From Acidobacteriota bacterium (GTDB lineage: Bacteria > Acidobacteriota > Terriglobia > Acidiferrales > UBA7541), in assembly GCA_003154775.1 (NCBI GenBank), contig PMES01000065.1, forward strand, positions 9,195 to 55,945: DNA of 46,751 bases, read 5' to 3'. The notes below the pieces were generated by a model that worked only from the letters and a program-made list of their open reading frames with translations, ran no database searches and was not told the DNA's origin. Of this stretch, positions 1 to 46,751 are shown in pieces. Positions within the stretch are counted from its first letter, which is position 1, and every line of letters starts with the position of its first letter. The position numbers were made by a program, and so were the translations under genes.

Positions 1-3336
<3,336 letters not shown>

Positions 3337-3377
3337 TTGGCCTCGGCGAGTTCTCGCCGCGCATTTCACAACTTACC

Positions 3378-3414
3378 AACGGCGCCTCGGTCTCACCCGC
3401 GGCGCCGTTTTTTT
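3378..3414 (+). terminator. Rho-independent terminator after rpoC
   Basis: A perfect 9-bp stem (AACGGCGCC paired with GGCGCCGTT) with a 14-base loop is followed by seven T residues. It lies 41 bases after the rpoC stop and separates rpoC from the kinase gene. Confidence 0.9.
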
Positions 3415-3596
3415 GCCTCGCCATGATCGCAACTTTCTCCGCCTTCCCCTTTACCAGTTGATTGCCGTCCCTCGGTACAGGTAAGCATCAGGTACCACTC
3501 CGCTCCTATCTCCTTGCCGCGCTTCTATCCCTCTCCATAAGATGGAGCCAGATGTGTCACGACCCTATGCCGGTCCCTTGCGATTCATAAACGCGC

Positions 3597-6248
3597 ATGC
3601 CCACCCCTTTGAGCCCTGGCGAGGAGCCGAAGGTCTCTCCGGAGAGAGAACCCCGTAACCCCGCGGGGGCGCGCATGGAAGCCTTTGAGAAGCGCCAAAC
3701 CGAACTTTGGCGCCTCACTTTTTTCCTCCTCCTGGTCGTCACCATCGTTTTTGCCTGGCTCTCCTGGGGCACCTTACGGGCGGAGAAATCCCATCTCGAA
3801 GCATTGGCCTACACCGTTGGGCTGGTGGTGCTGGTCGTGCTCTTCGGCGCCTACATTTGGAAGAAAACTCAGGAAATCGCGGAGCTAAAAGGTCTCCTCC
3901 GCGGCCTCGACCGGAAAGACTCCGGCCTCCCCAGCGACCGCCAGATGCAACAGCTCTTCGAGATGATTTCCAAGTCCCAGCAGGGTTTCCGCGATCTCAT
4001 CGATTCCTTTGACGACCTTCTCCTCGCCCTTAGCCTCGATGGCGAAATCCGCGCCGTCAACCGCAGCTTCTCCGATCTCGTCGGCCGGCCTTTCCAGGAA
4101 ATCATCGGCTGCCATGTCATGGAGTTTCTCGAGGACGTTAACGAAACTCCCCCGGAATCCATTGCCCTCATGATGTCCCGGTTTCTCGAACGCCGCCATT
4201 GGGCCGGTGTCGTTCAGGTTCGCGTCAAGCGCAGCAACGCCACCTATTTCTTCGATTGCGTTGCTCACGCCATGCTCCGCGAAGGCAAGGTCCACGGCCT
4301 CACTATCCTCGCCCGCGACATCACCGCCATCCGCCGCAGCGAGGCCCGCTTCACGGAGCTCTTTGAATCCCTCCAGGAGGGCATCTACATCGTTACCCCC
4401 GAGGACCAGATCCTCGAGGTCAATCCCGCGCTCGTCCGCATGTTGGGCTACGACTCGAAGGAAGCGCTCCTCGGCAGGCACGTCAGCGACATCTTCGTCG
4501 ACCAGGAGCAGCGCAACTCCCTCGCTCGCGAAATCCATCATCAGCCCTCTCCTCAGGGCCACGAGATCACACTGCGCCGCAAGGATGGCCAGCCTCTCCT
4601 TTGCTTGAACACCGCCACCGTTGTTCGCGATACCATCGGCCGGGTCGTCCGCTATCAGGGCGCCCTTGTTGACATCACCGAGCGCCGCGCCATCGAAAAA
4701 CGCCTTCACAAGGAGCAGGAGTTCGCTCGCCGCCTCATCGATAGTTTCCCCGACTTGATCTTCGTGGTGGACGCCAACAAGCGCTACACCTTTGCCAGCC
4801 CCAGGGTCGAGGAAGTTCTCGGTTATAAAGACACGGAAACCATCGGCATAGCCTTCGGCGAGCGCACCCATCGGGACGAACGCGCCGCCCTTCTTGCTGT
4901 CTTGGACGACATGCTCGCCGGCCGTCGCAGCTTTGCCTCCGTCGAGGTCCAAGTACGCCACAAAGAGGGCCAGTGGCGCCGCCTTCGCTGCCACTTCAGC
5001 CCGCTCTTCGATGAACACGGCAAGATCGAAGGCGTGGTCATCTCCGGCCGCGACGTTACTGAGCTTAAGCGCCTCGAAGAGCAGCTCATCCAGGCTGAAA
5101 AGCTCGCCGCCATGGGTCAGATGCTCGCCGGTGTTGCTCACGAGCTGAATAATCCTCTCACCGCCATTCTCGGCGTTAGCGAATTGCTGCGCGATCGCCA
5201 GGGCGTCGACGAGGGCACCAAGCGCCAGCTCGAAATGGCTCACCGTCAGGCCCGCCGCGCCGCCCGCATCGTGCAGAACCTCCTGGAATTCTCGCGCCCC
5301 GCTTCCCCACAGAAGAAGGTGCTCGACCTCAACAACATTATCGACCGCACCCTCCAGTTGCACGAGCATTCCCTTCGCCGCAACAGCGTCGAAGTCGACT
5401 TCCGCCCGTTCCCAGGTCTTCCGCCCATCACTGGCGACGCCAACCAGCTCATTCAGGTCTTCCTCAATCTTGTCAGCAATGCCGAACAGGCCATTCGTGA
5501 AGTTCGCCAGTCTGGCCGCATTCAGATTCGCCTGGGCCAATCCCTGAATCGCGTCTTTGCCACCGTTCAGGATGACGGCGTTGGCATCAAGCCGGATGCC
5601 CTCGCCAGACTCTTTGATCCCTTCTTTACCACCAAGCGTCCCGGTGGCGGCACCGGCCTTGGACTTAGCATCTGCATGTCCATCGTCCGCGAACACGGCG
5701 GCAACATTGAAGCCGAATCCCTGCCCGCGGGTGGCGCTGCCTTCACCGTCTCTCTCCCCCCTTCGCCCCAGGGAGCCGGGATCGGCGCCGTTCGCGAACA
5801 CGATTCGGGTTCCGGCAGCGGCGAAATCAAATCGCTCTCGTTCTTGCGGGATTGCTCCATTCTCGTCCTCGACGATGAAGAGAGCATCCGCATGCTCCTC
5901 TCCGAGGGCCTCGCCGCCCACGGCCTCAAGGTCGAATGCGCTGCTACCGCCGAGCAGGCTCTCAGCCTCATTCTCGGCAATAAGTTCGACGCCATTCTTT
6001 GTGATTTAAAGCTCGTCGGTTCCGGCCCCAACTCCGATGGCTATGGCGTTGCCCAGCGTCTCAGGATCGCCGCTGGCCCCAACCGCCCGGAAGTCATCTT
6101 CATGTCCGGCGACGTCATCGGTGAAGACAGCGCCCGCATCGGCTTGCGTCCTGACCACGCCCTGCAGAAGCCTTTCCGTATTTCGGATGTCTTGAGTGTT
6201 CTTATGACCGTCATCAGCCACCCCGCGGCGGAACCCGAGAAGGCCTAG
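3597..6248 (+). CDS. Membrane-bound triple-PAS hybrid histidine kinase with receiver domain
   Basis: An 883-residue hybrid sensor kinase. Two hydrophobic segments near residues 41-60 and 70-88 anchor it in the membrane with almost no periplasmic loop, so sensing is probably by the cytosolic PAS domains at about 132-245, 250-365 and 378-490. The HisKA domain has the phospho-accepting His515 in VAHELNNP. The ATPase domain has an N-box (N624-N628), DDGVG (659-663) and GGGTGLGL (683-690). A C-terminal receiver domain has the acidic pair D759/D760, phospho-acceptor D803, S837 and K858, so all key residues are present. No cognate output regulator is adjacent. The start is not firm: ATG 3675 (residue 27) is an alternative because ATG 3597 lacks a clear ribosome-binding site. 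Confidence 0.93.
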   Translation: MPTPLSPGEEPKVSPEREPRNPAGARMEAFEKRQTELWRLTFFLLLVVTIVFAWLSWGTLRAEKSHLEALAYTVGLVVLVVLFGAYIWKKTQEIAELKGLLRGLDRKDSGLPSDRQMQQLFEMISKSQQGFRDLIDSFDDLLLALSLDGEIRAVNRSFSDLVGRPFQEIIGCHVMEFLEDVNETPPESIALMMSRFLERRHWAGVVQVRVKRSNATYFFDCVAHAMLREGKVHGLTILARDITAIRRSEARFTELFESLQEGIYIVTPEDQILEVNPALVRMLGYDSKEALLGRHVSDIFVDQEQRNSLAREIHHQPSPQGHEITLRRKDGQPLLCLNTATVVRDTIGRVVRYQGALVDITERRAIEKRLHKEQEFARRLIDSFPDLIFVVDANKRYTFASPRVEEVLGYKDTETIGIAFGERTHRDERAALLAVLDDMLAGRRSFASVEVQVRHKEGQWRRLRCHFSPLFDEHGKIEGVVISGRDVTELKRLEEQLIQAEKLAAMGQMLAGVAHELNNPLTAILGVSELLRDRQGVDEGTKRQLEMAHRQARRAARIVQNLLEFSRPASPQKKVLDLNNIIDRTLQLHEHSLRRNSVEVDFRPFPGLPPITGDANQLIQVFLNLVSNAEQAIREVRQSGRIQIRLGQSLNRVFATVQDDGVGIKPDALARLFDPFFTTKRPGGGTGLGLSICMSIVREHGGNIEAESLPAGGAAFTVSLPPSPQGAGIGAVREHDSGSGSGEIKSLSFLRDCSILVLDDEESIRMLLSEGLAAHGLKVECAATAEQALSLILGNKFDAILCDLKLVGSGPNSDGYGVAQRLRIAAGPNRPEVIFMSGDVIGEDSARIGLRPDHALQKPFRISDVLSVLMTVISHPAAEPEKA

Positions 6249-6259
6249 GGTTGGCTGTT

Positions 6260-7255
6260 CTATTTCTTCGTGCTGTCGGGACTGCCATCCACGCCAAAAT
6301 CCCACACAAACAAATTCATTCCGTCCGGTAGTATTTCCGCCAGCACATATTCGCCCGGCGGCAGCGGCGCGCCCAGCGTGAACCGGTAAACTGACGCCGC
6401 AATCTCCCAGCGCTGTACCGAAATCGCATCCTGTGACGTGCCTGTTTGCTGCCCAAACAACGAGCTCATCGATTCCAGCCGCCGCTCATTATGCGCTACC
6501 TTTACGCGAAGCAACTCGACCTCTGGTCCTGATTCCCCCGCGCGGCCGCTCCTTTCTACTCCTGACACGTGCTCGGGGTCCTGGGGCGCTTCTCGCAAAT
6601 AAAACTCCGGCCGCGTCGACTTCAAGCGCAGCCCGGCGCGCGCTCCGGCAATGATCATGTACCGTTTTCCGGGGACGATCTGGATCGGCGACAGAATCTG
6701 CTCGATGGTGCGCTTCTTGTCCGTCTTCACCCCAGAAACCACCTGGTCCAGAATTCGCACGGACTTTCCCTCAACCACAAACATCCCTTCGCCCGACGGC
6801 AGAAACGCGCCATCCCCCACAGGCAGGCTCGCGTCAATATCCGCCACATTGTCCATCCGCGCAGCTTTTTCCTGCTTGTGCACCTTCTCGACCATCGCGG
6901 ATGACGATTTCTCCGCCTCGCCTTCCGCCTTCGCGGTGGCCTCCCAATCCACCATCGACGCCGGCAACTCCTCCCAATCCCCGCGTTCCAGGCTGTAATA
7001 CCTTACCCGCTCTCCGGTCTTCTGATACTCCCGGACGATCTGATACGTGCCGTCCTTCAAGACCAGTTTCTTTCCGCGCGGTAGCGTGGCCGCCGACGTC
7101 TGGTTCTGTTCAGTTTTTGGTTCTTGGGGAGAGCGCGCCGCGGAGTGGCCGGACAATGCAGCTACACCTAGCAGAAGCCCAGCGAAAGAAAGGCACCACC
7201 AACAGGCGGAATGGCGTGGACCGGCCATCAGAAAACCCCGGTTGGCGCATCTCAC
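6260..7255 (-). CDS. Secreted hypothetical protein, 331 aa
   Basis: I cannot assign a function. The N-terminus has a hydrophobic stretch (about residues 18-40) consistent with a signal peptide, followed by a low-complexity linker. A segment near 60-110 (KKLVLKDGTYQIVREYQKTG) reads as a small beta-rich domain, and the C-terminal part (about 270-325) looks like a beta-sandwich ending VLAEILPDGMNLFVWDFG. GAGG lies about six bases before the chosen ATG; ATG at residue 10 is an alternative that leaves a cleaner signal peptide. It converges with the kinase gene, 11 bases between stops. I associate such proteins with Acidobacteriota, but this is memory only. Confidence 0.75.
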   Translation of the reverse strand: MRCANRGFLMAGPRHSACWWCLSFAGLLLGVAALSGHSAARSPQEPKTEQNQTSAATLPRGKKLVLKDGTYQIVREYQKTGERVRYYSLERGDWEELPASMVDWEATAKAEGEAEKSSSAMVEKVHKQEKAARMDNVADIDASLPVGDGAFLPSGEGMFVVEGKSVRILDQVVSGVKTDKKRTIEQILSPIQIVPGKRYMIIAGARAGLRLKSTRPEFYLREAPQDPEHVSGVERSGRAGESGPEVELLRVKVAHNERRLESMSSLFGQQTGTSQDAISVQRWEIAASVYRFTLGAPLPPGEYVLAEILPDGMNLFVWDFGVDGSPDSTKK

Positions 7256-7576
7256 GCCTCAAAGTCCAGCGCGCGCCACCTAAATTTCAGCATAGCGCGC
7301 CCTCCGCAGCCCCGCAAGCCGCCCCTGCCCAGCCAGCCCAACCTGCAGCGCCACTCACTCTTCTTTTCGGATGGGTCCAACACCGCTCGAAACCATCTCC
7401 GCAAGGCCCGGCGAAAATCGCACTCGCATCGTCCTGTACTACTGAATGGGGGAAATCCTGGGAGGGAAACTCGCTTAACCGAAGACTGCCACTCGCATTC
7501 CTGACTCAGCCGTAGGCTGGCGATAGCCCAGCGGATGCGTCGATAGGAGCGATTCTCGAACCCGACCCGCCGCCGC
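7256..7576. other. Intergenic stretch with no supported gene
   Basis: No ORF, terminator hairpin or RNA gene could be supported. A GGTTCGA-like string near 7555 on the minus strand lacks the flanking pairing of a tRNA T-arm. Confidence 0.5.
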
Positions 7577-7885
7577 TCAGTGCGTGCAGCGCGGGAACAA
7601 CGTCACCAGCACCATCAAATCCGAAAGCGTGAACAACCACTGGTCTGCGCGGGCGCCAGCTGCTTCAGCGGCCCTCGCAATGAATCCCAGATGCCGGCTC
7701 CGCGCGAAATTGTGCAAGTGTTCCACACAAATCCCCGTCAGGCTGGCAACTTCCGCCTCCGTAAAGATCTTCTGACTCGACTTGACCGTAACCAAGAGTA
7801 GCCTCTCTATTTCTCCGCTGCTCTCGTAACCTTTCACCTGGTGAGATGCGCAAACGAGATTACGAGTTGCTAATTTCTCCTGCAA
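7577..7885 (-). CDS. Small helix-turn-helix-like (MerR-type fold) hypothetical protein
   Basis: A 102-residue frame opening at a TTG. The segment FTEAEVASLTGICVEHLHNF looks like the recognition-helix region of a MerR- or excisionase-like winged HTH, and the C-terminus ends WLFTLSDLMVLVTLFPRCTH. No effector domain is present, so it may be a small transcription factor or adaptor. The start is uncertain: a TTG at 7795, preceded by GAGAGG, would give a 72-residue product beginning at the HTH. The gene is downstream of the dinB-like gene on the same strand, about 150 bases away. Confidence 0.6.
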   Translation of the reverse strand: MQEKLATRNLVCASHQVKGYESSGEIERLLLVTVKSSQKIFTEAEVASLTGICVEHLHNFARSRHLGFIARAAEAAGARADQWLFTLSDLMVLVTLFPRCTH

Positions 7886-8032
7886 TAGTAGTTCCGTTTT
7901 ATTAACCCAAAACGAATTCTCTAGTACTTTTCTCTAACTGCGTGCAAAAACCTGCCTTTTCCTCGCTTTTCCGCTTCCCAAACGAGTTCGCCTGTCCGCC
8001 AAAAGCGATAGGAGCCAGTATGCAAAAACGTA

Positions 8033-8581
8033 CTATTTTCGGGTATTCTCTACAGCTTTCGGGAAGTGCGCTGCTATTTCCTTTATTTGCTTGGTGTGAC
8101 GCAGCTCATGCGAGGCGATCATTTCAAACCATTCATACACGTTCAGCATCCCCAGAAAGGCATGCTCCCACCGGTAAACGCTCAAATCCCGCTGCTGCGT
8201 TTCTTCCAGGAAAGAGAGTGTGCGTTCCCGCGCGGCTCGCAACTCCGCCAACATCTCTTCCTTGTTTCCCAGGAGGCCTGCGTCCAGCGGCAACGGCGAC
8301 TTCCGCCGGATCAGCCGCGATTCCACCAGCCAGAAAGGCAGGTGAAACCGTTTTCGGAAGGGAATCTCTTTTGGAGTTTTCTGAGTAATGCGATCGGCGC
8401 CGCCCACTACAGCGCGCTCCACCATGACCAGATGGGCCACAAGTTCCGCGGCGGACCACTCCTCGGCTCTTGGTTTGCTGCTCCATTGTTCTGCGGGAAT
8501 CGTGTCGGCAGCGCGAAAAAAGCTTTTCTGCGCCCGCGCGAGCTTCTCAACGATAGGATCGATCGAAGGCACGCCCACCAC
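8033..8581 (-). CDS. DinB-superfamily protein (putative metal-dependent enzyme)
   Basis: A 182-residue four-helix-bundle protein of the DinB/YfiT-like superfamily. The three histidines that bind a metal in this fold are visible as H50 (LVAHL), H158 (ASHEL) and H162 (RHTKQI). Members range from thiol-S-transferases to uncharacterised stress proteins, so the substrate cannot be named. It starts 15 bases after the gatA stop and is probably co-transcribed with gatCA, although I see no functional link. Confidence 0.88.
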   Translation of the reverse strand: MVGVPSIDPIVEKLARAQKSFFRAADTIPAEQWSSKPRAEEWSAAELVAHLVMVERAVVGGADRITQKTPKEIPFRKRFHLPFWLVESRLIRRKSPLPLDAGLLGNKEEMLAELRAARERTLSFLEETQQRDLSVYRWEHAFLGMLNVYEWFEMIASHELRHTKQIKEIAAHFPKAVENTRK

Positions 8582-8596
8582 TCTATCAAGAACTCC

Positions 8597-10036
8597 CTAA
8601 AGCGCAGCCCCGCCCGCCTGCTCAAAGGCGTGAGCCAGTTGCAGCACTTTGACCTCTCCAAATGCCGGCCCGAACACTTGCAATCCCACCGGCAGCTTGC
8701 CGCCGATCCTTCCGCACGGCACGCTGATCCCCGGCAGTCCCGCCAACGATCCCGTAACCGTATATATATCAGCAAGATACATTTGCAGAGGGTCGTTCAC
8801 GCGTTCCCCCAGCTTAAACGCCGGCACCGGCGACGTGGGGGTCACAATCACATCCACCTTCTGGAACGCCTCGCGGAAATCCTGTGCGATCAGCGCCCGC
8901 ACCTTCTGCCCCTTCAGGTAATAAGCGTCGTAGTAGCCCGCCGACAGCACGTACGTTCCCAGCACAATCCGGCGTTTCACTTCCGCGCCGAATCCCGCGC
9001 CCCGCGTCTTGCGGTAAGTCGCAATCAGCGAATCGCCTTCCACGCGCGGGCCAAAGCGCACCCCGTCATAACGCGCCAGGTTGGAACTCGCTTCCGCCGT
9101 CGCAATGATGTAGTACGTCGCAATCGCATAGTCCGTGTGCGGCAGGTGGATATCCATCAACTCGCAGCCCAGCTTCCGCAATAGCGCAATCCCCGCTTCC
9201 ACCTTATCCCGTACTCCGGCATCCATCCCTGCACCGAAATACTCTTTTGGGATACCGATTTTCATTCTTTTGACAGGTTTCGCTAATCCCTCCGCGTAAT
9301 CTTCCACCGGCGCCGTCGTGGACGTCGAATCATTGGGGTCGCGCCCCGCAATGATCTGCAAAACCTTCGCGACATCCGCCACGTTGTGCGCTAACGGTCC
9401 AATGCGGTCCAGTGATGACGCAAACGCAATCAACCCATATCGCGACACCCGGCCATAACTCCCCATCATCGCCGGTATCCCGCACATTGCCCCCGGTTGC
9501 CGGATGGACCCGCCCGTATCCGTACCCAGCGCTGCCACCGCCAGGTCCGCCGCCACCGCCGCCGCCGAACCTCCGCTCGACCCACCCGGCACGCAATCCA
9601 GCGCGACGGGGTTCTTCACCGGGCCATACGCCGAATTCTCTGTTGAACTGCCCATCGCGAATTCGTCGCAATTCGTCTTGCCCAGGATCACCGCGCCCGC
9701 GGCCTCCAGCCGGATCACGGCTGTCGCGTCATACGGCGGAATGTAGTTGTCCAGGATCTTGGAACTGCAGGTGGTGCGCACGCCGCGCGTGCTGATCGTA
9801 TCCTTAATGGCGAGCGGCACGCCCGCCAGAGGGGGCAGCGGCTTGCCCGCCGCAACCATCGCGTCCACGCGATCCGCTTGCGCGTAGGCGCGTTTCTCGC
9901 ACAGTGTCAGGAACGCGTTAATCTCCGGATTGCGCGCCGCGATCCTCTTGTAGTGCTCCGCGGCAATCTCCCGCGCCGAAGCCTTCTTCGCCGCAATGGC
10001 TTCCCGCACTGTAGAAATGGTCCAGTTCGTCGTCAT
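8597..10036 (-). CDS. gatA: Asp-tRNA(Asn)/Glu-tRNA(Gln) amidotransferase subunit A
   Basis: GatA is the glutaminase subunit of the GatCAB complex, which converts mischarged Glu-tRNA(Gln) or Asp-tRNA(Asn) to the amide form. The 479-residue length is typical. The amidase-signature catalytic triad is complete: K78 (AIKD), S153 (GGSSGGS) and S177 (GTDTGGSIRQP). gatC lies 35 bases upstream on the same strand. gatB is not in the window, so the three subunits are not in one operon here. Confidence 0.98.
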   Translation of the reverse strand: MTTNWTISTVREAIAAKKASAREIAAEHYKRIAARNPEINAFLTLCEKRAYAQADRVDAMVAAGKPLPPLAGVPLAIKDTISTRGVRTTCSSKILDNYIPPYDATAVIRLEAAGAVILGKTNCDEFAMGSSTENSAYGPVKNPVALDCVPGGSSGGSAAAVAADLAVAALGTDTGGSIRQPGAMCGIPAMMGSYGRVSRYGLIAFASSLDRIGPLAHNVADVAKVLQIIAGRDPNDSTSTTAPVEDYAEGLAKPVKRMKIGIPKEYFGAGMDAGVRDKVEAGIALLRKLGCELMDIHLPHTDYAIATYYIIATAEASSNLARYDGVRFGPRVEGDSLIATYRKTRGAGFGAEVKRRIVLGTYVLSAGYYDAYYLKGQKVRALIAQDFREAFQKVDVIVTPTSPVPAFKLGERVNDPLQMYLADIYTVTGSLAGLPGISVPCGRIGGKLPVGLQVFGPAFGEVKVLQLAHAFEQAGGAAL

Positions 10037-10071
10037 CTTCTATCTCGCCACTAGTTACTCGTCACTAGCCA

Positions 10072-10374
10072 CTATCTTTCAATCACCTTGGGCACTCGGA
10101 AATACGGCGGCTCCGGATCGGGCGCATGCGCCAGCACATCGTCGGCAACCGCGCACGGCACCACCAAGTCCTCGCGCAAGGTTGCGTCCGCCGTCTGCTC
10201 GTCCGCCAACACCTGCGCCATCGGCTCGACCTTGCTGGTGTCCAGCTCGTTCAGCTTGCCGATGTACTCCAGAATTTCGTCAATTTGCGCGCGGTATGTT
10301 TCCAGCTCCGCCTCGCCCAAATCCAGGTAGGCCAGCTCCGCCACCCGCAACACATCTTCCCGGCTGATCTTCAC
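10072..10374 (-). CDS. gatC: Asp-tRNA(Asn)/Glu-tRNA(Gln) amidotransferase subunit C
   Basis: GatC is the small scaffold subunit that tethers GatA to GatB. The 100-residue length and N-terminus (MKISREDVLRVAELAYLDL) fit the family, as does the C-terminal proline-rich segment PEPPYFRVPKVIE. It precedes gatA by 35 bases and follows ispG by 67 bases on the same strand. The short gatC-gatA gap contains near-repeats of ACTAGT and GTCAC. Confidence 0.97.
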   Translation of the reverse strand: MKISREDVLRVAELAYLDLGEAELETYRAQIDEILEYIGKLNELDTSKVEPMAQVLADEQTADATLREDLVVPCAVADDVLAHAPDPEPPYFRVPKVIER

Positions 10375-10441
10375 GCTATGCTCCGTTCCAACCGCTCAAG
10401 TCGAACCCCAAATTCTAGCACACGCTTTCCTCGCCTTAGCC

Positions 10442-11722
10442 TTAGACCGCCTCCGCGGTCTTGCGTGGGTATCTGGTGGAGACGTAGTTGTCCACCAGCT
10501 TCTGGAACGCCGCGGCCAGTTCGTCGTAGGTGCCTTCGAGCGTCACATCCTTGTGCCCATCAATATATACCGGGCAGCGCGGTGCCTCCCCCGTCCCGGG
10601 CAGGCTGATGCCGATATTCGCGGCCTTCGATTCGCCGGGGCCATTCACGATGCAGCCCATCACCGCCAGTGTCATCGTCTCCACGCCGTCATACTGCGTC
10701 TTCCACACCGGCATCATGTCGCGGATGTACCCCTGAACGCTTTCCGCCAATTCCTGAAATGTCGTGCTGGTGGTGCGCCCGCAGCCCGGGCAAGCCGTCA
10801 CGCTCGGCGCAAACGATCGCATCCCCAGCGCCTGCAGCAGCTCGCAGCACGCGTACACTTCCTCGCGCCGATCCCCGCCCGGCCGCGGCGTCAACGAAAT
10901 GCGAATCGTATCCCCAATGCCTTCGTACAGCAGCACGCCCAGCGACGCTGCCGACCACACCAGGCCCTTCATGCCCATGCCCGCTTCCGTCAAGCCCAGG
11001 TGCAGCGGCTGCTGCGTCTTTGCGGAAAGATCGCGGTACACGGTGATGAGGTCGCGCGGCCGCGAAGTCTTGCACGAAATGATGATCTGGTCGCTGCGCA
11101 AGCCGCATTCCAGCGCCAGTTCCGTGGACTCCAGCGCGGAGAGCACCATGCAATCGTTGATAATCTCTTCGCTCTCCTTGCCCAGGTTCTTGTCCGTGTT
11201 TTCCTGCATCTTGCGCATCACCAGTTCCTGGTTCAGGGAGCCGCCATTCACGCCGATGCGCACCGGCTTGCCGTGGTCCACCGCCACCTTGCAGATGGTG
11301 GCAAACTGCTCGTCGCGCCGCTGTCCCGCGCCGACGTTGCCGGGATTGATGCGGTACTTGTCCAGCGCCGCCGCGCAGTCCGGATACTTGATCAGCAGCA
11401 CGTGGCCGTTGTAATGGAAGTCGCCGATGATGGGCACGTTGCACCCGGCGTCCAGCAGGCGCTTCTTGATCTCCGGCACCGCCGCCGCCGCTTCCGGCAC
11501 GTTCACCGTCCACCGAACCAGCTCGCTGCCCGCTTCGGCCAGCTCCAGGGTCTGTTGCAGCGTCGTTTTCACGTCCGCCGTGTCCGTGTTGGTCATGGAC
11601 TGCACCACGATGGGCGCGCCGCCGCCCACCATGATGTGGCCCACCTTCACGCCATAGGTTTTCCTGCGCGCATGCCGCAGCGCATTGGCATCAAATCCCG
11701 AAATCTGGTTCAACATATCCAT
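10442..11722 (-). CDS. ispG: 4-hydroxy-3-methylbut-2-en-1-yl diphosphate synthase
   Basis: IspG (GcpE) carries out the penultimate step of the MEP isoprenoid pathway, reducing MEcPP to HMBPP with a 4Fe-4S cluster. The cluster ligands are visible as C311 and C314 (ACPGCGR), C357 (MGCIVNGPG) and E364. The 426 residues and the segment [17 protein letters not shown] match the bacterial two-domain form without the long plant-type insertion. The gene heads a minus-strand run ispG-gatC-gatA-dinB with short gaps and lies downstream of the toxin-antitoxin remnant. Confidence 0.98.
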
Positions 11723-11891
11723 CTATTTTACCAGCCCGCCCGCATTTGTGTCCTGTCACACCGGCACCGTTGCGGCGACCACCTTCAGGTGGCTATCCGT
11801 GCGGCCTTTCCCGCTGGAAACAGTGAGGTGAAAACTCTTTGCCATAATTGACTTTCGTGTTGCATCGGCGCCAGCGGAAGTTTGAAACGAC

Positions 11892-12172
11892 TTATCTTTT
11901 GGGGCGTCGTGCGAAATCCTCGAAAGCTTTAAGGACGTCCTCGCGGTTGCTGATCCTGGCCACAGGAACCGGTTCCGCATCCAGGAACACCACGACATTG
12001 GCGCCCCCTGCCCGGCAACGGATGGGAATACCGCGCCTTGCACGCCCTTGGTCATTAGATATTCTCCAACTTCCTGAGAGAAGCGCAGGCCCGAAGGATC
12101 GAGCGCGGCCGCCAGCGCACGGCCTAACTCCGAATCGGGATCAATAGACCTAAAATCGGCGGAAAGACTCAC
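11892..12172 (-). pseudogene. RES-domain toxin remnant (C-terminal part, frameshifted)
   Basis: A GTG overlaps the antitoxin stop as GTGA, so translation would be coupled. The frame reads well to PSVAGQGA (about 11995), then the sense continues one frame over as NVVVFLDAEPVPVARISNRE and ends with TAA at 11892. The span of 281 bases is one short of a multiple of three, consistent with one lost base. The product would be about 93 residues and resembles only the C-terminal half of RES toxins (PSxxGxGxNVVVF); the N-terminal half with the NAD-binding Arg and Tyr is absent. RES toxins degrade NAD+. If the original frame is kept instead, a 138-residue product of low plausibility runs to 11756. The RES assignment is moderate. 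Confidence 0.6.
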
Positions 12173-12882
12173 AAAGGCTCACCGCTTTGCATCCGGCGAA
12201 ATTCCAGGATCAGGTCGCGCGTTTTCCCCTCGCGAATCATCTGGCGGGGCGTCTGCCCCCGGAATGCCTCGTTGGGGCTATCCATCCAGGCGGCGAGCTG
12301 GCCGTTTCCGACATAGGCCGAGAGCAGAGCGCGAAGCTCCAGCAGGTCCCGCAACCGGCGTCCCGGCACCGCCTGGCGGCGCTCCCAGTTTTGCACCGTT
12401 CGTGGGGTGACATCCATAGAAGTCGCCATGTCTGTCTGCGTCAGATTCAGTTCCTTCCGAAGCAGCGCAACGGATTCCGAGGAGTCCAGGTGCACCATCG
12501 TCTCCAGCATCGCCTGGCTCTTGCCCTGCGTGGCGCGCAGGCGCAATCTTTCCCCGACTTCGTCGGAGTTAAAACAGATGTGAGTGCGTTTGGGGCGGAG
12601 CTGCCCGACAATCTTTCCAAGTTCCGCCGCCCGGGGCCCGTCCGAATGCAGAGAATAGATCACGACATTCAGGTTTTTCTTCCTGGAGATCTGCCTGAGG
12701 CAAGTCCTTACCGTGCTCGAAGGTTCGTGCCCCTTCAAATACACCAAAACCATCTGATCCTTGCCCAAGGATTTCGCGGAGGAAAGCATCGAGCGGGCGT
12801 GCGGACGGCCGCCTAGATTGGACACGAACTGTACGGCTTCATCCCGGGTTTCGGACTGGGCACAAACAATGACTTCGGACAT
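12169..12882 (-). CDS. Xre-family antitoxin with toxin-binding domain and extra N-terminal domain
   Basis: A 237-residue protein in three parts. The first ~110 residues (SEVIVCAQSETRDEAVQFV onward) form an alpha/beta region I do not recognise. A helix-turn-helix follows (LRKELNLTQTDMATSMDVTPRTVQNWERR). The C-terminus (LLELRALLSAYVGNGQLAAWMDSPNEAFRGQTP) matches the Xre/MbcA/ParS toxin-binding domain. Such antitoxins neutralise RES toxins and repress their own promoter. ATG 12882 is preferred because GAGGA sits eight bases upstream and the predicted transcript start is near 12901; ATG 12897 would be almost leaderless. The RES partner downstream is degenerate, so this may be an orphan antitoxin. 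Xre antitoxins are usually shorter, about 130-160 residues. Confidence 0.85.
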   Translation of the reverse strand: MSEVIVCAQSETRDEAVQFVSNLGGRPHARSMLSSAKSLGKDQMVLVYLKGHEPSSTVRTCLRQISRKKNLNVVIYSLHSDGPRAAELGKIVGQLRPKRTHICFNSDEVGERLRLRATQGKSQAMLETMVHLDSSESVALLRKELNLTQTDMATSMDVTPRTVQNWERRQAVPGRRLRDLLELRALLSAYVGNGQLAAWMDSPNEAFRGQTPRQMIREGKTRDLILEFRRMQSGEPL

Positions 12883-12907
12883 AAGAGGGGTCCTCATATT
12901 CCTGGAT

Positions 12908-12936
12908 CAGGATACACGAAATATTTCGTGTCGTCA
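12908..12936 (-). promoter_or_regulatory. Promoter of the Xre/RES module
   Basis: Read on the minus strand, TTGACG (12936-12931) and TATCCT (12913-12908) are separated by exactly 17 bases. The spacer is filled by a palindromic operator. The predicted start of transcription is near 12901. Confidence 0.75.
12914..12931. promoter_or_regulatory. Operator O1, perfect 18-bp palindrome
   Basis: ACACGAAATATTTCGTGT is a perfect inverted repeat lying between -35 and -10 of the antitoxin promoter. It is the probable binding site for autorepression by the Xre protein. Confidence 0.8.
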
Positions 12937-12954
12937 ACACGCAAATATTCGTGT
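12937..12954. promoter_or_regulatory. Operator O2, imperfect copy of O1
   Basis: ACACGCAAATATTCGTGT matches O1 at the ACACG and CGTGT arms and pairs with itself at 7 of 9 positions. It sits upstream of the -35 box, 23 bases centre to centre from O1, so two dimers could bind nearly in phase. Confidence 0.7.
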
Positions 12955-12965
12955 ATATTTACGAG

Positions 12966-12987
12966 GTACTAGTTCCGAAACCAGTAC
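12966..12987. repeat. GTAC-armed palindrome, copy 1
   Basis: A 22-bp near-palindrome with GTAC arms and a GTTCCGAAAC centre. It lies 29 bases upstream of the -35 box of the Xre/RES promoter. Related copies are at 38445-38466 and 44010-44031. Confidence 0.75.
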
Positions 12988-13164
12988 GAGGAGGGGCAGC
13001 CGGCAACAGTGAAGGGGAGGTAGGGAGAAGTACCATCTACCTGGGAGGAGAAAGGTCAAGACCGGCCCTCCAGAAAACGGTGGGCGCAAAAGGCGCACTC
13101 CTTTACGAACCAAGGTTGCCGCACCCAAAGTCGTTCCAAAGCTCACCCTGTCGGGCACCTGCCG
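12985..13164. repeat. Conserved block attached to palindrome copy 1
   Basis: Bases 12985-13021 (ACGAGGAGGGGCAGCCGGCA and onward) and 13146-13164 (CCCTGTCGGGCACCTGCCG) have counterparts at 38464-38500 and 38515-38532, where the middle ~125 bases are missing. Read on the minus strand, both also give similar peptides (RQVPDRVSFGTT... and LVLVSELVP here; RRVPNGFRFASS... and LVPVSKLVP there). It may be a structured RNA, a coding remnant or boundary DNA; I cannot decide. The rest of 13165-13384 shows nothing I can name. Confidence 0.55.
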
Positions 13165-13384
13165 TTTTGGTTCATAGTTTTGTTTGGTATGAAAAATGCG
13201 AGACTGTGTTAAGCCGACTCCAGAAACCGCGAGCTGCTTCAAGTTCTAGCTCTATCATGACGCGACTTTCCTCTCGCTCCAATCGCACTCAAATCGCTCC
13301 GATCTCTGCATACTATGCAACGTGAATTGAGGCACGGCCTTGTTCTGGTGATTGCAGCAGCTAATCAGAACGTCGGTGTGGCAA

Positions 13385-13498
13385 CTAAGACCGTCCTGCT
13401 GGTCCTCTTCCCCGCCTCGCCTTGGAATCGGTACGGCGGGGCAGTCGATTACTTCCGAGCATTTTCTTGTACTTTTGCGGGATTTTCTTTTTCTTCAT
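13385..13498 (-). CDS. Tiny Lys/Arg-rich protein, 37 aa (tentative)
   Basis: A short frame beginning MKKKKIPQKYKKMLGSNR and ending in TAG at 13385. GGAGGAAGG lies 10-18 bases upstream of the ATG. About 40% of residues are Lys or Arg, as in small nucleic-acid- or ribosome-associated proteins. No family is recognised. It could be chance, but the ribosome-binding site and strong composition argue for listing it. Confidence 0.35.
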   Translation of the reverse strand: MKKKKIPQKYKKMLGSNRLPRRTDSKARRGRGPAGRS

Positions 13499-13597
13499 CT
13501 GGAGACTCCTTCCTCCATATCCCTATCGACCCGATGAGTAGCAAATCAAAGCTCCCGGCCAGCACAGCCAGGGGAGAATCACAGCACCGCGGCAAAA

Positions 13598-13879
13598 TCA
13601 ACGAAGCCCGAGTTGTAGATGCGCAACAATCGCGAATCCACCTGAAAGAGGCGCGCGAGCCTTTCGAAATATGTCGGAGGGGCATTTCGGTTGACGATGG
13701 TCAGACTCCGTATCCACGTTTCCGCGCACCGCAAACACCGGCGCGATCGCCTTCAACTGCATCAGCACTTCGGGTTTCCCCACATCGCCCGCATGCACGA
13801 TCAGGTCTACTCCGCTCAGCGCCCGCGCCGCTTCCGGCCGCAGCAGCCCGTGTGTATCGGAGATAATTCCCAGCCTCAT
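13598..13879 (-). pseudogene. Broken YfcE/MJ0936-type metallophosphoesterase
   Basis: The N-terminal ~62 residues from ATG 13879 are a good calcineurin-like phosphoesterase start: MRLGIISDTHG (metal-binding Asp and His), VDLIVHAGD and AVRGNVDTE. The family is normally about 160-180 residues with C-terminal GHxH motifs, but this frame loses similarity after RGNVDTE and ends at 93 residues. A neighbouring minus frame over 13570-13700 reads more naturally (NRNAPPTYFERLARLFQVDS), as if another gene's 3' end had been joined on. It starts eight bases after the preceding gene's stop, so it was probably operonic. Confidence 0.65.
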
Positions 13880-13886
13880 TCGGGCG

Positions 13887-14291
13887 TCAGTCCTTTTCTC
13901 GATACTCCTCCGGCACATCATCCTCCGGCACTTCCCGCGTCTTCACCTCCGACTTGTCGGCATCTCGCGCGTTTTCCACCCCGTCCACAACTTCTGCTTC
14001 ATACGTCTGCCCTTCCTCCAGCAGCTCTTCCACGCTTTCGGAATCGCCCACAGGGACCTCCGGGAGCCCCTGTGTATCGCCCGATTGTCCGGCCGACTTG
14101 GCTCCCAGCCCGCGCGTTTCGTAGGCCGCCACATCCGCCGAGTTCCCGCGCCCTGGAATCCGCTTCTTGAGATTCTTCTTCTTGGGTGCGCTCCGAGCCT
14201 TCCGCGCCTTTTTCTTCGGCGTGGCCTTGCTCTTGGGCTTGCGCTTGCCTTCTGCTTTTGACTTGCTCTTCTTGTGTTTTTTGCGTGCCAT
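13887..14291 (-). CDS. Lys-rich hypothetical protein with acidic C-terminus, 134 aa
   Basis: The first ~48 residues are highly basic (MARKKHKKSKSKAEGKRKPK and onward) and the remainder is acidic, with the segment SVEELLEEGQTYEAEVVDGVENARDAD and the ending VPEDDVPEEYREKD. Such a charge split suggests nucleic-acid or chaperone-like binding, but no function is known to me. GGAGAG precedes the ATG. It is divergent from eda and lies directly upstream of the broken phosphoesterase. Confidence 0.75.
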   Translation of the reverse strand: MARKKHKKSKSKAEGKRKPKSKATPKKKARKARSAPKKKNLKKRIPGRGNSADVAAYETRGLGAKSAGQSGDTQGLPEVPVGDSESVEELLEEGQTYEAEVVDGVENARDADKSEVKTREVPEDDVPEEYREKD

Positions 14292-14456
14292 GGTTCTCTC
14301 CGTTCTTCGCTGAGTCTACCACTCTGTCGCCCGCCGCGCCCCGCAGTCATCTGGCTGGAAATTCTCGCTGCTCCCACTATAATGCTGTAGGAAAAGTTGG
14401 CTTCGCCGCCCACCCGGTCCATCGCCGGCGAAAGGCCCCCGGAGGTTTTTCCACCC

Positions 14457-15143
14457 ATGAAAAAGCAGGAGTTGCGTACCCGCGTTGAAGAAGTAGGTCT
14501 CGTACCGGTGATCCGCACCTCTTCCGCCGAGGATGCGCGCTTTGCCGTGGAAGAAGTCTCCCACGCCGGCATCCCGATCATTGAACTCACCATGACCGTC
14601 CCAGGCGCCTTCGACGTCATCCGCGATCTTGTGAAACAAGTTCCTGACGTTATTCTTGGCGCGGGCACGGTCCTCGACGTGGACACGGCGCGCCGCTGCA
14701 TTGACGCGGGCGCCCAGTTCATCAGCAGCCCCGCGCTCGACATACCCACGGTCCACTACGTCGCGGGACTTCCCAACATCATCATGATGGCCGGTGCCAT
14801 GACTCCCACCGAAGTTCTCGCCGCCTGGAAAGCCGGCTCCGATTTCGTCAAGATTTTCCCCGCCTCTTTGGTCGGCGGCGATAACTACATCCACGCGCTG
14901 CGCCGGCCTTTCCCCGAAATCCCGCTGATTGCCGGCGGCGGCGTCACGCAGCAAAACGCCGCCTATTACCTCCTCGCCGGGGTCTCCGCTCTCAGCGTCG
15001 GCAAGGAACTGATCCCGCGCGAATCCATGCTCCTGCACAAGCCCGACCGCATCCGTGAACTCACGCGGCGTTTCGCCACCATCGTGCGCAGCACGCGTGC
15101 CCGCATGGCCGAATCCCAGACCCAAGCCGCGCAGTTCCATTGA
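14457..15143 (+). CDS. eda: 2-dehydro-3-deoxyphosphogluconate (KDPG) aldolase
   Basis: This class I aldolase splits KDPG to pyruvate and glyceraldehyde 3-phosphate in the Entner-Doudoroff and uronate pathways. The Schiff-base lysine is K132 (DFVKIFPA) and the general acid/base is E43 (PIIELTM). GAGTVLD and the phosphate-binding GGG of LIAGGGV are present. ATG 14457 is chosen because GGAGG lies 11 bases upstream; the frame is open 20 codons further without a better start. At 228 residues it is slightly longer than E. coli Eda. It converges with a sugar-porin-like gene. Confidence 0.93.
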   Translation: MKKQELRTRVEEVGLVPVIRTSSAEDARFAVEEVSHAGIPIIELTMTVPGAFDVIRDLVKQVPDVILGAGTVLDVDTARRCIDAGAQFISSPALDIPTVHYVAGLPNIIMMAGAMTPTEVLAAWKAGSDFVKIFPASLVGGDNYIHALRRPFPEIPLIAGGGVTQQNAAYYLLAGVSALSVGKELIPRESMLLHKPDRIRELTRRFATIVRSTRARMAESQTQAAQFH

Positions 15144-15169
15144 ACCCATCCGTTCGCGTCAGCCGCGCC

Positions 15170-16633
15170 CTAAAAATCCACGTGCAGCCGCAGCGTCGGC
15201 ACAATCACCGGCCCGCGATCCCGGTTGTATCCCGGATTCACCATGTATTGCAGCCCTACGGCCGGAAAAATTCCCCGCCACGCATGCAGCGTGTAATAGC
15301 TTTCCAAAATGTTTTCCCGCCCGTAGTTCAGCTTTCCATCGCCCAGAATAAATCCGTCCCCGCCATGCGCCAGGTACTGTGCGTGGTCGCGGCTGATGCC
15401 GTTGCTGGCAAACGCCAGGCCCACATGGTCATTCCGCCGGCCCCAGCGCCCTCCATTCCCGCCGACGCCGATCTGCCACGTTTGATCCACTTCCGTGAAC
15501 GCGAACGTTTCGTGCTGCCCTTCGTTCCATCCCCACCGCCCGAATACCCCGAGCCAGTCCGTCACGGGTTGTTCGAAGTTCAATCCAAACCCATACTTGA
15601 TCGTGGTTTGCAGCGGGTGCGCGGTAATCTCTGGCGCGGGCGTCACCGGATTTGCCAGCCAACTGTTCACCGCATCCGCGTAGTCGCCCATGTTCGCGTG
15701 ATTGACGTAACTCAGCGCCCTCACGATTCCCGGGCGCTTTCCAATCACTCGCCCGCGCAGCTCTAGCTCGACGTTTTCCGAGTGTGCCCGGTTCACGTCC
15801 GCGTCCAAATGGATCCCGTTTGCCACCTTCGGCATCAGTCCTTCCGCAAATCGTAACGCCCAGTTCCGGTCGTAGTATTCCAGCAACGCTCCGAACGTGT
15901 ATCCGCGCGTATCCGCCGCATAGTCGTATGCCCCGTTGTTGTCCACCGCCCAGTTCATGAACTGCAGACTCGAATCCGTGCCGTAGGAATTCAGGTCGAA
16001 GAAGTCCACCAGGCTGAATTTGCCGAATCTCACTTCCAAGCGTCTCTCCGGCAACTCCCGGAACAACGAATAGGGACCCCGCTCCGCCACGACCTTTTTC
16101 CCGCTCAACGCAATCACCTGGTGCCACATCAACCGCGCCACGTACGGCGCTTTGCTCAGCAGCGGATTGCGCACCACATCCAGGTTGAAGAATCCCGCCA
16201 CGCCCAGCGCTTCGCTGAGCCCGTGCCCGCCCGTCTCCTGCACGTCGCACAGAAACTCCGTTGTGGTCGTCGCGCGCCATCCGGTGTAGAGCGTCAGCAC
16301 GCGCGAGGACGCATCCTGCGCTTCCGGCGTAAGGCTGTTTTTCCCTTGATAGGGAGAATCAAATGCCGGGTGCCACTGCGAAATGAAATTCGCCTGCCCT
16401 GACAGCCACAGCCGGTCCCACTCCGCATGCTCAAACATCGTTGTCAGCGAATTGTCCGGAGGCAGCGCCGATGGATCCGCCGCTGCCGGCCTCGCGTTCT
16501 CCGTTGCGGCAGGACTATCCTGCGCGCGCAAGGTCCAGCCCCAACCGGCGCCGAACAGGCACGCCAACGCCAGCCCCCTGGCAAATTCCGTTTGCCAGCC
16601 CGCTGTCCCGTGCCACCATTTCCTTCCGCTCAT
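15170..16633 (-). CDS. Outer-membrane carbohydrate porin, OprB-like
   Basis: A 487-residue protein from ATG 16633 with a signal peptide ending near LRAQD. The body alternates aromatic and polar residues as a beta-barrel does (WRATTTTEFLCDVQETGG, RLEVRFGKFSLVDFFD). It ends in the terminal Phe (LRLHVDF) typical of Bam-assembled porins. FGKFSLVDFFDLN and the C-terminal LESYYTLHAW resemble OprB carbohydrate-selective porins. A GTG at 16660 is an alternative start. The gene ends 26 bases from eda, convergent, and the pairing suggests sugar uptake, which is inference. Confidence 0.82.
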   Translation of the reverse strand: MSGRKWWHGTAGWQTEFARGLALACLFGAGWGWTLRAQDSPAATENARPAAADPSALPPDNSLTTMFEHAEWDRLWLSGQANFISQWHPAFDSPYQGKNSLTPEAQDASSRVLTLYTGWRATTTTEFLCDVQETGGHGLSEALGVAGFFNLDVVRNPLLSKAPYVARLMWHQVIALSGKKVVAERGPYSLFRELPERRLEVRFGKFSLVDFFDLNSYGTDSSLQFMNWAVDNNGAYDYAADTRGYTFGALLEYYDRNWALRFAEGLMPKVANGIHLDADVNRAHSENVELELRGRVIGKRPGIVRALSYVNHANMGDYADAVNSWLANPVTPAPEITAHPLQTTIKYGFGLNFEQPVTDWLGVFGRWGWNEGQHETFAFTEVDQTWQIGVGGNGGRWGRRNDHVGLAFASNGISRDHAQYLAHGGDGFILGDGKLNYGRENILESYYTLHAWRGIFPAVGLQYMVNPGYNRDRGPVIVPTLRLHVDF

Positions 16634-16680
16634 GCCAGGGTACTCTCCAACCGGACGCACTCTTCAGCTCTTTCATTGGA

Positions 16681-16696
16681 TCTCAATTAACTGAGA
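16681..16696. promoter_or_regulatory. AT-rich porin upstream region with inverted repeat
   Basis: TCTCAATTAACTGAGA has perfect TCTCA/TGAGA arms and lies about 48 bases upstream of the porin ATG in the most AT-rich stretch of the neighbourhood (16681-16735). TTGACA reads on the minus strand near 16735 but no -10 box is correctly spaced from it. Confidence 0.45.
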
Positions 16697-16797
16697 TTAA
16701 TAATAAAAGTAAACTACTATTAACTAGGGGCAAGTGTCAAGCGCGGTCTCGCATTTCGTTCCCCTGCTGGCTCTTGTACTGCAGCCCTGGCGTTGCG

Positions 16798-17730
16798 CTA
16801 GGGCTTGCGCTGCACGATCTGCAGCGCATTCACGCGCGCCCGCTCCACCGTCAAGCCCCAGTGCAAGTGAGGGCCGGTGACTCTTCCCGTCGCGCCCACC
16901 TTCCCAATTTCTTCCCCCGCTCGCACCATCTGTCCGGCCTTCGCTTCTATTTCCGAAAGGTGCGCATACAGCGTGTAAATCCCGTAGCCGTGGTCAATCA
17001 CGATGGTGTTCCCCGAATAATACAACTCCTCCGCGAGAGCCACCTTTCCACCCTGCGTGGAGAAAACCGGCGTCCCCGCGAGCGCCGGAAAATCCACTCC
17101 GGCATGCGGCGAGCGCGCCTCGCCATTCAATATCCTGCGCCGCCCGAAATTTCCTCCGGTTGTCACGCCCTTCAGTGGCAGCAGAAACTTCCCATCCCAA
17201 TAGCGCTCCGGTGTCACGCTTTCAAAAATCGCGCGCATCTTTTTCTGATCTTCTTCCGCGCGCTTCTGCTGTTCCGGGTCCGGCTGGACAAACTGTTTCT
17301 CCACCTGCAATCGTTCCGTTGGGAATTTCCCCGCCCGCACGGTCACGAACGCGCTGCACGACTTCGCCTCTCCCGCCGCGTTCTTCCACGACACCTTCCA
17401 CGCGTAGCGCCCCGGTGCCTTTTCCAGATCCACGCCGATCAATCCGTGCAGGGTCCCGGACTTCTCCCCTTCCCTCCACAAGGGAATCGCCCGCCCATCC
17501 CAGTCTCCCGCAAATTCAGCGAGCAGCTTCGGCCCCGCTACCTCCACAATCAAAAGACTTCCTTGCGCCGTCACCCCGGCATTCAATTTCAGCGTGACTC
17601 CGCCCTCGCAGGTCTTCCGTACTTGCCCCGGCACGGGGCCCGGCGCCAGCGCCAGAACTCCCGCCACCAAGGCTACGATTCCGAGGATCTTCTTTCGTTC
17701 CCGCCGCCTAAAATGAGATGTCAGAGACAA
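16798..17730 (-). CDS. Secreted M23-family (LytM) metallopeptidase
   Basis: A periplasmic zinc peptidase of the kind that cuts peptidoglycan cross-links or activates amidases. TTG 17730 is chosen because AAAGGAG sits five bases upstream and the product begins with a proper signal peptide (RRRERKKILGIVALVAGVLA), giving 310 residues. An Ig-like beta domain occupies the middle, followed by a short charged coiled segment (PEQQKRAEEDQKKM). The M23 domain has the zinc motif HAGVDF and the C-terminal GPHLHWGL. The zinc ligands are all present, so it is likely active. Confidence 0.9.
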   Translation of the reverse strand: MSLTSHFRRRERKKILGIVALVAGVLALAPGPVPGQVRKTCEGGVTLKLNAGVTAQGSLLIVEVAGPKLLAEFAGDWDGRAIPLWREGEKSGTLHGLIGVDLEKAPGRYAWKVSWKNAAGEAKSCSAFVTVRAGKFPTERLQVEKQFVQPDPEQQKRAEEDQKKMRAIFESVTPERYWDGKFLLPLKGVTTGGNFGRRRILNGEARSPHAGVDFPALAGTPVFSTQGGKVALAEELYYSGNTIVIDHGYGIYTLYAHLSEIEAKAGQMVRAGEEIGKVGATGRVTGPHLHWGLTVERARVNALQIVQRKP

Positions 17731-17814
17731 TCCGGCTCCTTTTCCACAATCACAATTTCGTGTGACGCAGGTCACAGCCGCCCTTTCTCTCTTCCCCCAC
17801 AATCCTATCCCGTA

Positions 17815-18273
17815 ATGGCCAGGCGATCCCTTGGAGTGGTCCTGATCGTAGCGCTCCTAGGCTGGACAGTATCCGTCAACCAGCCGCTTCTAGCGTGCAC
17901 TGGCATGTACTCTCGGGCAGCAGTTGGGGTGCCGGCAGGAGCTTCACCTGCCCATAAGCCTGAACCTTCCCCTTCGCGCCACAGCTGCTGCCCTCCCGAG
18001 GGTATGCGTTCTGCGGTAGCCCAGCCCCCAGCCCTCATTACCCCCATCTGTCTTCTCCATCAGTCGCACGACCGCAATTGCTGCTCGGTTTCGCGTAGCT
18101 CGGGCGAAATTCCATTCTTTCCATCGGCCCAGAAGCCACAGCTCGTCAAATTCGTCGCCACTCCTCAGCCCGCCTTCTTGCCGGGCGCTCTGACTTCCAC
18201 TCGTCCCCTGCCTGCAACTTCGGTCTTCTCGCCCTCCCCGCATTTTGTTTCGAGCGCTGTGCTTCGCCTCTGA
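17815..18273 (+). CDS. Secreted hypothetical protein, 152 aa
   Basis: Begins MARRSLGVVLIVALLGWTVS, a plausible signal peptide, followed by a Pro/Ser-rich sequence with two small Cys clusters (HSCCPPE and RNCCS) and several His. It lies 95 bases upstream of a much more Cys-rich secreted protein on the same strand, so both may act in metal binding. No domain is recognised and low complexity makes the coding call moderate. Confidence 0.55.
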   Translation: MARRSLGVVLIVALLGWTVSVNQPLLACTGMYSRAAVGVPAGASPAHKPEPSPSRHSCCPPEGMRSAVAQPPALITPICLLHQSHDRNCCSVSRSSGEIPFFPSAQKPQLVKFVATPQPAFLPGALTSTRPLPATSVFSPSPHFVSSAVLRL

Positions 18274-18368
18274 GACCTACCCACCGCTTCACTTGTCCTT
18301 CCATTGTAGTGTCCGCGTGGGACGTGCTTCCCATATCTCCATCCAAAATTAATCTTTGAGGTGAAAGA

Positions 18369-18839
18369 ATGAAACTCCGAATTTTAGCTGTTCTCCTAAT
18401 CGTTACTCTCGCGGCCTGGCTGCCTCTGGCTGCCCGGCAATCCGCACCAACTTCGCAAGCTCCCGCTACCCCACAGGACTCCGGCAAGTCCCCTGCAAAG
18501 CCCGCCTGTTGCTGCTGTGACCATAAAGCTCAGCAAGACAAGGGCAAGGCTGCCGGCGCTCCGGACCATTCCGCCATGACTTGCTGCCAGGGCAAAGATG
18601 CCAAGGCTATGGCCTGCTGCGGCAAAGACTCCAAAGACGCCAAGGCCTCCATGGACTGCTGCAAGGACAAGGACGCCAAGATGTGCGCGAAAGACGGTAA
18701 GTCCTGCTGTGGCTCGGGCGATGCCAAGGATGGCAAGTCCTGCTGCGGCAAAGACGCGCTCGCTTGCAACTCCAAGGACGCCAAAGACTGCTGTGCCAGC
18801 GCAAGCGATTGCTGCGCCGCCCACACTCACGCCAGTTAA
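18369..18839 (+). CDS. Cys-rich secreted metallothionein-like protein
   Basis: A 156-residue protein with a clear signal peptide (MKLRILAVLLIVTLAAWLPL). Its mature part contains 20 cysteines, nearly all as CC pairs, including one CCCC run. They lie within a loosely repeated pattern of CC-GKDAKD-type units (about residues 45-150) with many Lys and Asp. The pattern suggests binding of soft metals such as Cu, Zn or Cd in the periplasm or at the surface. It is not a described metallothionein family to my knowledge. GAGG lies eight bases before the ATG. A shared terminator follows. Confidence 0.8.
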   Translation: MKLRILAVLLIVTLAAWLPLAARQSAPTSQAPATPQDSGKSPAKPACCCCDHKAQQDKGKAAGAPDHSAMTCCQGKDAKAMACCGKDSKDAKASMDCCKDKDAKMCAKDGKSCCGSGDAKDGKSCCGKDALACNSKDAKDCCASASDCCAAHTHAS

Positions 18840-18906
18840 GCAATCCGCGTCGAGGTCCAGCAGAGGTGCTGGACCCCACCTCGGCAACCCGAAAACCCAA
18901 AACAAA

Positions 18907-18938
18907 AAGAAGGCCCTGTCCCACGGCAGGGCCTTCTT
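18907..18938. terminator. Bidirectional intrinsic terminator
   Basis: A 12-bp stem (AAGAAGGCCCTG / CAGGGCCTTCTT) with an eight-base loop separates the convergent Cys-rich and GAF genes. The T-rich tail is strong on the minus strand (TTCTTTTTGTTTT) and weaker on the plus strand. Confidence 0.85.
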
Positions 18939-18974
18939 CGTTCTGTCAATCCAATTCTCCGCGCCCAATCGCTT

Positions 18975-19574
18975 CTATAATTTCAAGCCCAGCACGCGCA
19001 CCAGTTTTTCTTCCAGCCGTTTCAATTCCAGTTCCCGCGCGTGTTCTTCCCGGGTCCGGTCGTTCAGCGCATCCTTCAATAATTTTAGATTCTGCCGCAA
19101 CTCCATCTGCCCAAGCGCCAGCCGTCTCAGCGACTTCAGCGCTTCCTTCTGTGCCTCATCCAATTCCCGCGGCTGCCGGTCAACTATGCACAGTGTCCCC
19201 AAGGCAAAGCCTTCCTCGTTGATGAGCGGCGCGCCAGCATAGAAACGGATGTGCGGTTCGTCCAGCACCATCGGATTCTCCCGGAACCTCGCATCGTTCC
19301 GCGTGTCCGGCACGATAAACAGGTCCTGCTGCTGGATGGCGTACCCGCAAAACGATCGCGCGCGCGGCATCTCGCGAATCTCCACGCCCACCTTCGACTT
19401 GAACCACTGCCGGTGATCATCCACCAGCGACAGCATCGCGATGGGCGCCTTGCAGACATAGGCCGCCAAGGCCACCAGGTCGTCAAAGGTTTGTTCGGGT
19501 TCCGTATCGAGAATCGCGTAGCGGTCAAGCGCGGCCACGCGGGCCGACTCTACACTTGGAGGGGGTGCGCTCAT
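18975..19574 (-). CDS. GAF-domain sensory protein
   Basis: From ATG 19574 the product is 199 residues and starts in the usual way for this group (MSAPPPSVESARVAALDRYAIL). One GAF domain fills about residues 18-160, with DDHRQWFKS, RSFCGYAI and APLINEEGFALGTLC. A short coiled coil ends the protein (RTREEHARELELKRLEEKLV). No output domain is attached, so it may sense a ligand and act through a partner. The frame is open to 19718, which would add a low-complexity leader. Confidence 0.85.
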   Translation of the reverse strand: MSAPPPSVESARVAALDRYAILDTEPEQTFDDLVALAAYVCKAPIAMLSLVDDHRQWFKSKVGVEIREMPRARSFCGYAIQQQDLFIVPDTRNDARFRENPMVLDEPHIRFYAGAPLINEEGFALGTLCIVDRQPRELDEAQKEALKSLRRLALGQMELRQNLKLLKDALNDRTREEHARELELKRLEEKLVRVLGLKL

Positions 19575-19776
19575 TTCCGGCTCCGAGATCCTGCCATCGG
19601 GGCGGGCAGGTTTGCGCGGGGAATCATACTCCAGACCATCCGGTCTGCCCAGCGCTTCATCCGGTGCTTCATCCGGTGCCATCTGAATCCCTTGGAGATT
19701 CTCGCGCTTCAATGTCATCCTCTAATGGTTCTTAGACGGCTTCAGGACTTAATGAGATGCATCTTCGGAGGGATTC

Positions 19777-20241
19777 ATGAAGCGTTTGCAGATTGTCGCC
19801 GTTATCGCCTTGATTGCTCTTGGCTTGGCCCTGGGCACCACCGCCTGGCCCCAGAAGCCCTCGCCCGGCATCGCCGACCGCGAACGGGAACGCCGCAGCT
19901 TTGCAGTCAACCTGGTCCGCGCCATCCAGAAGGCCCAACTCGATTTCAAATCCAAACATGCGATTTACGCCAATTGGGACTCCCTCATCGGCAACGGCTA
20001 CTTCACCTCAACCGGCACCAAATGGGCCTCCCCGGACTTCCCCACGGTCGGCCAGGCGCTCTACGGCCGCGGCCCGGAAATCGTCCCCGGCTGGAGGTTG
20101 CGCCTGAATGTCTCCAATAGCGGCAGCGCCTACGACTTGCTGCTCGAGGATGTCAACGATCCCAAGTGCGGCTACGCGGCCCTGACCGACGAGCGCGGCA
20201 CAATTCGCCAAGCCAAGTCCCTCGAGTGCCCGATCCAGTAA
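19777..20241 (+). CDS. Secreted pilin-like hypothetical protein, 154 aa
   Basis: The N-terminus (MKRLQIVAVIALIALGLALG) is a signal peptide or single membrane helix. RSFAVNLVRAIQKAQLDFKSKHAIYANWDSL then resembles the helical start and first loop of type IV pilin-like proteins, but the prepilin peptidase site (G then FTLIE) is not present. Function is unknown. GGAGG lies six bases before the ATG. Confidence 0.72.
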   Translation: MKRLQIVAVIALIALGLALGTTAWPQKPSPGIADRERERRSFAVNLVRAIQKAQLDFKSKHAIYANWDSLIGNGYFTSTGTKWASPDFPTVGQALYGRGPEIVPGWRLRLNVSNSGSAYDLLLEDVNDPKCGYAALTDERGTIRQAKSLECPIQ

Positions 20242-20269
20242 AGGCGGACTCGCGGCCTGCGGACTACTC

Positions 20270-20298
20270 TTGTGTAGCTACATTTTGGGGGTTATACT
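20270..20298 (+). promoter_or_regulatory. brnTA promoter with palindromic operator
   Basis: TTGTGT (20270-20275) and TATACT (20293-20298) are separated by 17 bases. The perfect palindrome TGTAGCTACA (20273-20282) overlaps the -35 box and spacer and is a likely site for autorepression by the BrnT-BrnA complex. Confidence 0.65.
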
Positions 20299-20306
20299 AT
20301 GCCTCC

Positions 20307-20612
20307 ATGATCCGGTTCGAATGGGACCAAGCCAAGGCCAAGTCGAACGAACGGAAGCATGGAGTGCGTTTTGAAGATGCCATGCTGGTTTTTGCTGACC
20401 CCTACGCCTTGGTCGAGCAGGATCGCTTAGAGGGCAGCGAACTCCGATGGCAAACCCTCGGTTTGGTCGGCGGCATCGTGCTGCTCCTCGTTGCCCACAC
20501 GGTTCGCAACGAGCAGGAGGGCGAAATCATTCGCATCATCTCGGCTCGAAGAGCAGTTCGGAAGGAGCGCAAACGGTATGACGAAAATCGTAAAGAAGCG
20601 TCTCTCGGATAG
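20307..20612 (+). CDS. brnT: BrnT ribonuclease toxin
   Basis: A 101-residue protein of the BrnT family, a RelE-like ribonuclease of type II toxin-antitoxin systems. The start IRFEWDQAKAKSNERKHGVRFEDA is the family hallmark, and the C-terminus (GEIIRIISARRAVRKERKRY) carries the conserved RIISAR. The toxin precedes the antitoxin, as usual for brnTA, and overlaps it by 35 bases. No disruption is visible. Confidence 0.93.
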   Translation: MIRFEWDQAKAKSNERKHGVRFEDAMLVFADPYALVEQDRLEGSELRWQTLGLVGGIVLLLVAHTVRNEQEGEIIRIISARRAVRKERKRYDENRKEASLG

Positions 20613-20955
20613 CCGCATTGCAGCCGGGCGCAAACGCCGTCTGGAAAAGCTCTCTCGGCGGCCTGACAATGAGATCGATACTTCCGACATCCCGGAATTG
20701 ACGGAGAAGTTCTGGCAAAACGCGGTCCGCAATCCCTTCTACCGGCCTTTGAAGCAGCAGCTCACTCTTCGCATTGACGCCGATATTATCGCTTGGCTGC
20801 GGCGACAAGGCCAGGGCTATCAGACCCGGGCAAATGCCCTGCTGCGAGCTGCCATGCTGGGGGATCTAAACCCGAAAAGAAGGAAGGAGCGTGGCTGGCC
20901 CCACGGTGACAATCCGCGCCGTGACGGTATTGCTCAAACACGGCGGGCTGGTTAA
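20578..20955 (+). CDS. brnA: BrnA antitoxin
   Basis: A 125-residue antitoxin. The N-terminal part is basic and binds the toxin in known members; the C-terminal ribbon-helix-helix (LTLRIDADIIAWLRRQGQGYQTRANALLRAAM) binds DNA. ATG 20578 lies inside the brnT 3' end, so translation is coupled. The ~25 residues after the helix, rich in Arg, are longer than in typical members. Confidence 0.92.
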   Translation: MTKIVKKRLSDSRIAAGRKRRLEKLSRRPDNEIDTSDIPELTEKFWQNAVRNPFYRPLKQQLTLRIDADIIAWLRRQGQGYQTRANALLRAAMLGDLNPKRRKERGWPHGDNPRRDGIAQTRRAG

Positions 20956-20973
20956 TACGTCAAGCATTCCTCT

Positions 20974-21509
20974 ATGCGACTAAAAGCTATGTTGATGTGT
21001 GCGGCGGGTCTGTACCTGTTTGCCGCCAACCAGGTGGTCGTTGCTGCACCACCACGGGACCGCTGTGCACTTCCACCGGACTGCCTGATGAAATCTCAAA
21101 GAGGTATCCCGGTGGACGCGTTGTCACCTTGGCCGATCTCGATGAGTACAACCGAAAGCTGTTTCAAAAAGATCATGGCAGTCGATGCCCGGGTCTAGTA
21201 AGAGTTAATTTTTACGGTGACGGAAAGCCGACCTGGGCTCTTGTCCTGATCACAGGAAAGAACCCGAAGCGAAAGGCGGAACTCGTGGTGGCGCGCCAAG
21301 TTGCCTTCGGCTGGGAGATTCGCTCGTTGGAGACGGCAGACGGGACGCCGGTGGTCTGGCGCGAAGGCCCTGGAAAGTATGCGGACCTTAACGGTAAGAA
21401 GACGACCCGAGCTACGAGGCCGGTCATCGTTTTTGTAGGGTATGGGTCGTGGGGGATCCTCTACGCTTGGACCGGCAAAGAAGTGGAAAAGGTCCAGATT
21501 TCAGATTAA
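20974..21509 (+). pseudogene. Secreted hypothetical protein disrupted by a frameshift
   Basis: Frame 1 from ATG 20974 encodes a good signal peptide (MRLKAMLMCAAGLYLFAANQ) but then reads poorly. From about 21080 frame 3 reads as a sensible protein (LPDEISKRYPGGRVVTLADL, then PTWALVLITGK, and VIVFVGYGSWGILYAWTG) to the stop at 21509. The total span is not a multiple of three. One indel between about 21045 and 21085 would join signal peptide and mature domain. It may be a sequencing error or a true pseudogene. Function is unknown. Confidence 0.7.
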
Positions 21510-21646
21510 AGATTCTCAGATCTATAGTAACGATTCCGTGCTGAATTCTTCCGAAAGATCATACTACTGCGCCAAATGATATGACCCGGCTGCCGAGTGG
21601 CAACCTTACTTGCACTGAGCGCGCAAAACTTAAAGGGAATGTCCAA

Positions 21647-22006
21647 TCAATCCGCGGAAGAAGCGCGCACCGGCTCTTCCTCTGGCTGCATCTCACGCAT
21701 AGGCAAGATCGAGAAGTATTTGTACCGGCAGGGTTCGCAGCGCAACGCCGGCATGCCGAGCAGCCGCCAGACCATGCCCAGAGCGCTATGCACGTGCTCC
21801 GGCGAGATGCGCTTCAATTCGAGGTTGCCGCAAACCGGGCAGTGTGCGTGAAACGTGTCGCTCAGCGGCATCAACCGCGCATGAAATCTCGTGTGGCAGG
21901 CCCGGCAGCGCCACGGGTAGTCACCAAAAGCGCTCAACGCGTAGTCTGCAACCGACTGACGCCGCGATCGTCGAGCACCGTGCTCTTTGCAGATGGGGCA
22001 AGTCAT
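21647..22006 (-). CDS. Zinc-ribbon hypothetical protein, four CxxC motifs
   Basis: A 119-residue protein with CxxC pairs at C3/C6, C34/C37, C56/C59 and C90/C93, which fits two zinc ribbons. Between them are Arg- and His-rich segments (RRSRRQSVADYALSAFG). No membrane segment is evident. Proteins of this kind may bind nucleic acid or act as adaptors, but the function is unknown. It is divergent from queF. Confidence 0.78.
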   Translation of the reverse strand: MTCPICKEHGARRSRRQSVADYALSAFGDYPWRCRACHTRFHARLMPLSDTFHAHCPVCGNLELKRISPEHVHSALGMVWRLLGMPALRCEPCRYKYFSILPMREMQPEEEPVRASSAD

Positions 22007-22126
22007 CTGGAGTTTGGGCTGTCCTCCGCCTTTGCGCTCAGAATAGGCCGATGTCTCCCTCCAGGCAAGCTAAACAACGCACTGTTTTCAAAGGTACAAT
22101 AGGTCGGGAAGGTCTAGAGGCTCACA

Positions 22127-22555
22127 ATGGCTAATTACACCGATGCTCATGCCAAGGCGGGTATCGCCGCCGCTCTACCCAAGCTGGAAGTCTGGCCCAA
22201 CCAGTATCCGGGCTACGTCATCACCACTCGCTTCCCCGAATACTCGTCCGTATGCCCGAAGACCGGTCTGCCCGACTACGGCACCATCACCATTCAGTAC
22301 CAGCCCCGCAAATCCTGTATTGAGCTGAAGTCCCTGAAAACGTACCTGCTCGCCTACCGCAACCTCGGCATCTTTTACGAAAACGCCGTCAACAAAATGC
22401 TTCGCGATCTGGTGGATGCCATGCACCCCGAATGGTGTGTCGTCAAAGGCGAGTTCACGCCCCGCGGCGGTCTCAGCACCTCCGTCCTTGCCCGCTGGCC
22501 CCGGCGCCCGGCCTCCCGCGCGCCTCGGCTTAAGCGACCCGGCAATTCGCGCTGA
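22127..22555 (+). CDS. queF: NADPH-dependent 7-cyano-7-deazaguanine reductase
   Basis: QueF reduces preQ0 to preQ1 in queuosine synthesis. This is the short single-domain form (142 residues). The catalytic Cys43 and Asp50 are in SSVCPKTGLPDYGTI, and the signature segment reads ELKSLKTYLLAYRNLGIFYEN, with Glu85 after a Tyr where many enzymes have His. FTPRGG closes the fold. The C-terminal ~25 residues are Arg/Pro-rich and differ from the better-known members. No other queuosine gene is nearby. Confidence 0.93.
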   Translation: MANYTDAHAKAGIAAALPKLEVWPNQYPGYVITTRFPEYSSVCPKTGLPDYGTITIQYQPRKSCIELKSLKTYLLAYRNLGIFYENAVNKMLRDLVDAMHPEWCVVKGEFTPRGGLSTSVLARWPRRPASRAPRLKRPGNSR

Positions 22556-22639
22556 GCCCGATGGACTTGTCACGAAACAAATTGCATAATCCTTATGTCA
22601 CCGCTCCGTGTCCATGACTTTCATTTCTGAGGAGGGAGA

Positions 22640-23527
22640 ATGAGTATTTCTCCAAACGTGCCGGAACCGCAGGAGTCCTATCACTACGAAAATTTGGGTA
22701 CACCCCGCTGGATTATGGTGCTGTTCGCCGTGCTGTTTGTTGCACTGGGTGCGCTTGCCTACGCCGGTTATTCCGTGCAGACGCGCCTGCAGCAGGAGCT
22801 CGCCAAATCCGAAGAGCAGAACAAAATCCTTACCGCGCAACTCGACCAGGCCAATGCGCGCCTCGCTGATCTCAAGGGACAGATGGATGTCACCTCGCAG
22901 AAGATTGGCATGACCCAGGCGGAACTCGCCGAGGCCAGGAGCCGCGCCGAAGCCATCCGCAAGCAGCAGACCGCTTCCGATCAGCGCCTCTCACAGGAGA
23001 TCTCCGCGGCGCAAAAGGAAAGTGAAGCCAAAATCGGCGCCGTCGCCACCGATGTCACCGGCGCCAAGAAAGACATCGAATCCACCAAAAGCGATCTCGA
23101 AGCCACCAAGTCCAAGCTCGAACGCTCCATGGGCGACATGAACGTGATGAGCGGCCTCATCGCCCACAATCACGACGACCTGGAAGAACTGCGGCGCCGC
23201 GGCGACCGCAACTATTACGAATTCACATTGCAGAAAGCCAAGACGCCGCAGCGCGTTGGCCCCGTTCAGATGGCCCTGAATAAGACCGACCCGAAAAAAT
23301 CCAAGTACACCATGACCGTCCTAGCCGATGACAAGTCCATCGAGAAGAAGGACAAGACCGCCGGCGAGCCCGTGCAGTTCTACGTCAAGGGCACTGCGCA
23401 TATGTCTCCTTACGAGATCGTCGTGTTCGACGTTGGCAAAAGTCAGATCACGGGCTACTTGTCTACACCAAAGGACACCGGCGCTGGCGCCCCAGCGGCT
23501 CCCGCTCCTGCTGCCGCGAAGCCCTGA
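22640..23527 (+). CDS. Membrane-anchored coiled-coil protein, 295 aa
   Basis: A short N-terminal tail is followed by one membrane helix (about residues 24-44), then a long coiled coil (about 47-165, with heptad-like TRLQQELAKSEEQNK and IESTKSDLEATKSKLERSMG). The C-terminal globular part (about 190-275) is beta-rich, and the tail is Ala/Pro-rich. The layout fits an inner-membrane protein reaching into the periplasm. No family name is certain. GAGGAGGGAG precedes the ATG. Confidence 0.8.
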   Translation: MSISPNVPEPQESYHYENLGTPRWIMVLFAVLFVALGALAYAGYSVQTRLQQELAKSEEQNKILTAQLDQANARLADLKGQMDVTSQKIGMTQAELAEARSRAEAIRKQQTASDQRLSQEISAAQKESEAKIGAVATDVTGAKKDIESTKSDLEATKSKLERSMGDMNVMSGLIAHNHDDLEELRRRGDRNYYEFTLQKAKTPQRVGPVQMALNKTDPKKSKYTMTVLADDKSIEKKDKTAGEPVQFYVKGTAHMSPYEIVVFDVGKSQITGYLSTPKDTGAGAPAAPAPAAAKP

Positions 23528-23540
23528 TTCTTCTCCCATG

Positions 23541-23565
23541 GGGGCGCAGCACTGCGTTGCGCCCC
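23541..23565. repeat. GGGGCGCAG palindromic repeat, copy 1
   Basis: GGGGCGCA and TGCGCCCC arms with a nine-base centre, 14 bases after the preceding stop. It is one of three related intergenic copies (others at 25534-25556 and 34127-34149) and could act as a terminator. Confidence 0.7.
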
Positions 23566-23759
23566 TTTAGCGCAGGCCGCAGACGTATTCTCCGCTTCTC
23601 ATCACCGGCATTCCGGCAAATCTTGGCCCCTGCCGTCTGTTTTGTTCCCCCCTGTTCCTTACTCTTGGAAACTCTTCCGGGAACAGGGCTTTCGTCTTTT
23701 CCGGCCTGACGCTACGATTCCGTTAGCTTCGATCTTTCCCCTGTGGAGGCCCTATTCCC

Positions 23760-25493
23760 ATGCGCACTCATTATGCTCGCCCGCTCTTTCTCTCTTTACT
23801 CGTTTCCTCGCTCCTTTTGGCCGCCTGTTGTTTCGCGCAGGCTCCGCTGGAGCCCGCTCAACTCCCCGCGCGGACCACTTTTTATCTCATCTGGCGCGGC
23901 ACGCCTTCCGGGGATGTTCGCAAGGGCAATGCTCTGCTGAGCCTCTGGGATGATCCCGATTCCGCTCCCATGCGCTCCGCCCTCGTCGGGTCCCTCTTGA
24001 GCGGTTCGCAACAACAGAAGGACAATTCCAAACTTTCCCCCGCTGAGCTCGCTCAGTATGCTTCCCTGCTCGACAATCCCTTCGTCCTCGGCTACCTCCC
24101 GCACCCGGACTCCGCCGCGCCAGCCAAGCCCGATTCCTCGAAACTCGCTCCCGCGTGGAATGGCCTGTTTTTTGTCTACGATCGTTCCGGCAAGGAAGAA
24201 TTGCTCGCAAAAACCATTCTTCGCCTACGCGCCGCCGGCGCCCAAATTCCCAAGCTTACGCCGCTGGCCGTCGCCGGCGTCTCCGCTCTGAAAATTGAAC
24301 GCAAATCTGGCGTGAACTACTGGGCCGAAACCGGCAAGTTCGCCGTCAGCGCCAGTGAACTCCCCGTGTTCGAGGAAATTCTGAACCGCCTTGCTGGCAA
24401 GGGCGACTCCTCTTCCCTCTCACAATCCGCGGCCTACCAGGAAGCCAAACCTCTTCTCGCCACCGGCCTCCTTGAATTCTTTCTCCGCGTCCCGGAGATC
24501 AAGAATTTCGCGCCCAGCACAGACACTTCGGCGCCGCAAGTGCGCGCCATGTTCAATGCCCTCAAACTCGATTCCATCCACGTCCTCGCCGGCCATCTCT
24601 CCTTCGAAGGCTCCAGGACCCGTTTGCAGGGCGCTGTTCTGGGCGACACGGCGGCCGGCTCGCTTTTCGATATTTGGCCTGAAGGACAAGCGAATCCCGC
24701 TTCGCTCTCCTTCTTAACGCCGGACACTGTCTCTCTCAACGATACCCAAATCAATTTCCTGGGAATTTACGAAACCGTGAAGCGCGCGCTTTCCCAGGCC
24801 GGTCCAGACTCCGCGAAATCCCTGGCTCCCTTGGAATTAATGATCCAGACGCGCCTCGGCATGCCCCTGACCGACGCCCTGGCCCTGACCACCGGCGAAA
24901 TTGCCTCATTCCAGAGCAGCCCTACCCTCGATGACACCAAGCAAATCTATCTTCTCGGCATTCGCAACAAACCCGAAGCCCTGAAACTTCTTCGCACCAT
25001 TTTCAGCGATCAGATTACTTCCGAGCGCAACGAGGGCTCCGCCACATATCTGAAGATTTCCTTGCGCGGCGGTCAAAGCTCCGCCGGGTTGGCTCAGTGG
25101 AACTTCTACTATCTCGCCATGACCCCGGACTTTTTGCTGGGCGCCGCCAAGAGTGACACCCTTCGCGCTGCCCTTGCGCAGCAGGCCGCTAATACTCCGG
25201 CTTCTATTCCCCAGAATTTCCTCGCCGCCCGCAAGCAGTTTCCCGAAAAGCTGAACGGATTCACCTATTACGATATGCAGAAGCTGGATTGGCCTGCGCT
25301 GAAAGAAAAATGGATCGCCGAAGCCAACAAATCCTCCAAAACAAAGACCGCGAACAATACCCAATCCCTCCCCAAACAGGCCGATTGGCTGGACTCGGTC
25401 AATCCCGCCGTCTTTTCGCGCCATCTGCATTCCGTGATTGGCGCATCCTGGAAAGACGACAAGGGAGTACATTTTGACGAGTGGCTGGACTGA
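23760..25493 (+). CDS. Large secreted hypothetical protein, 577 aa
   Basis: Begins with a signal peptide (MRTHYARPLFLSLLVSSLLL) that contains ACC, so it could be a lipoprotein. The mature protein is mixed alpha/beta with segments such as RTTFYLIWRGTPSGDVRKGN and LMIQTRLGMPLTDALALTTG. It recalls the large DUF3352-type exported proteins, but I do not trust that match. GGAGG lies about a dozen bases upstream of the ATG. It stands alone between two palindromic repeats. Confidence 0.75.
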   Translation: MRTHYARPLFLSLLVSSLLLAACCFAQAPLEPAQLPARTTFYLIWRGTPSGDVRKGNALLSLWDDPDSAPMRSALVGSLLSGSQQQKDNSKLSPAELAQYASLLDNPFVLGYLPHPDSAAPAKPDSSKLAPAWNGLFFVYDRSGKEELLAKTILRLRAAGAQIPKLTPLAVAGVSALKIERKSGVNYWAETGKFAVSASELPVFEEILNRLAGKGDSSSLSQSAAYQEAKPLLATGLLEFFLRVPEIKNFAPSTDTSAPQVRAMFNALKLDSIHVLAGHLSFEGSRTRLQGAVLGDTAAGSLFDIWPEGQANPASLSFLTPDTVSLNDTQINFLGIYETVKRALSQAGPDSAKSLAPLELMIQTRLGMPLTDALALTTGEIASFQSSPTLDDTKQIYLLGIRNKPEALKLLRTIFSDQITSERNEGSATYLKISLRGGQSSAGLAQWNFYYLAMTPDFLLGAAKSDTLRAALAQQAANTPASIPQNFLAARKQFPEKLNGFTYYDMQKLDWPALKEKWIAEANKSSKTKTANNTQSLPKQADWLDSVNPAVFSRHLHSVIGASWKDDKGVHFDEWLD

Positions 25494-25533
25494 CGCCACC
25501 GGCCAGGCACTCAGGCCCGCGCGATTCCCCGTA

Positions 25534-25556
25534 GGGGCGCAGCACTGCTGCGCCCC
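25534..25556. repeat. GGGGCGCAG palindromic repeat, copy 2
   Basis: GGGGCGCAG and CTGCGCCCC arms with a five-base centre, preceded by GTA as in copy 3. It lies 40 bases after the stop of the large secreted protein. Confidence 0.75.
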
Positions 25557-25708
25557 CGTTACCGTGGTCTTAAACGTGGCGATTGTTTCTTCTTGGCGTC
25601 ACCCGCACAAATCTCGTTCCATGCAAAGTCTCTTGCTCTGCTCCTTCTCCCTGATTTTCTGAAGATTTCATTCGCTTCTTGGCGGGTCCTGCTTCCTGCG
25701 GAAACTTC

Positions 25709-28165
25709 TCACTCGAATTCCTTCATCGTATTGGCCATCTCGCGCAAGCGCTGATCCACCAGCGCGAACACCGTGCCCTTCTCAAATCCGCCGTCCCCAT
25801 TGCGTTGTCCGGCGCGGGTTCCGGTCAGCAGCTCGACTCCCTGCTCCACGCGCCCTATCGGCCAGATATGGAATTTCCCGCTTTTCACCGCTTCCAGCAC
25901 GTCTTCCCGCAACATCAGGTCCTCGACGTTTGCCGCCGGAATCATCACTCCCTGCGTCCCGCTCAGGCCCTCGATCCGGCACGTATCGAAGAATCCTTCG
26001 ATCTTTTCGTTGACCCCGCCGATCGCCTGTATATCACCGCGCTGGTTCATCGAACCCGTCACCGCAATATCCTGCCGCAGCGGCAGCTCCGAGAGCGCCG
26101 ATAGCAGCGCGTAAATCTCCGTCGAACTCGCGCTATCCCCATCTACGCCCGAATACGATTGCTCGAAGCAGATGCTCGCCGCCAGTGACAGCGGCTTGTC
26201 CTTCGCAAAGCAACTGCGCAAATACCCCGCGATGATGTGCACGCCCTTGTCGTGGAACCTTCCGCTGAGATTCGCTTCGCGCTCGATATTGATGAGTCCC
26301 GCCTTGCCCAGCGCCGCGCTCGCCGTGATGCGCACCGGCTTTCCGAACGCATACCCCCCGATCTCCATCACGCTCAACCCATTCACCTGGCCGACGCATG
26401 TTCCCGTCAAGTCCACCAGCAGCGTGCCCTCTTCGATCATTTCCCGTATGCGCGTCTCGACCAGGTTGTGGCGTTCCATCTTCGAGGCGATCGCCGAGCG
26501 CACGTGCGCCGCGCGCACCACATTTTCCCCCGCCGCTGCCGCCGTATAGTGCGCCTCCCGCGCCAGGTCGGCAATATCCACGAACCGCGCCGTCACTTTG
26601 TTCCGGCGCCCCGCCTTTCGCACGCCATATTCGAGAATCGCCGCAAACGCCCCGCGATCGAACGGGAACAGGTTTTCCTTTTCGCTCAGCCCCCGCAATC
26701 GCCCGGCGTACTCTTCAATCACGCCATCGCTCAGCGGCATCTCTTCGTCAAACTCCACGCGCACCTTGAAAATCTTCCGGAAGTCCTCTTCATATTCGTA
26801 CAGCAGTTCATAAAGATCGCGATCCCCGATCAGGATCACTTTTACGTTGAGTTCCACGGGCTCCGGCTTCAGCGCCGTGGTTGCAAATGGATAGAACACT
26901 TCCAATGGCTGAATCTCCAGGCGCGTGTGGTTCAACGTGCGCTTCAACGCCCGCCACACGCCCAGCTCGGACAACGCCTCAATCGAGTACATGATCAGGA
27001 ATCCGCCATCGGCGCGCAGCAGCGAGCCGCCGCGCAGGTCCATGAAATCGCTGGTCCAGCCGCCGCGCGCATCGTAGGCCCGCTGCATCGTGCCAAACAG
27101 ATTTGCGTAGGTCGGTGTGGTCTCGAAAATCACTGGAGAATCGCTTTCGCTGTTGTGCGATAGAATCACGTTTACGCCATACACCCGGAACGGATCTCTC
27201 TCCGGCCCCGGCATCTTCTGCAGCACTTCCGGCTGATCCCCCGTCTGATCCTCTTCCCCTTCGCGCTCTTTAAACGGCCCCAGATTATCCAGCAGGTGAT
27301 GCCGGACCTCTTCGAGGTACTCGGAAACTCCCGCGCCGGGATACTTCTCCTTCAACTCCTCGATCGCCCCGTCCACCAGCACCGACGCCGCTTCCTGCTC
27401 CAGGTAACTCAGCTCGCTTGCCAGTTCCCGCGAAAGCGTCAGTGTCTTCCGGTACACCACGGTGAATTCCTGCCGGAATTGCTCGTACTTCCGCTCAATC
27501 TCTTCCGCGACTCCCGTTTCCAGTTTTCCTTCGTGCACCAGCTTGGAAATATCCTCGATGGGCACCATCTGCCCTTCCAGCACGGGAAAAATCTCCGGCA
27601 GCGCCACGGCGCCCACCTGCATGTGCCCGAGCGCAAATTGATCGCGGGCAATCCGCCGGGTGAAGTCGTCCATCAGCTCCTTTTCGCGCACGGAAAAGCG
27701 TTCGACGATTCGCCCCTTCTGCCTCTGGAACGGCTCGCCTTCAAACACTTGCGGAATCCGCCGCCGCAGGAAGTCCACGCCCGCCTGCATGTCTTTCTTG
27801 AACACGTTGGCCGAGCCCCGCGGCAGCGAAAGCAGCCGCGGCCGGTCGGGTATCTTGAAGTTATTGACGTAACACTTGTCCAGCGAAGGTTTGGTGGCCG
27901 GGTGCAAGTCCTCGATCATCTGCGCGATCGTGCCGCCGCGGCTGGTGCCCGCCAATCCGCACACAAACACGTTGTAGCCCGGCGCAGAAAGTTCCACGCC
28001 CATCTTCAGCGCGCGCAGCGCGCGCTCCTGCCCAACAAATCCTTCGCGCTTCTGCGCCTGCGCCGTGGTTTCAAAGGGCACGCGCGCCAGCTCGCAACGC
28101 CACCGCAACTTGTCGACCGTCAGTTCTGTCGGCATGGTCATCGTCTTTTCGGTCGTTACACTCAT
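25709..28165 (-). CDS. Lon-related ATP-dependent protease (COG1067 type)
   Basis: An 818-residue protein of the LonB/YcbZ-like group. The N-terminal AAA part has an altered Walker A (GLAGTSRGGT, about 70-79) with Arg in place of Lys, a feature of this group. A long inserted helical region spans about 120-300. The C-terminal Lon protease domain has the Ser-Lys dyad S678 (DGDSAS) and K721 (VNEKIEG), so proteolysis is likely intact. Such proteins degrade or remodel substrates in the cytosol, and their targets are poorly known. The gene is divergent from nothing nearby and stands alone. Confidence 0.92.
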   Translation of the reverse strand: MSVTTEKTMTMPTELTVDKLRWRCELARVPFETTAQAQKREGFVGQERALRALKMGVELSAPGYNVFVCGLAGTSRGGTIAQMIEDLHPATKPSLDKCYVNNFKIPDRPRLLSLPRGSANVFKKDMQAGVDFLRRRIPQVFEGEPFQRQKGRIVERFSVREKELMDDFTRRIARDQFALGHMQVGAVALPEIFPVLEGQMVPIEDISKLVHEGKLETGVAEEIERKYEQFRQEFTVVYRKTLTLSRELASELSYLEQEAASVLVDGAIEELKEKYPGAGVSEYLEEVRHHLLDNLGPFKEREGEEDQTGDQPEVLQKMPGPERDPFRVYGVNVILSHNSESDSPVIFETTPTYANLFGTMQRAYDARGGWTSDFMDLRGGSLLRADGGFLIMYSIEALSELGVWRALKRTLNHTRLEIQPLEVFYPFATTALKPEPVELNVKVILIGDRDLYELLYEYEEDFRKIFKVRVEFDEEMPLSDGVIEEYAGRLRGLSEKENLFPFDRGAFAAILEYGVRKAGRRNKVTARFVDIADLAREAHYTAAAAGENVVRAAHVRSAIASKMERHNLVETRIREMIEEGTLLVDLTGTCVGQVNGLSVMEIGGYAFGKPVRITASAALGKAGLINIEREANLSGRFHDKGVHIIAGYLRSCFAKDKPLSLAASICFEQSYSGVDGDSASSTEIYALLSALSELPLRQDIAVTGSMNQRGDIQAIGGVNEKIEGFFDTCRIEGLSGTQGVMIPAANVEDLMLREDVLEAVKSGKFHIWPIGRVEQGVELLTGTRAGQRNGDGGFEKGTVFALVDQRLREMANTMKEFE

Positions 28166-28233
28166 TCGAGGGCGTACTCTAGCACAGAGCGTACCACCAC
28201 GCGCGGAATTTACCCCGGGCGTTACGCTTTGAG

Positions 28234-29304
28234 TTACGCAGCCTCCTTCTCCATTTGCTCCCGGTGTTCCATGTACACGCGGAACACCCCCAGCGCCGCC
28301 GCCATAATGGTCGGTCCGATTACCAATCCCAGCAAGCCGAAAACCTCCAACCCGCCCAGAATACTGATAAACAGCAGCAGATCGTTCAACCGCGAGCGAT
28401 TACGCATAAGCAGCGGCCTCACCAGGTTATCCAGCACTCCCGCAACGCCCCCGCAGATCGCCACTAACAGCACCGCCTTGCCCCAGTGGCCGTTGATTCC
28501 CAGCCACACCGCCGCCGGCACCCAAATCAGCGCCGAACCCACCACCGGCACAATCGAAAAAAGGGCGATCACCACACCCATGAACACCGGTGTGCCCAGC
28601 CCCGTCAGTGCAAACGCCGTTCCTCCCAGGACCCCCTGGATCGCCGCGATCAACAGGGCCACGGCGACACTCGCAAAAATCAGGTCATGCGATTCCCGCA
28701 GCATGTCTTTTTGAATCTCGGCGTCGAAAGGGATCAGGTGTCGCAGCGCGTGCACGATCTGTTCGCCATCGCGGAACATGAAAAACAGCGCGAACAGCAA
28801 AATGAAGAGGTCCAGAAAGAATGAAAACAGATTCCTCAACCACGAACCTACGCTGGTTGCCAGATACGACCCGACCTTTTCCGCTCCCTGCCGGAGTGGC
28901 CCAATGAAGTCCATACCGCGCCAAGGCTCCGGGAGCCGCTCCCTTATCCAATCCGTCAAATGCGTCGGCAGCCCAACCGAACCAGAGCTTATCGCTGCCT
29001 GCACCTGTGCCGATGCGACCACCGCTTCTCGTGCCGCGTACAACAGCACCAGCAAAACCGGCACAATCAATAGTGCCGTCACACCAAGGGTGCAAAGCAC
29101 CGCCGCCCACGTCGGCGAACTCTTGCGCAATAGCTTCGCGTATACGGGATAAAAGAAAATCGCCAGGACCGCCGACCACGCCAGCGGCTTGGCAAATGGC
29201 GCCAGGATCTGGAACACCAGGTAACCCAGCAGCAGCAGCGCCCCATAGGAGAGCACCGTGGTCAACCGGTCACTCGTTGTTGTGTTTGGTTTGGCTTGTG
29301 TCAT
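28234..29304 (-). CDS. AI-2E family permease
   Basis: A polytopic inner-membrane protein of the AI-2E/PerM family, about 356 residues. Helices are seen at about 18-65, then 70-110, and a cluster of five from about 200 to 345. The signature near GLGTPVFMGVVIALFSIVPVVGS and the C-terminal GLVIGPTIMA are typical. Substrates vary among members, including sodium and signalling molecules, so none is assigned. ATG 29304 is preferred over a GTG at 29322. It is divergent from the MFS gene with 91 bases between. Confidence 0.9.
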   Translation of the reverse strand: MTQAKPNTTTSDRLTTVLSYGALLLLGYLVFQILAPFAKPLAWSAVLAIFFYPVYAKLLRKSSPTWAAVLCTLGVTALLIVPVLLVLLYAAREAVVASAQVQAAISSGSVGLPTHLTDWIRERLPEPWRGMDFIGPLRQGAEKVGSYLATSVGSWLRNLFSFFLDLFILLFALFFMFRDGEQIVHALRHLIPFDAEIQKDMLRESHDLIFASVAVALLIAAIQGVLGGTAFALTGLGTPVFMGVVIALFSIVPVVGSALIWVPAAVWLGINGHWGKAVLLVAICGGVAGVLDNLVRPLLMRNRSRLNDLLLFISILGGLEVFGLLGLVIGPTIMAAALGVFRVYMEHREQMEKEAA

Positions 29305-29395
29305 CTGCGTTATATAATCCACCCGGTTCGCATTGTGACGGGCCTCACCGGGCCCTCAGCTTACCAGGTCGTCTACGCGAGGGTTTCAAGACGGT

Positions 29396-30646
29396 ATGCG
29401 ATTTCGCAAAATCCCATTCACGCTCGCGCAGGCTCGCCTCCTTGCTGTACTTGCTTTAATCAATTTTGTCAACTTCGCCGACCGCCAGGTGCTGAATCCC
29501 CTGTTTCCCTTGCTTCGTCAGCATTTTGGCGTCAGCGACGCGCAGCTTGGTTCCCTTCCGATGGTGCTTCTCGTGGTACTGGCGTTCGCCAGTATCCCCT
29601 CTGGCTACCTCGCCGATCGCTTCAACGAGCCGAAAATCATCGCTGCGGGCGTGCTCTTCTGGAGTCTCGCCGCCATTGCCAGCGGCCTCGCTCCCACCTT
29701 TTTCTTCCTCTTCGTCGCCCGCGGACTTGTCGGTATCGGCGAAGCCGCTTATGCCCCCGCCGCGCAGTCCCTGATTTCCGATTCCTTCTCCCGCCGCAAC
29801 CGCGCCATGGCGCAATCCGTGTTCGCCTCCGGCATGATTCTTGGCGGCGTCTCCGGTCTGGCGCTCGGTGGCATCATGGGAGCACGCCACGGCTGGCAGC
29901 ACGCCTTCATCATCGTCGGTGTCATTGGAATCCTCCCAGGGCTGTCCGCCCTCAAACTTAAGGAACCTCCCCGGCGTCCTCGCTCGGAAGCCGTCAGCGC
30001 TAGAGAGCTTCTTCGCGTACCCGCTTTCGTGGCCATGATCGCCGCGGGCATTTGCATCACGTTCTCCAGCGTTTCTTTCGTCGTCTGGGGCATCGATTAC
30101 GCCATGAACTACAAGAACTTCAGCCTCAAGGAAGCCGCTCTCTCCCTGGCCATTATCGCCCTGCTTTCTTCCGTATTGGGAGCGCTCTCCGGGGGATACT
30201 TTGCGGACCGTCTCCAGAGGCGGTTGAAGTACGGCCGAATCCTGGTCATCGCCTGTGCCTTCCTCGCCGCTACGCCATTCCTGCTGCTGGCCATCCAGTC
30301 GGATGAAAAATGGAAGGTTCTTTCGGGCTTCTTCGTCGCCATGTATTTCATGTCGTGGTATCACGGACCGACAACTGCGGTGCTCCACGATCTTACCCCG
30401 CAGCGCGCCCACGCCACCGCCATCGGCGTCTACATGTTCGCCACGCAGCTTTTAGGCGCGCTCGGCCCGTTGTTGATCGGGCGCATCTCGGACATCAGCG
30501 ACCTGCAGATCGGCTTGCAAGCCGCCACGGGCGTCATGGTCTTTGGGGCCCTGCTGCTGTTGCTGGTAATTCATTTCATCCGTCGCGACGGCCTGCACCA
30601 TCCGCGCCTGGCCGCCTTCCGCGCCGAAGACGAAGCCGCACTCTAA
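29396..30646 (+). CDS. MFS transporter, Spinster-like
   Basis: A 416-residue permease with about 12 membrane helices. The N-terminal NFVNFADRQVLNPLFPLL and SIPSGYLADRFNEP (motif A region) and the central loop after helix six (LKEPPRRPRSEA) place it in the major facilitator superfamily, nearest to Spinster-like members. Substrate is unknown. A hairpin followed by TTTT lies 17 bases downstream. Confidence 0.92.
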   Translation: MRFRKIPFTLAQARLLAVLALINFVNFADRQVLNPLFPLLRQHFGVSDAQLGSLPMVLLVVLAFASIPSGYLADRFNEPKIIAAGVLFWSLAAIASGLAPTFFFLFVARGLVGIGEAAYAPAAQSLISDSFSRRNRAMAQSVFASGMILGGVSGLALGGIMGARHGWQHAFIIVGVIGILPGLSALKLKEPPRRPRSEAVSARELLRVPAFVAMIAAGICITFSSVSFVVWGIDYAMNYKNFSLKEAALSLAIIALLSSVLGALSGGYFADRLQRRLKYGRILVIACAFLAATPFLLLAIQSDEKWKVLSGFFVAMYFMSWYHGPTTAVLHDLTPQRAHATAIGVYMFATQLLGALGPLLIGRISDISDLQIGLQAATGVMVFGALLLLLVIHFIRRDGLHHPRLAAFRAEDEAAL

Positions 30647-30657
30647 CCCGCCAATGT

Positions 30658-30693
30658 GGAGTGCGGCGGCTTGCCGCCGCTTTTACAACTGCA
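30658..30693. repeat. GCGGCGGC hairpin repeat, copy 1
   Basis: A 36-base sequence starting GGAGTGCGGCGGCTTGCCGC and ending ACAACTGCA. A second copy with two changes lies at 31391-31426; together they flank the gene at 30935-31309. The hairpin here can end MFS transcription. Confidence 0.75.
30663..30684 (+). terminator. Probable terminator of the MFS gene
   Basis: GCGGCGG and CCGCCGC pair around CTTG and are followed by TTTT. It is part of a repeated sequence, so termination may be a side role. Confidence 0.55.
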
Positions 30694-30934
30694 TGCCCCA
30701 CAACAAACCGCGGCAAACCCCGAACAAAACCGTCATTCCGAACGGGGTCCGCGAAGCGCGGGTTTTGCGCCCCGTATGCTTCATCGGGGTGAGGAATCTC
30801 TCTTCTCTTCCTATCCTGAAGCTATGACGTTTTTCGTGACTGCGGCGCGGAACCCTTCTCTATCGAGTGCTGCTTACGCGATGAATCCGCTTTTCGCGGC
30901 GGTCTCTGCTCTTGCGATTATGGCGTGAATTTTC

Positions 30935-31309
30935 TTACTTGATCCCAACCAGCTCGATCAGCCGCTTCACTTCCTCGTGGGGAACATCATACAGCGGCCG
31001 CTCATCTTCCTCTTCCAGCCGCTCGTTGAGAAATTCCGCGGCCACAAAACTGGCCTCGCGGTCGCTCAGGTCGCGCCCGGCTTTCGCGCGGAATTCCACA
31101 AACGCGGTGTGCGCCAGTCCCACGATGCGCCCTTCTCCATCCACCACAAATTTCGCGTCAATGGTGTCGCTGTGGCGCGTGGCAATGGCGTTCCAGATAT
31201 GCGAAAAGCTGCAGTGATACACATGGCCGCTCAAGGTCGAGGTCACTTCAAATGCGCCGATGAACTCGTTCATGGCGCCGTTGTTGGCAAGCACCGGTAC
31301 GCTGGGCAC
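30935..31309 (-). CDS. Hypothetical cytosolic protein, 124 aa
   Basis: GTG 31309 is chosen because AGAGGAG lies five bases upstream. The product starts MPSVPVLANNGAMNEFIGAF, contains a compact alpha/beta core (HIWNAIATRHSDTIDAKFVV) and ends acidic (ERLEEEDERPLYDVPHEEV). No signal peptide or known motif is visible. It is isolated between two copies of a hairpin repeat. Confidence 0.65.
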   Translation of the reverse strand: MPSVPVLANNGAMNEFIGAFEVTSTLSGHVYHCSFSHIWNAIATRHSDTIDAKFVVDGEGRIVGLAHTAFVEFRAKAGRDLSDREASFVAAEFLNERLEEEDERPLYDVPHEEVKRLIELVGIK

Positions 31310-31390
31310 GTTCGCTCCTCTTTCCGCTTCTTCCGCGCGCACAACAAGTGTTCAACACCCCTCCCCAACTGTCAATCCCGCCGCAATCTT

Positions 31391-31426
31391 GGAGTGCGCC
31401 GGCTTGCCGCCGCTTTTACAGCTGCA
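31391..31426. repeat. GCGGCGGC hairpin repeat, copy 2
   Basis: Same orientation as copy 1 at 30658-30693, differing at GCGCCGG and CAGCTGCA. Confidence 0.75.
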
Positions 31427-31588
31427 ACCCGGCCGGCAAACCATAATTCGACTCCTGCCCCCGTCTCCGCTCATTCTCCTCTTGGGTTCCTCTTATGAAC
31501 TCACCGAACCGACTTGCGGAATCGGCCTGCCCTCTCGTCGACCCATTTCCCTGCCCATTCGCTTTCCAAAGGTGATATAGCTTTCCCC

Positions 31589-32673
31589 ATGGAACCCAAT
31601 CCGAAGTCCCATCCCGCGGTCACCGCGGTCGGCATTGTGGCCATCCTTTTTGGCGCGCTTGGTGCGCTCGGCGCCATCTTCGTGGAAGGCTCATTGCTCT
31701 TTGTATCTCGTATCGCCCCTACAGATAAGGGCGTTCCCTTCCCCGGAGCCGCGCGGGCCATGGCCAGTGTGACCTGGCTGTTCCTCTTCCTTGTCGCCAT
31801 CTTTGGCATTCTTGTCGGCGTGGGCATTCTTCGCCGGCGCAATTGGGCTCGCATCTCCATTCTCATTTGGGGCGGGCTGATGACTTGTTTGTCCGCCATC
31901 GCCATGGTGGCCACGTTCTTCGTCATGAATAATTTGCCCCCCACGCTGCCCAACGCCGCCGATACCGCTCGGGTCATGGTGCTAATGAAGTGGTTTATGG
32001 CTCTCTTTTACGGGATTCCTTTTGGCGTGGGCATCTGGTGGCTCATTCTCTTCACCCGCCAGGCAGTGGTGGACGACTTTAATCCGTTCCTTGCGCGCCT
32101 CCATCCCGGGAAAACGCTGGACGCCTCCGGCTTCCCGCAAGAGCCGCCACCGCCTCCTTCGTACGTTCCTGGCGGCCCGGTTTGCCCCTTGCCACTGCTC
32201 ATCATCGCCGGCTTTGACATCTTTTCCGGCGTTTTCATGCTGACGCTTCTCATCGTCCCATATTCGTTCATCTCCTCGGTTCCCCTCTTCCTTTTTGGCC
32301 ACGCGTTTCATGGGGGGGTTCCCTGCTGTTCTTCGTTCTGCTGGGAGTCGTCTACGTGGTCTGCGGTGTCGGTATCATCAAACTGAAGCCATGGGCGCTG
32401 GATCCTCTGATCTGGTGCAAAGCGCTGTTCTTCCTCAGTGGGATTGTGACGCTCTTGAATCCGCAATTCGTGCCCACGATGAAAGAAGCCATCGCCAAAA
32501 TGATGCCGGCGAATCTCCCATTGCCTCCGAACGCTTTTTTCTTTTCGGATTCCTACCTCAAATCGATGACTGCCTTCGGTTTCCTCTTCAGCGGAGTTTT
32601 GCTGGCCATACTGATTGTCTATCGCAAGCGGTATCTGGAAGCGGCGCGCGCAAAAAATCCCGCGGCGGGCTGA
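31589..32673 (+). pseudogene. Multi-pass membrane protein interrupted in a G7 run
   Basis: From ATG 31589 the frame encodes about four membrane helices (for example TAVGIVAILFGALGALGAIF) and a Pro-rich cytosolic loop. At GGGGGGG (32312-32318) the frame becomes nonsense, while the frame beginning TCC at 32320 continues as a hydrophobic helix (SLLFFVLLGVVYVVCGVGII) to the stop at 32673. Eight G would restore a ~361-residue protein. This may be assembly error, decay, or slippage-based phase variation. Function is unknown. Confidence 0.75.
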
Positions 32674-32730
32674 AGCTCAGCCTGGCAACCCCGAAAAAAT
32701 TGTGAGCGTCCCGGCGAACCGGCGCGGCGT

Positions 32731-33939
32731 TTAGCGCGCGGCGAGTGCGGGTACTTCGGCGTGCGTGTAATAGCGCACGGCGGCGCCAACCCCGGCGCCC
32801 GGCTCGTGCCGGTGGCCCTGATCCACCAGGGCCTTGTCCAACGCGCCCAGCAATTCCAACACGAATTGCTTCTGGCTGCAGTAGCCCATCAGCCCCAGCC
32901 GCCAAATCTGTCCCTTTGTTGCGCCAATGCCGCCGGCGATTTCGATGTTGAACTCTTCGAGGAGCTCATTGCGCACCTTGAGATCGTCAATGCCCGCGGG
33001 AATCTTGACCGCAGTGACGGTGGGCAGGCGGTCCGCCGGGTTCTCCACAAAAGGCTTCAGACCCATCGCTTCCACGCCCGCGATTAGCGCGAGTTGATTC
33101 TGGCGGTGGCGTTCCCACCGCACCTCCAAGCCTTCCTCAATCACCATGCGCATTGCTTCGCGCAGCGCGTAAATCAGCGAAATTGGAGGCGTGTGGTGGT
33201 ACAGGCGATCCTTGCCCCAGTAATTCATCGCCGTGGAAAGATCGAAGTACCAGCTCTGCACCTTCGTCTTGCGCGTGCGGAAAACTTCTTCGGCGCGCGG
33301 GCTCACCGTGATGGGAGACATTCCCGGAGGCGCGCTCAACGCTTTCTGCGACCCGCTGAAGCAAATGTCCACGCGCTGCTTATCAATATTCAGGGGCACC
33401 CCAGCCAGGGTAGCCACCGCGTCCACCACCAGCAGCGCGCCGCATTCATCGGCGACCTGCCGGAAGGGATCGATGTTGGTGACCACGCCCGAAGAGGTTT
33501 CCCCCTGCGCCAGGCCAATCATCTTGATCTTGCGGCCCTTGGCGACCTTGCGCACGTCTTCCGGGTCAACCGGCCTGCCGTAGGGCGCTTCGACAAGGTG
33601 CAGCGTCGCGGGTGTGTGCTGCGCAATGACGTGCATGCGTTGCGAGAACAGGCCATTCACGCAGCAAATCGCTTCATCGCCGGATTCCAGCGAATTCAGC
33701 ACCGAGGCTTCAATCCCGCCCGACCCGGAGGCGGACAGCGGGAACGTAATGCGGTTTTCTGTCTGGAAAATCTGCCGCAGCAACACCTGGGTTTCATCCA
33801 TGCAGCCGCGGAACCACGGGTCCAGATGCCCCACCAGCGGCGTGGCCAGGGCCCGGTATACGCGTGCGTCCATCGAAGACGGCCCGGGCGTCATCATCAA
33901 ACGTGCGGGAGGCCTGAGTTCACCAATCGGATTGCTCAT
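32731..33939 (-). CDS. Class V aminotransferase (serine/alanine-glyoxylate type)
   Basis: A 402-residue PLP-dependent enzyme. The Schiff-base lysine is K199 (FSGSQKALSAPPG) and the Asp that contacts the pyridine nitrogen is D173 (VVDAVATLAG). MTPGPSSMDARV near the start and the C-terminal GGIGATKGQIWRLGLMGY are typical of the alanine/serine-glyoxylate aminotransferase group. It likely transfers an amino group from serine or alanine to glyoxylate; the sequence alone does not fix the donor. AAAGGAG precedes the ATG. Confidence 0.92.
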   Translation of the reverse strand: MSNPIGELRPPARLMMTPGPSSMDARVYRALATPLVGHLDPWFRGCMDETQVLLRQIFQTENRITFPLSASGSGGIEASVLNSLESGDEAICCVNGLFSQRMHVIAQHTPATLHLVEAPYGRPVDPEDVRKVAKGRKIKMIGLAQGETSSGVVTNIDPFRQVADECGALLVVDAVATLAGVPLNIDKQRVDICFSGSQKALSAPPGMSPITVSPRAEEVFRTRKTKVQSWYFDLSTAMNYWGKDRLYHHTPPISLIYALREAMRMVIEEGLEVRWERHRQNQLALIAGVEAMGLKPFVENPADRLPTVTAVKIPAGIDDLKVRNELLEEFNIEIAGGIGATKGQIWRLGLMGYCSQKQFVLELLGALDKALVDQGHRHEPGAGVGAAVRYYTHAEVPALAAR

Positions 33940-34126
33940 GAGAGTGCTCCTTTACGGATCCTTATGAACCCACAAGGATGGCCCGCGGGTTCGTACTTCG
34001 GGGAGTTGCTGGAGTACGGCGGGAACTCCAGTGTCCCGCAGGAGCAAGCCCAGCGCAACGGTCAATTTGGATGGCTTGGTAGCGGCGTCCTCCTCGCCGT
34101 CCTCCCGCCTTTCTCTTGCCGTTGTA

Positions 34127-34149
34127 GGGGCGCAGGACTCCTGCGCCCC
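34127..34149. repeat. GGGGCGCAG palindromic repeat, copy 3
   Basis: GGGGCGCAGGA and TCCTGCGCCCC around a single base; a perfect 11-bp inverted repeat within the gene-free stretch 33940-34386. Confidence 0.8.
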
Positions 34150-34201
34150 ATGTCCGCACAATCACCTGATCTTGCCTCCGCGGCCCGCCATTCTCATCGC
34201 C

Positions 34202-34282
34202 GTCATCCCAAGCGGAGCGACCCGATTTCCTTCCTCGCGCCGCAGTTTGGCGCGTCGGGTCGCGAAGCCGAGGGATCCCTCT
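34202..34282. repeat. GTCATCCC-GGATCCCTC dispersed repeat, copy 1
   Basis: An ~81-base element beginning GTCATCCCAAGCGGAGCGAC and ending GAGGGATCCCTC, with inner inverted arms GCGACCCGA/TCGGGTCGC. Close copies are at 36120-36200 and, inverted, 44497-44573. Repeats of the kind GTCATCC...GGATC are common between genes in many bacteria. Nothing else is seen in 33940-34386. Confidence 0.75.
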
Positions 34283-34386
34283 TCCTGCCTAGGGAGGGCA
34301 TGGCTCTTTACCCCGAACAACGCGAAGGGCAGCCATGCCGTAACTGTCGCCTCTTCAATGCGGTCTTACCTGCTGAGGGCCGCGTC

Positions 34387-34965
34387 CTAATTTGCCGCCA
34401 CGCCTTTGGCCGGGGCTGCTTTCTCGCCCCCCGGCGGCGCGATCTGCTCGAGTCTTGCTCGCAGCCGCGCGACCTCCTTGCCTTCCTGCAACAATTCCTC
34501 CTGCTCGAATCGGCGTTTCGCCCGCGCCTCTTCCTCCTCGGACTGCCCGCTCGGGTCTTTCAGGAACGCTTGTTCGTCGAGGACAAACATGCGCATCAGA
34601 AGTTGAATCTTCAGTTGCTTCTCTTTGATCTGCTGTTCCAGCGCCGCAATTTCCGCCTTCCTCTCCTCCGGATTCTGCGGAGCTTCGGGAGATGCCTTCG
34701 TTGCAGGCTCCGCGGCTGTCTCCGCCTTGGGAGTTTCCGCTGGGTTGGCGGTCGGCTGCGGCGCCAGTAACGCGATATCGTCATCGGTGAGGGCGGGAGT
34801 CTTTTTTACCGGCGTTCCGTGAACTTCGCCAGCTATTGAGGATGGTTGGACATCCGGCGGCTTGTTCTTGCTCTGCGCCCGGCAAACGCCAGGCATGCTC
34901 ACAGCTCCAAGCAAAATCGTCGTGAAGACGCGGAGAGAGAGGGCCATGGGGAAGCTCCGTCGCAA
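34387..34965 (-). CDS. Secreted coiled-coil hypothetical protein, 192 aa
   Basis: A signal peptide (SLRVFTTILLGAVSMPGVCRA) is followed by a Pro/Ala-rich linker (about 35-95) and a charged coiled coil (EERKAEIAALEQQIKEKQLK, then EEEARAKRRFEQEELLQEGK). No catalytic motif is visible. A structural envelope role is possible but is inference. Confidence 0.75.
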   Translation of the reverse strand: MRRSFPMALSLRVFTTILLGAVSMPGVCRAQSKNKPPDVQPSSIAGEVHGTPVKKTPALTDDDIALLAPQPTANPAETPKAETAAEPATKASPEAPQNPEERKAEIAALEQQIKEKQLKIQLLMRMFVLDEQAFLKDPSGQSEEEEARAKRRFEQEELLQEGKEVARLRARLEQIAPPGGEKAAPAKGVAAN

Positions 34966-35161
34966 AGTGGGCCTTTGCGTTTAGGCTACTCCTCCCCTCC
35001 GCCGCGTCAAGGTTCAAACTCCGGTACTAGCCGCGTGGCCGCCAAGTTGACGGTTTGCAACGACTTAAGTCGCCGTGCTCTTGCGCTTTTCAAACCTGCG
35101 CTGCCCACGAACACACGATAAAATCGTGGTGAGCGGCTCTTTGTAGTTCTCTTCCCGCTGG

Positions 35162-35875
35162 TTAAAACGCGACAGTGACCGCGATCCCGATGCCAGGATG
35201 CATGCGGTCATATAAGTAGTACCCATCGCCGGTGTAATCAAGATACACGTCGTCGTTTTCGTACCACGCGGGATCCCACGATTCTGGCCACGGGTCCATG
35301 AACGTAACCCAATAGCCGTCGTACTGGAAACGCGGATAGCCGCCTACGAAAACCATCGGAAGGCCGCCGATGCGGAAGAAGTGATTACTCCCGAAGTAGA
35401 GCCGGAAGCGGTCTTCAGGGACTCGGTAGCCGTTATAGCCGCCGCGTTGCTGCCAGGTGCGGTGGTCGTTGTTCCATGAACCGGCGCGAGACTGCGCGAA
35501 ACCGCTGCGTACCTGCCCTGCGTGTTGTGGCACGCCGCTGTGGTGGACTCCGCCATTCGTGGGGCCGTTGGCCTTGACGCCGCCATGATAAGCGCCGCCG
35601 TAGGTTTGTTGCGGTCGTGGCGCAGGTTTATTGGCCGTCTGCTGATGCTGTTGCTGAGCGGGTTTCGCCTGCTGATGTTGTTGCTGTGCGGGTTTCGCCT
35701 GCTCCTTTTGCGGCTGCTGATGCTGCTGCTGAGCGGGTTTCGCCTGCTGATGCTGTTGCTCCTGTTGCGGTTTGCCCTGCTCTTTCTCCTGTTGCTTGCT
35801 CTGTGCGTAGGCAGGAGCAATGGCTCCCACCAGAAGGAGAAGAACTCCCTTGGTGATAAGTCCAACTGCTTTCAT
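35162..35875 (-). CDS. Secreted Gln-rich repeat protein, 237 aa
   Basis: From ATG 35875 (GGAGG nine bases upstream) the protein has a signal peptide (MKAVGLITKGVLLLLVGAIA), then a Gln-rich tract with repeats of KPAQQQHQQ over about residues 38-80, a Gly/His-rich part, and a conserved C-terminal aromatic domain (FGSNHFFRIGGLPMVFVGGY to GYYLYDRMHPGIGIAV). The last part resembles RcnB- or YXWGXW-like periplasmic domains. The frame is open far upstream but that extension is not coding. Confidence 0.8.
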   Translation of the reverse strand: MKAVGLITKGVLLLLVGAIAPAYAQSKQQEKEQGKPQQEQQHQQAKPAQQQHQQPQKEQAKPAQQQHQQAKPAQQQHQQTANKPAPRPQQTYGGAYHGGVKANGPTNGGVHHSGVPQHAGQVRSGFAQSRAGSWNNDHRTWQQRGGYNGYRVPEDRFRLYFGSNHFFRIGGLPMVFVGGYPRFQYDGYWVTFMDPWPESWDPAWYENDDVYLDYTGDGYYLYDRMHPGIGIAVTVAF

Positions 35876-36119
35876 GAGTATTGCCTCCGTTACCGTGATT
35901 TCCTGCGCCCCTCGCTCGGCGCGTGGGGCGCACCTGTTGTTTCGGGTGGTTGATTCCGTGAAACATGTCAGCGTAACAAATCTATCCACAAGTGGACTGT
36001 ACAAAAAGGGACAGATGTCTGATAGCCGTGCTTGCCGGGCGCCGCACCCGTGGCAGAAACATATGCTTTCGGAGCAGTTCAGCACTACGCCTTGCCGCGC
36101 CCGGCCCTTTCTTCCTTTT
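35876..36119. other. Gene-free stretch before the bactofilin gene
   Basis: No ORF or RNA gene is supported in 35876-36382. CGCCTTGCCGCGCCCG occurs twice with one change (about 36089 and 36239) around the dispersed repeat at 36120-36200. Confidence 0.5.
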
Positions 36120-36200
36120 GTCATCCCGAGCGGAGCGACCCGATTTTGTCCCTCGCGCCGCAATTTGGCGCGTCGGGTCGCGTAGTCGAGGGATCCCTCT
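36120..36200. repeat. GTCATCCC-GGATCCCTC dispersed repeat, copy 2
   Basis: Same orientation and about 88% similar to copy 1 at 34202-34282, including the inner GCGACCCGA/TCGGGTCGC arms. Confidence 0.75.
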
Positions 36201-36382
36201 GTTCTTGGCGGGCGTGATTTCTTGCCCACGCACTTCGCGCCTTGCCGCGCCCGCCCCACGGGAGTAGGATGCAGGGCACCCCTCAATCTTGCGTGGAGTC
36301 TCTGCAGGCAGGAGCAAGGAATCGGGATTGTTGCACTCCTTCGGGAAATCCGCATGGGGTGTGGTGTCCCAAGGAGGATCAC

Positions 36383-36859
36383 ATGTGGAATGAGAAGAAA
36401 CCGGAAACGAAGAGCACGGACGCGCCGCATCCAGTGGAGGCGCCAGCGGAACGCGCGACGGGGTGGCTGGGGGCGAGCCTGCGCGTGAAAGGCGAAATCT
36501 CCGGCACCGAGGATTTGCTGATCGACGGCATGGTTGAAGGATCGATCCACCTTGATGAGCGGAAATTGACGGTCGGAAAGACCGCGAAGCTCACCGCTGA
36601 CATCAACGCCCGCGACGTCGTCGTGTACGGCTACGTCAAGGGGAACGTGCGCGCGAAGGGACGCGTCGAGATCAAGAAGGACGGTTACGTGATCGGGAAT
36701 TTGACCACCGCACAGATCATGATCGAAGACGGCGCGGACTTCAAAGGCACCATCGAAATTGACCGCAGCGCGCCCAAGGAAGCCGACAAGAACGTCCCCG
36801 CCCGTGCCGCCGCGGCCGCAGCAGGCGCCGGCGCAGGCGCGACGCCGAAAAGCATCTGA
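36383..36859 (+). CDS. Bactofilin (polymer-forming cytoskeletal protein)
   Basis: A 158-residue bactofilin. The central beta-helix domain spans about residues 30-125 (ASLRVKGEISGTEDLLIDGM, VYGYVKGNVRAKGRVEIKKD). Flanking tails are disordered and Ala/Gly/Pro-rich, as usual. Bactofilins polymerise into membrane-linked filaments that organise cell shape or envelope machinery. AAGGAGG six bases before ATG 36383 fixes the start. No peptidoglycan hydrolase is adjacent here; the M23 gene lies 19 kb away. Confidence 0.93.
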   Translation: MWNEKKPETKSTDAPHPVEAPAERATGWLGASLRVKGEISGTEDLLIDGMVEGSIHLDERKLTVGKTAKLTADINARDVVVYGYVKGNVRAKGRVEIKKDGYVIGNLTTAQIMIEDGADFKGTIEIDRSAPKEADKNVPARAAAAAAGAGAGATPKSI

Positions 36860-36995
36860 CGATCCTGCATGGCAGGCCCTGGCGGCTGGCCTTGTTCCTC
36901 CTTCGTCATCCCGAGCATCGCGATCGGAGACGCCATTTCGGTGGCGTCGGAGATTCCGACTCCTGTCGGAAGGGATCTCCCTTTCTCTTTAGGGG

Positions 36996-37015
36996 GTCGG
37001 AGCTTCAGCTCCGAC
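36996..37015. repeat. GTCGGAGCT palindrome (REP-like), copy 1
   Basis: GTCGGAGCT and AGCTCCGAC around TC. It matches the element next to the RAYT transposase remnant (43940-43959) in inverted orientation, including the CCCCCTAA flank. Confidence 0.75.
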
Positions 37016-37063
37016 ATACAGGCACCCCAAAAACAGAAATTCTCTATCCCGCCCGCCGCCCTT

Positions 37064-37669
37064 TTATTCTCGGCCCTTGCCTGCAAGCTTCATGTTCCAG
37101 TTCTTGAGGACGTATTCAAGGGCATCACGGCCAGCAGTTTTGCCAACCCCTTTTGCTTGCAGCACCGGATCCGCCCGGAGTTCTGCCGTCGCCGATAGCG
37201 GGTTCCCATCCTTCGTTGCAAACACCAGGACCGTGGCGTGTGGTTCGCGCACAATGTCCTTCGCCTGATTCTGCCAGGCGGCGACCATCCTGCCCAATTG
37301 CGCGCGCCACATTGGCTGGGATGCTTGCCCGGGTCCGCTACTCGGCTCTCCGGTCACGCTGGTATCCGGGCCACTGGTAATCGTGGATTCGGTCCTGGTT
37401 CCCGTCTGTCCCTGGCCCTCCATCCACCGCACGGTCACCATCACATACGTTGCTCTTTCCGTGCTGATGCAGAAGCCGGGGTATTTCTGCTTGGCCGTGT
37501 TTTGGAACCACTGCGATTGGTCACGCGTCATCCCCCGGGTCGCGATCAGGCCGCTCCGCTGGTCGTACAAATACATCGTGAAAAAGGTATTGCAGGACTC
37601 GGGTCGCTCTTGGGCAAAAGACGTTGCTGTACTTACAAGTAGCAGCGCCGCTGTGATTGCAAATCTCAT
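37064..37669 (-). CDS. Secreted hypothetical protein, 201 aa
   Basis: From ATG 37669 the N-terminus MRFAITAALLLVSTATSFAQ is a clean signal peptide. Two cysteines (PESCNTFF, PGFCIST) may form a disulfide. A Ser/Thr/Gly-rich linker occupies about 90-125, then a helical part follows. No family is recognised. A GTG at 37687 is an alternative start. Confidence 0.7.
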   Translation of the reverse strand: MRFAITAALLLVSTATSFAQERPESCNTFFTMYLYDQRSGLIATRGMTRDQSQWFQNTAKQKYPGFCISTERATYVMVTVRWMEGQGQTGTRTESTITSGPDTSVTGEPSSGPGQASQPMWRAQLGRMVAAWQNQAKDIVREPHATVLVFATKDGNPLSATAELRADPVLQAKGVGKTAGRDALEYVLKNWNMKLAGKGRE

Positions 37670-37854
37670 GGGTTCACTGCCCTTCACCTGAATTCTTTCG
37701 ACGCATCATACGTCCCGGCTCTTGGCCCCGCAAGGCGCGCCGCTCTTGCGTCTGGTGGCACAGTCACTCCTGACTGCGCTCTTGCCTTTCTTCTCCCGGT
37801 CTGTCGGTTGATCCGCTGCACGTGTAACTTTTGTGTCGCGTACAAGAACGGGAA
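37670..37854. other. Start of gene-free repeat region 37670-38537
   Basis: About 870 bases without a supported gene lie between the secreted protein and res. They hold the repeats listed next; the short frames here are chance readings across the repeats. Confidence 0.55.
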
Positions 37855-37870
37855 TGTCGGCGCGCCGACA
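37855..37870. repeat. TGTCGGCGCGCCGACA palindrome, copy 1
   Basis: A perfect 16-bp palindrome in AAT-flanked context, repeated exactly at 38117-38132. Confidence 0.8.
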
Positions 37871-37899
37871 ATTTCACTTGACTGCCTAGTTAACATGAA

Positions 37900-37990
37900 C
37901 CCCCCCCCCTGTTTTTGCGTATGTACGGGAATAATTGGACTTACGGGCGACCTGCGCGTATGTACGGGAATGATTGGGGTTAGTGGCGAG
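37900..37990. repeat. C-tract plus double GTATGTACGGGAAT repeat, block A
   Basis: Ten C residues, then TGTTTTTGCGTATGTACGGG, then two similar ~40-base units (GCGTATGTACGGGAATAATTGG and its near copy), ending near GGCGA. Block B at 38237-38326 and inverted block C at 44269-44352 share this layout. Confidence 0.7.
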
Positions 37991-38116
37991 TGACGGGAGA
38001 ACTCCTTCGACTCGCACTGCTCGCTCAGGATGGGCATCCTTCACCGGATGCCCAGTTGTCAGTTTTAGGTTTAAGAGAATACGGAAGAGAGAGAGAGCCG
38101 GTGCAGGGGTCAAAAA

Positions 38117-38132
38117 TGTCGGCGCGCCGACA
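38117..38132. repeat. TGTCGGCGCGCCGACA palindrome, copy 2
   Basis: Identical to the palindrome at 37855-37870, 262 bases away. Confidence 0.8.
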
Positions 38133-38236
38133 ATGTTAATTGATGTTGTAGTAAACGCAGGCGTTAGAATAGCGCGATTATAGTCCACTTGCTTTGCTTC
38201 CTGTACTTCGTTTGGTTCCTTTACTTCCTTCGGATA

Positions 38237-38326
38237 CCCCCCACCCCCCTGTTTTTGCGTAAGTAGGGGAAACAAAGGGGTTACAGGCGATTTTCTTGGA
38301 TGTAGGGGAAACAAAGGGGTTAGCGG
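38237..38326. repeat. C-tract plus double GGGGAAACAAAGGGGTTA repeat, block B
   Basis: CCCCCCACCCCCCTGTTTTT, then GCGTAAGTAGGGGAAACAAA and a second ATGTAGGGGAAACAAAGGGG unit about 40 bases on. Same layout and orientation as block A. Confidence 0.7.
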
Positions 38327-38401
38327 GATTTGCGGCGCGGATGAGGATGTGCGGGGTATCGAAATGGCACAAGAGCAGCGTCCCCTCAGCATAACAGGCG
38401 A

Positions 38402-38430
38402 AGCATAGCACATTATTTACCACTTGTCAA
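38402..38430 (-). promoter_or_regulatory. Strong promoter pointing left out of the R-M island
   Basis: On the minus strand TTGACA (38430-38425), a 17-base spacer and TATGCT (38407-38402). It lies 14 bases downstream of palindrome copy 2. No gene is recognised below it. Confidence 0.65.
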
Positions 38431-38444
38431 TTATTATTTATAGG

Positions 38445-38466
38445 GTACTAGTTTCGAAACTGGTAC
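38445..38466. repeat. GTAC-armed palindrome, copy 2
   Basis: GTAC arms around the perfect 12-bp core AGTTTCGAAACT. Next to it, 38464-38500 and 38515-38532 match the block following copy 1; this block ends within six bases of the res stop codon. Confidence 0.8.
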
Positions 38467-38537
38467 GAGGATGTGTAGCCGGTAACGGTGAAGGGAGCTT
38501 GATGCAAACCTAAACCCGTTGGGCACCCGCCGATGGG

Positions 38538-41234
38538 TTACGATTGGTCGCTTCCCTTGTATTCCTTAAATCCGTCGAGTAGCTGTCCAAATGAAGCTGG
38601 CTTGTATCTTTCAAAGCTCTCCTGGTCCACATAAACGAAATCGTATTTGACCACAGCCTGTACTCGATTGATGTCTTCGCACCACTGACGCAGCCTCTCC
38701 ATTTTTAGCGGCACGTCCAAATCTTCCAGTCCCTTGGTTTCGACGACAACAATCCGCCTGCCGCCCAGCTTGACCAGAAAATCCGGATAGTAGTTCGAGA
38801 TGTCGCCGTTCGCATTTACATAGTCCAGCTTAAAATGCACAGCGAAATAATTCTTCGCGTAGGACACCACATCGTCACAGCTCTCTAAGAACTGCGCGAA
38901 CAACAACTCAAAATGGCTGTCGCCGAGGATTCGGTTGAACACGCTCTTTTTCGGAACGAGATAGCCCTGTTCCTTGGCAACAAAGGGCCGAGTTTGCCGG
39001 AGCTTGATAGTGTCGCGAATTTCGGCGTCGCCCTTTTGCCGCACGGTGAGAGCGTTGATCCCCCTCTTGAACGTTTCTAGCAGAGTTTTAGTGGCTGCCG
39101 GTTCCGAGAGATTACGAAGCGTGTTGGGGTCCTCAAGTTGCACCGGGCGGTCAAACAAATCGGCTTGCACAAAGGACTTCACTTTGCCGTACAGCACATC
39201 GTAGCCACTCACCAGCCTCAAGTCCTTCATCATGGTCTGCGCGAAGTAGCCGATCACACTGCGGTAATCGGCAATTCCTGCCGTGTCGAGAATTGTCGTG
39301 TGCGTAATCTCACCCGTAGTGATGTCCTTGAAGACGATCTCCCGCTGCTGCTCTTCACTGAATTGCAGGTAAGCCACACGCTGATGCCCTAAAGCGGTCA
39401 CGTCCAGGTCGGCCAGATTCTTGTATTCGCGATAGACCCGCGGCGTCAGCAGCGGGATCTCGATATCCAAGGCCTCGATGTCTTTCTTGTCGTTTTCCTT
39501 ATCGATCTCCACTACCAGCGGAGTTTTTGGCTGCGTTCCTTCGCCCATCGGCTTGCGTTCCAGCACCACCCCTTCCGCCTGAATGGAATCCACGAAATCC
39601 ATGAACGCATCCGTGCCGACCACGCTGACGTACTCTTCTCCACCTCTGGGATACATTGTACGCAAACCGCGCCCCAAAGTTTGCTCGGGCAGGATGTTGC
39701 TCTTCGACGAATAAGCGCGCAAACCCACAATGGTGGTGACATTGCGCACGTCCCAGCCTTCCTTCAGCACCATAACGGAAATAATGGCTTTAAAGGGACT
39801 CTCCCACCCATCAATTGCGTTGGCTTGCTTGCGCAATTTATCCAGTTCTTCCTTGCCCTTGCCAGACGTTGATTCGGATATTTCGCCGTTGCTCTTCGTA
39901 TGAATCACCAGAACGGCGTCTTTTAAATCGGGATAGTTGCCCTCCAAATACACTGCCACATCGTCGCAATTGCGCGTGTCATCGGTCATCACGAACAGAA
40001 TGGCCTTCTTACCTAGCTTTTCATGTTCGGCGTAAGCCTTGCGCCACTCGATCACCCCCAGGTGTATGTAATCCTCATATTTTTCCGTGAACTTCGCGCT
40101 CTGGCGCTCCACTAGCTTGGCGCGGCTGGCCGCATCGGGCAGCACGGGATGTTTCACCACATTTTGCGAAATGGCTTCCACCAGCGGGTAATCCGCTACG
40201 GTCTGCACAAAAATCGCGCCATTGTCGTGCTTGGGAGTGGCGGTAACATCCACCTGCAAGGAAAGCTCGGCGCCTTTCTGTTTCAGGCGGTTGTGGATGT
40301 CCTCAATGGATTTGAACCAGGCCATGTTGGGATCGTGGATGTGGTGCGCTTCGTCGTTCAAAACCATCAGTTCGTCAATGTCGCGCACGATCATCCCCAG
40401 GTCCACCTTGGAGTCCGTGGTCGCGCCGCTGGGCCGCTTCCCCAGGAAATAGTCCATGGTGTCTTCGTCGTCCGGCGAAGCGGGAATGTCGTCGCCGGCG
40501 TACACGCGGTGAATGTTGGTCAGAAAAATGTTGCCCGTTGGCTGCGTGATGCGCACCTGATCTTGCACATGCAACGTTAGCTGAAAATCTTCGCGCCAGT
40601 TGCGCCCATCCACGCCGTCATCGGGCAAGACGGGGTCGTCTTTCAGGAAAATCCGCAAACCCTGAAAATCCTTATAGATGCGATCCAATACGATGATGTT
40701 GGGGGCGATCACCAGGAAATTGCGCGACAGCCCGGACTCTGCTTCGTACAGCTTGTGAAAGAAACTCCAAGCCAAGACCAAACTCAATACCTTTGTCTTA
40801 CCCGTACCCGTGGCCATTTTCACCACAAACCGCCGCCACGTCTCGTCAAACATCCCTGCGGACACCGCCCCGGAACTATCAAAGCGCATCAGGTCAAATT
40901 TGTCCTTCACCTCGACCACGTCATAGAGGTAGATGATGGTTTCCAGGGCCTCGCGTTGCGCGAAGTAATACTGAAACTCGGCCATCGTGCCGTCTGCCTT
41001 GGGCATCAGGTGGGGCGTCCTAAACCACCAGTTCAGCAGGCTCTTGCTGGTATCCGTCGCTCCGGCATAGCCGATGTCCCGCCATTCCTTCACCTTTTTG
41101 CGGAGTTCGGGAACCAGCGGCGGCATCAGCTTGTCCGAAGTAGACTCCCTCAAGGCTTCATCCGCAGGGAACCAGCGCACCGCGGGATCGAGGATAGCGA
41201 AGGGCGATTCGGGGAAGTTGGGATGGATGGCCAT
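38538..41234 (-). CDS. res: Type III restriction enzyme Res subunit (helicase-nuclease)
   Basis: An 898-residue Res subunit. It translocates or diffuses on DNA after ATP binding and cuts when two unmethylated sites are head to head. Superfamily 2 helicase motifs are present: Walker A ATGTGKT (141-147), DEAH (294-297), VTATPK and QTLGRGLR. The C-terminal nuclease has PD (817-818) and ExK (E832, K834) in the order of a PD-(D/E)xK fold. ATG 41234 shares one base with the mod stop (TAATG), so translation is coupled. The frame is open 53 codons further into mod, which is not a plausible start. No disruption is seen. Confidence 0.95.
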   Translation of the reverse strand: MAIHPNFPESPFAILDPAVRWFPADEALRESTSDKLMPPLVPELRKKVKEWRDIGYAGATDTSKSLLNWWFRTPHLMPKADGTMAEFQYYFAQREALETIIYLYDVVEVKDKFDLMRFDSSGAVSAGMFDETWRRFVVKMATGTGKTKVLSLVLAWSFFHKLYEAESGLSRNFLVIAPNIIVLDRIYKDFQGLRIFLKDDPVLPDDGVDGRNWREDFQLTLHVQDQVRITQPTGNIFLTNIHRVYAGDDIPASPDDEDTMDYFLGKRPSGATTDSKVDLGMIVRDIDELMVLNDEAHHIHDPNMAWFKSIEDIHNRLKQKGAELSLQVDVTATPKHDNGAIFVQTVADYPLVEAISQNVVKHPVLPDAASRAKLVERQSAKFTEKYEDYIHLGVIEWRKAYAEHEKLGKKAILFVMTDDTRNCDDVAVYLEGNYPDLKDAVLVIHTKSNGEISESTSGKGKEELDKLRKQANAIDGWESPFKAIISVMVLKEGWDVRNVTTIVGLRAYSSKSNILPEQTLGRGLRTMYPRGGEEYVSVVGTDAFMDFVDSIQAEGVVLERKPMGEGTQPKTPLVVEIDKENDKKDIEALDIEIPLLTPRVYREYKNLADLDVTALGHQRVAYLQFSEEQQREIVFKDITTGEITHTTILDTAGIADYRSVIGYFAQTMMKDLRLVSGYDVLYGKVKSFVQADLFDRPVQLEDPNTLRNLSEPAATKTLLETFKRGINALTVRQKGDAEIRDTIKLRQTRPFVAKEQGYLVPKKSVFNRILGDSHFELLFAQFLESCDDVVSYAKNYFAVHFKLDYVNANGDISNYYPDFLVKLGGRRIVVVETKGLEDLDVPLKMERLRQWCEDINRVQAVVKYDFVYVDQESFERYKPASFGQLLDGFKEYKGSDQS

Positions 41235-43543
41235 TATTTCTTGCCTCCCACGGCCACCTCGACAATCGTCATGGTGTCGTTGCCGAAGATATCCACCACC
41301 TTGACGGCCAGCTTGCGGCGGCCCGGTGTGCATTCGTGATAGACGCTCGTCAGTTCCAGCGAACGGTCTTTCTTGGTGCGAAAGGACTGCCACTCGTTCT
41401 CGAAGATGTAATCGCCCGTCCAGACTTCCTCGTATTCATCGAGGCGCATCTGCGGGGGCTCAAGCCCGGCGATGGAGGCTTGTCCGGGCGGCAATTTCTG
41501 GACGCGAATGATTTCGCGCTTGTTCTCGAAATTGAAATCCACGGCCCAATAGTCTATCCAGTCGGTCCATTTCTTGGTGAGGCGTTCGCGGGTAACGATG
41601 CCGTTTTTGTCCTTGCTGACCTTCACGATCTGGCCCTTTTCGGCCACGATCTTGCTGGATTTCTCTTTCAGAGAGGCTTCGGCGGCGGCAATGGAATCCT
41701 GGGAATAGAAGACGGAGAAGTCGGTTAGCTCGACGGCCACGCTGTTTTTCTTGACGTGCGGCTTGACCTCGATTGCCGCGACATCATGAAAGACCACCTG
41801 GTTTTTCTCGACCGCGCGCTTGTCGAATACCTCGGCGGGGATGTACTTGGGGGCGATGTCAATGCCTTTGGCGCGCGCCTCGTCCAGCACGTTGGGGAAG
41901 AGGCCCATCTCGAACTCAAAGCCGAGGATGTCCACGCGGGTGATGTGCTTCTGGCGGCATTCCAGGATGATTTCTTCGACGTAGAGGCGCGTCACGGGGA
42001 GATTGACCGGCCCGACCGACACGAGCCGCCCGGCCTTTTTGCCTTGGAAGGTCTTGAAGCCGTCGGTCTTTTCGGCGCGATAGGCGCGCAGGATTAAGTC
42101 GAGGAATTCGGCTTCCTTTTGCTCGAGCTGCTTTTGCTGTTCTGCTTCGCGTAAGTTTGGGTTCACGCCGATGTAGTGCTGACGTTCGTATTTGCCGAGG
42201 TTGAGGATTTCAAAGGCGCGGTAGTCCTTGCCCTCAGCTTTCAACTCCCGCTGCACGCCGATCAGCCGCTTGCGTGTGGTGTGGATAGCGAACTTGCCGA
42301 GGTCGCTGACGATCCATTTGCGGCCTAGCTTTTCAGCGGCCGCAGCGGTGGTACCCGAGCCGCCGAAGAAATCGGCTACGAGGTCGGCTTCATTAGATGA
42401 CGCTTTAATGATGCGCTCAAGCAGGGCTTCAGGTTTTTGGGTAGGGTAGTCGACGCGCTCGTCCGCCACAGGATTGACGGCGGGAATATCTGTCCAAAGA
42501 TCTTGAAGTTTGATTCCCTCCATCTCCTCCAAATACTGTTTGTACTGGATTCTGCCAGTCTTTTCTTTGGGGAAAATCAGACGGCCCTGTTTGTCCAATT
42601 CTTCCATCTTTGCGCGGGTCCATTTGTAACCATTGGAATGCGGTAGGAATCCCTTGTATTCGTAATAGAGATTAGGCCGAACGCCCGGGTTGCCCGTTGG
42701 TATCGGAATGTACATTCGGCCATCTTCATCCTTCCGGGCTCTCTGAAGATACTTTTCCTCATACGCGTGATACTGCATATTGAACGTGTATTTCGCCGTT
42801 CTTGCGTACCAGTAGACCGTATCGTGCAAGACTCCACACTGCTTGCTCGATAGCCCGGTTGACGTCGAGCGCTTCCAGATTATTTCATTGATGAACAAGT
42901 CTTTTCCAAACACCTCATCCAAAACCAAGCGAAAAAACGCGCTTACCCGCCAATCGCAATGCACATAGATACTCCCGTCCTCGGCTAGCAAGTCCCGCAT
43001 CAGCACCAGCCGTTCGTAGATCATGGCAATGAAGGAATCCGCGCCCTGGCCCCAAGTGTCGCGGTAGGCGATTTCTTCTAGGATGTTGGGCTTCTTCGTG
43101 AACGTGTCGCCGCCGATCTCGATGTCCATGCTGAAATCGGCGCCAACGTCAAAGGGAGGGTCAATGTAGATGAGCTTGATGCCGCCCTGCTTCTCGATTT
43201 CCTCGCGGAGCGGGCCGTTCTTTAGCGAGGAGAGAATCAGCTTGTTGTCGCCCCAGATAAGCTTGTTGGTCCAGCCCTTGAGCTGGCGTCCGCGTGCGTC
43301 CGTGGCGAACATCTCGGTTTGCAGCGCGGTCTCTTCGGGTTTCTCGGCGCGCGGCTCGTCCACCTGCTCGATCACCTGAAAAGGCAGGACCACATTGCAG
43401 ACTTCATTGGTTTTGCCATTCCAGACGAGTTCGACTTCGCGCTTGTCCTCGAAGAGGAGAAAGCGGTACTTGTCCGGCAGGGGTTTGTCGGCCTCCAGGA
43501 AGCGGATGATTTCCTGTTTTTCTTGTTCCGTTATTTGCGCCAT
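41234..43543 (-). CDS. mod: Type III DNA methyltransferase Mod subunit
   Basis: A 769-residue N6-adenine methyltransferase that also gives the system its site specificity. Motif IV is DPPF (128-131) and motif I is FFGGSGTT (392-399), the beta-class order. The region between them (about 200-350) is the target-recognition domain. The C-terminal ~320 residues extend beyond the methylase core. AGAGGAT precedes the ATG. Its stop overlaps the res start by one base. Mod alone can methylate; Mod2Res forms the restriction complex. No simple-repeat tract suggesting phase variation is visible in the gene. Confidence 0.95.
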   Translation of the reverse strand: MAQITEQEKQEIIRFLEADKPLPDKYRFLLFEDKREVELVWNGKTNEVCNVVLPFQVIEQVDEPRAEKPEETALQTEMFATDARGRQLKGWTNKLIWGDNKLILSSLKNGPLREEIEKQGGIKLIYIDPPFDVGADFSMDIEIGGDTFTKKPNILEEIAYRDTWGQGADSFIAMIYERLVLMRDLLAEDGSIYVHCDWRVSAFFRLVLDEVFGKDLFINEIIWKRSTSTGLSSKQCGVLHDTVYWYARTAKYTFNMQYHAYEEKYLQRARKDEDGRMYIPIPTGNPGVRPNLYYEYKGFLPHSNGYKWTRAKMEELDKQGRLIFPKEKTGRIQYKQYLEEMEGIKLQDLWTDIPAVNPVADERVDYPTQKPEALLERIIKASSNEADLVADFFGGSGTTAAAAEKLGRKWIVSDLGKFAIHTTRKRLIGVQRELKAEGKDYRAFEILNLGKYERQHYIGVNPNLREAEQQKQLEQKEAEFLDLILRAYRAEKTDGFKTFQGKKAGRLVSVGPVNLPVTRLYVEEIILECRQKHITRVDILGFEFEMGLFPNVLDEARAKGIDIAPKYIPAEVFDKRAVEKNQVVFHDVAAIEVKPHVKKNSVAVELTDFSVFYSQDSIAAAEASLKEKSSKIVAEKGQIVKVSKDKNGIVTRERLTKKWTDWIDYWAVDFNFENKREIIRVQKLPPGQASIAGLEPPQMRLDEYEEVWTGDYIFENEWQSFRTKKDRSLELTSVYHECTPGRRKLAVKVVDIFGNDTMTIVEVAVGGKK

Positions 43544-43642
43544 ATCCTCTTCTTCCGGTCGCGGGGAGGCGGACGTTCGAGCAACGACTTGGACCTCTCG
43601 CCGCTATGGCCAGCCCGGTGGTTGATTGCAAGTAACGTGTGA

Positions 43643-43966
43643 TTCTATATCACTGTTACCGGTTCGGAAAAGGCCATGCAGCTTATTAAGGGTGGAAGCT
43701 CCCATGAAATCCACCAGAAACGCGCAAGTCGGATGGAGATCTGGCAAGCGGGTTTCCATGAGGCCACGATCCGTGACACCGCTGATTACCTCTCCAGAGT
43801 CCGCTACATCCATGTGAATCCAGTGGCGGCGGGGTTTGTCGATAGGGCCGAGGAATGGCGGTGGGGATCAGCCGGCGGACAATTTACATTGGATCCGATT
43901 CCTCAGGGGCTAAAGCCCAAGGAGAGCCAGGCACCTAATGTCGGAGCTAAAGCTCCGACCCCCTAA
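43643..43966 (+). pseudogene. REP-associated tyrosine transposase (RAYT) C-terminal remnant
   Basis: Frame opens after a TGA at 43640; ATG 43676 is internal. The readable part, EKAMQLIKGGSSHEIHQKRA to YIHVNPVAAGFVDRAEEWRW, is the C-terminal half of a Y1/TnpA_REP transposase. The N-terminal HUH domain is missing, so it cannot be active. The end of the frame runs into a GTCGGAGCT palindrome, the kind of REP these enzymes mobilise. It lies directly upstream of mod, in the opposite direction. Confidence 0.8.
43940..43959. repeat. GTCGGAGCT palindrome (REP-like), copy 2
   Basis: GTCGGAGCT and AGCTCCGAC around AA at the end of the RAYT remnant; inverted counterpart at 36996-37015. Confidence 0.78.
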
Positions 43967-43968
43967 CG

Positions 43969-44006
43969 GAAACTGCGCCGACCCCTAGCAGAAACTGCGC
44001 CGACCC
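43969..44006. repeat. Tandem GAAACTGCGCCGACCC repeat
   Basis: GAAACTGCGCCGACCC occurs at 43969-43984 and 43991-44006, period 22, directly before palindrome copy 3. Confidence 0.8.
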
Positions 44007-44009
44007 TTT

Positions 44010-44031
44010 GTGCCAGTTTCGAGATTAGTAC
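44010..44031. repeat. GTAC-armed palindrome, copy 3 (inverted)
   Basis: A degenerate copy (AGTTTCGAGATT core with a GTAC right arm), inverted relative to copy 2, so the two bracket the R-M operon. Confidence 0.65.
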
Positions 44032-44044
44032 CTCACAGTGTCTA

Positions 44045-44073
44045 TTGACAAGTAGTACATAGTGTGATACGAT
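44045..44073 (+). promoter_or_regulatory. Strong promoter pointing right out of the R-M island
   Basis: TTGACA (44045-44050), a 17-base spacer and TACGAT (44068-44073), 13 bases after palindrome copy 3. It mirrors the promoter at 38402-38430. No gene is recognised downstream. Confidence 0.62.
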
Positions 44074-44268
44074 GCGTTGTGAATACTCGGCATAAGCCTG
44101 CCCGCGCTGGGGAGAAAGAATCTGGGATGTTTTTGTTTTGGGGCGGCTTTACGCCGGGACTGAAGTCCCGGCCTCCTAAAGAGGAAGAAAGAGCCCTCTG
44201 CACCGACAGTGCGCATCCATATCAAAACAAAGGGTTTGCAAATCAAAACCGTGAGTTTTTAAGTCCCT

Positions 44269-44352
44269 TGTTTTCACATACTTGCGCATACTCGCGCCTA
44301 CAACCCCTTTGTTTTGACATGCTTCACAAAAACACCCGGGGGGAGGGGGTTA
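44269..44352. repeat. Inverted counterpart of blocks A/B, block C
   Basis: Read on the minus strand: a C-rich tract, TGTTTTTGTGAAGCATGTCA, then AACAAAGGGGTTG and a second AAAACAAGGGACTTA unit. This is the layout of blocks A and B in opposite orientation. The gene-free stretch runs from 43967 to 44851. Confidence 0.6.
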
Positions 44353-44490
44353 CTCTGGTGACAAAAGCAGCGGCGAGTGGCGAGCAAGAGGCGAGGAGGC
44401 AGGAGAAAAGCGGCCAGTGACCGGCGATCAGCGACCAGTTATCAGCGACCAGTGATCAGGGACCGGCGACCAGCGAGCAAGAGGCGAGAG
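44350..44490. repeat. Degenerate GACCAGTGATCAG short tandem repeats
   Basis: Loosely repeated GACCAG, GATCAG and GCGAGCAAGAGGCGAG units. No gene is supported. Confidence 0.6.
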
Positions 44491-44496
44491 AAAAGC

Positions 44497-44573
44497 AGAT
44501 CCCTCCACTTCGCAGCCCGACACGCCACAATTCGGCGCGGAGGAAAAAATCGGGCCGCTCCGGTCGGGATGAC
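44497..44573. repeat. GTCATCCC-GGATCCCTC dispersed repeat, copy 3 (inverted)
   Basis: Begins AGATCCCTCC and ends GGGATGAC; a more diverged copy in the opposite orientation to 34202-34282 and 36120-36200. Confidence 0.65.
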
Positions 44574-44587
44574 AACTGGGGGGAGGC

Positions 44588-44851
44588 GGGATGACGGCAA
44601 GGAGAATAGTGAACGGCGGGGGGCCATTCTCACGAACTGACCTGGGAACGTCATTCGCCTGAATGGCGGATGGAAGGAAGGCAAGGACGCCAATCGGGAG
44701 ATTGGCGTTCCCGGGGGGGAGAAAGGGATGACGGCAAGGAGAATAGTGAACGGCGGGGGCCGTTTTCACGAACTGACCTGGGAACGCCATTCTCCTGAAT
44801 GGCGGGTTGAAGGACGGCAAGGACGCCAATCGGGAGATTGGCGTTCCCGGG
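44588..44851. repeat. Two ~127-bp direct repeats with paired hairpins
   Basis: Copies at 44588-44715 and 44725-44851 (period 137) differ at a few positions. Each begins GGGATGACGGCAAGGAGAAT and ends GGCGTTCCCGGG and contains two hairpins (CGCCATTC/GAATGGCG and CGCCAATC/GATTGGCG). The second copy ends exactly at the desaturase remnant's stop codon. Confidence 0.85.
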
Positions 44852-45106
44852 TTAAGCGGCGGCGGCGAGGGCCTGGCCTTCGGCGAGGACGTGCTCTGGA
44901 ACTTTGCGGAGTTCGCGCACGATGCGGAACCAGGAAAGCACTTTCAGCGCGTAGAAGGTGATGTCCACTTCCCACCAGTAAAAGCCCTGGCGCGCGGAGG
45001 CCATGTAGTGGTGATGATTGTTGTGCCAGCCTTCGCCGAGCGTGACGAGCGCGAGCATCCAGTTGTTCTTGCTGGTGTCTGTAGGGACCAAGCAGATGCG
45101 CGGCAT
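44852..45106 (-). pseudogene. Acyl-CoA desaturase C-terminal remnant
   Basis: The 84-residue frame carries the end of a membrane fatty-acid desaturase: DTSKNNWMLALVTLGEGWHN, the third histidine box HNNHHH, and the C-terminal helix YALKVLSWFRIVRELRKVPE. The first two histidine boxes and all membrane helices are absent, and the sequence upstream of LVPTDTSKNN does not continue the family. ATG 45106 is therefore probably accidental. Function is lost. Confidence 0.85.
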
Positions 45107-45198
45107 GGAAGTGCGGCGAGAGAAACGGGGAAGATAGGAACAGGGCGGAGGGATGTGCTATCGTCGCAGGGAAAGAGAAAGAGCGCGGAGGAGAAGGC

Positions 45199-45474
45199 AT
45201 GGCGGAACGCCCGGTGTTGGTCGGCTTGATTCCTCAGGTGGTGGTTCTGGATCCCGGCGACCAGGTGAGCTGGATATCCGACGCGGGCAATTTGCGCGTG
45301 GAGTTTGACAGCAACCGCTGCCCGTTTTCATCGAACATTTTTCAGGCGCCGATGGGCATGCGCCTGCTGAGCGGGCCGCCCGTGGTGGGAACAAAGACGG
45401 GCAGCTACAAATACAAGCTGTGGCTGAACGAACAGATGGTGGGCCGCGGCGAAGTGATCCTGCGCGACAGATAA
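45199..45474 (+). CDS. Small cupredoxin-like hypothetical protein, 91 aa
   Basis: MAERPVLVGLIPQVVVLDPG then DQVSWISDAGNLRVEFDSNRC and GSYKYKLWLNEQMVGRGEVI suggest a small beta-sandwich similar in outline to plastocyanin-like folds. It lacks a signal peptide and the full His-Cys-His-Met copper set, so copper binding is doubtful. GGAGGAG lies six bases before the ATG. Confidence 0.75.
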   Translation: MAERPVLVGLIPQVVVLDPGDQVSWISDAGNLRVEFDSNRCPFSSNIFQAPMGMRLLSGPPVVGTKTGSYKYKLWLNEQMVGRGEVILRDR

Positions 45475-45580
45475 GAAACGGCAGCGCGTACGACACGCTC
45501 CCGCTCCCGCCGATGCGATCAATTCATCGAATATTCCCTTGGAGTTTTCCCTGCGAAAAACGGAGCGTTGCAAGCGGGAG

Positions 45581-46000
45581 CTAATTCTTCCCGGCAGCGC
45601 GATAGCCGGCCTTGATGGCGTCGGCTTCCGACATGTATTTGCCTTGCTTGGTCTTGCCGTAGTAGCGCGTGCCGGGCTTGTGATAGATGCCGGAATCCGT
45701 ATTGACCCAGACCATGCCAGTGCTGTTCGCGGGACGAGTTTGCTGCGTGGCGGCGGGCTTGGAAGCAGCGGGAGTGCTAGCGGCTGGAGTGCTGGCCGGA
45801 GCAGGCTTCGCGGCAGGCGTGCTAGCTGGAGCGGGCTTAGCGGCGGACGTCTGTTTGGACTCGGAAGATTTCTTGGTGGAACTGGAATCGGTTTGGTCCC
45901 CGGACTGTTGAGCGGCCGCAGCGCGCAGGGTGAGCGTCCCAGCGAATAGGAACAGCGCCGACAACAAAGCGAGATAGGAGGCAATGCGCGTACGATTCAT
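45581..46000 (-). CDS. Secreted protein with PAPAST-repeat linker, 139 aa
   Basis: From ATG 46000 it has a signal peptide (MNRTRIASYLALLSALFLFA), a linker of repeated KPAPASTPAA units (about residues 50-85), and a compact C-terminal domain (MVWVNTDSGIYHKPGTRYYG, then KTKQGKYMSEADAIKAGYRA). The domain resembles a short nuclease- or adaptor-associated module seen fused to many secreted proteins, without a known role. The Pro/Ala linker could span the periplasm or a cell-wall layer. Confidence 0.78.
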   Translation of the reverse strand: MNRTRIASYLALLSALFLFAGTLTLRAAAAQQSGDQTDSSSTKKSSESKQTSAAKPAPASTPAAKPAPASTPAASTPAASKPAATQQTRPANSTGMVWVNTDSGIYHKPGTRYYGKTKQGKYMSEADAIKAGYRAAGKN

Positions 46001-46212
46001 TTCTGGAAGTCCTTTCACCCGGAGCGGGTCAGGCTCCTTGGCCGGCCTACGGACGCGGCGCGCTGAGGGCGCAGAGCAGGGGGCCTGGAACGGACGCATC
46101 GCGGGTACTCTGCAGTGGACTTAACACATAATGTAATAGAACGTAAGGGAAGTCAAGAAATCATAAGAATCAGTCGATGCGACCAAACGGGCGGGGGTAA
46201 TGAAGTGCGGGG

Positions 46213-46650
46213 TCAGTCGCCGGCGGGCTGGACGCGGGCAAATTCGACGGCTTCGGCAAAACCGCGGCGAATAGGCCCAAGGACGAAGGCCGGGACATCG
46301 CGTTCAGGCTCGACGGAGAGGTTGGCGGCTTTGCGGGGAAATTCGTTGCGGCGGTCCAGGTGGAGACTCGCTTCCTTGAGGAACTCGGCGGAGAAGCCCA
46401 GGTCTTCGGCGCGGTCCACGCCCCAGAACCAGAGTTTCTCTTCATGGCGCTGAAGGAAATGGAGGGACTCCTCGAGCTTCTTCATGGCGCGGTCGAAGGA
46501 GGAAGCCAGAAAGAAGACCGCCAGGGTCCAGGCGTGCCGGGGGTACAGGACGCGGATGCGCACGCAGTATTTGCCGGTTTGATTCTTCTCAATGCTGCAA
46601 CGGTAGTCGTTGCGGATGCTGGACGAGCGAGGTGGCATGGTTTTTTTCAT
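46213..46650 (-). CDS. Hypothetical cytosolic protein, 145 aa
   Basis: Contains YRCSIEKNQTGKYCVRIRVL, a helical part (FDRAMKKLEESLHFLQRHEE) and LWFWGVDRAEDLGFSAEFLK. No signal peptide, membrane segment or catalytic motif is visible. Two ATGs (46650 and 46638) are possible starts, both with weak ribosome-binding sites. Nothing further is seen up to the window end. Confidence 0.7.
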   Translation of the reverse strand: MKKTMPPRSSSIRNDYRCSIEKNQTGKYCVRIRVLYPRHAWTLAVFFLASSFDRAMKKLEESLHFLQRHEEKLWFWGVDRAEDLGFSAEFLKEASLHLDRRNEFPRKAANLSVEPERDVPAFVLGPIRRGFAEAVEFARVQPAGD

Positions 46651-46751
46651 AACGAAGGCGATGAATTCCTCAACAGAGTCAAAAAGCGGCAGGCACTCGG
46701 AAGCCTTCCCTGGGAATATGGGCTAGCGGGCTCATGCTTATCCGGTTGTTT

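Follow-up and report, generated by a model that had tools for sequence, protein, structure and literature searches.

A polarized, composite non-coding end element at the borders of lineage-specific, often anti-phage islands in an Acidobacteriota genome

How defence genes enter, leave and relocate without a travelling recombinase is an open question. We describe a composite non-coding end element of 0.3-0.7 kb, of which a repeated block flagged in a 46,751-nt stretch of an Acidobacteriota draft genome (hereafter the window) is the inner module. Its modules keep their order and orientation; its promoter is constrained; its cargo is biased in this genome towards anti-phage systems; and, by sequence comparison, that cargo differs or has been relocated in a sister species (G211). 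Our best explanation, held with slightly better than even confidence, is that the ends are recombination-prone borders of exchangeable, often anti-phage, lineage-specific islands, and we infer a causal role of the ends in that exchange.

The two blocks named by the sequence-only reading (12985-13021 with 13146-13164, and 38464-38500 with 38515-38532) are both present, and they sit just inside two copies of the composite element. They are indeed close counterparts: 28 of 37 positions are identical between 12985-13021 and 38464-38500, and the stretches beyond both palindromes reach a best local alignment score of 19, which none of 1000 resampled sequences equalled (mean 8, maximum 15). The distinction between a long and a short form also stands, the roughly 125 extra bases of the long form (13022-13145) carrying another dispersed repeat with five other sites at E < 0.01 in a genome search (query 89-198); by eye, the same repeat is also seen beside the end at L081:10337. 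In all sequence retrieved for the analysis the exact block (AGCCGG-AAC-GTGAAGG) has only these two copies; what the wider family has in common is the adjoining palindrome and promoter, and other inner modules, not the exact block. A pairwise genome search with the first block found other copies, the 38.4 kb copy not being among the matches listed; the core profile, built from the family with these two window copies included, detects 12954-12994 at E = 2.7e-8 and 38402-38471 at E = 2.1e-21.

Outward from the cargo, the element runs through an inner module, CCTCGTACCAGTTTCGAAACTAGTACC (which includes the 22-bp near-palindrome), some 14 AT-rich bases, a -35 hexamer, 17 bases and a -10 hexamer, and then through a leader of one of two kinds (lead1 or lead2), a pair of direct repeats spaced about 38 nt, AAAAACA or a similar motif, and a G tract; the inner module is variable and often contains a hairpin, and many lead1 ends additionally carry a REP-like palindrome, TGTCGGCGCGCCGACA. 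At the left end of a type III restriction island in the window, these parts are the short-form inner module (38467-38535, minus strand); the near-palindrome (38445-38466), centred at about -60 from the expected transcription start as counted on the alignment; a predicted outward sigma70-type promoter (38402-38430, minus strand; -35 TTGACA at 38425-38430, 17 nt, -10 TATGCT at 38402-38407); a rep module with two direct repeats and a AAAAACAGGGGGGTGGGGGG tract (38236-38323, minus strand); and a REP-like module with TGTCGGCGCGCCGACA (38102-38180, minus strand; second copy at 37846-37896), with a second rep module at 37900-37982. A third window copy (44004-44073), in the opposite orientation, forms the right end (44003-44073, plus strand), with a palindrome at 44010-44031, TTGACA at 44045-44050, TACGAT at 44068-44073 and the promoter again outward; a lead2-type leader and a rep module with a G tract follow (44073-44350, plus strand). 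The type III restriction genes (38538-43543), namely a restriction subunit (38538-41393, minus strand; Pfam ResIII, PADLOC REase_III) and a modification methyltransferase (41234-43543, minus strand; N6_N4_Mtase), are thus bracketed by inverted copies of the element. The right end is also accompanied by a tandem pair of units of about 136 bp each (44588-44851), and an inverted 29-nt REP (TGTCGGAGCT..AGCTCCGAC) flanks the island on both sides (36989-37017 and 43938-43966), its right copy standing after what we read as the end of a RAYT-like gene.

The core alignment comprises 32 of the 34 cores (L097 and the copy at 12954, both without the promoter part, were omitted). In it the -10 hexamer is TANNNT in 32 of 32 copies with variable middle positions, and the -35 hexamer is TTGACA in 19, TAGACA in 11 and something else in 2. 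Since TANNNT is fixed while its middle varies, the hexamer is conserved in the manner of a promoter and not of a fixed sequence. Each full end probably has an outward promoter, directed away from the cargo and through the direct repeats and the G tract. The near-palindrome is centred about 60 bases ahead of the expected transcription start, which is a usual position for an activator. Of 64 copies, 43 have a G tract on the RNA-like strand within 420 nt past the -10 and 6 have a C tract there. The G tract begins 152-202 nt past the -10 in 38 of these 43 copies, and most tracts consist of two G runs, not four. We disfavour an ordinary promoter of the next gene, as the downstream gene has the same direction at 15 of 34 ends, the opposite direction at 16 and is lacking at 3, by counts from a heuristic gene caller of our own. 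Two further observations concern the palindromes: at G211 L148 (3700-3990) the palindrome is interrupted by some 100 bp of inserted DNA that has inverted ends (GCCGTTCCAAC) and is flanked on either side by ACTAGT, and the TGTCGGCGCGCCGACA palindrome module occurs at nine places within about 5 kb of contig C78 of this genome (L103, 2815-8004).

A conserved promoter followed by conserved sequence suggests a transcript, and the block had been proposed to be a structured RNA; we consider a structured non-coding RNA very improbable. Paired positions in the palindrome do change, as had been noticed, but the changes are not compensatory: over 11 pairs in 32 copies, two cells are altered on both sides compared to 1.6 in shuffles; 29 of 32 copies have a mismatch at the fifth pair; and 157 of 500 shuffles reach the observed paired percentage and 433 of 500 the covariation score. 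The palindrome, moreover, lies upstream of the promoter; RNAalifold returns 0 consensus pairs in the core alignment and 3 in the rep-module alignment (2 of 39 rep modules omitted); and a scan of the window finds no Rfam family at its gathering score, a match to anti-hemB at 13409-13490 (23.6 bits, gathering score 49.5, E = 0.004) being taken as chance. A decayed coding sequence, the second proposal, finds no support either: for the 100 nt inside the palindrome, stop counts over 64 copies leave no frame open in more than 30 of the 64.

The remaining proposal, DNA ends of a transposable unit, is borne out in part. The ends are polarized and tend to pair in inverted, outward orientation, and their cargo differs or is relocated in the sister species. 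Neighbouring cores less than 6 kb apart, in this genome and G211 together, point outward in seven of nine cases, lie in tandem in two and point inward in none (four of four pairs point apart here; three are outward and two tandem in G211). Full-core pairs within 6 kb on one contig number only four in this genome, and many copies look solo. According to the profile, six islands (the window, L077, L079, L081, L086 and L093) have outward rep modules at both ends; two partial cases, L104, where a core faces a rep module, and L099, where one side has a leader fragment, bring the island count to eight. As for transposition itself, no target duplication was found (the outer edges are mosaic and undefined to the base), nor any clean empty site, nor a transposase family in the cargo scanned with Pfam; for the L093 island the sister species carries other DNA at that place.

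These pairs bear on a reading of the element as a non-autonomous transposon, in which lead1 and lead2 would be left and right ends, the direct repeats transposase-binding sites, and a transposase encoded elsewhere would move the whole unit. The inverted ends with repeated sites fit it, as do the islands with one lead1 and one lead2 end (the window, L077, L086 and G211 L149), a repeat core that by eye looks homogeneous within species and different between species, and the fact that most ends at ten loci shared with G211 are not mutual best matches, as for repeated insertion. We nonetheless judge it unlikely: no autonomous copy was seen, no target duplication was found, L081 has two lead1 ends, and cargo can be common to loci without the inner module. 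It also overlaps our best explanation, as one possible agent of the exchange.

The cargo of the ends is rich in defence genes. PADLOC (E <= 0.001, with dedicated and generic hits separated by our own judgement) gives dedicated defence hits inside the ends for 16 of 30 proteins and 14 of 25 loci, these inner proteins having been chosen by us, the first 20 partly after a Pfam scan. The hits comprise type I, II, IIG and III restriction-modification, Lamassu LmuA and LmuB, Shedu, a ThsB-like TIR, Ppl, PDC-S06, PDC-S52, NsnA, and a PLD nuclease beside an Eco57I-type methylase. All eight paired islands have a dedicated hit, the weakest in kind being that of L081 (a PHP-domain protein called Ppl). 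The other 11 of the 25 scanned loci have generic hits only (L085, ABC ATPase; L095, kinase), a weak LmuB hit (L091, 2e-4) or no PADLOC hit (L078, L080, L083, L087, L090, L092, L096 and L098); L097, L100, L101, L106, L188-L190 and the locus at 12954 lay outside the scan. Among outer genes, one per locus, 0 of 20 have dedicated PADLOC hits and 5 of 20 have hits judged generic. Over the whole genome, two methyltransferase families (PF02384, 3 hits; PF01555, 7 hits) give ten hits, of which 8 fall in the 6 kb inside an end and none on the outside alone. These inside windows cover 4.2% of the genome; the binomial P of 4e-10 for 8 of 10 is too small, because the families were picked after they had been seen as cargo and two hits lie in one island. 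The other two hits (contigs C112 and C88) have no end in the surrounding retrieved stretch. In G211, 6 of 20 inner proteins have dedicated PADLOC hits at E <= 1e-5 (type II methylase, PD-Lambda-2 B and C, type II restriction enzyme, UG19 reverse transcriptase and HmaB/PglX-like methylase); L146 and L179 have generic or weak hits, and Pfam assigns PIN, HATPase_c_3, P63C, RHS, SEC-C and other domains to nine G211 proteins.

Comparison with the sister species, whose flanks are mostly 90-94% identical, indicates that cargo changes between stable flanks. Both flanks of the type III island of the window (30933-37033 and 44824-46751) are matched in one G211 contig (L143), and between them that contig has a type I system, not type III. 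Its hsdR rests on a 91% match to L089 (PADLOC REase_I), and we take the neighbouring genes, from their translations, to be hsdM, hsdS and a RAYT-like gene (11412-12176); in this genome the hsdR region and its adjoining core are on another contig (L089). Conserved flanks on both sides with unmatched cargo are found at four loci, i.e. window/L143, L082/L153, L091/L157 and L096/L156, the last three having no cargo match of at least 350 bp. Three pieces of cargo have been relocated between the species: the hsdR region (L089/L143, 91%), a DUF3443 gene (L081/L149, 92%) and a phosphoesterase gene (L090/L148, 84%). Shared cargo matches can end near gene ends, outside the end element. Of 37 ends, 16 are matched in G211 on the outer side alone, 2 on the inner side alone, 5 on both sides and 14 on neither, with little inner sequence available at L100 and L189 and little outer sequence at L101; most of the G211 stretches were retrieved because they bear the element.

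Five loci were queried without being chosen for the element. The window island has a G211 end at the same place; the other four have none in the retrieved stretches, where L093 shows another 0.9 kb, L104 another 5 kb, L099 one unmatched flank and the locus at 12954 a hairpin module only. Because just one of these five has a sister end in place, we reduced our confidence in the best explanation from fairly good to slightly better than even. Where ends were compared part by part with G211, at ten shared loci, the end at the corresponding place ranked first for the outer part at one locus, for the palindrome part at three and for the inner part at three; ends, too, are therefore replaced or converted. 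End orthology at these loci was rejected for the same pattern of mostly non-best matches, and the suspicion, raised by eye, that a breakpoint falls within the promoter at the window/L143 end is unsupported by the match ranks.

These data also bear on whether the element is a passive marker, a mosaic BIME/REP-like intergenic repeat that amasses around horizontally acquired genes while exchange proceeds via recombination in flanking genes. Four of the five unselected loci without a sister end would fit such a repeat, as would the occurrence of inner-module hairpins and of the pal2 palindrome away from ends, the genes in or beside some islands that we read as RAYT-like (outside the Pfam-scanned set), and the presence of the element in other species without an evident defence link. 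Passive debris would not be expected, however, to be oriented outward in seven of nine pairs, to keep a conserved promoter with an operator-like site upstream, or to show outer-only synteny at 16 ends versus inner-only at 2; on balance we regard this account as possible but rather doubtful.

The solo end at 13 kb differs from the type III island in its surroundings. Its long-form inner module (12988-13164, minus strand) adjoins an operator-like near-palindrome GTACTAGTTCCGAAACCAGTAC (12966-12987, found by profile search), and in place of the usual promoter and leader this copy has the promoter region of an xre-type gene. The gene encodes 242 aa (12169-12897, minus strand) with HTH and Xre/MbcA/ParS C-terminal domains by Pfam and is antitoxin-like. 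It lies, together with a 138-aa partner without a Pfam hit (11756-12172) and the solo end, in a segment of about 2 kb (11742-13702) that has no G211 match at E <= 1e-12 and whose flanks are on different G211 contigs; from its sequence, the segment looks like an accessory toxin-antitoxin-like insertion. The accessory genes at this locus are on the promoter side of the end. A perfect palindrome, ACACGAAATATTTCGTGT (12914-12931), with a similar half site adjoining, overlaps the probable promoter from which the xre-type gene (start at 12897) would be transcribed and probably serves self-regulation of the toxin-antitoxin-like operon. In G211, a 174-aa open frame (minus strand of L204, 7328-7852) matches the window only as far as position 13703, where the accessory segment presumably cuts a phosphoesterase-like gene.

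The element has at least 37 copies in this draft genome (4.63 Mb, 150 contigs) and 27 in the retrieved stretches of G211; the profile search of retrieved stretches gave 34 cores first and 37 once further stretches were added. The gcpE protein of the window has Acidobacteria, Terriglobia and Acidiferrales records as its closest hits in a collection search, in keeping with an acidobacterial source. At E <= 1e-4 the rep model has matches in 23 of the 250 genomes from the class, some of the weak matches possibly being chance: 17 are of the same genus (this one included), three of two other genera of the family and three of two other families. For 31 hits in other species, scored with our own weights and several of them from one locus, the best promoter within 400 nt before the repeats is stronger outward than inward in 25 (Wilcoxon P = 3e-5), so that promoter, repeats and G tract are common to the genus; TTCGAA lies within 60 nt ahead of the -35 in 8 of the 31. 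At three other-species loci, for which one inner gene each was considered, the genes encode a BshA-like glycosyltransferase at the first, a GH32 enzyme at the second and a product with no match at the third; the two informative genes belong to ordinary metabolism with no defence link, and the association with defence may be peculiar to this lineage. Searches of window positions 38230-38500 against plasmid and phage collections gave no match at E <= 1e-5, and viral contigs hold no exact match to the palindrome; on these searches we disfavour a known phage or plasmid element.

We propose that, in our best explanation, cargo would be swapped between loci at the end borders while the flanking genes stay. 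The likeliest agent would be homologous recombination between dispersed similar ends, which fits because the ends form a common family and the scanned cargo holds no recombinase: Pfam detects no transposase family and no tns gene in 30 cargo proteins of the islands of this genome. Transcription through the G tract possibly helps recombination between ends, and the main alternative agent would be a transposase acting in trans. A bolder extension, by analogy, is a programmed shuffling of anti-phage immunity, in which regulated outward transcription would open the DNA (as an R-loop or G4) and start homologous cassette exchange among loci with the same ends, involving whole defence cassettes at many loci where pilin variation involves one gene; we hold this to be decidedly unlikely. 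One short non-coding element borders many defence islands in one genome with its orientation kept, and it can be used for finding exchange events and for testing whether they are under regulation. Should the borders be what drives exchange, they would provide a bacterial route to reshuffle innate immunity.

Such an element is not described among the open PMC papers listed by literature searches, which is no proof of its absence from print; four known systems resemble it. Tn7-like transposons have at each end an array of roughly 20-bp repeats, the two arrays being in inverted orientation, and cargo rich in restriction-modification and other defence systems (PMC8649781); the islands here, about 3-6 kb where both ends are seen, share inverted repeat arrays and defence cargo with them, but have no tns gene in the scanned cargo, and their ends bear an operator-like palindrome, a G tract and putative promoters directed outward. 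Core defence hotspots of Pseudomonas keep conserved flanks around different defence systems in related genomes (PMC10250203), just as the window and L143 have type III and type I restriction-modification between conserved flanks; here, in contrast, one repeated non-coding border element is common to many loci. REP, BIME and REPIN elements with their RAYT transposases are mosaic, palindromic, intergenic and repeated (PMC2817692, PMC3116915), and the element resembles them in its mosaic palindromic intergenic repeats; pal2 and the hairpins are present, and genes that by our reading may be RAYT-like lie nearby. It differs in being a long polarized unit with a predicted promoter and G tract, directed outward from the cargo. 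Finally, pilin gene conversion at pilE of Neisseria gonorrhoeae needs small-RNA transcription at a G-rich tract (PMC3547852). The likeness to pilE is one of sequence, that is, a predicted promoter near a G tract on the RNA-like strand at a variable locus, in 43 of 64 copies; the element here mostly has two adjacent G runs and borders cargo that consists of whole gene systems.
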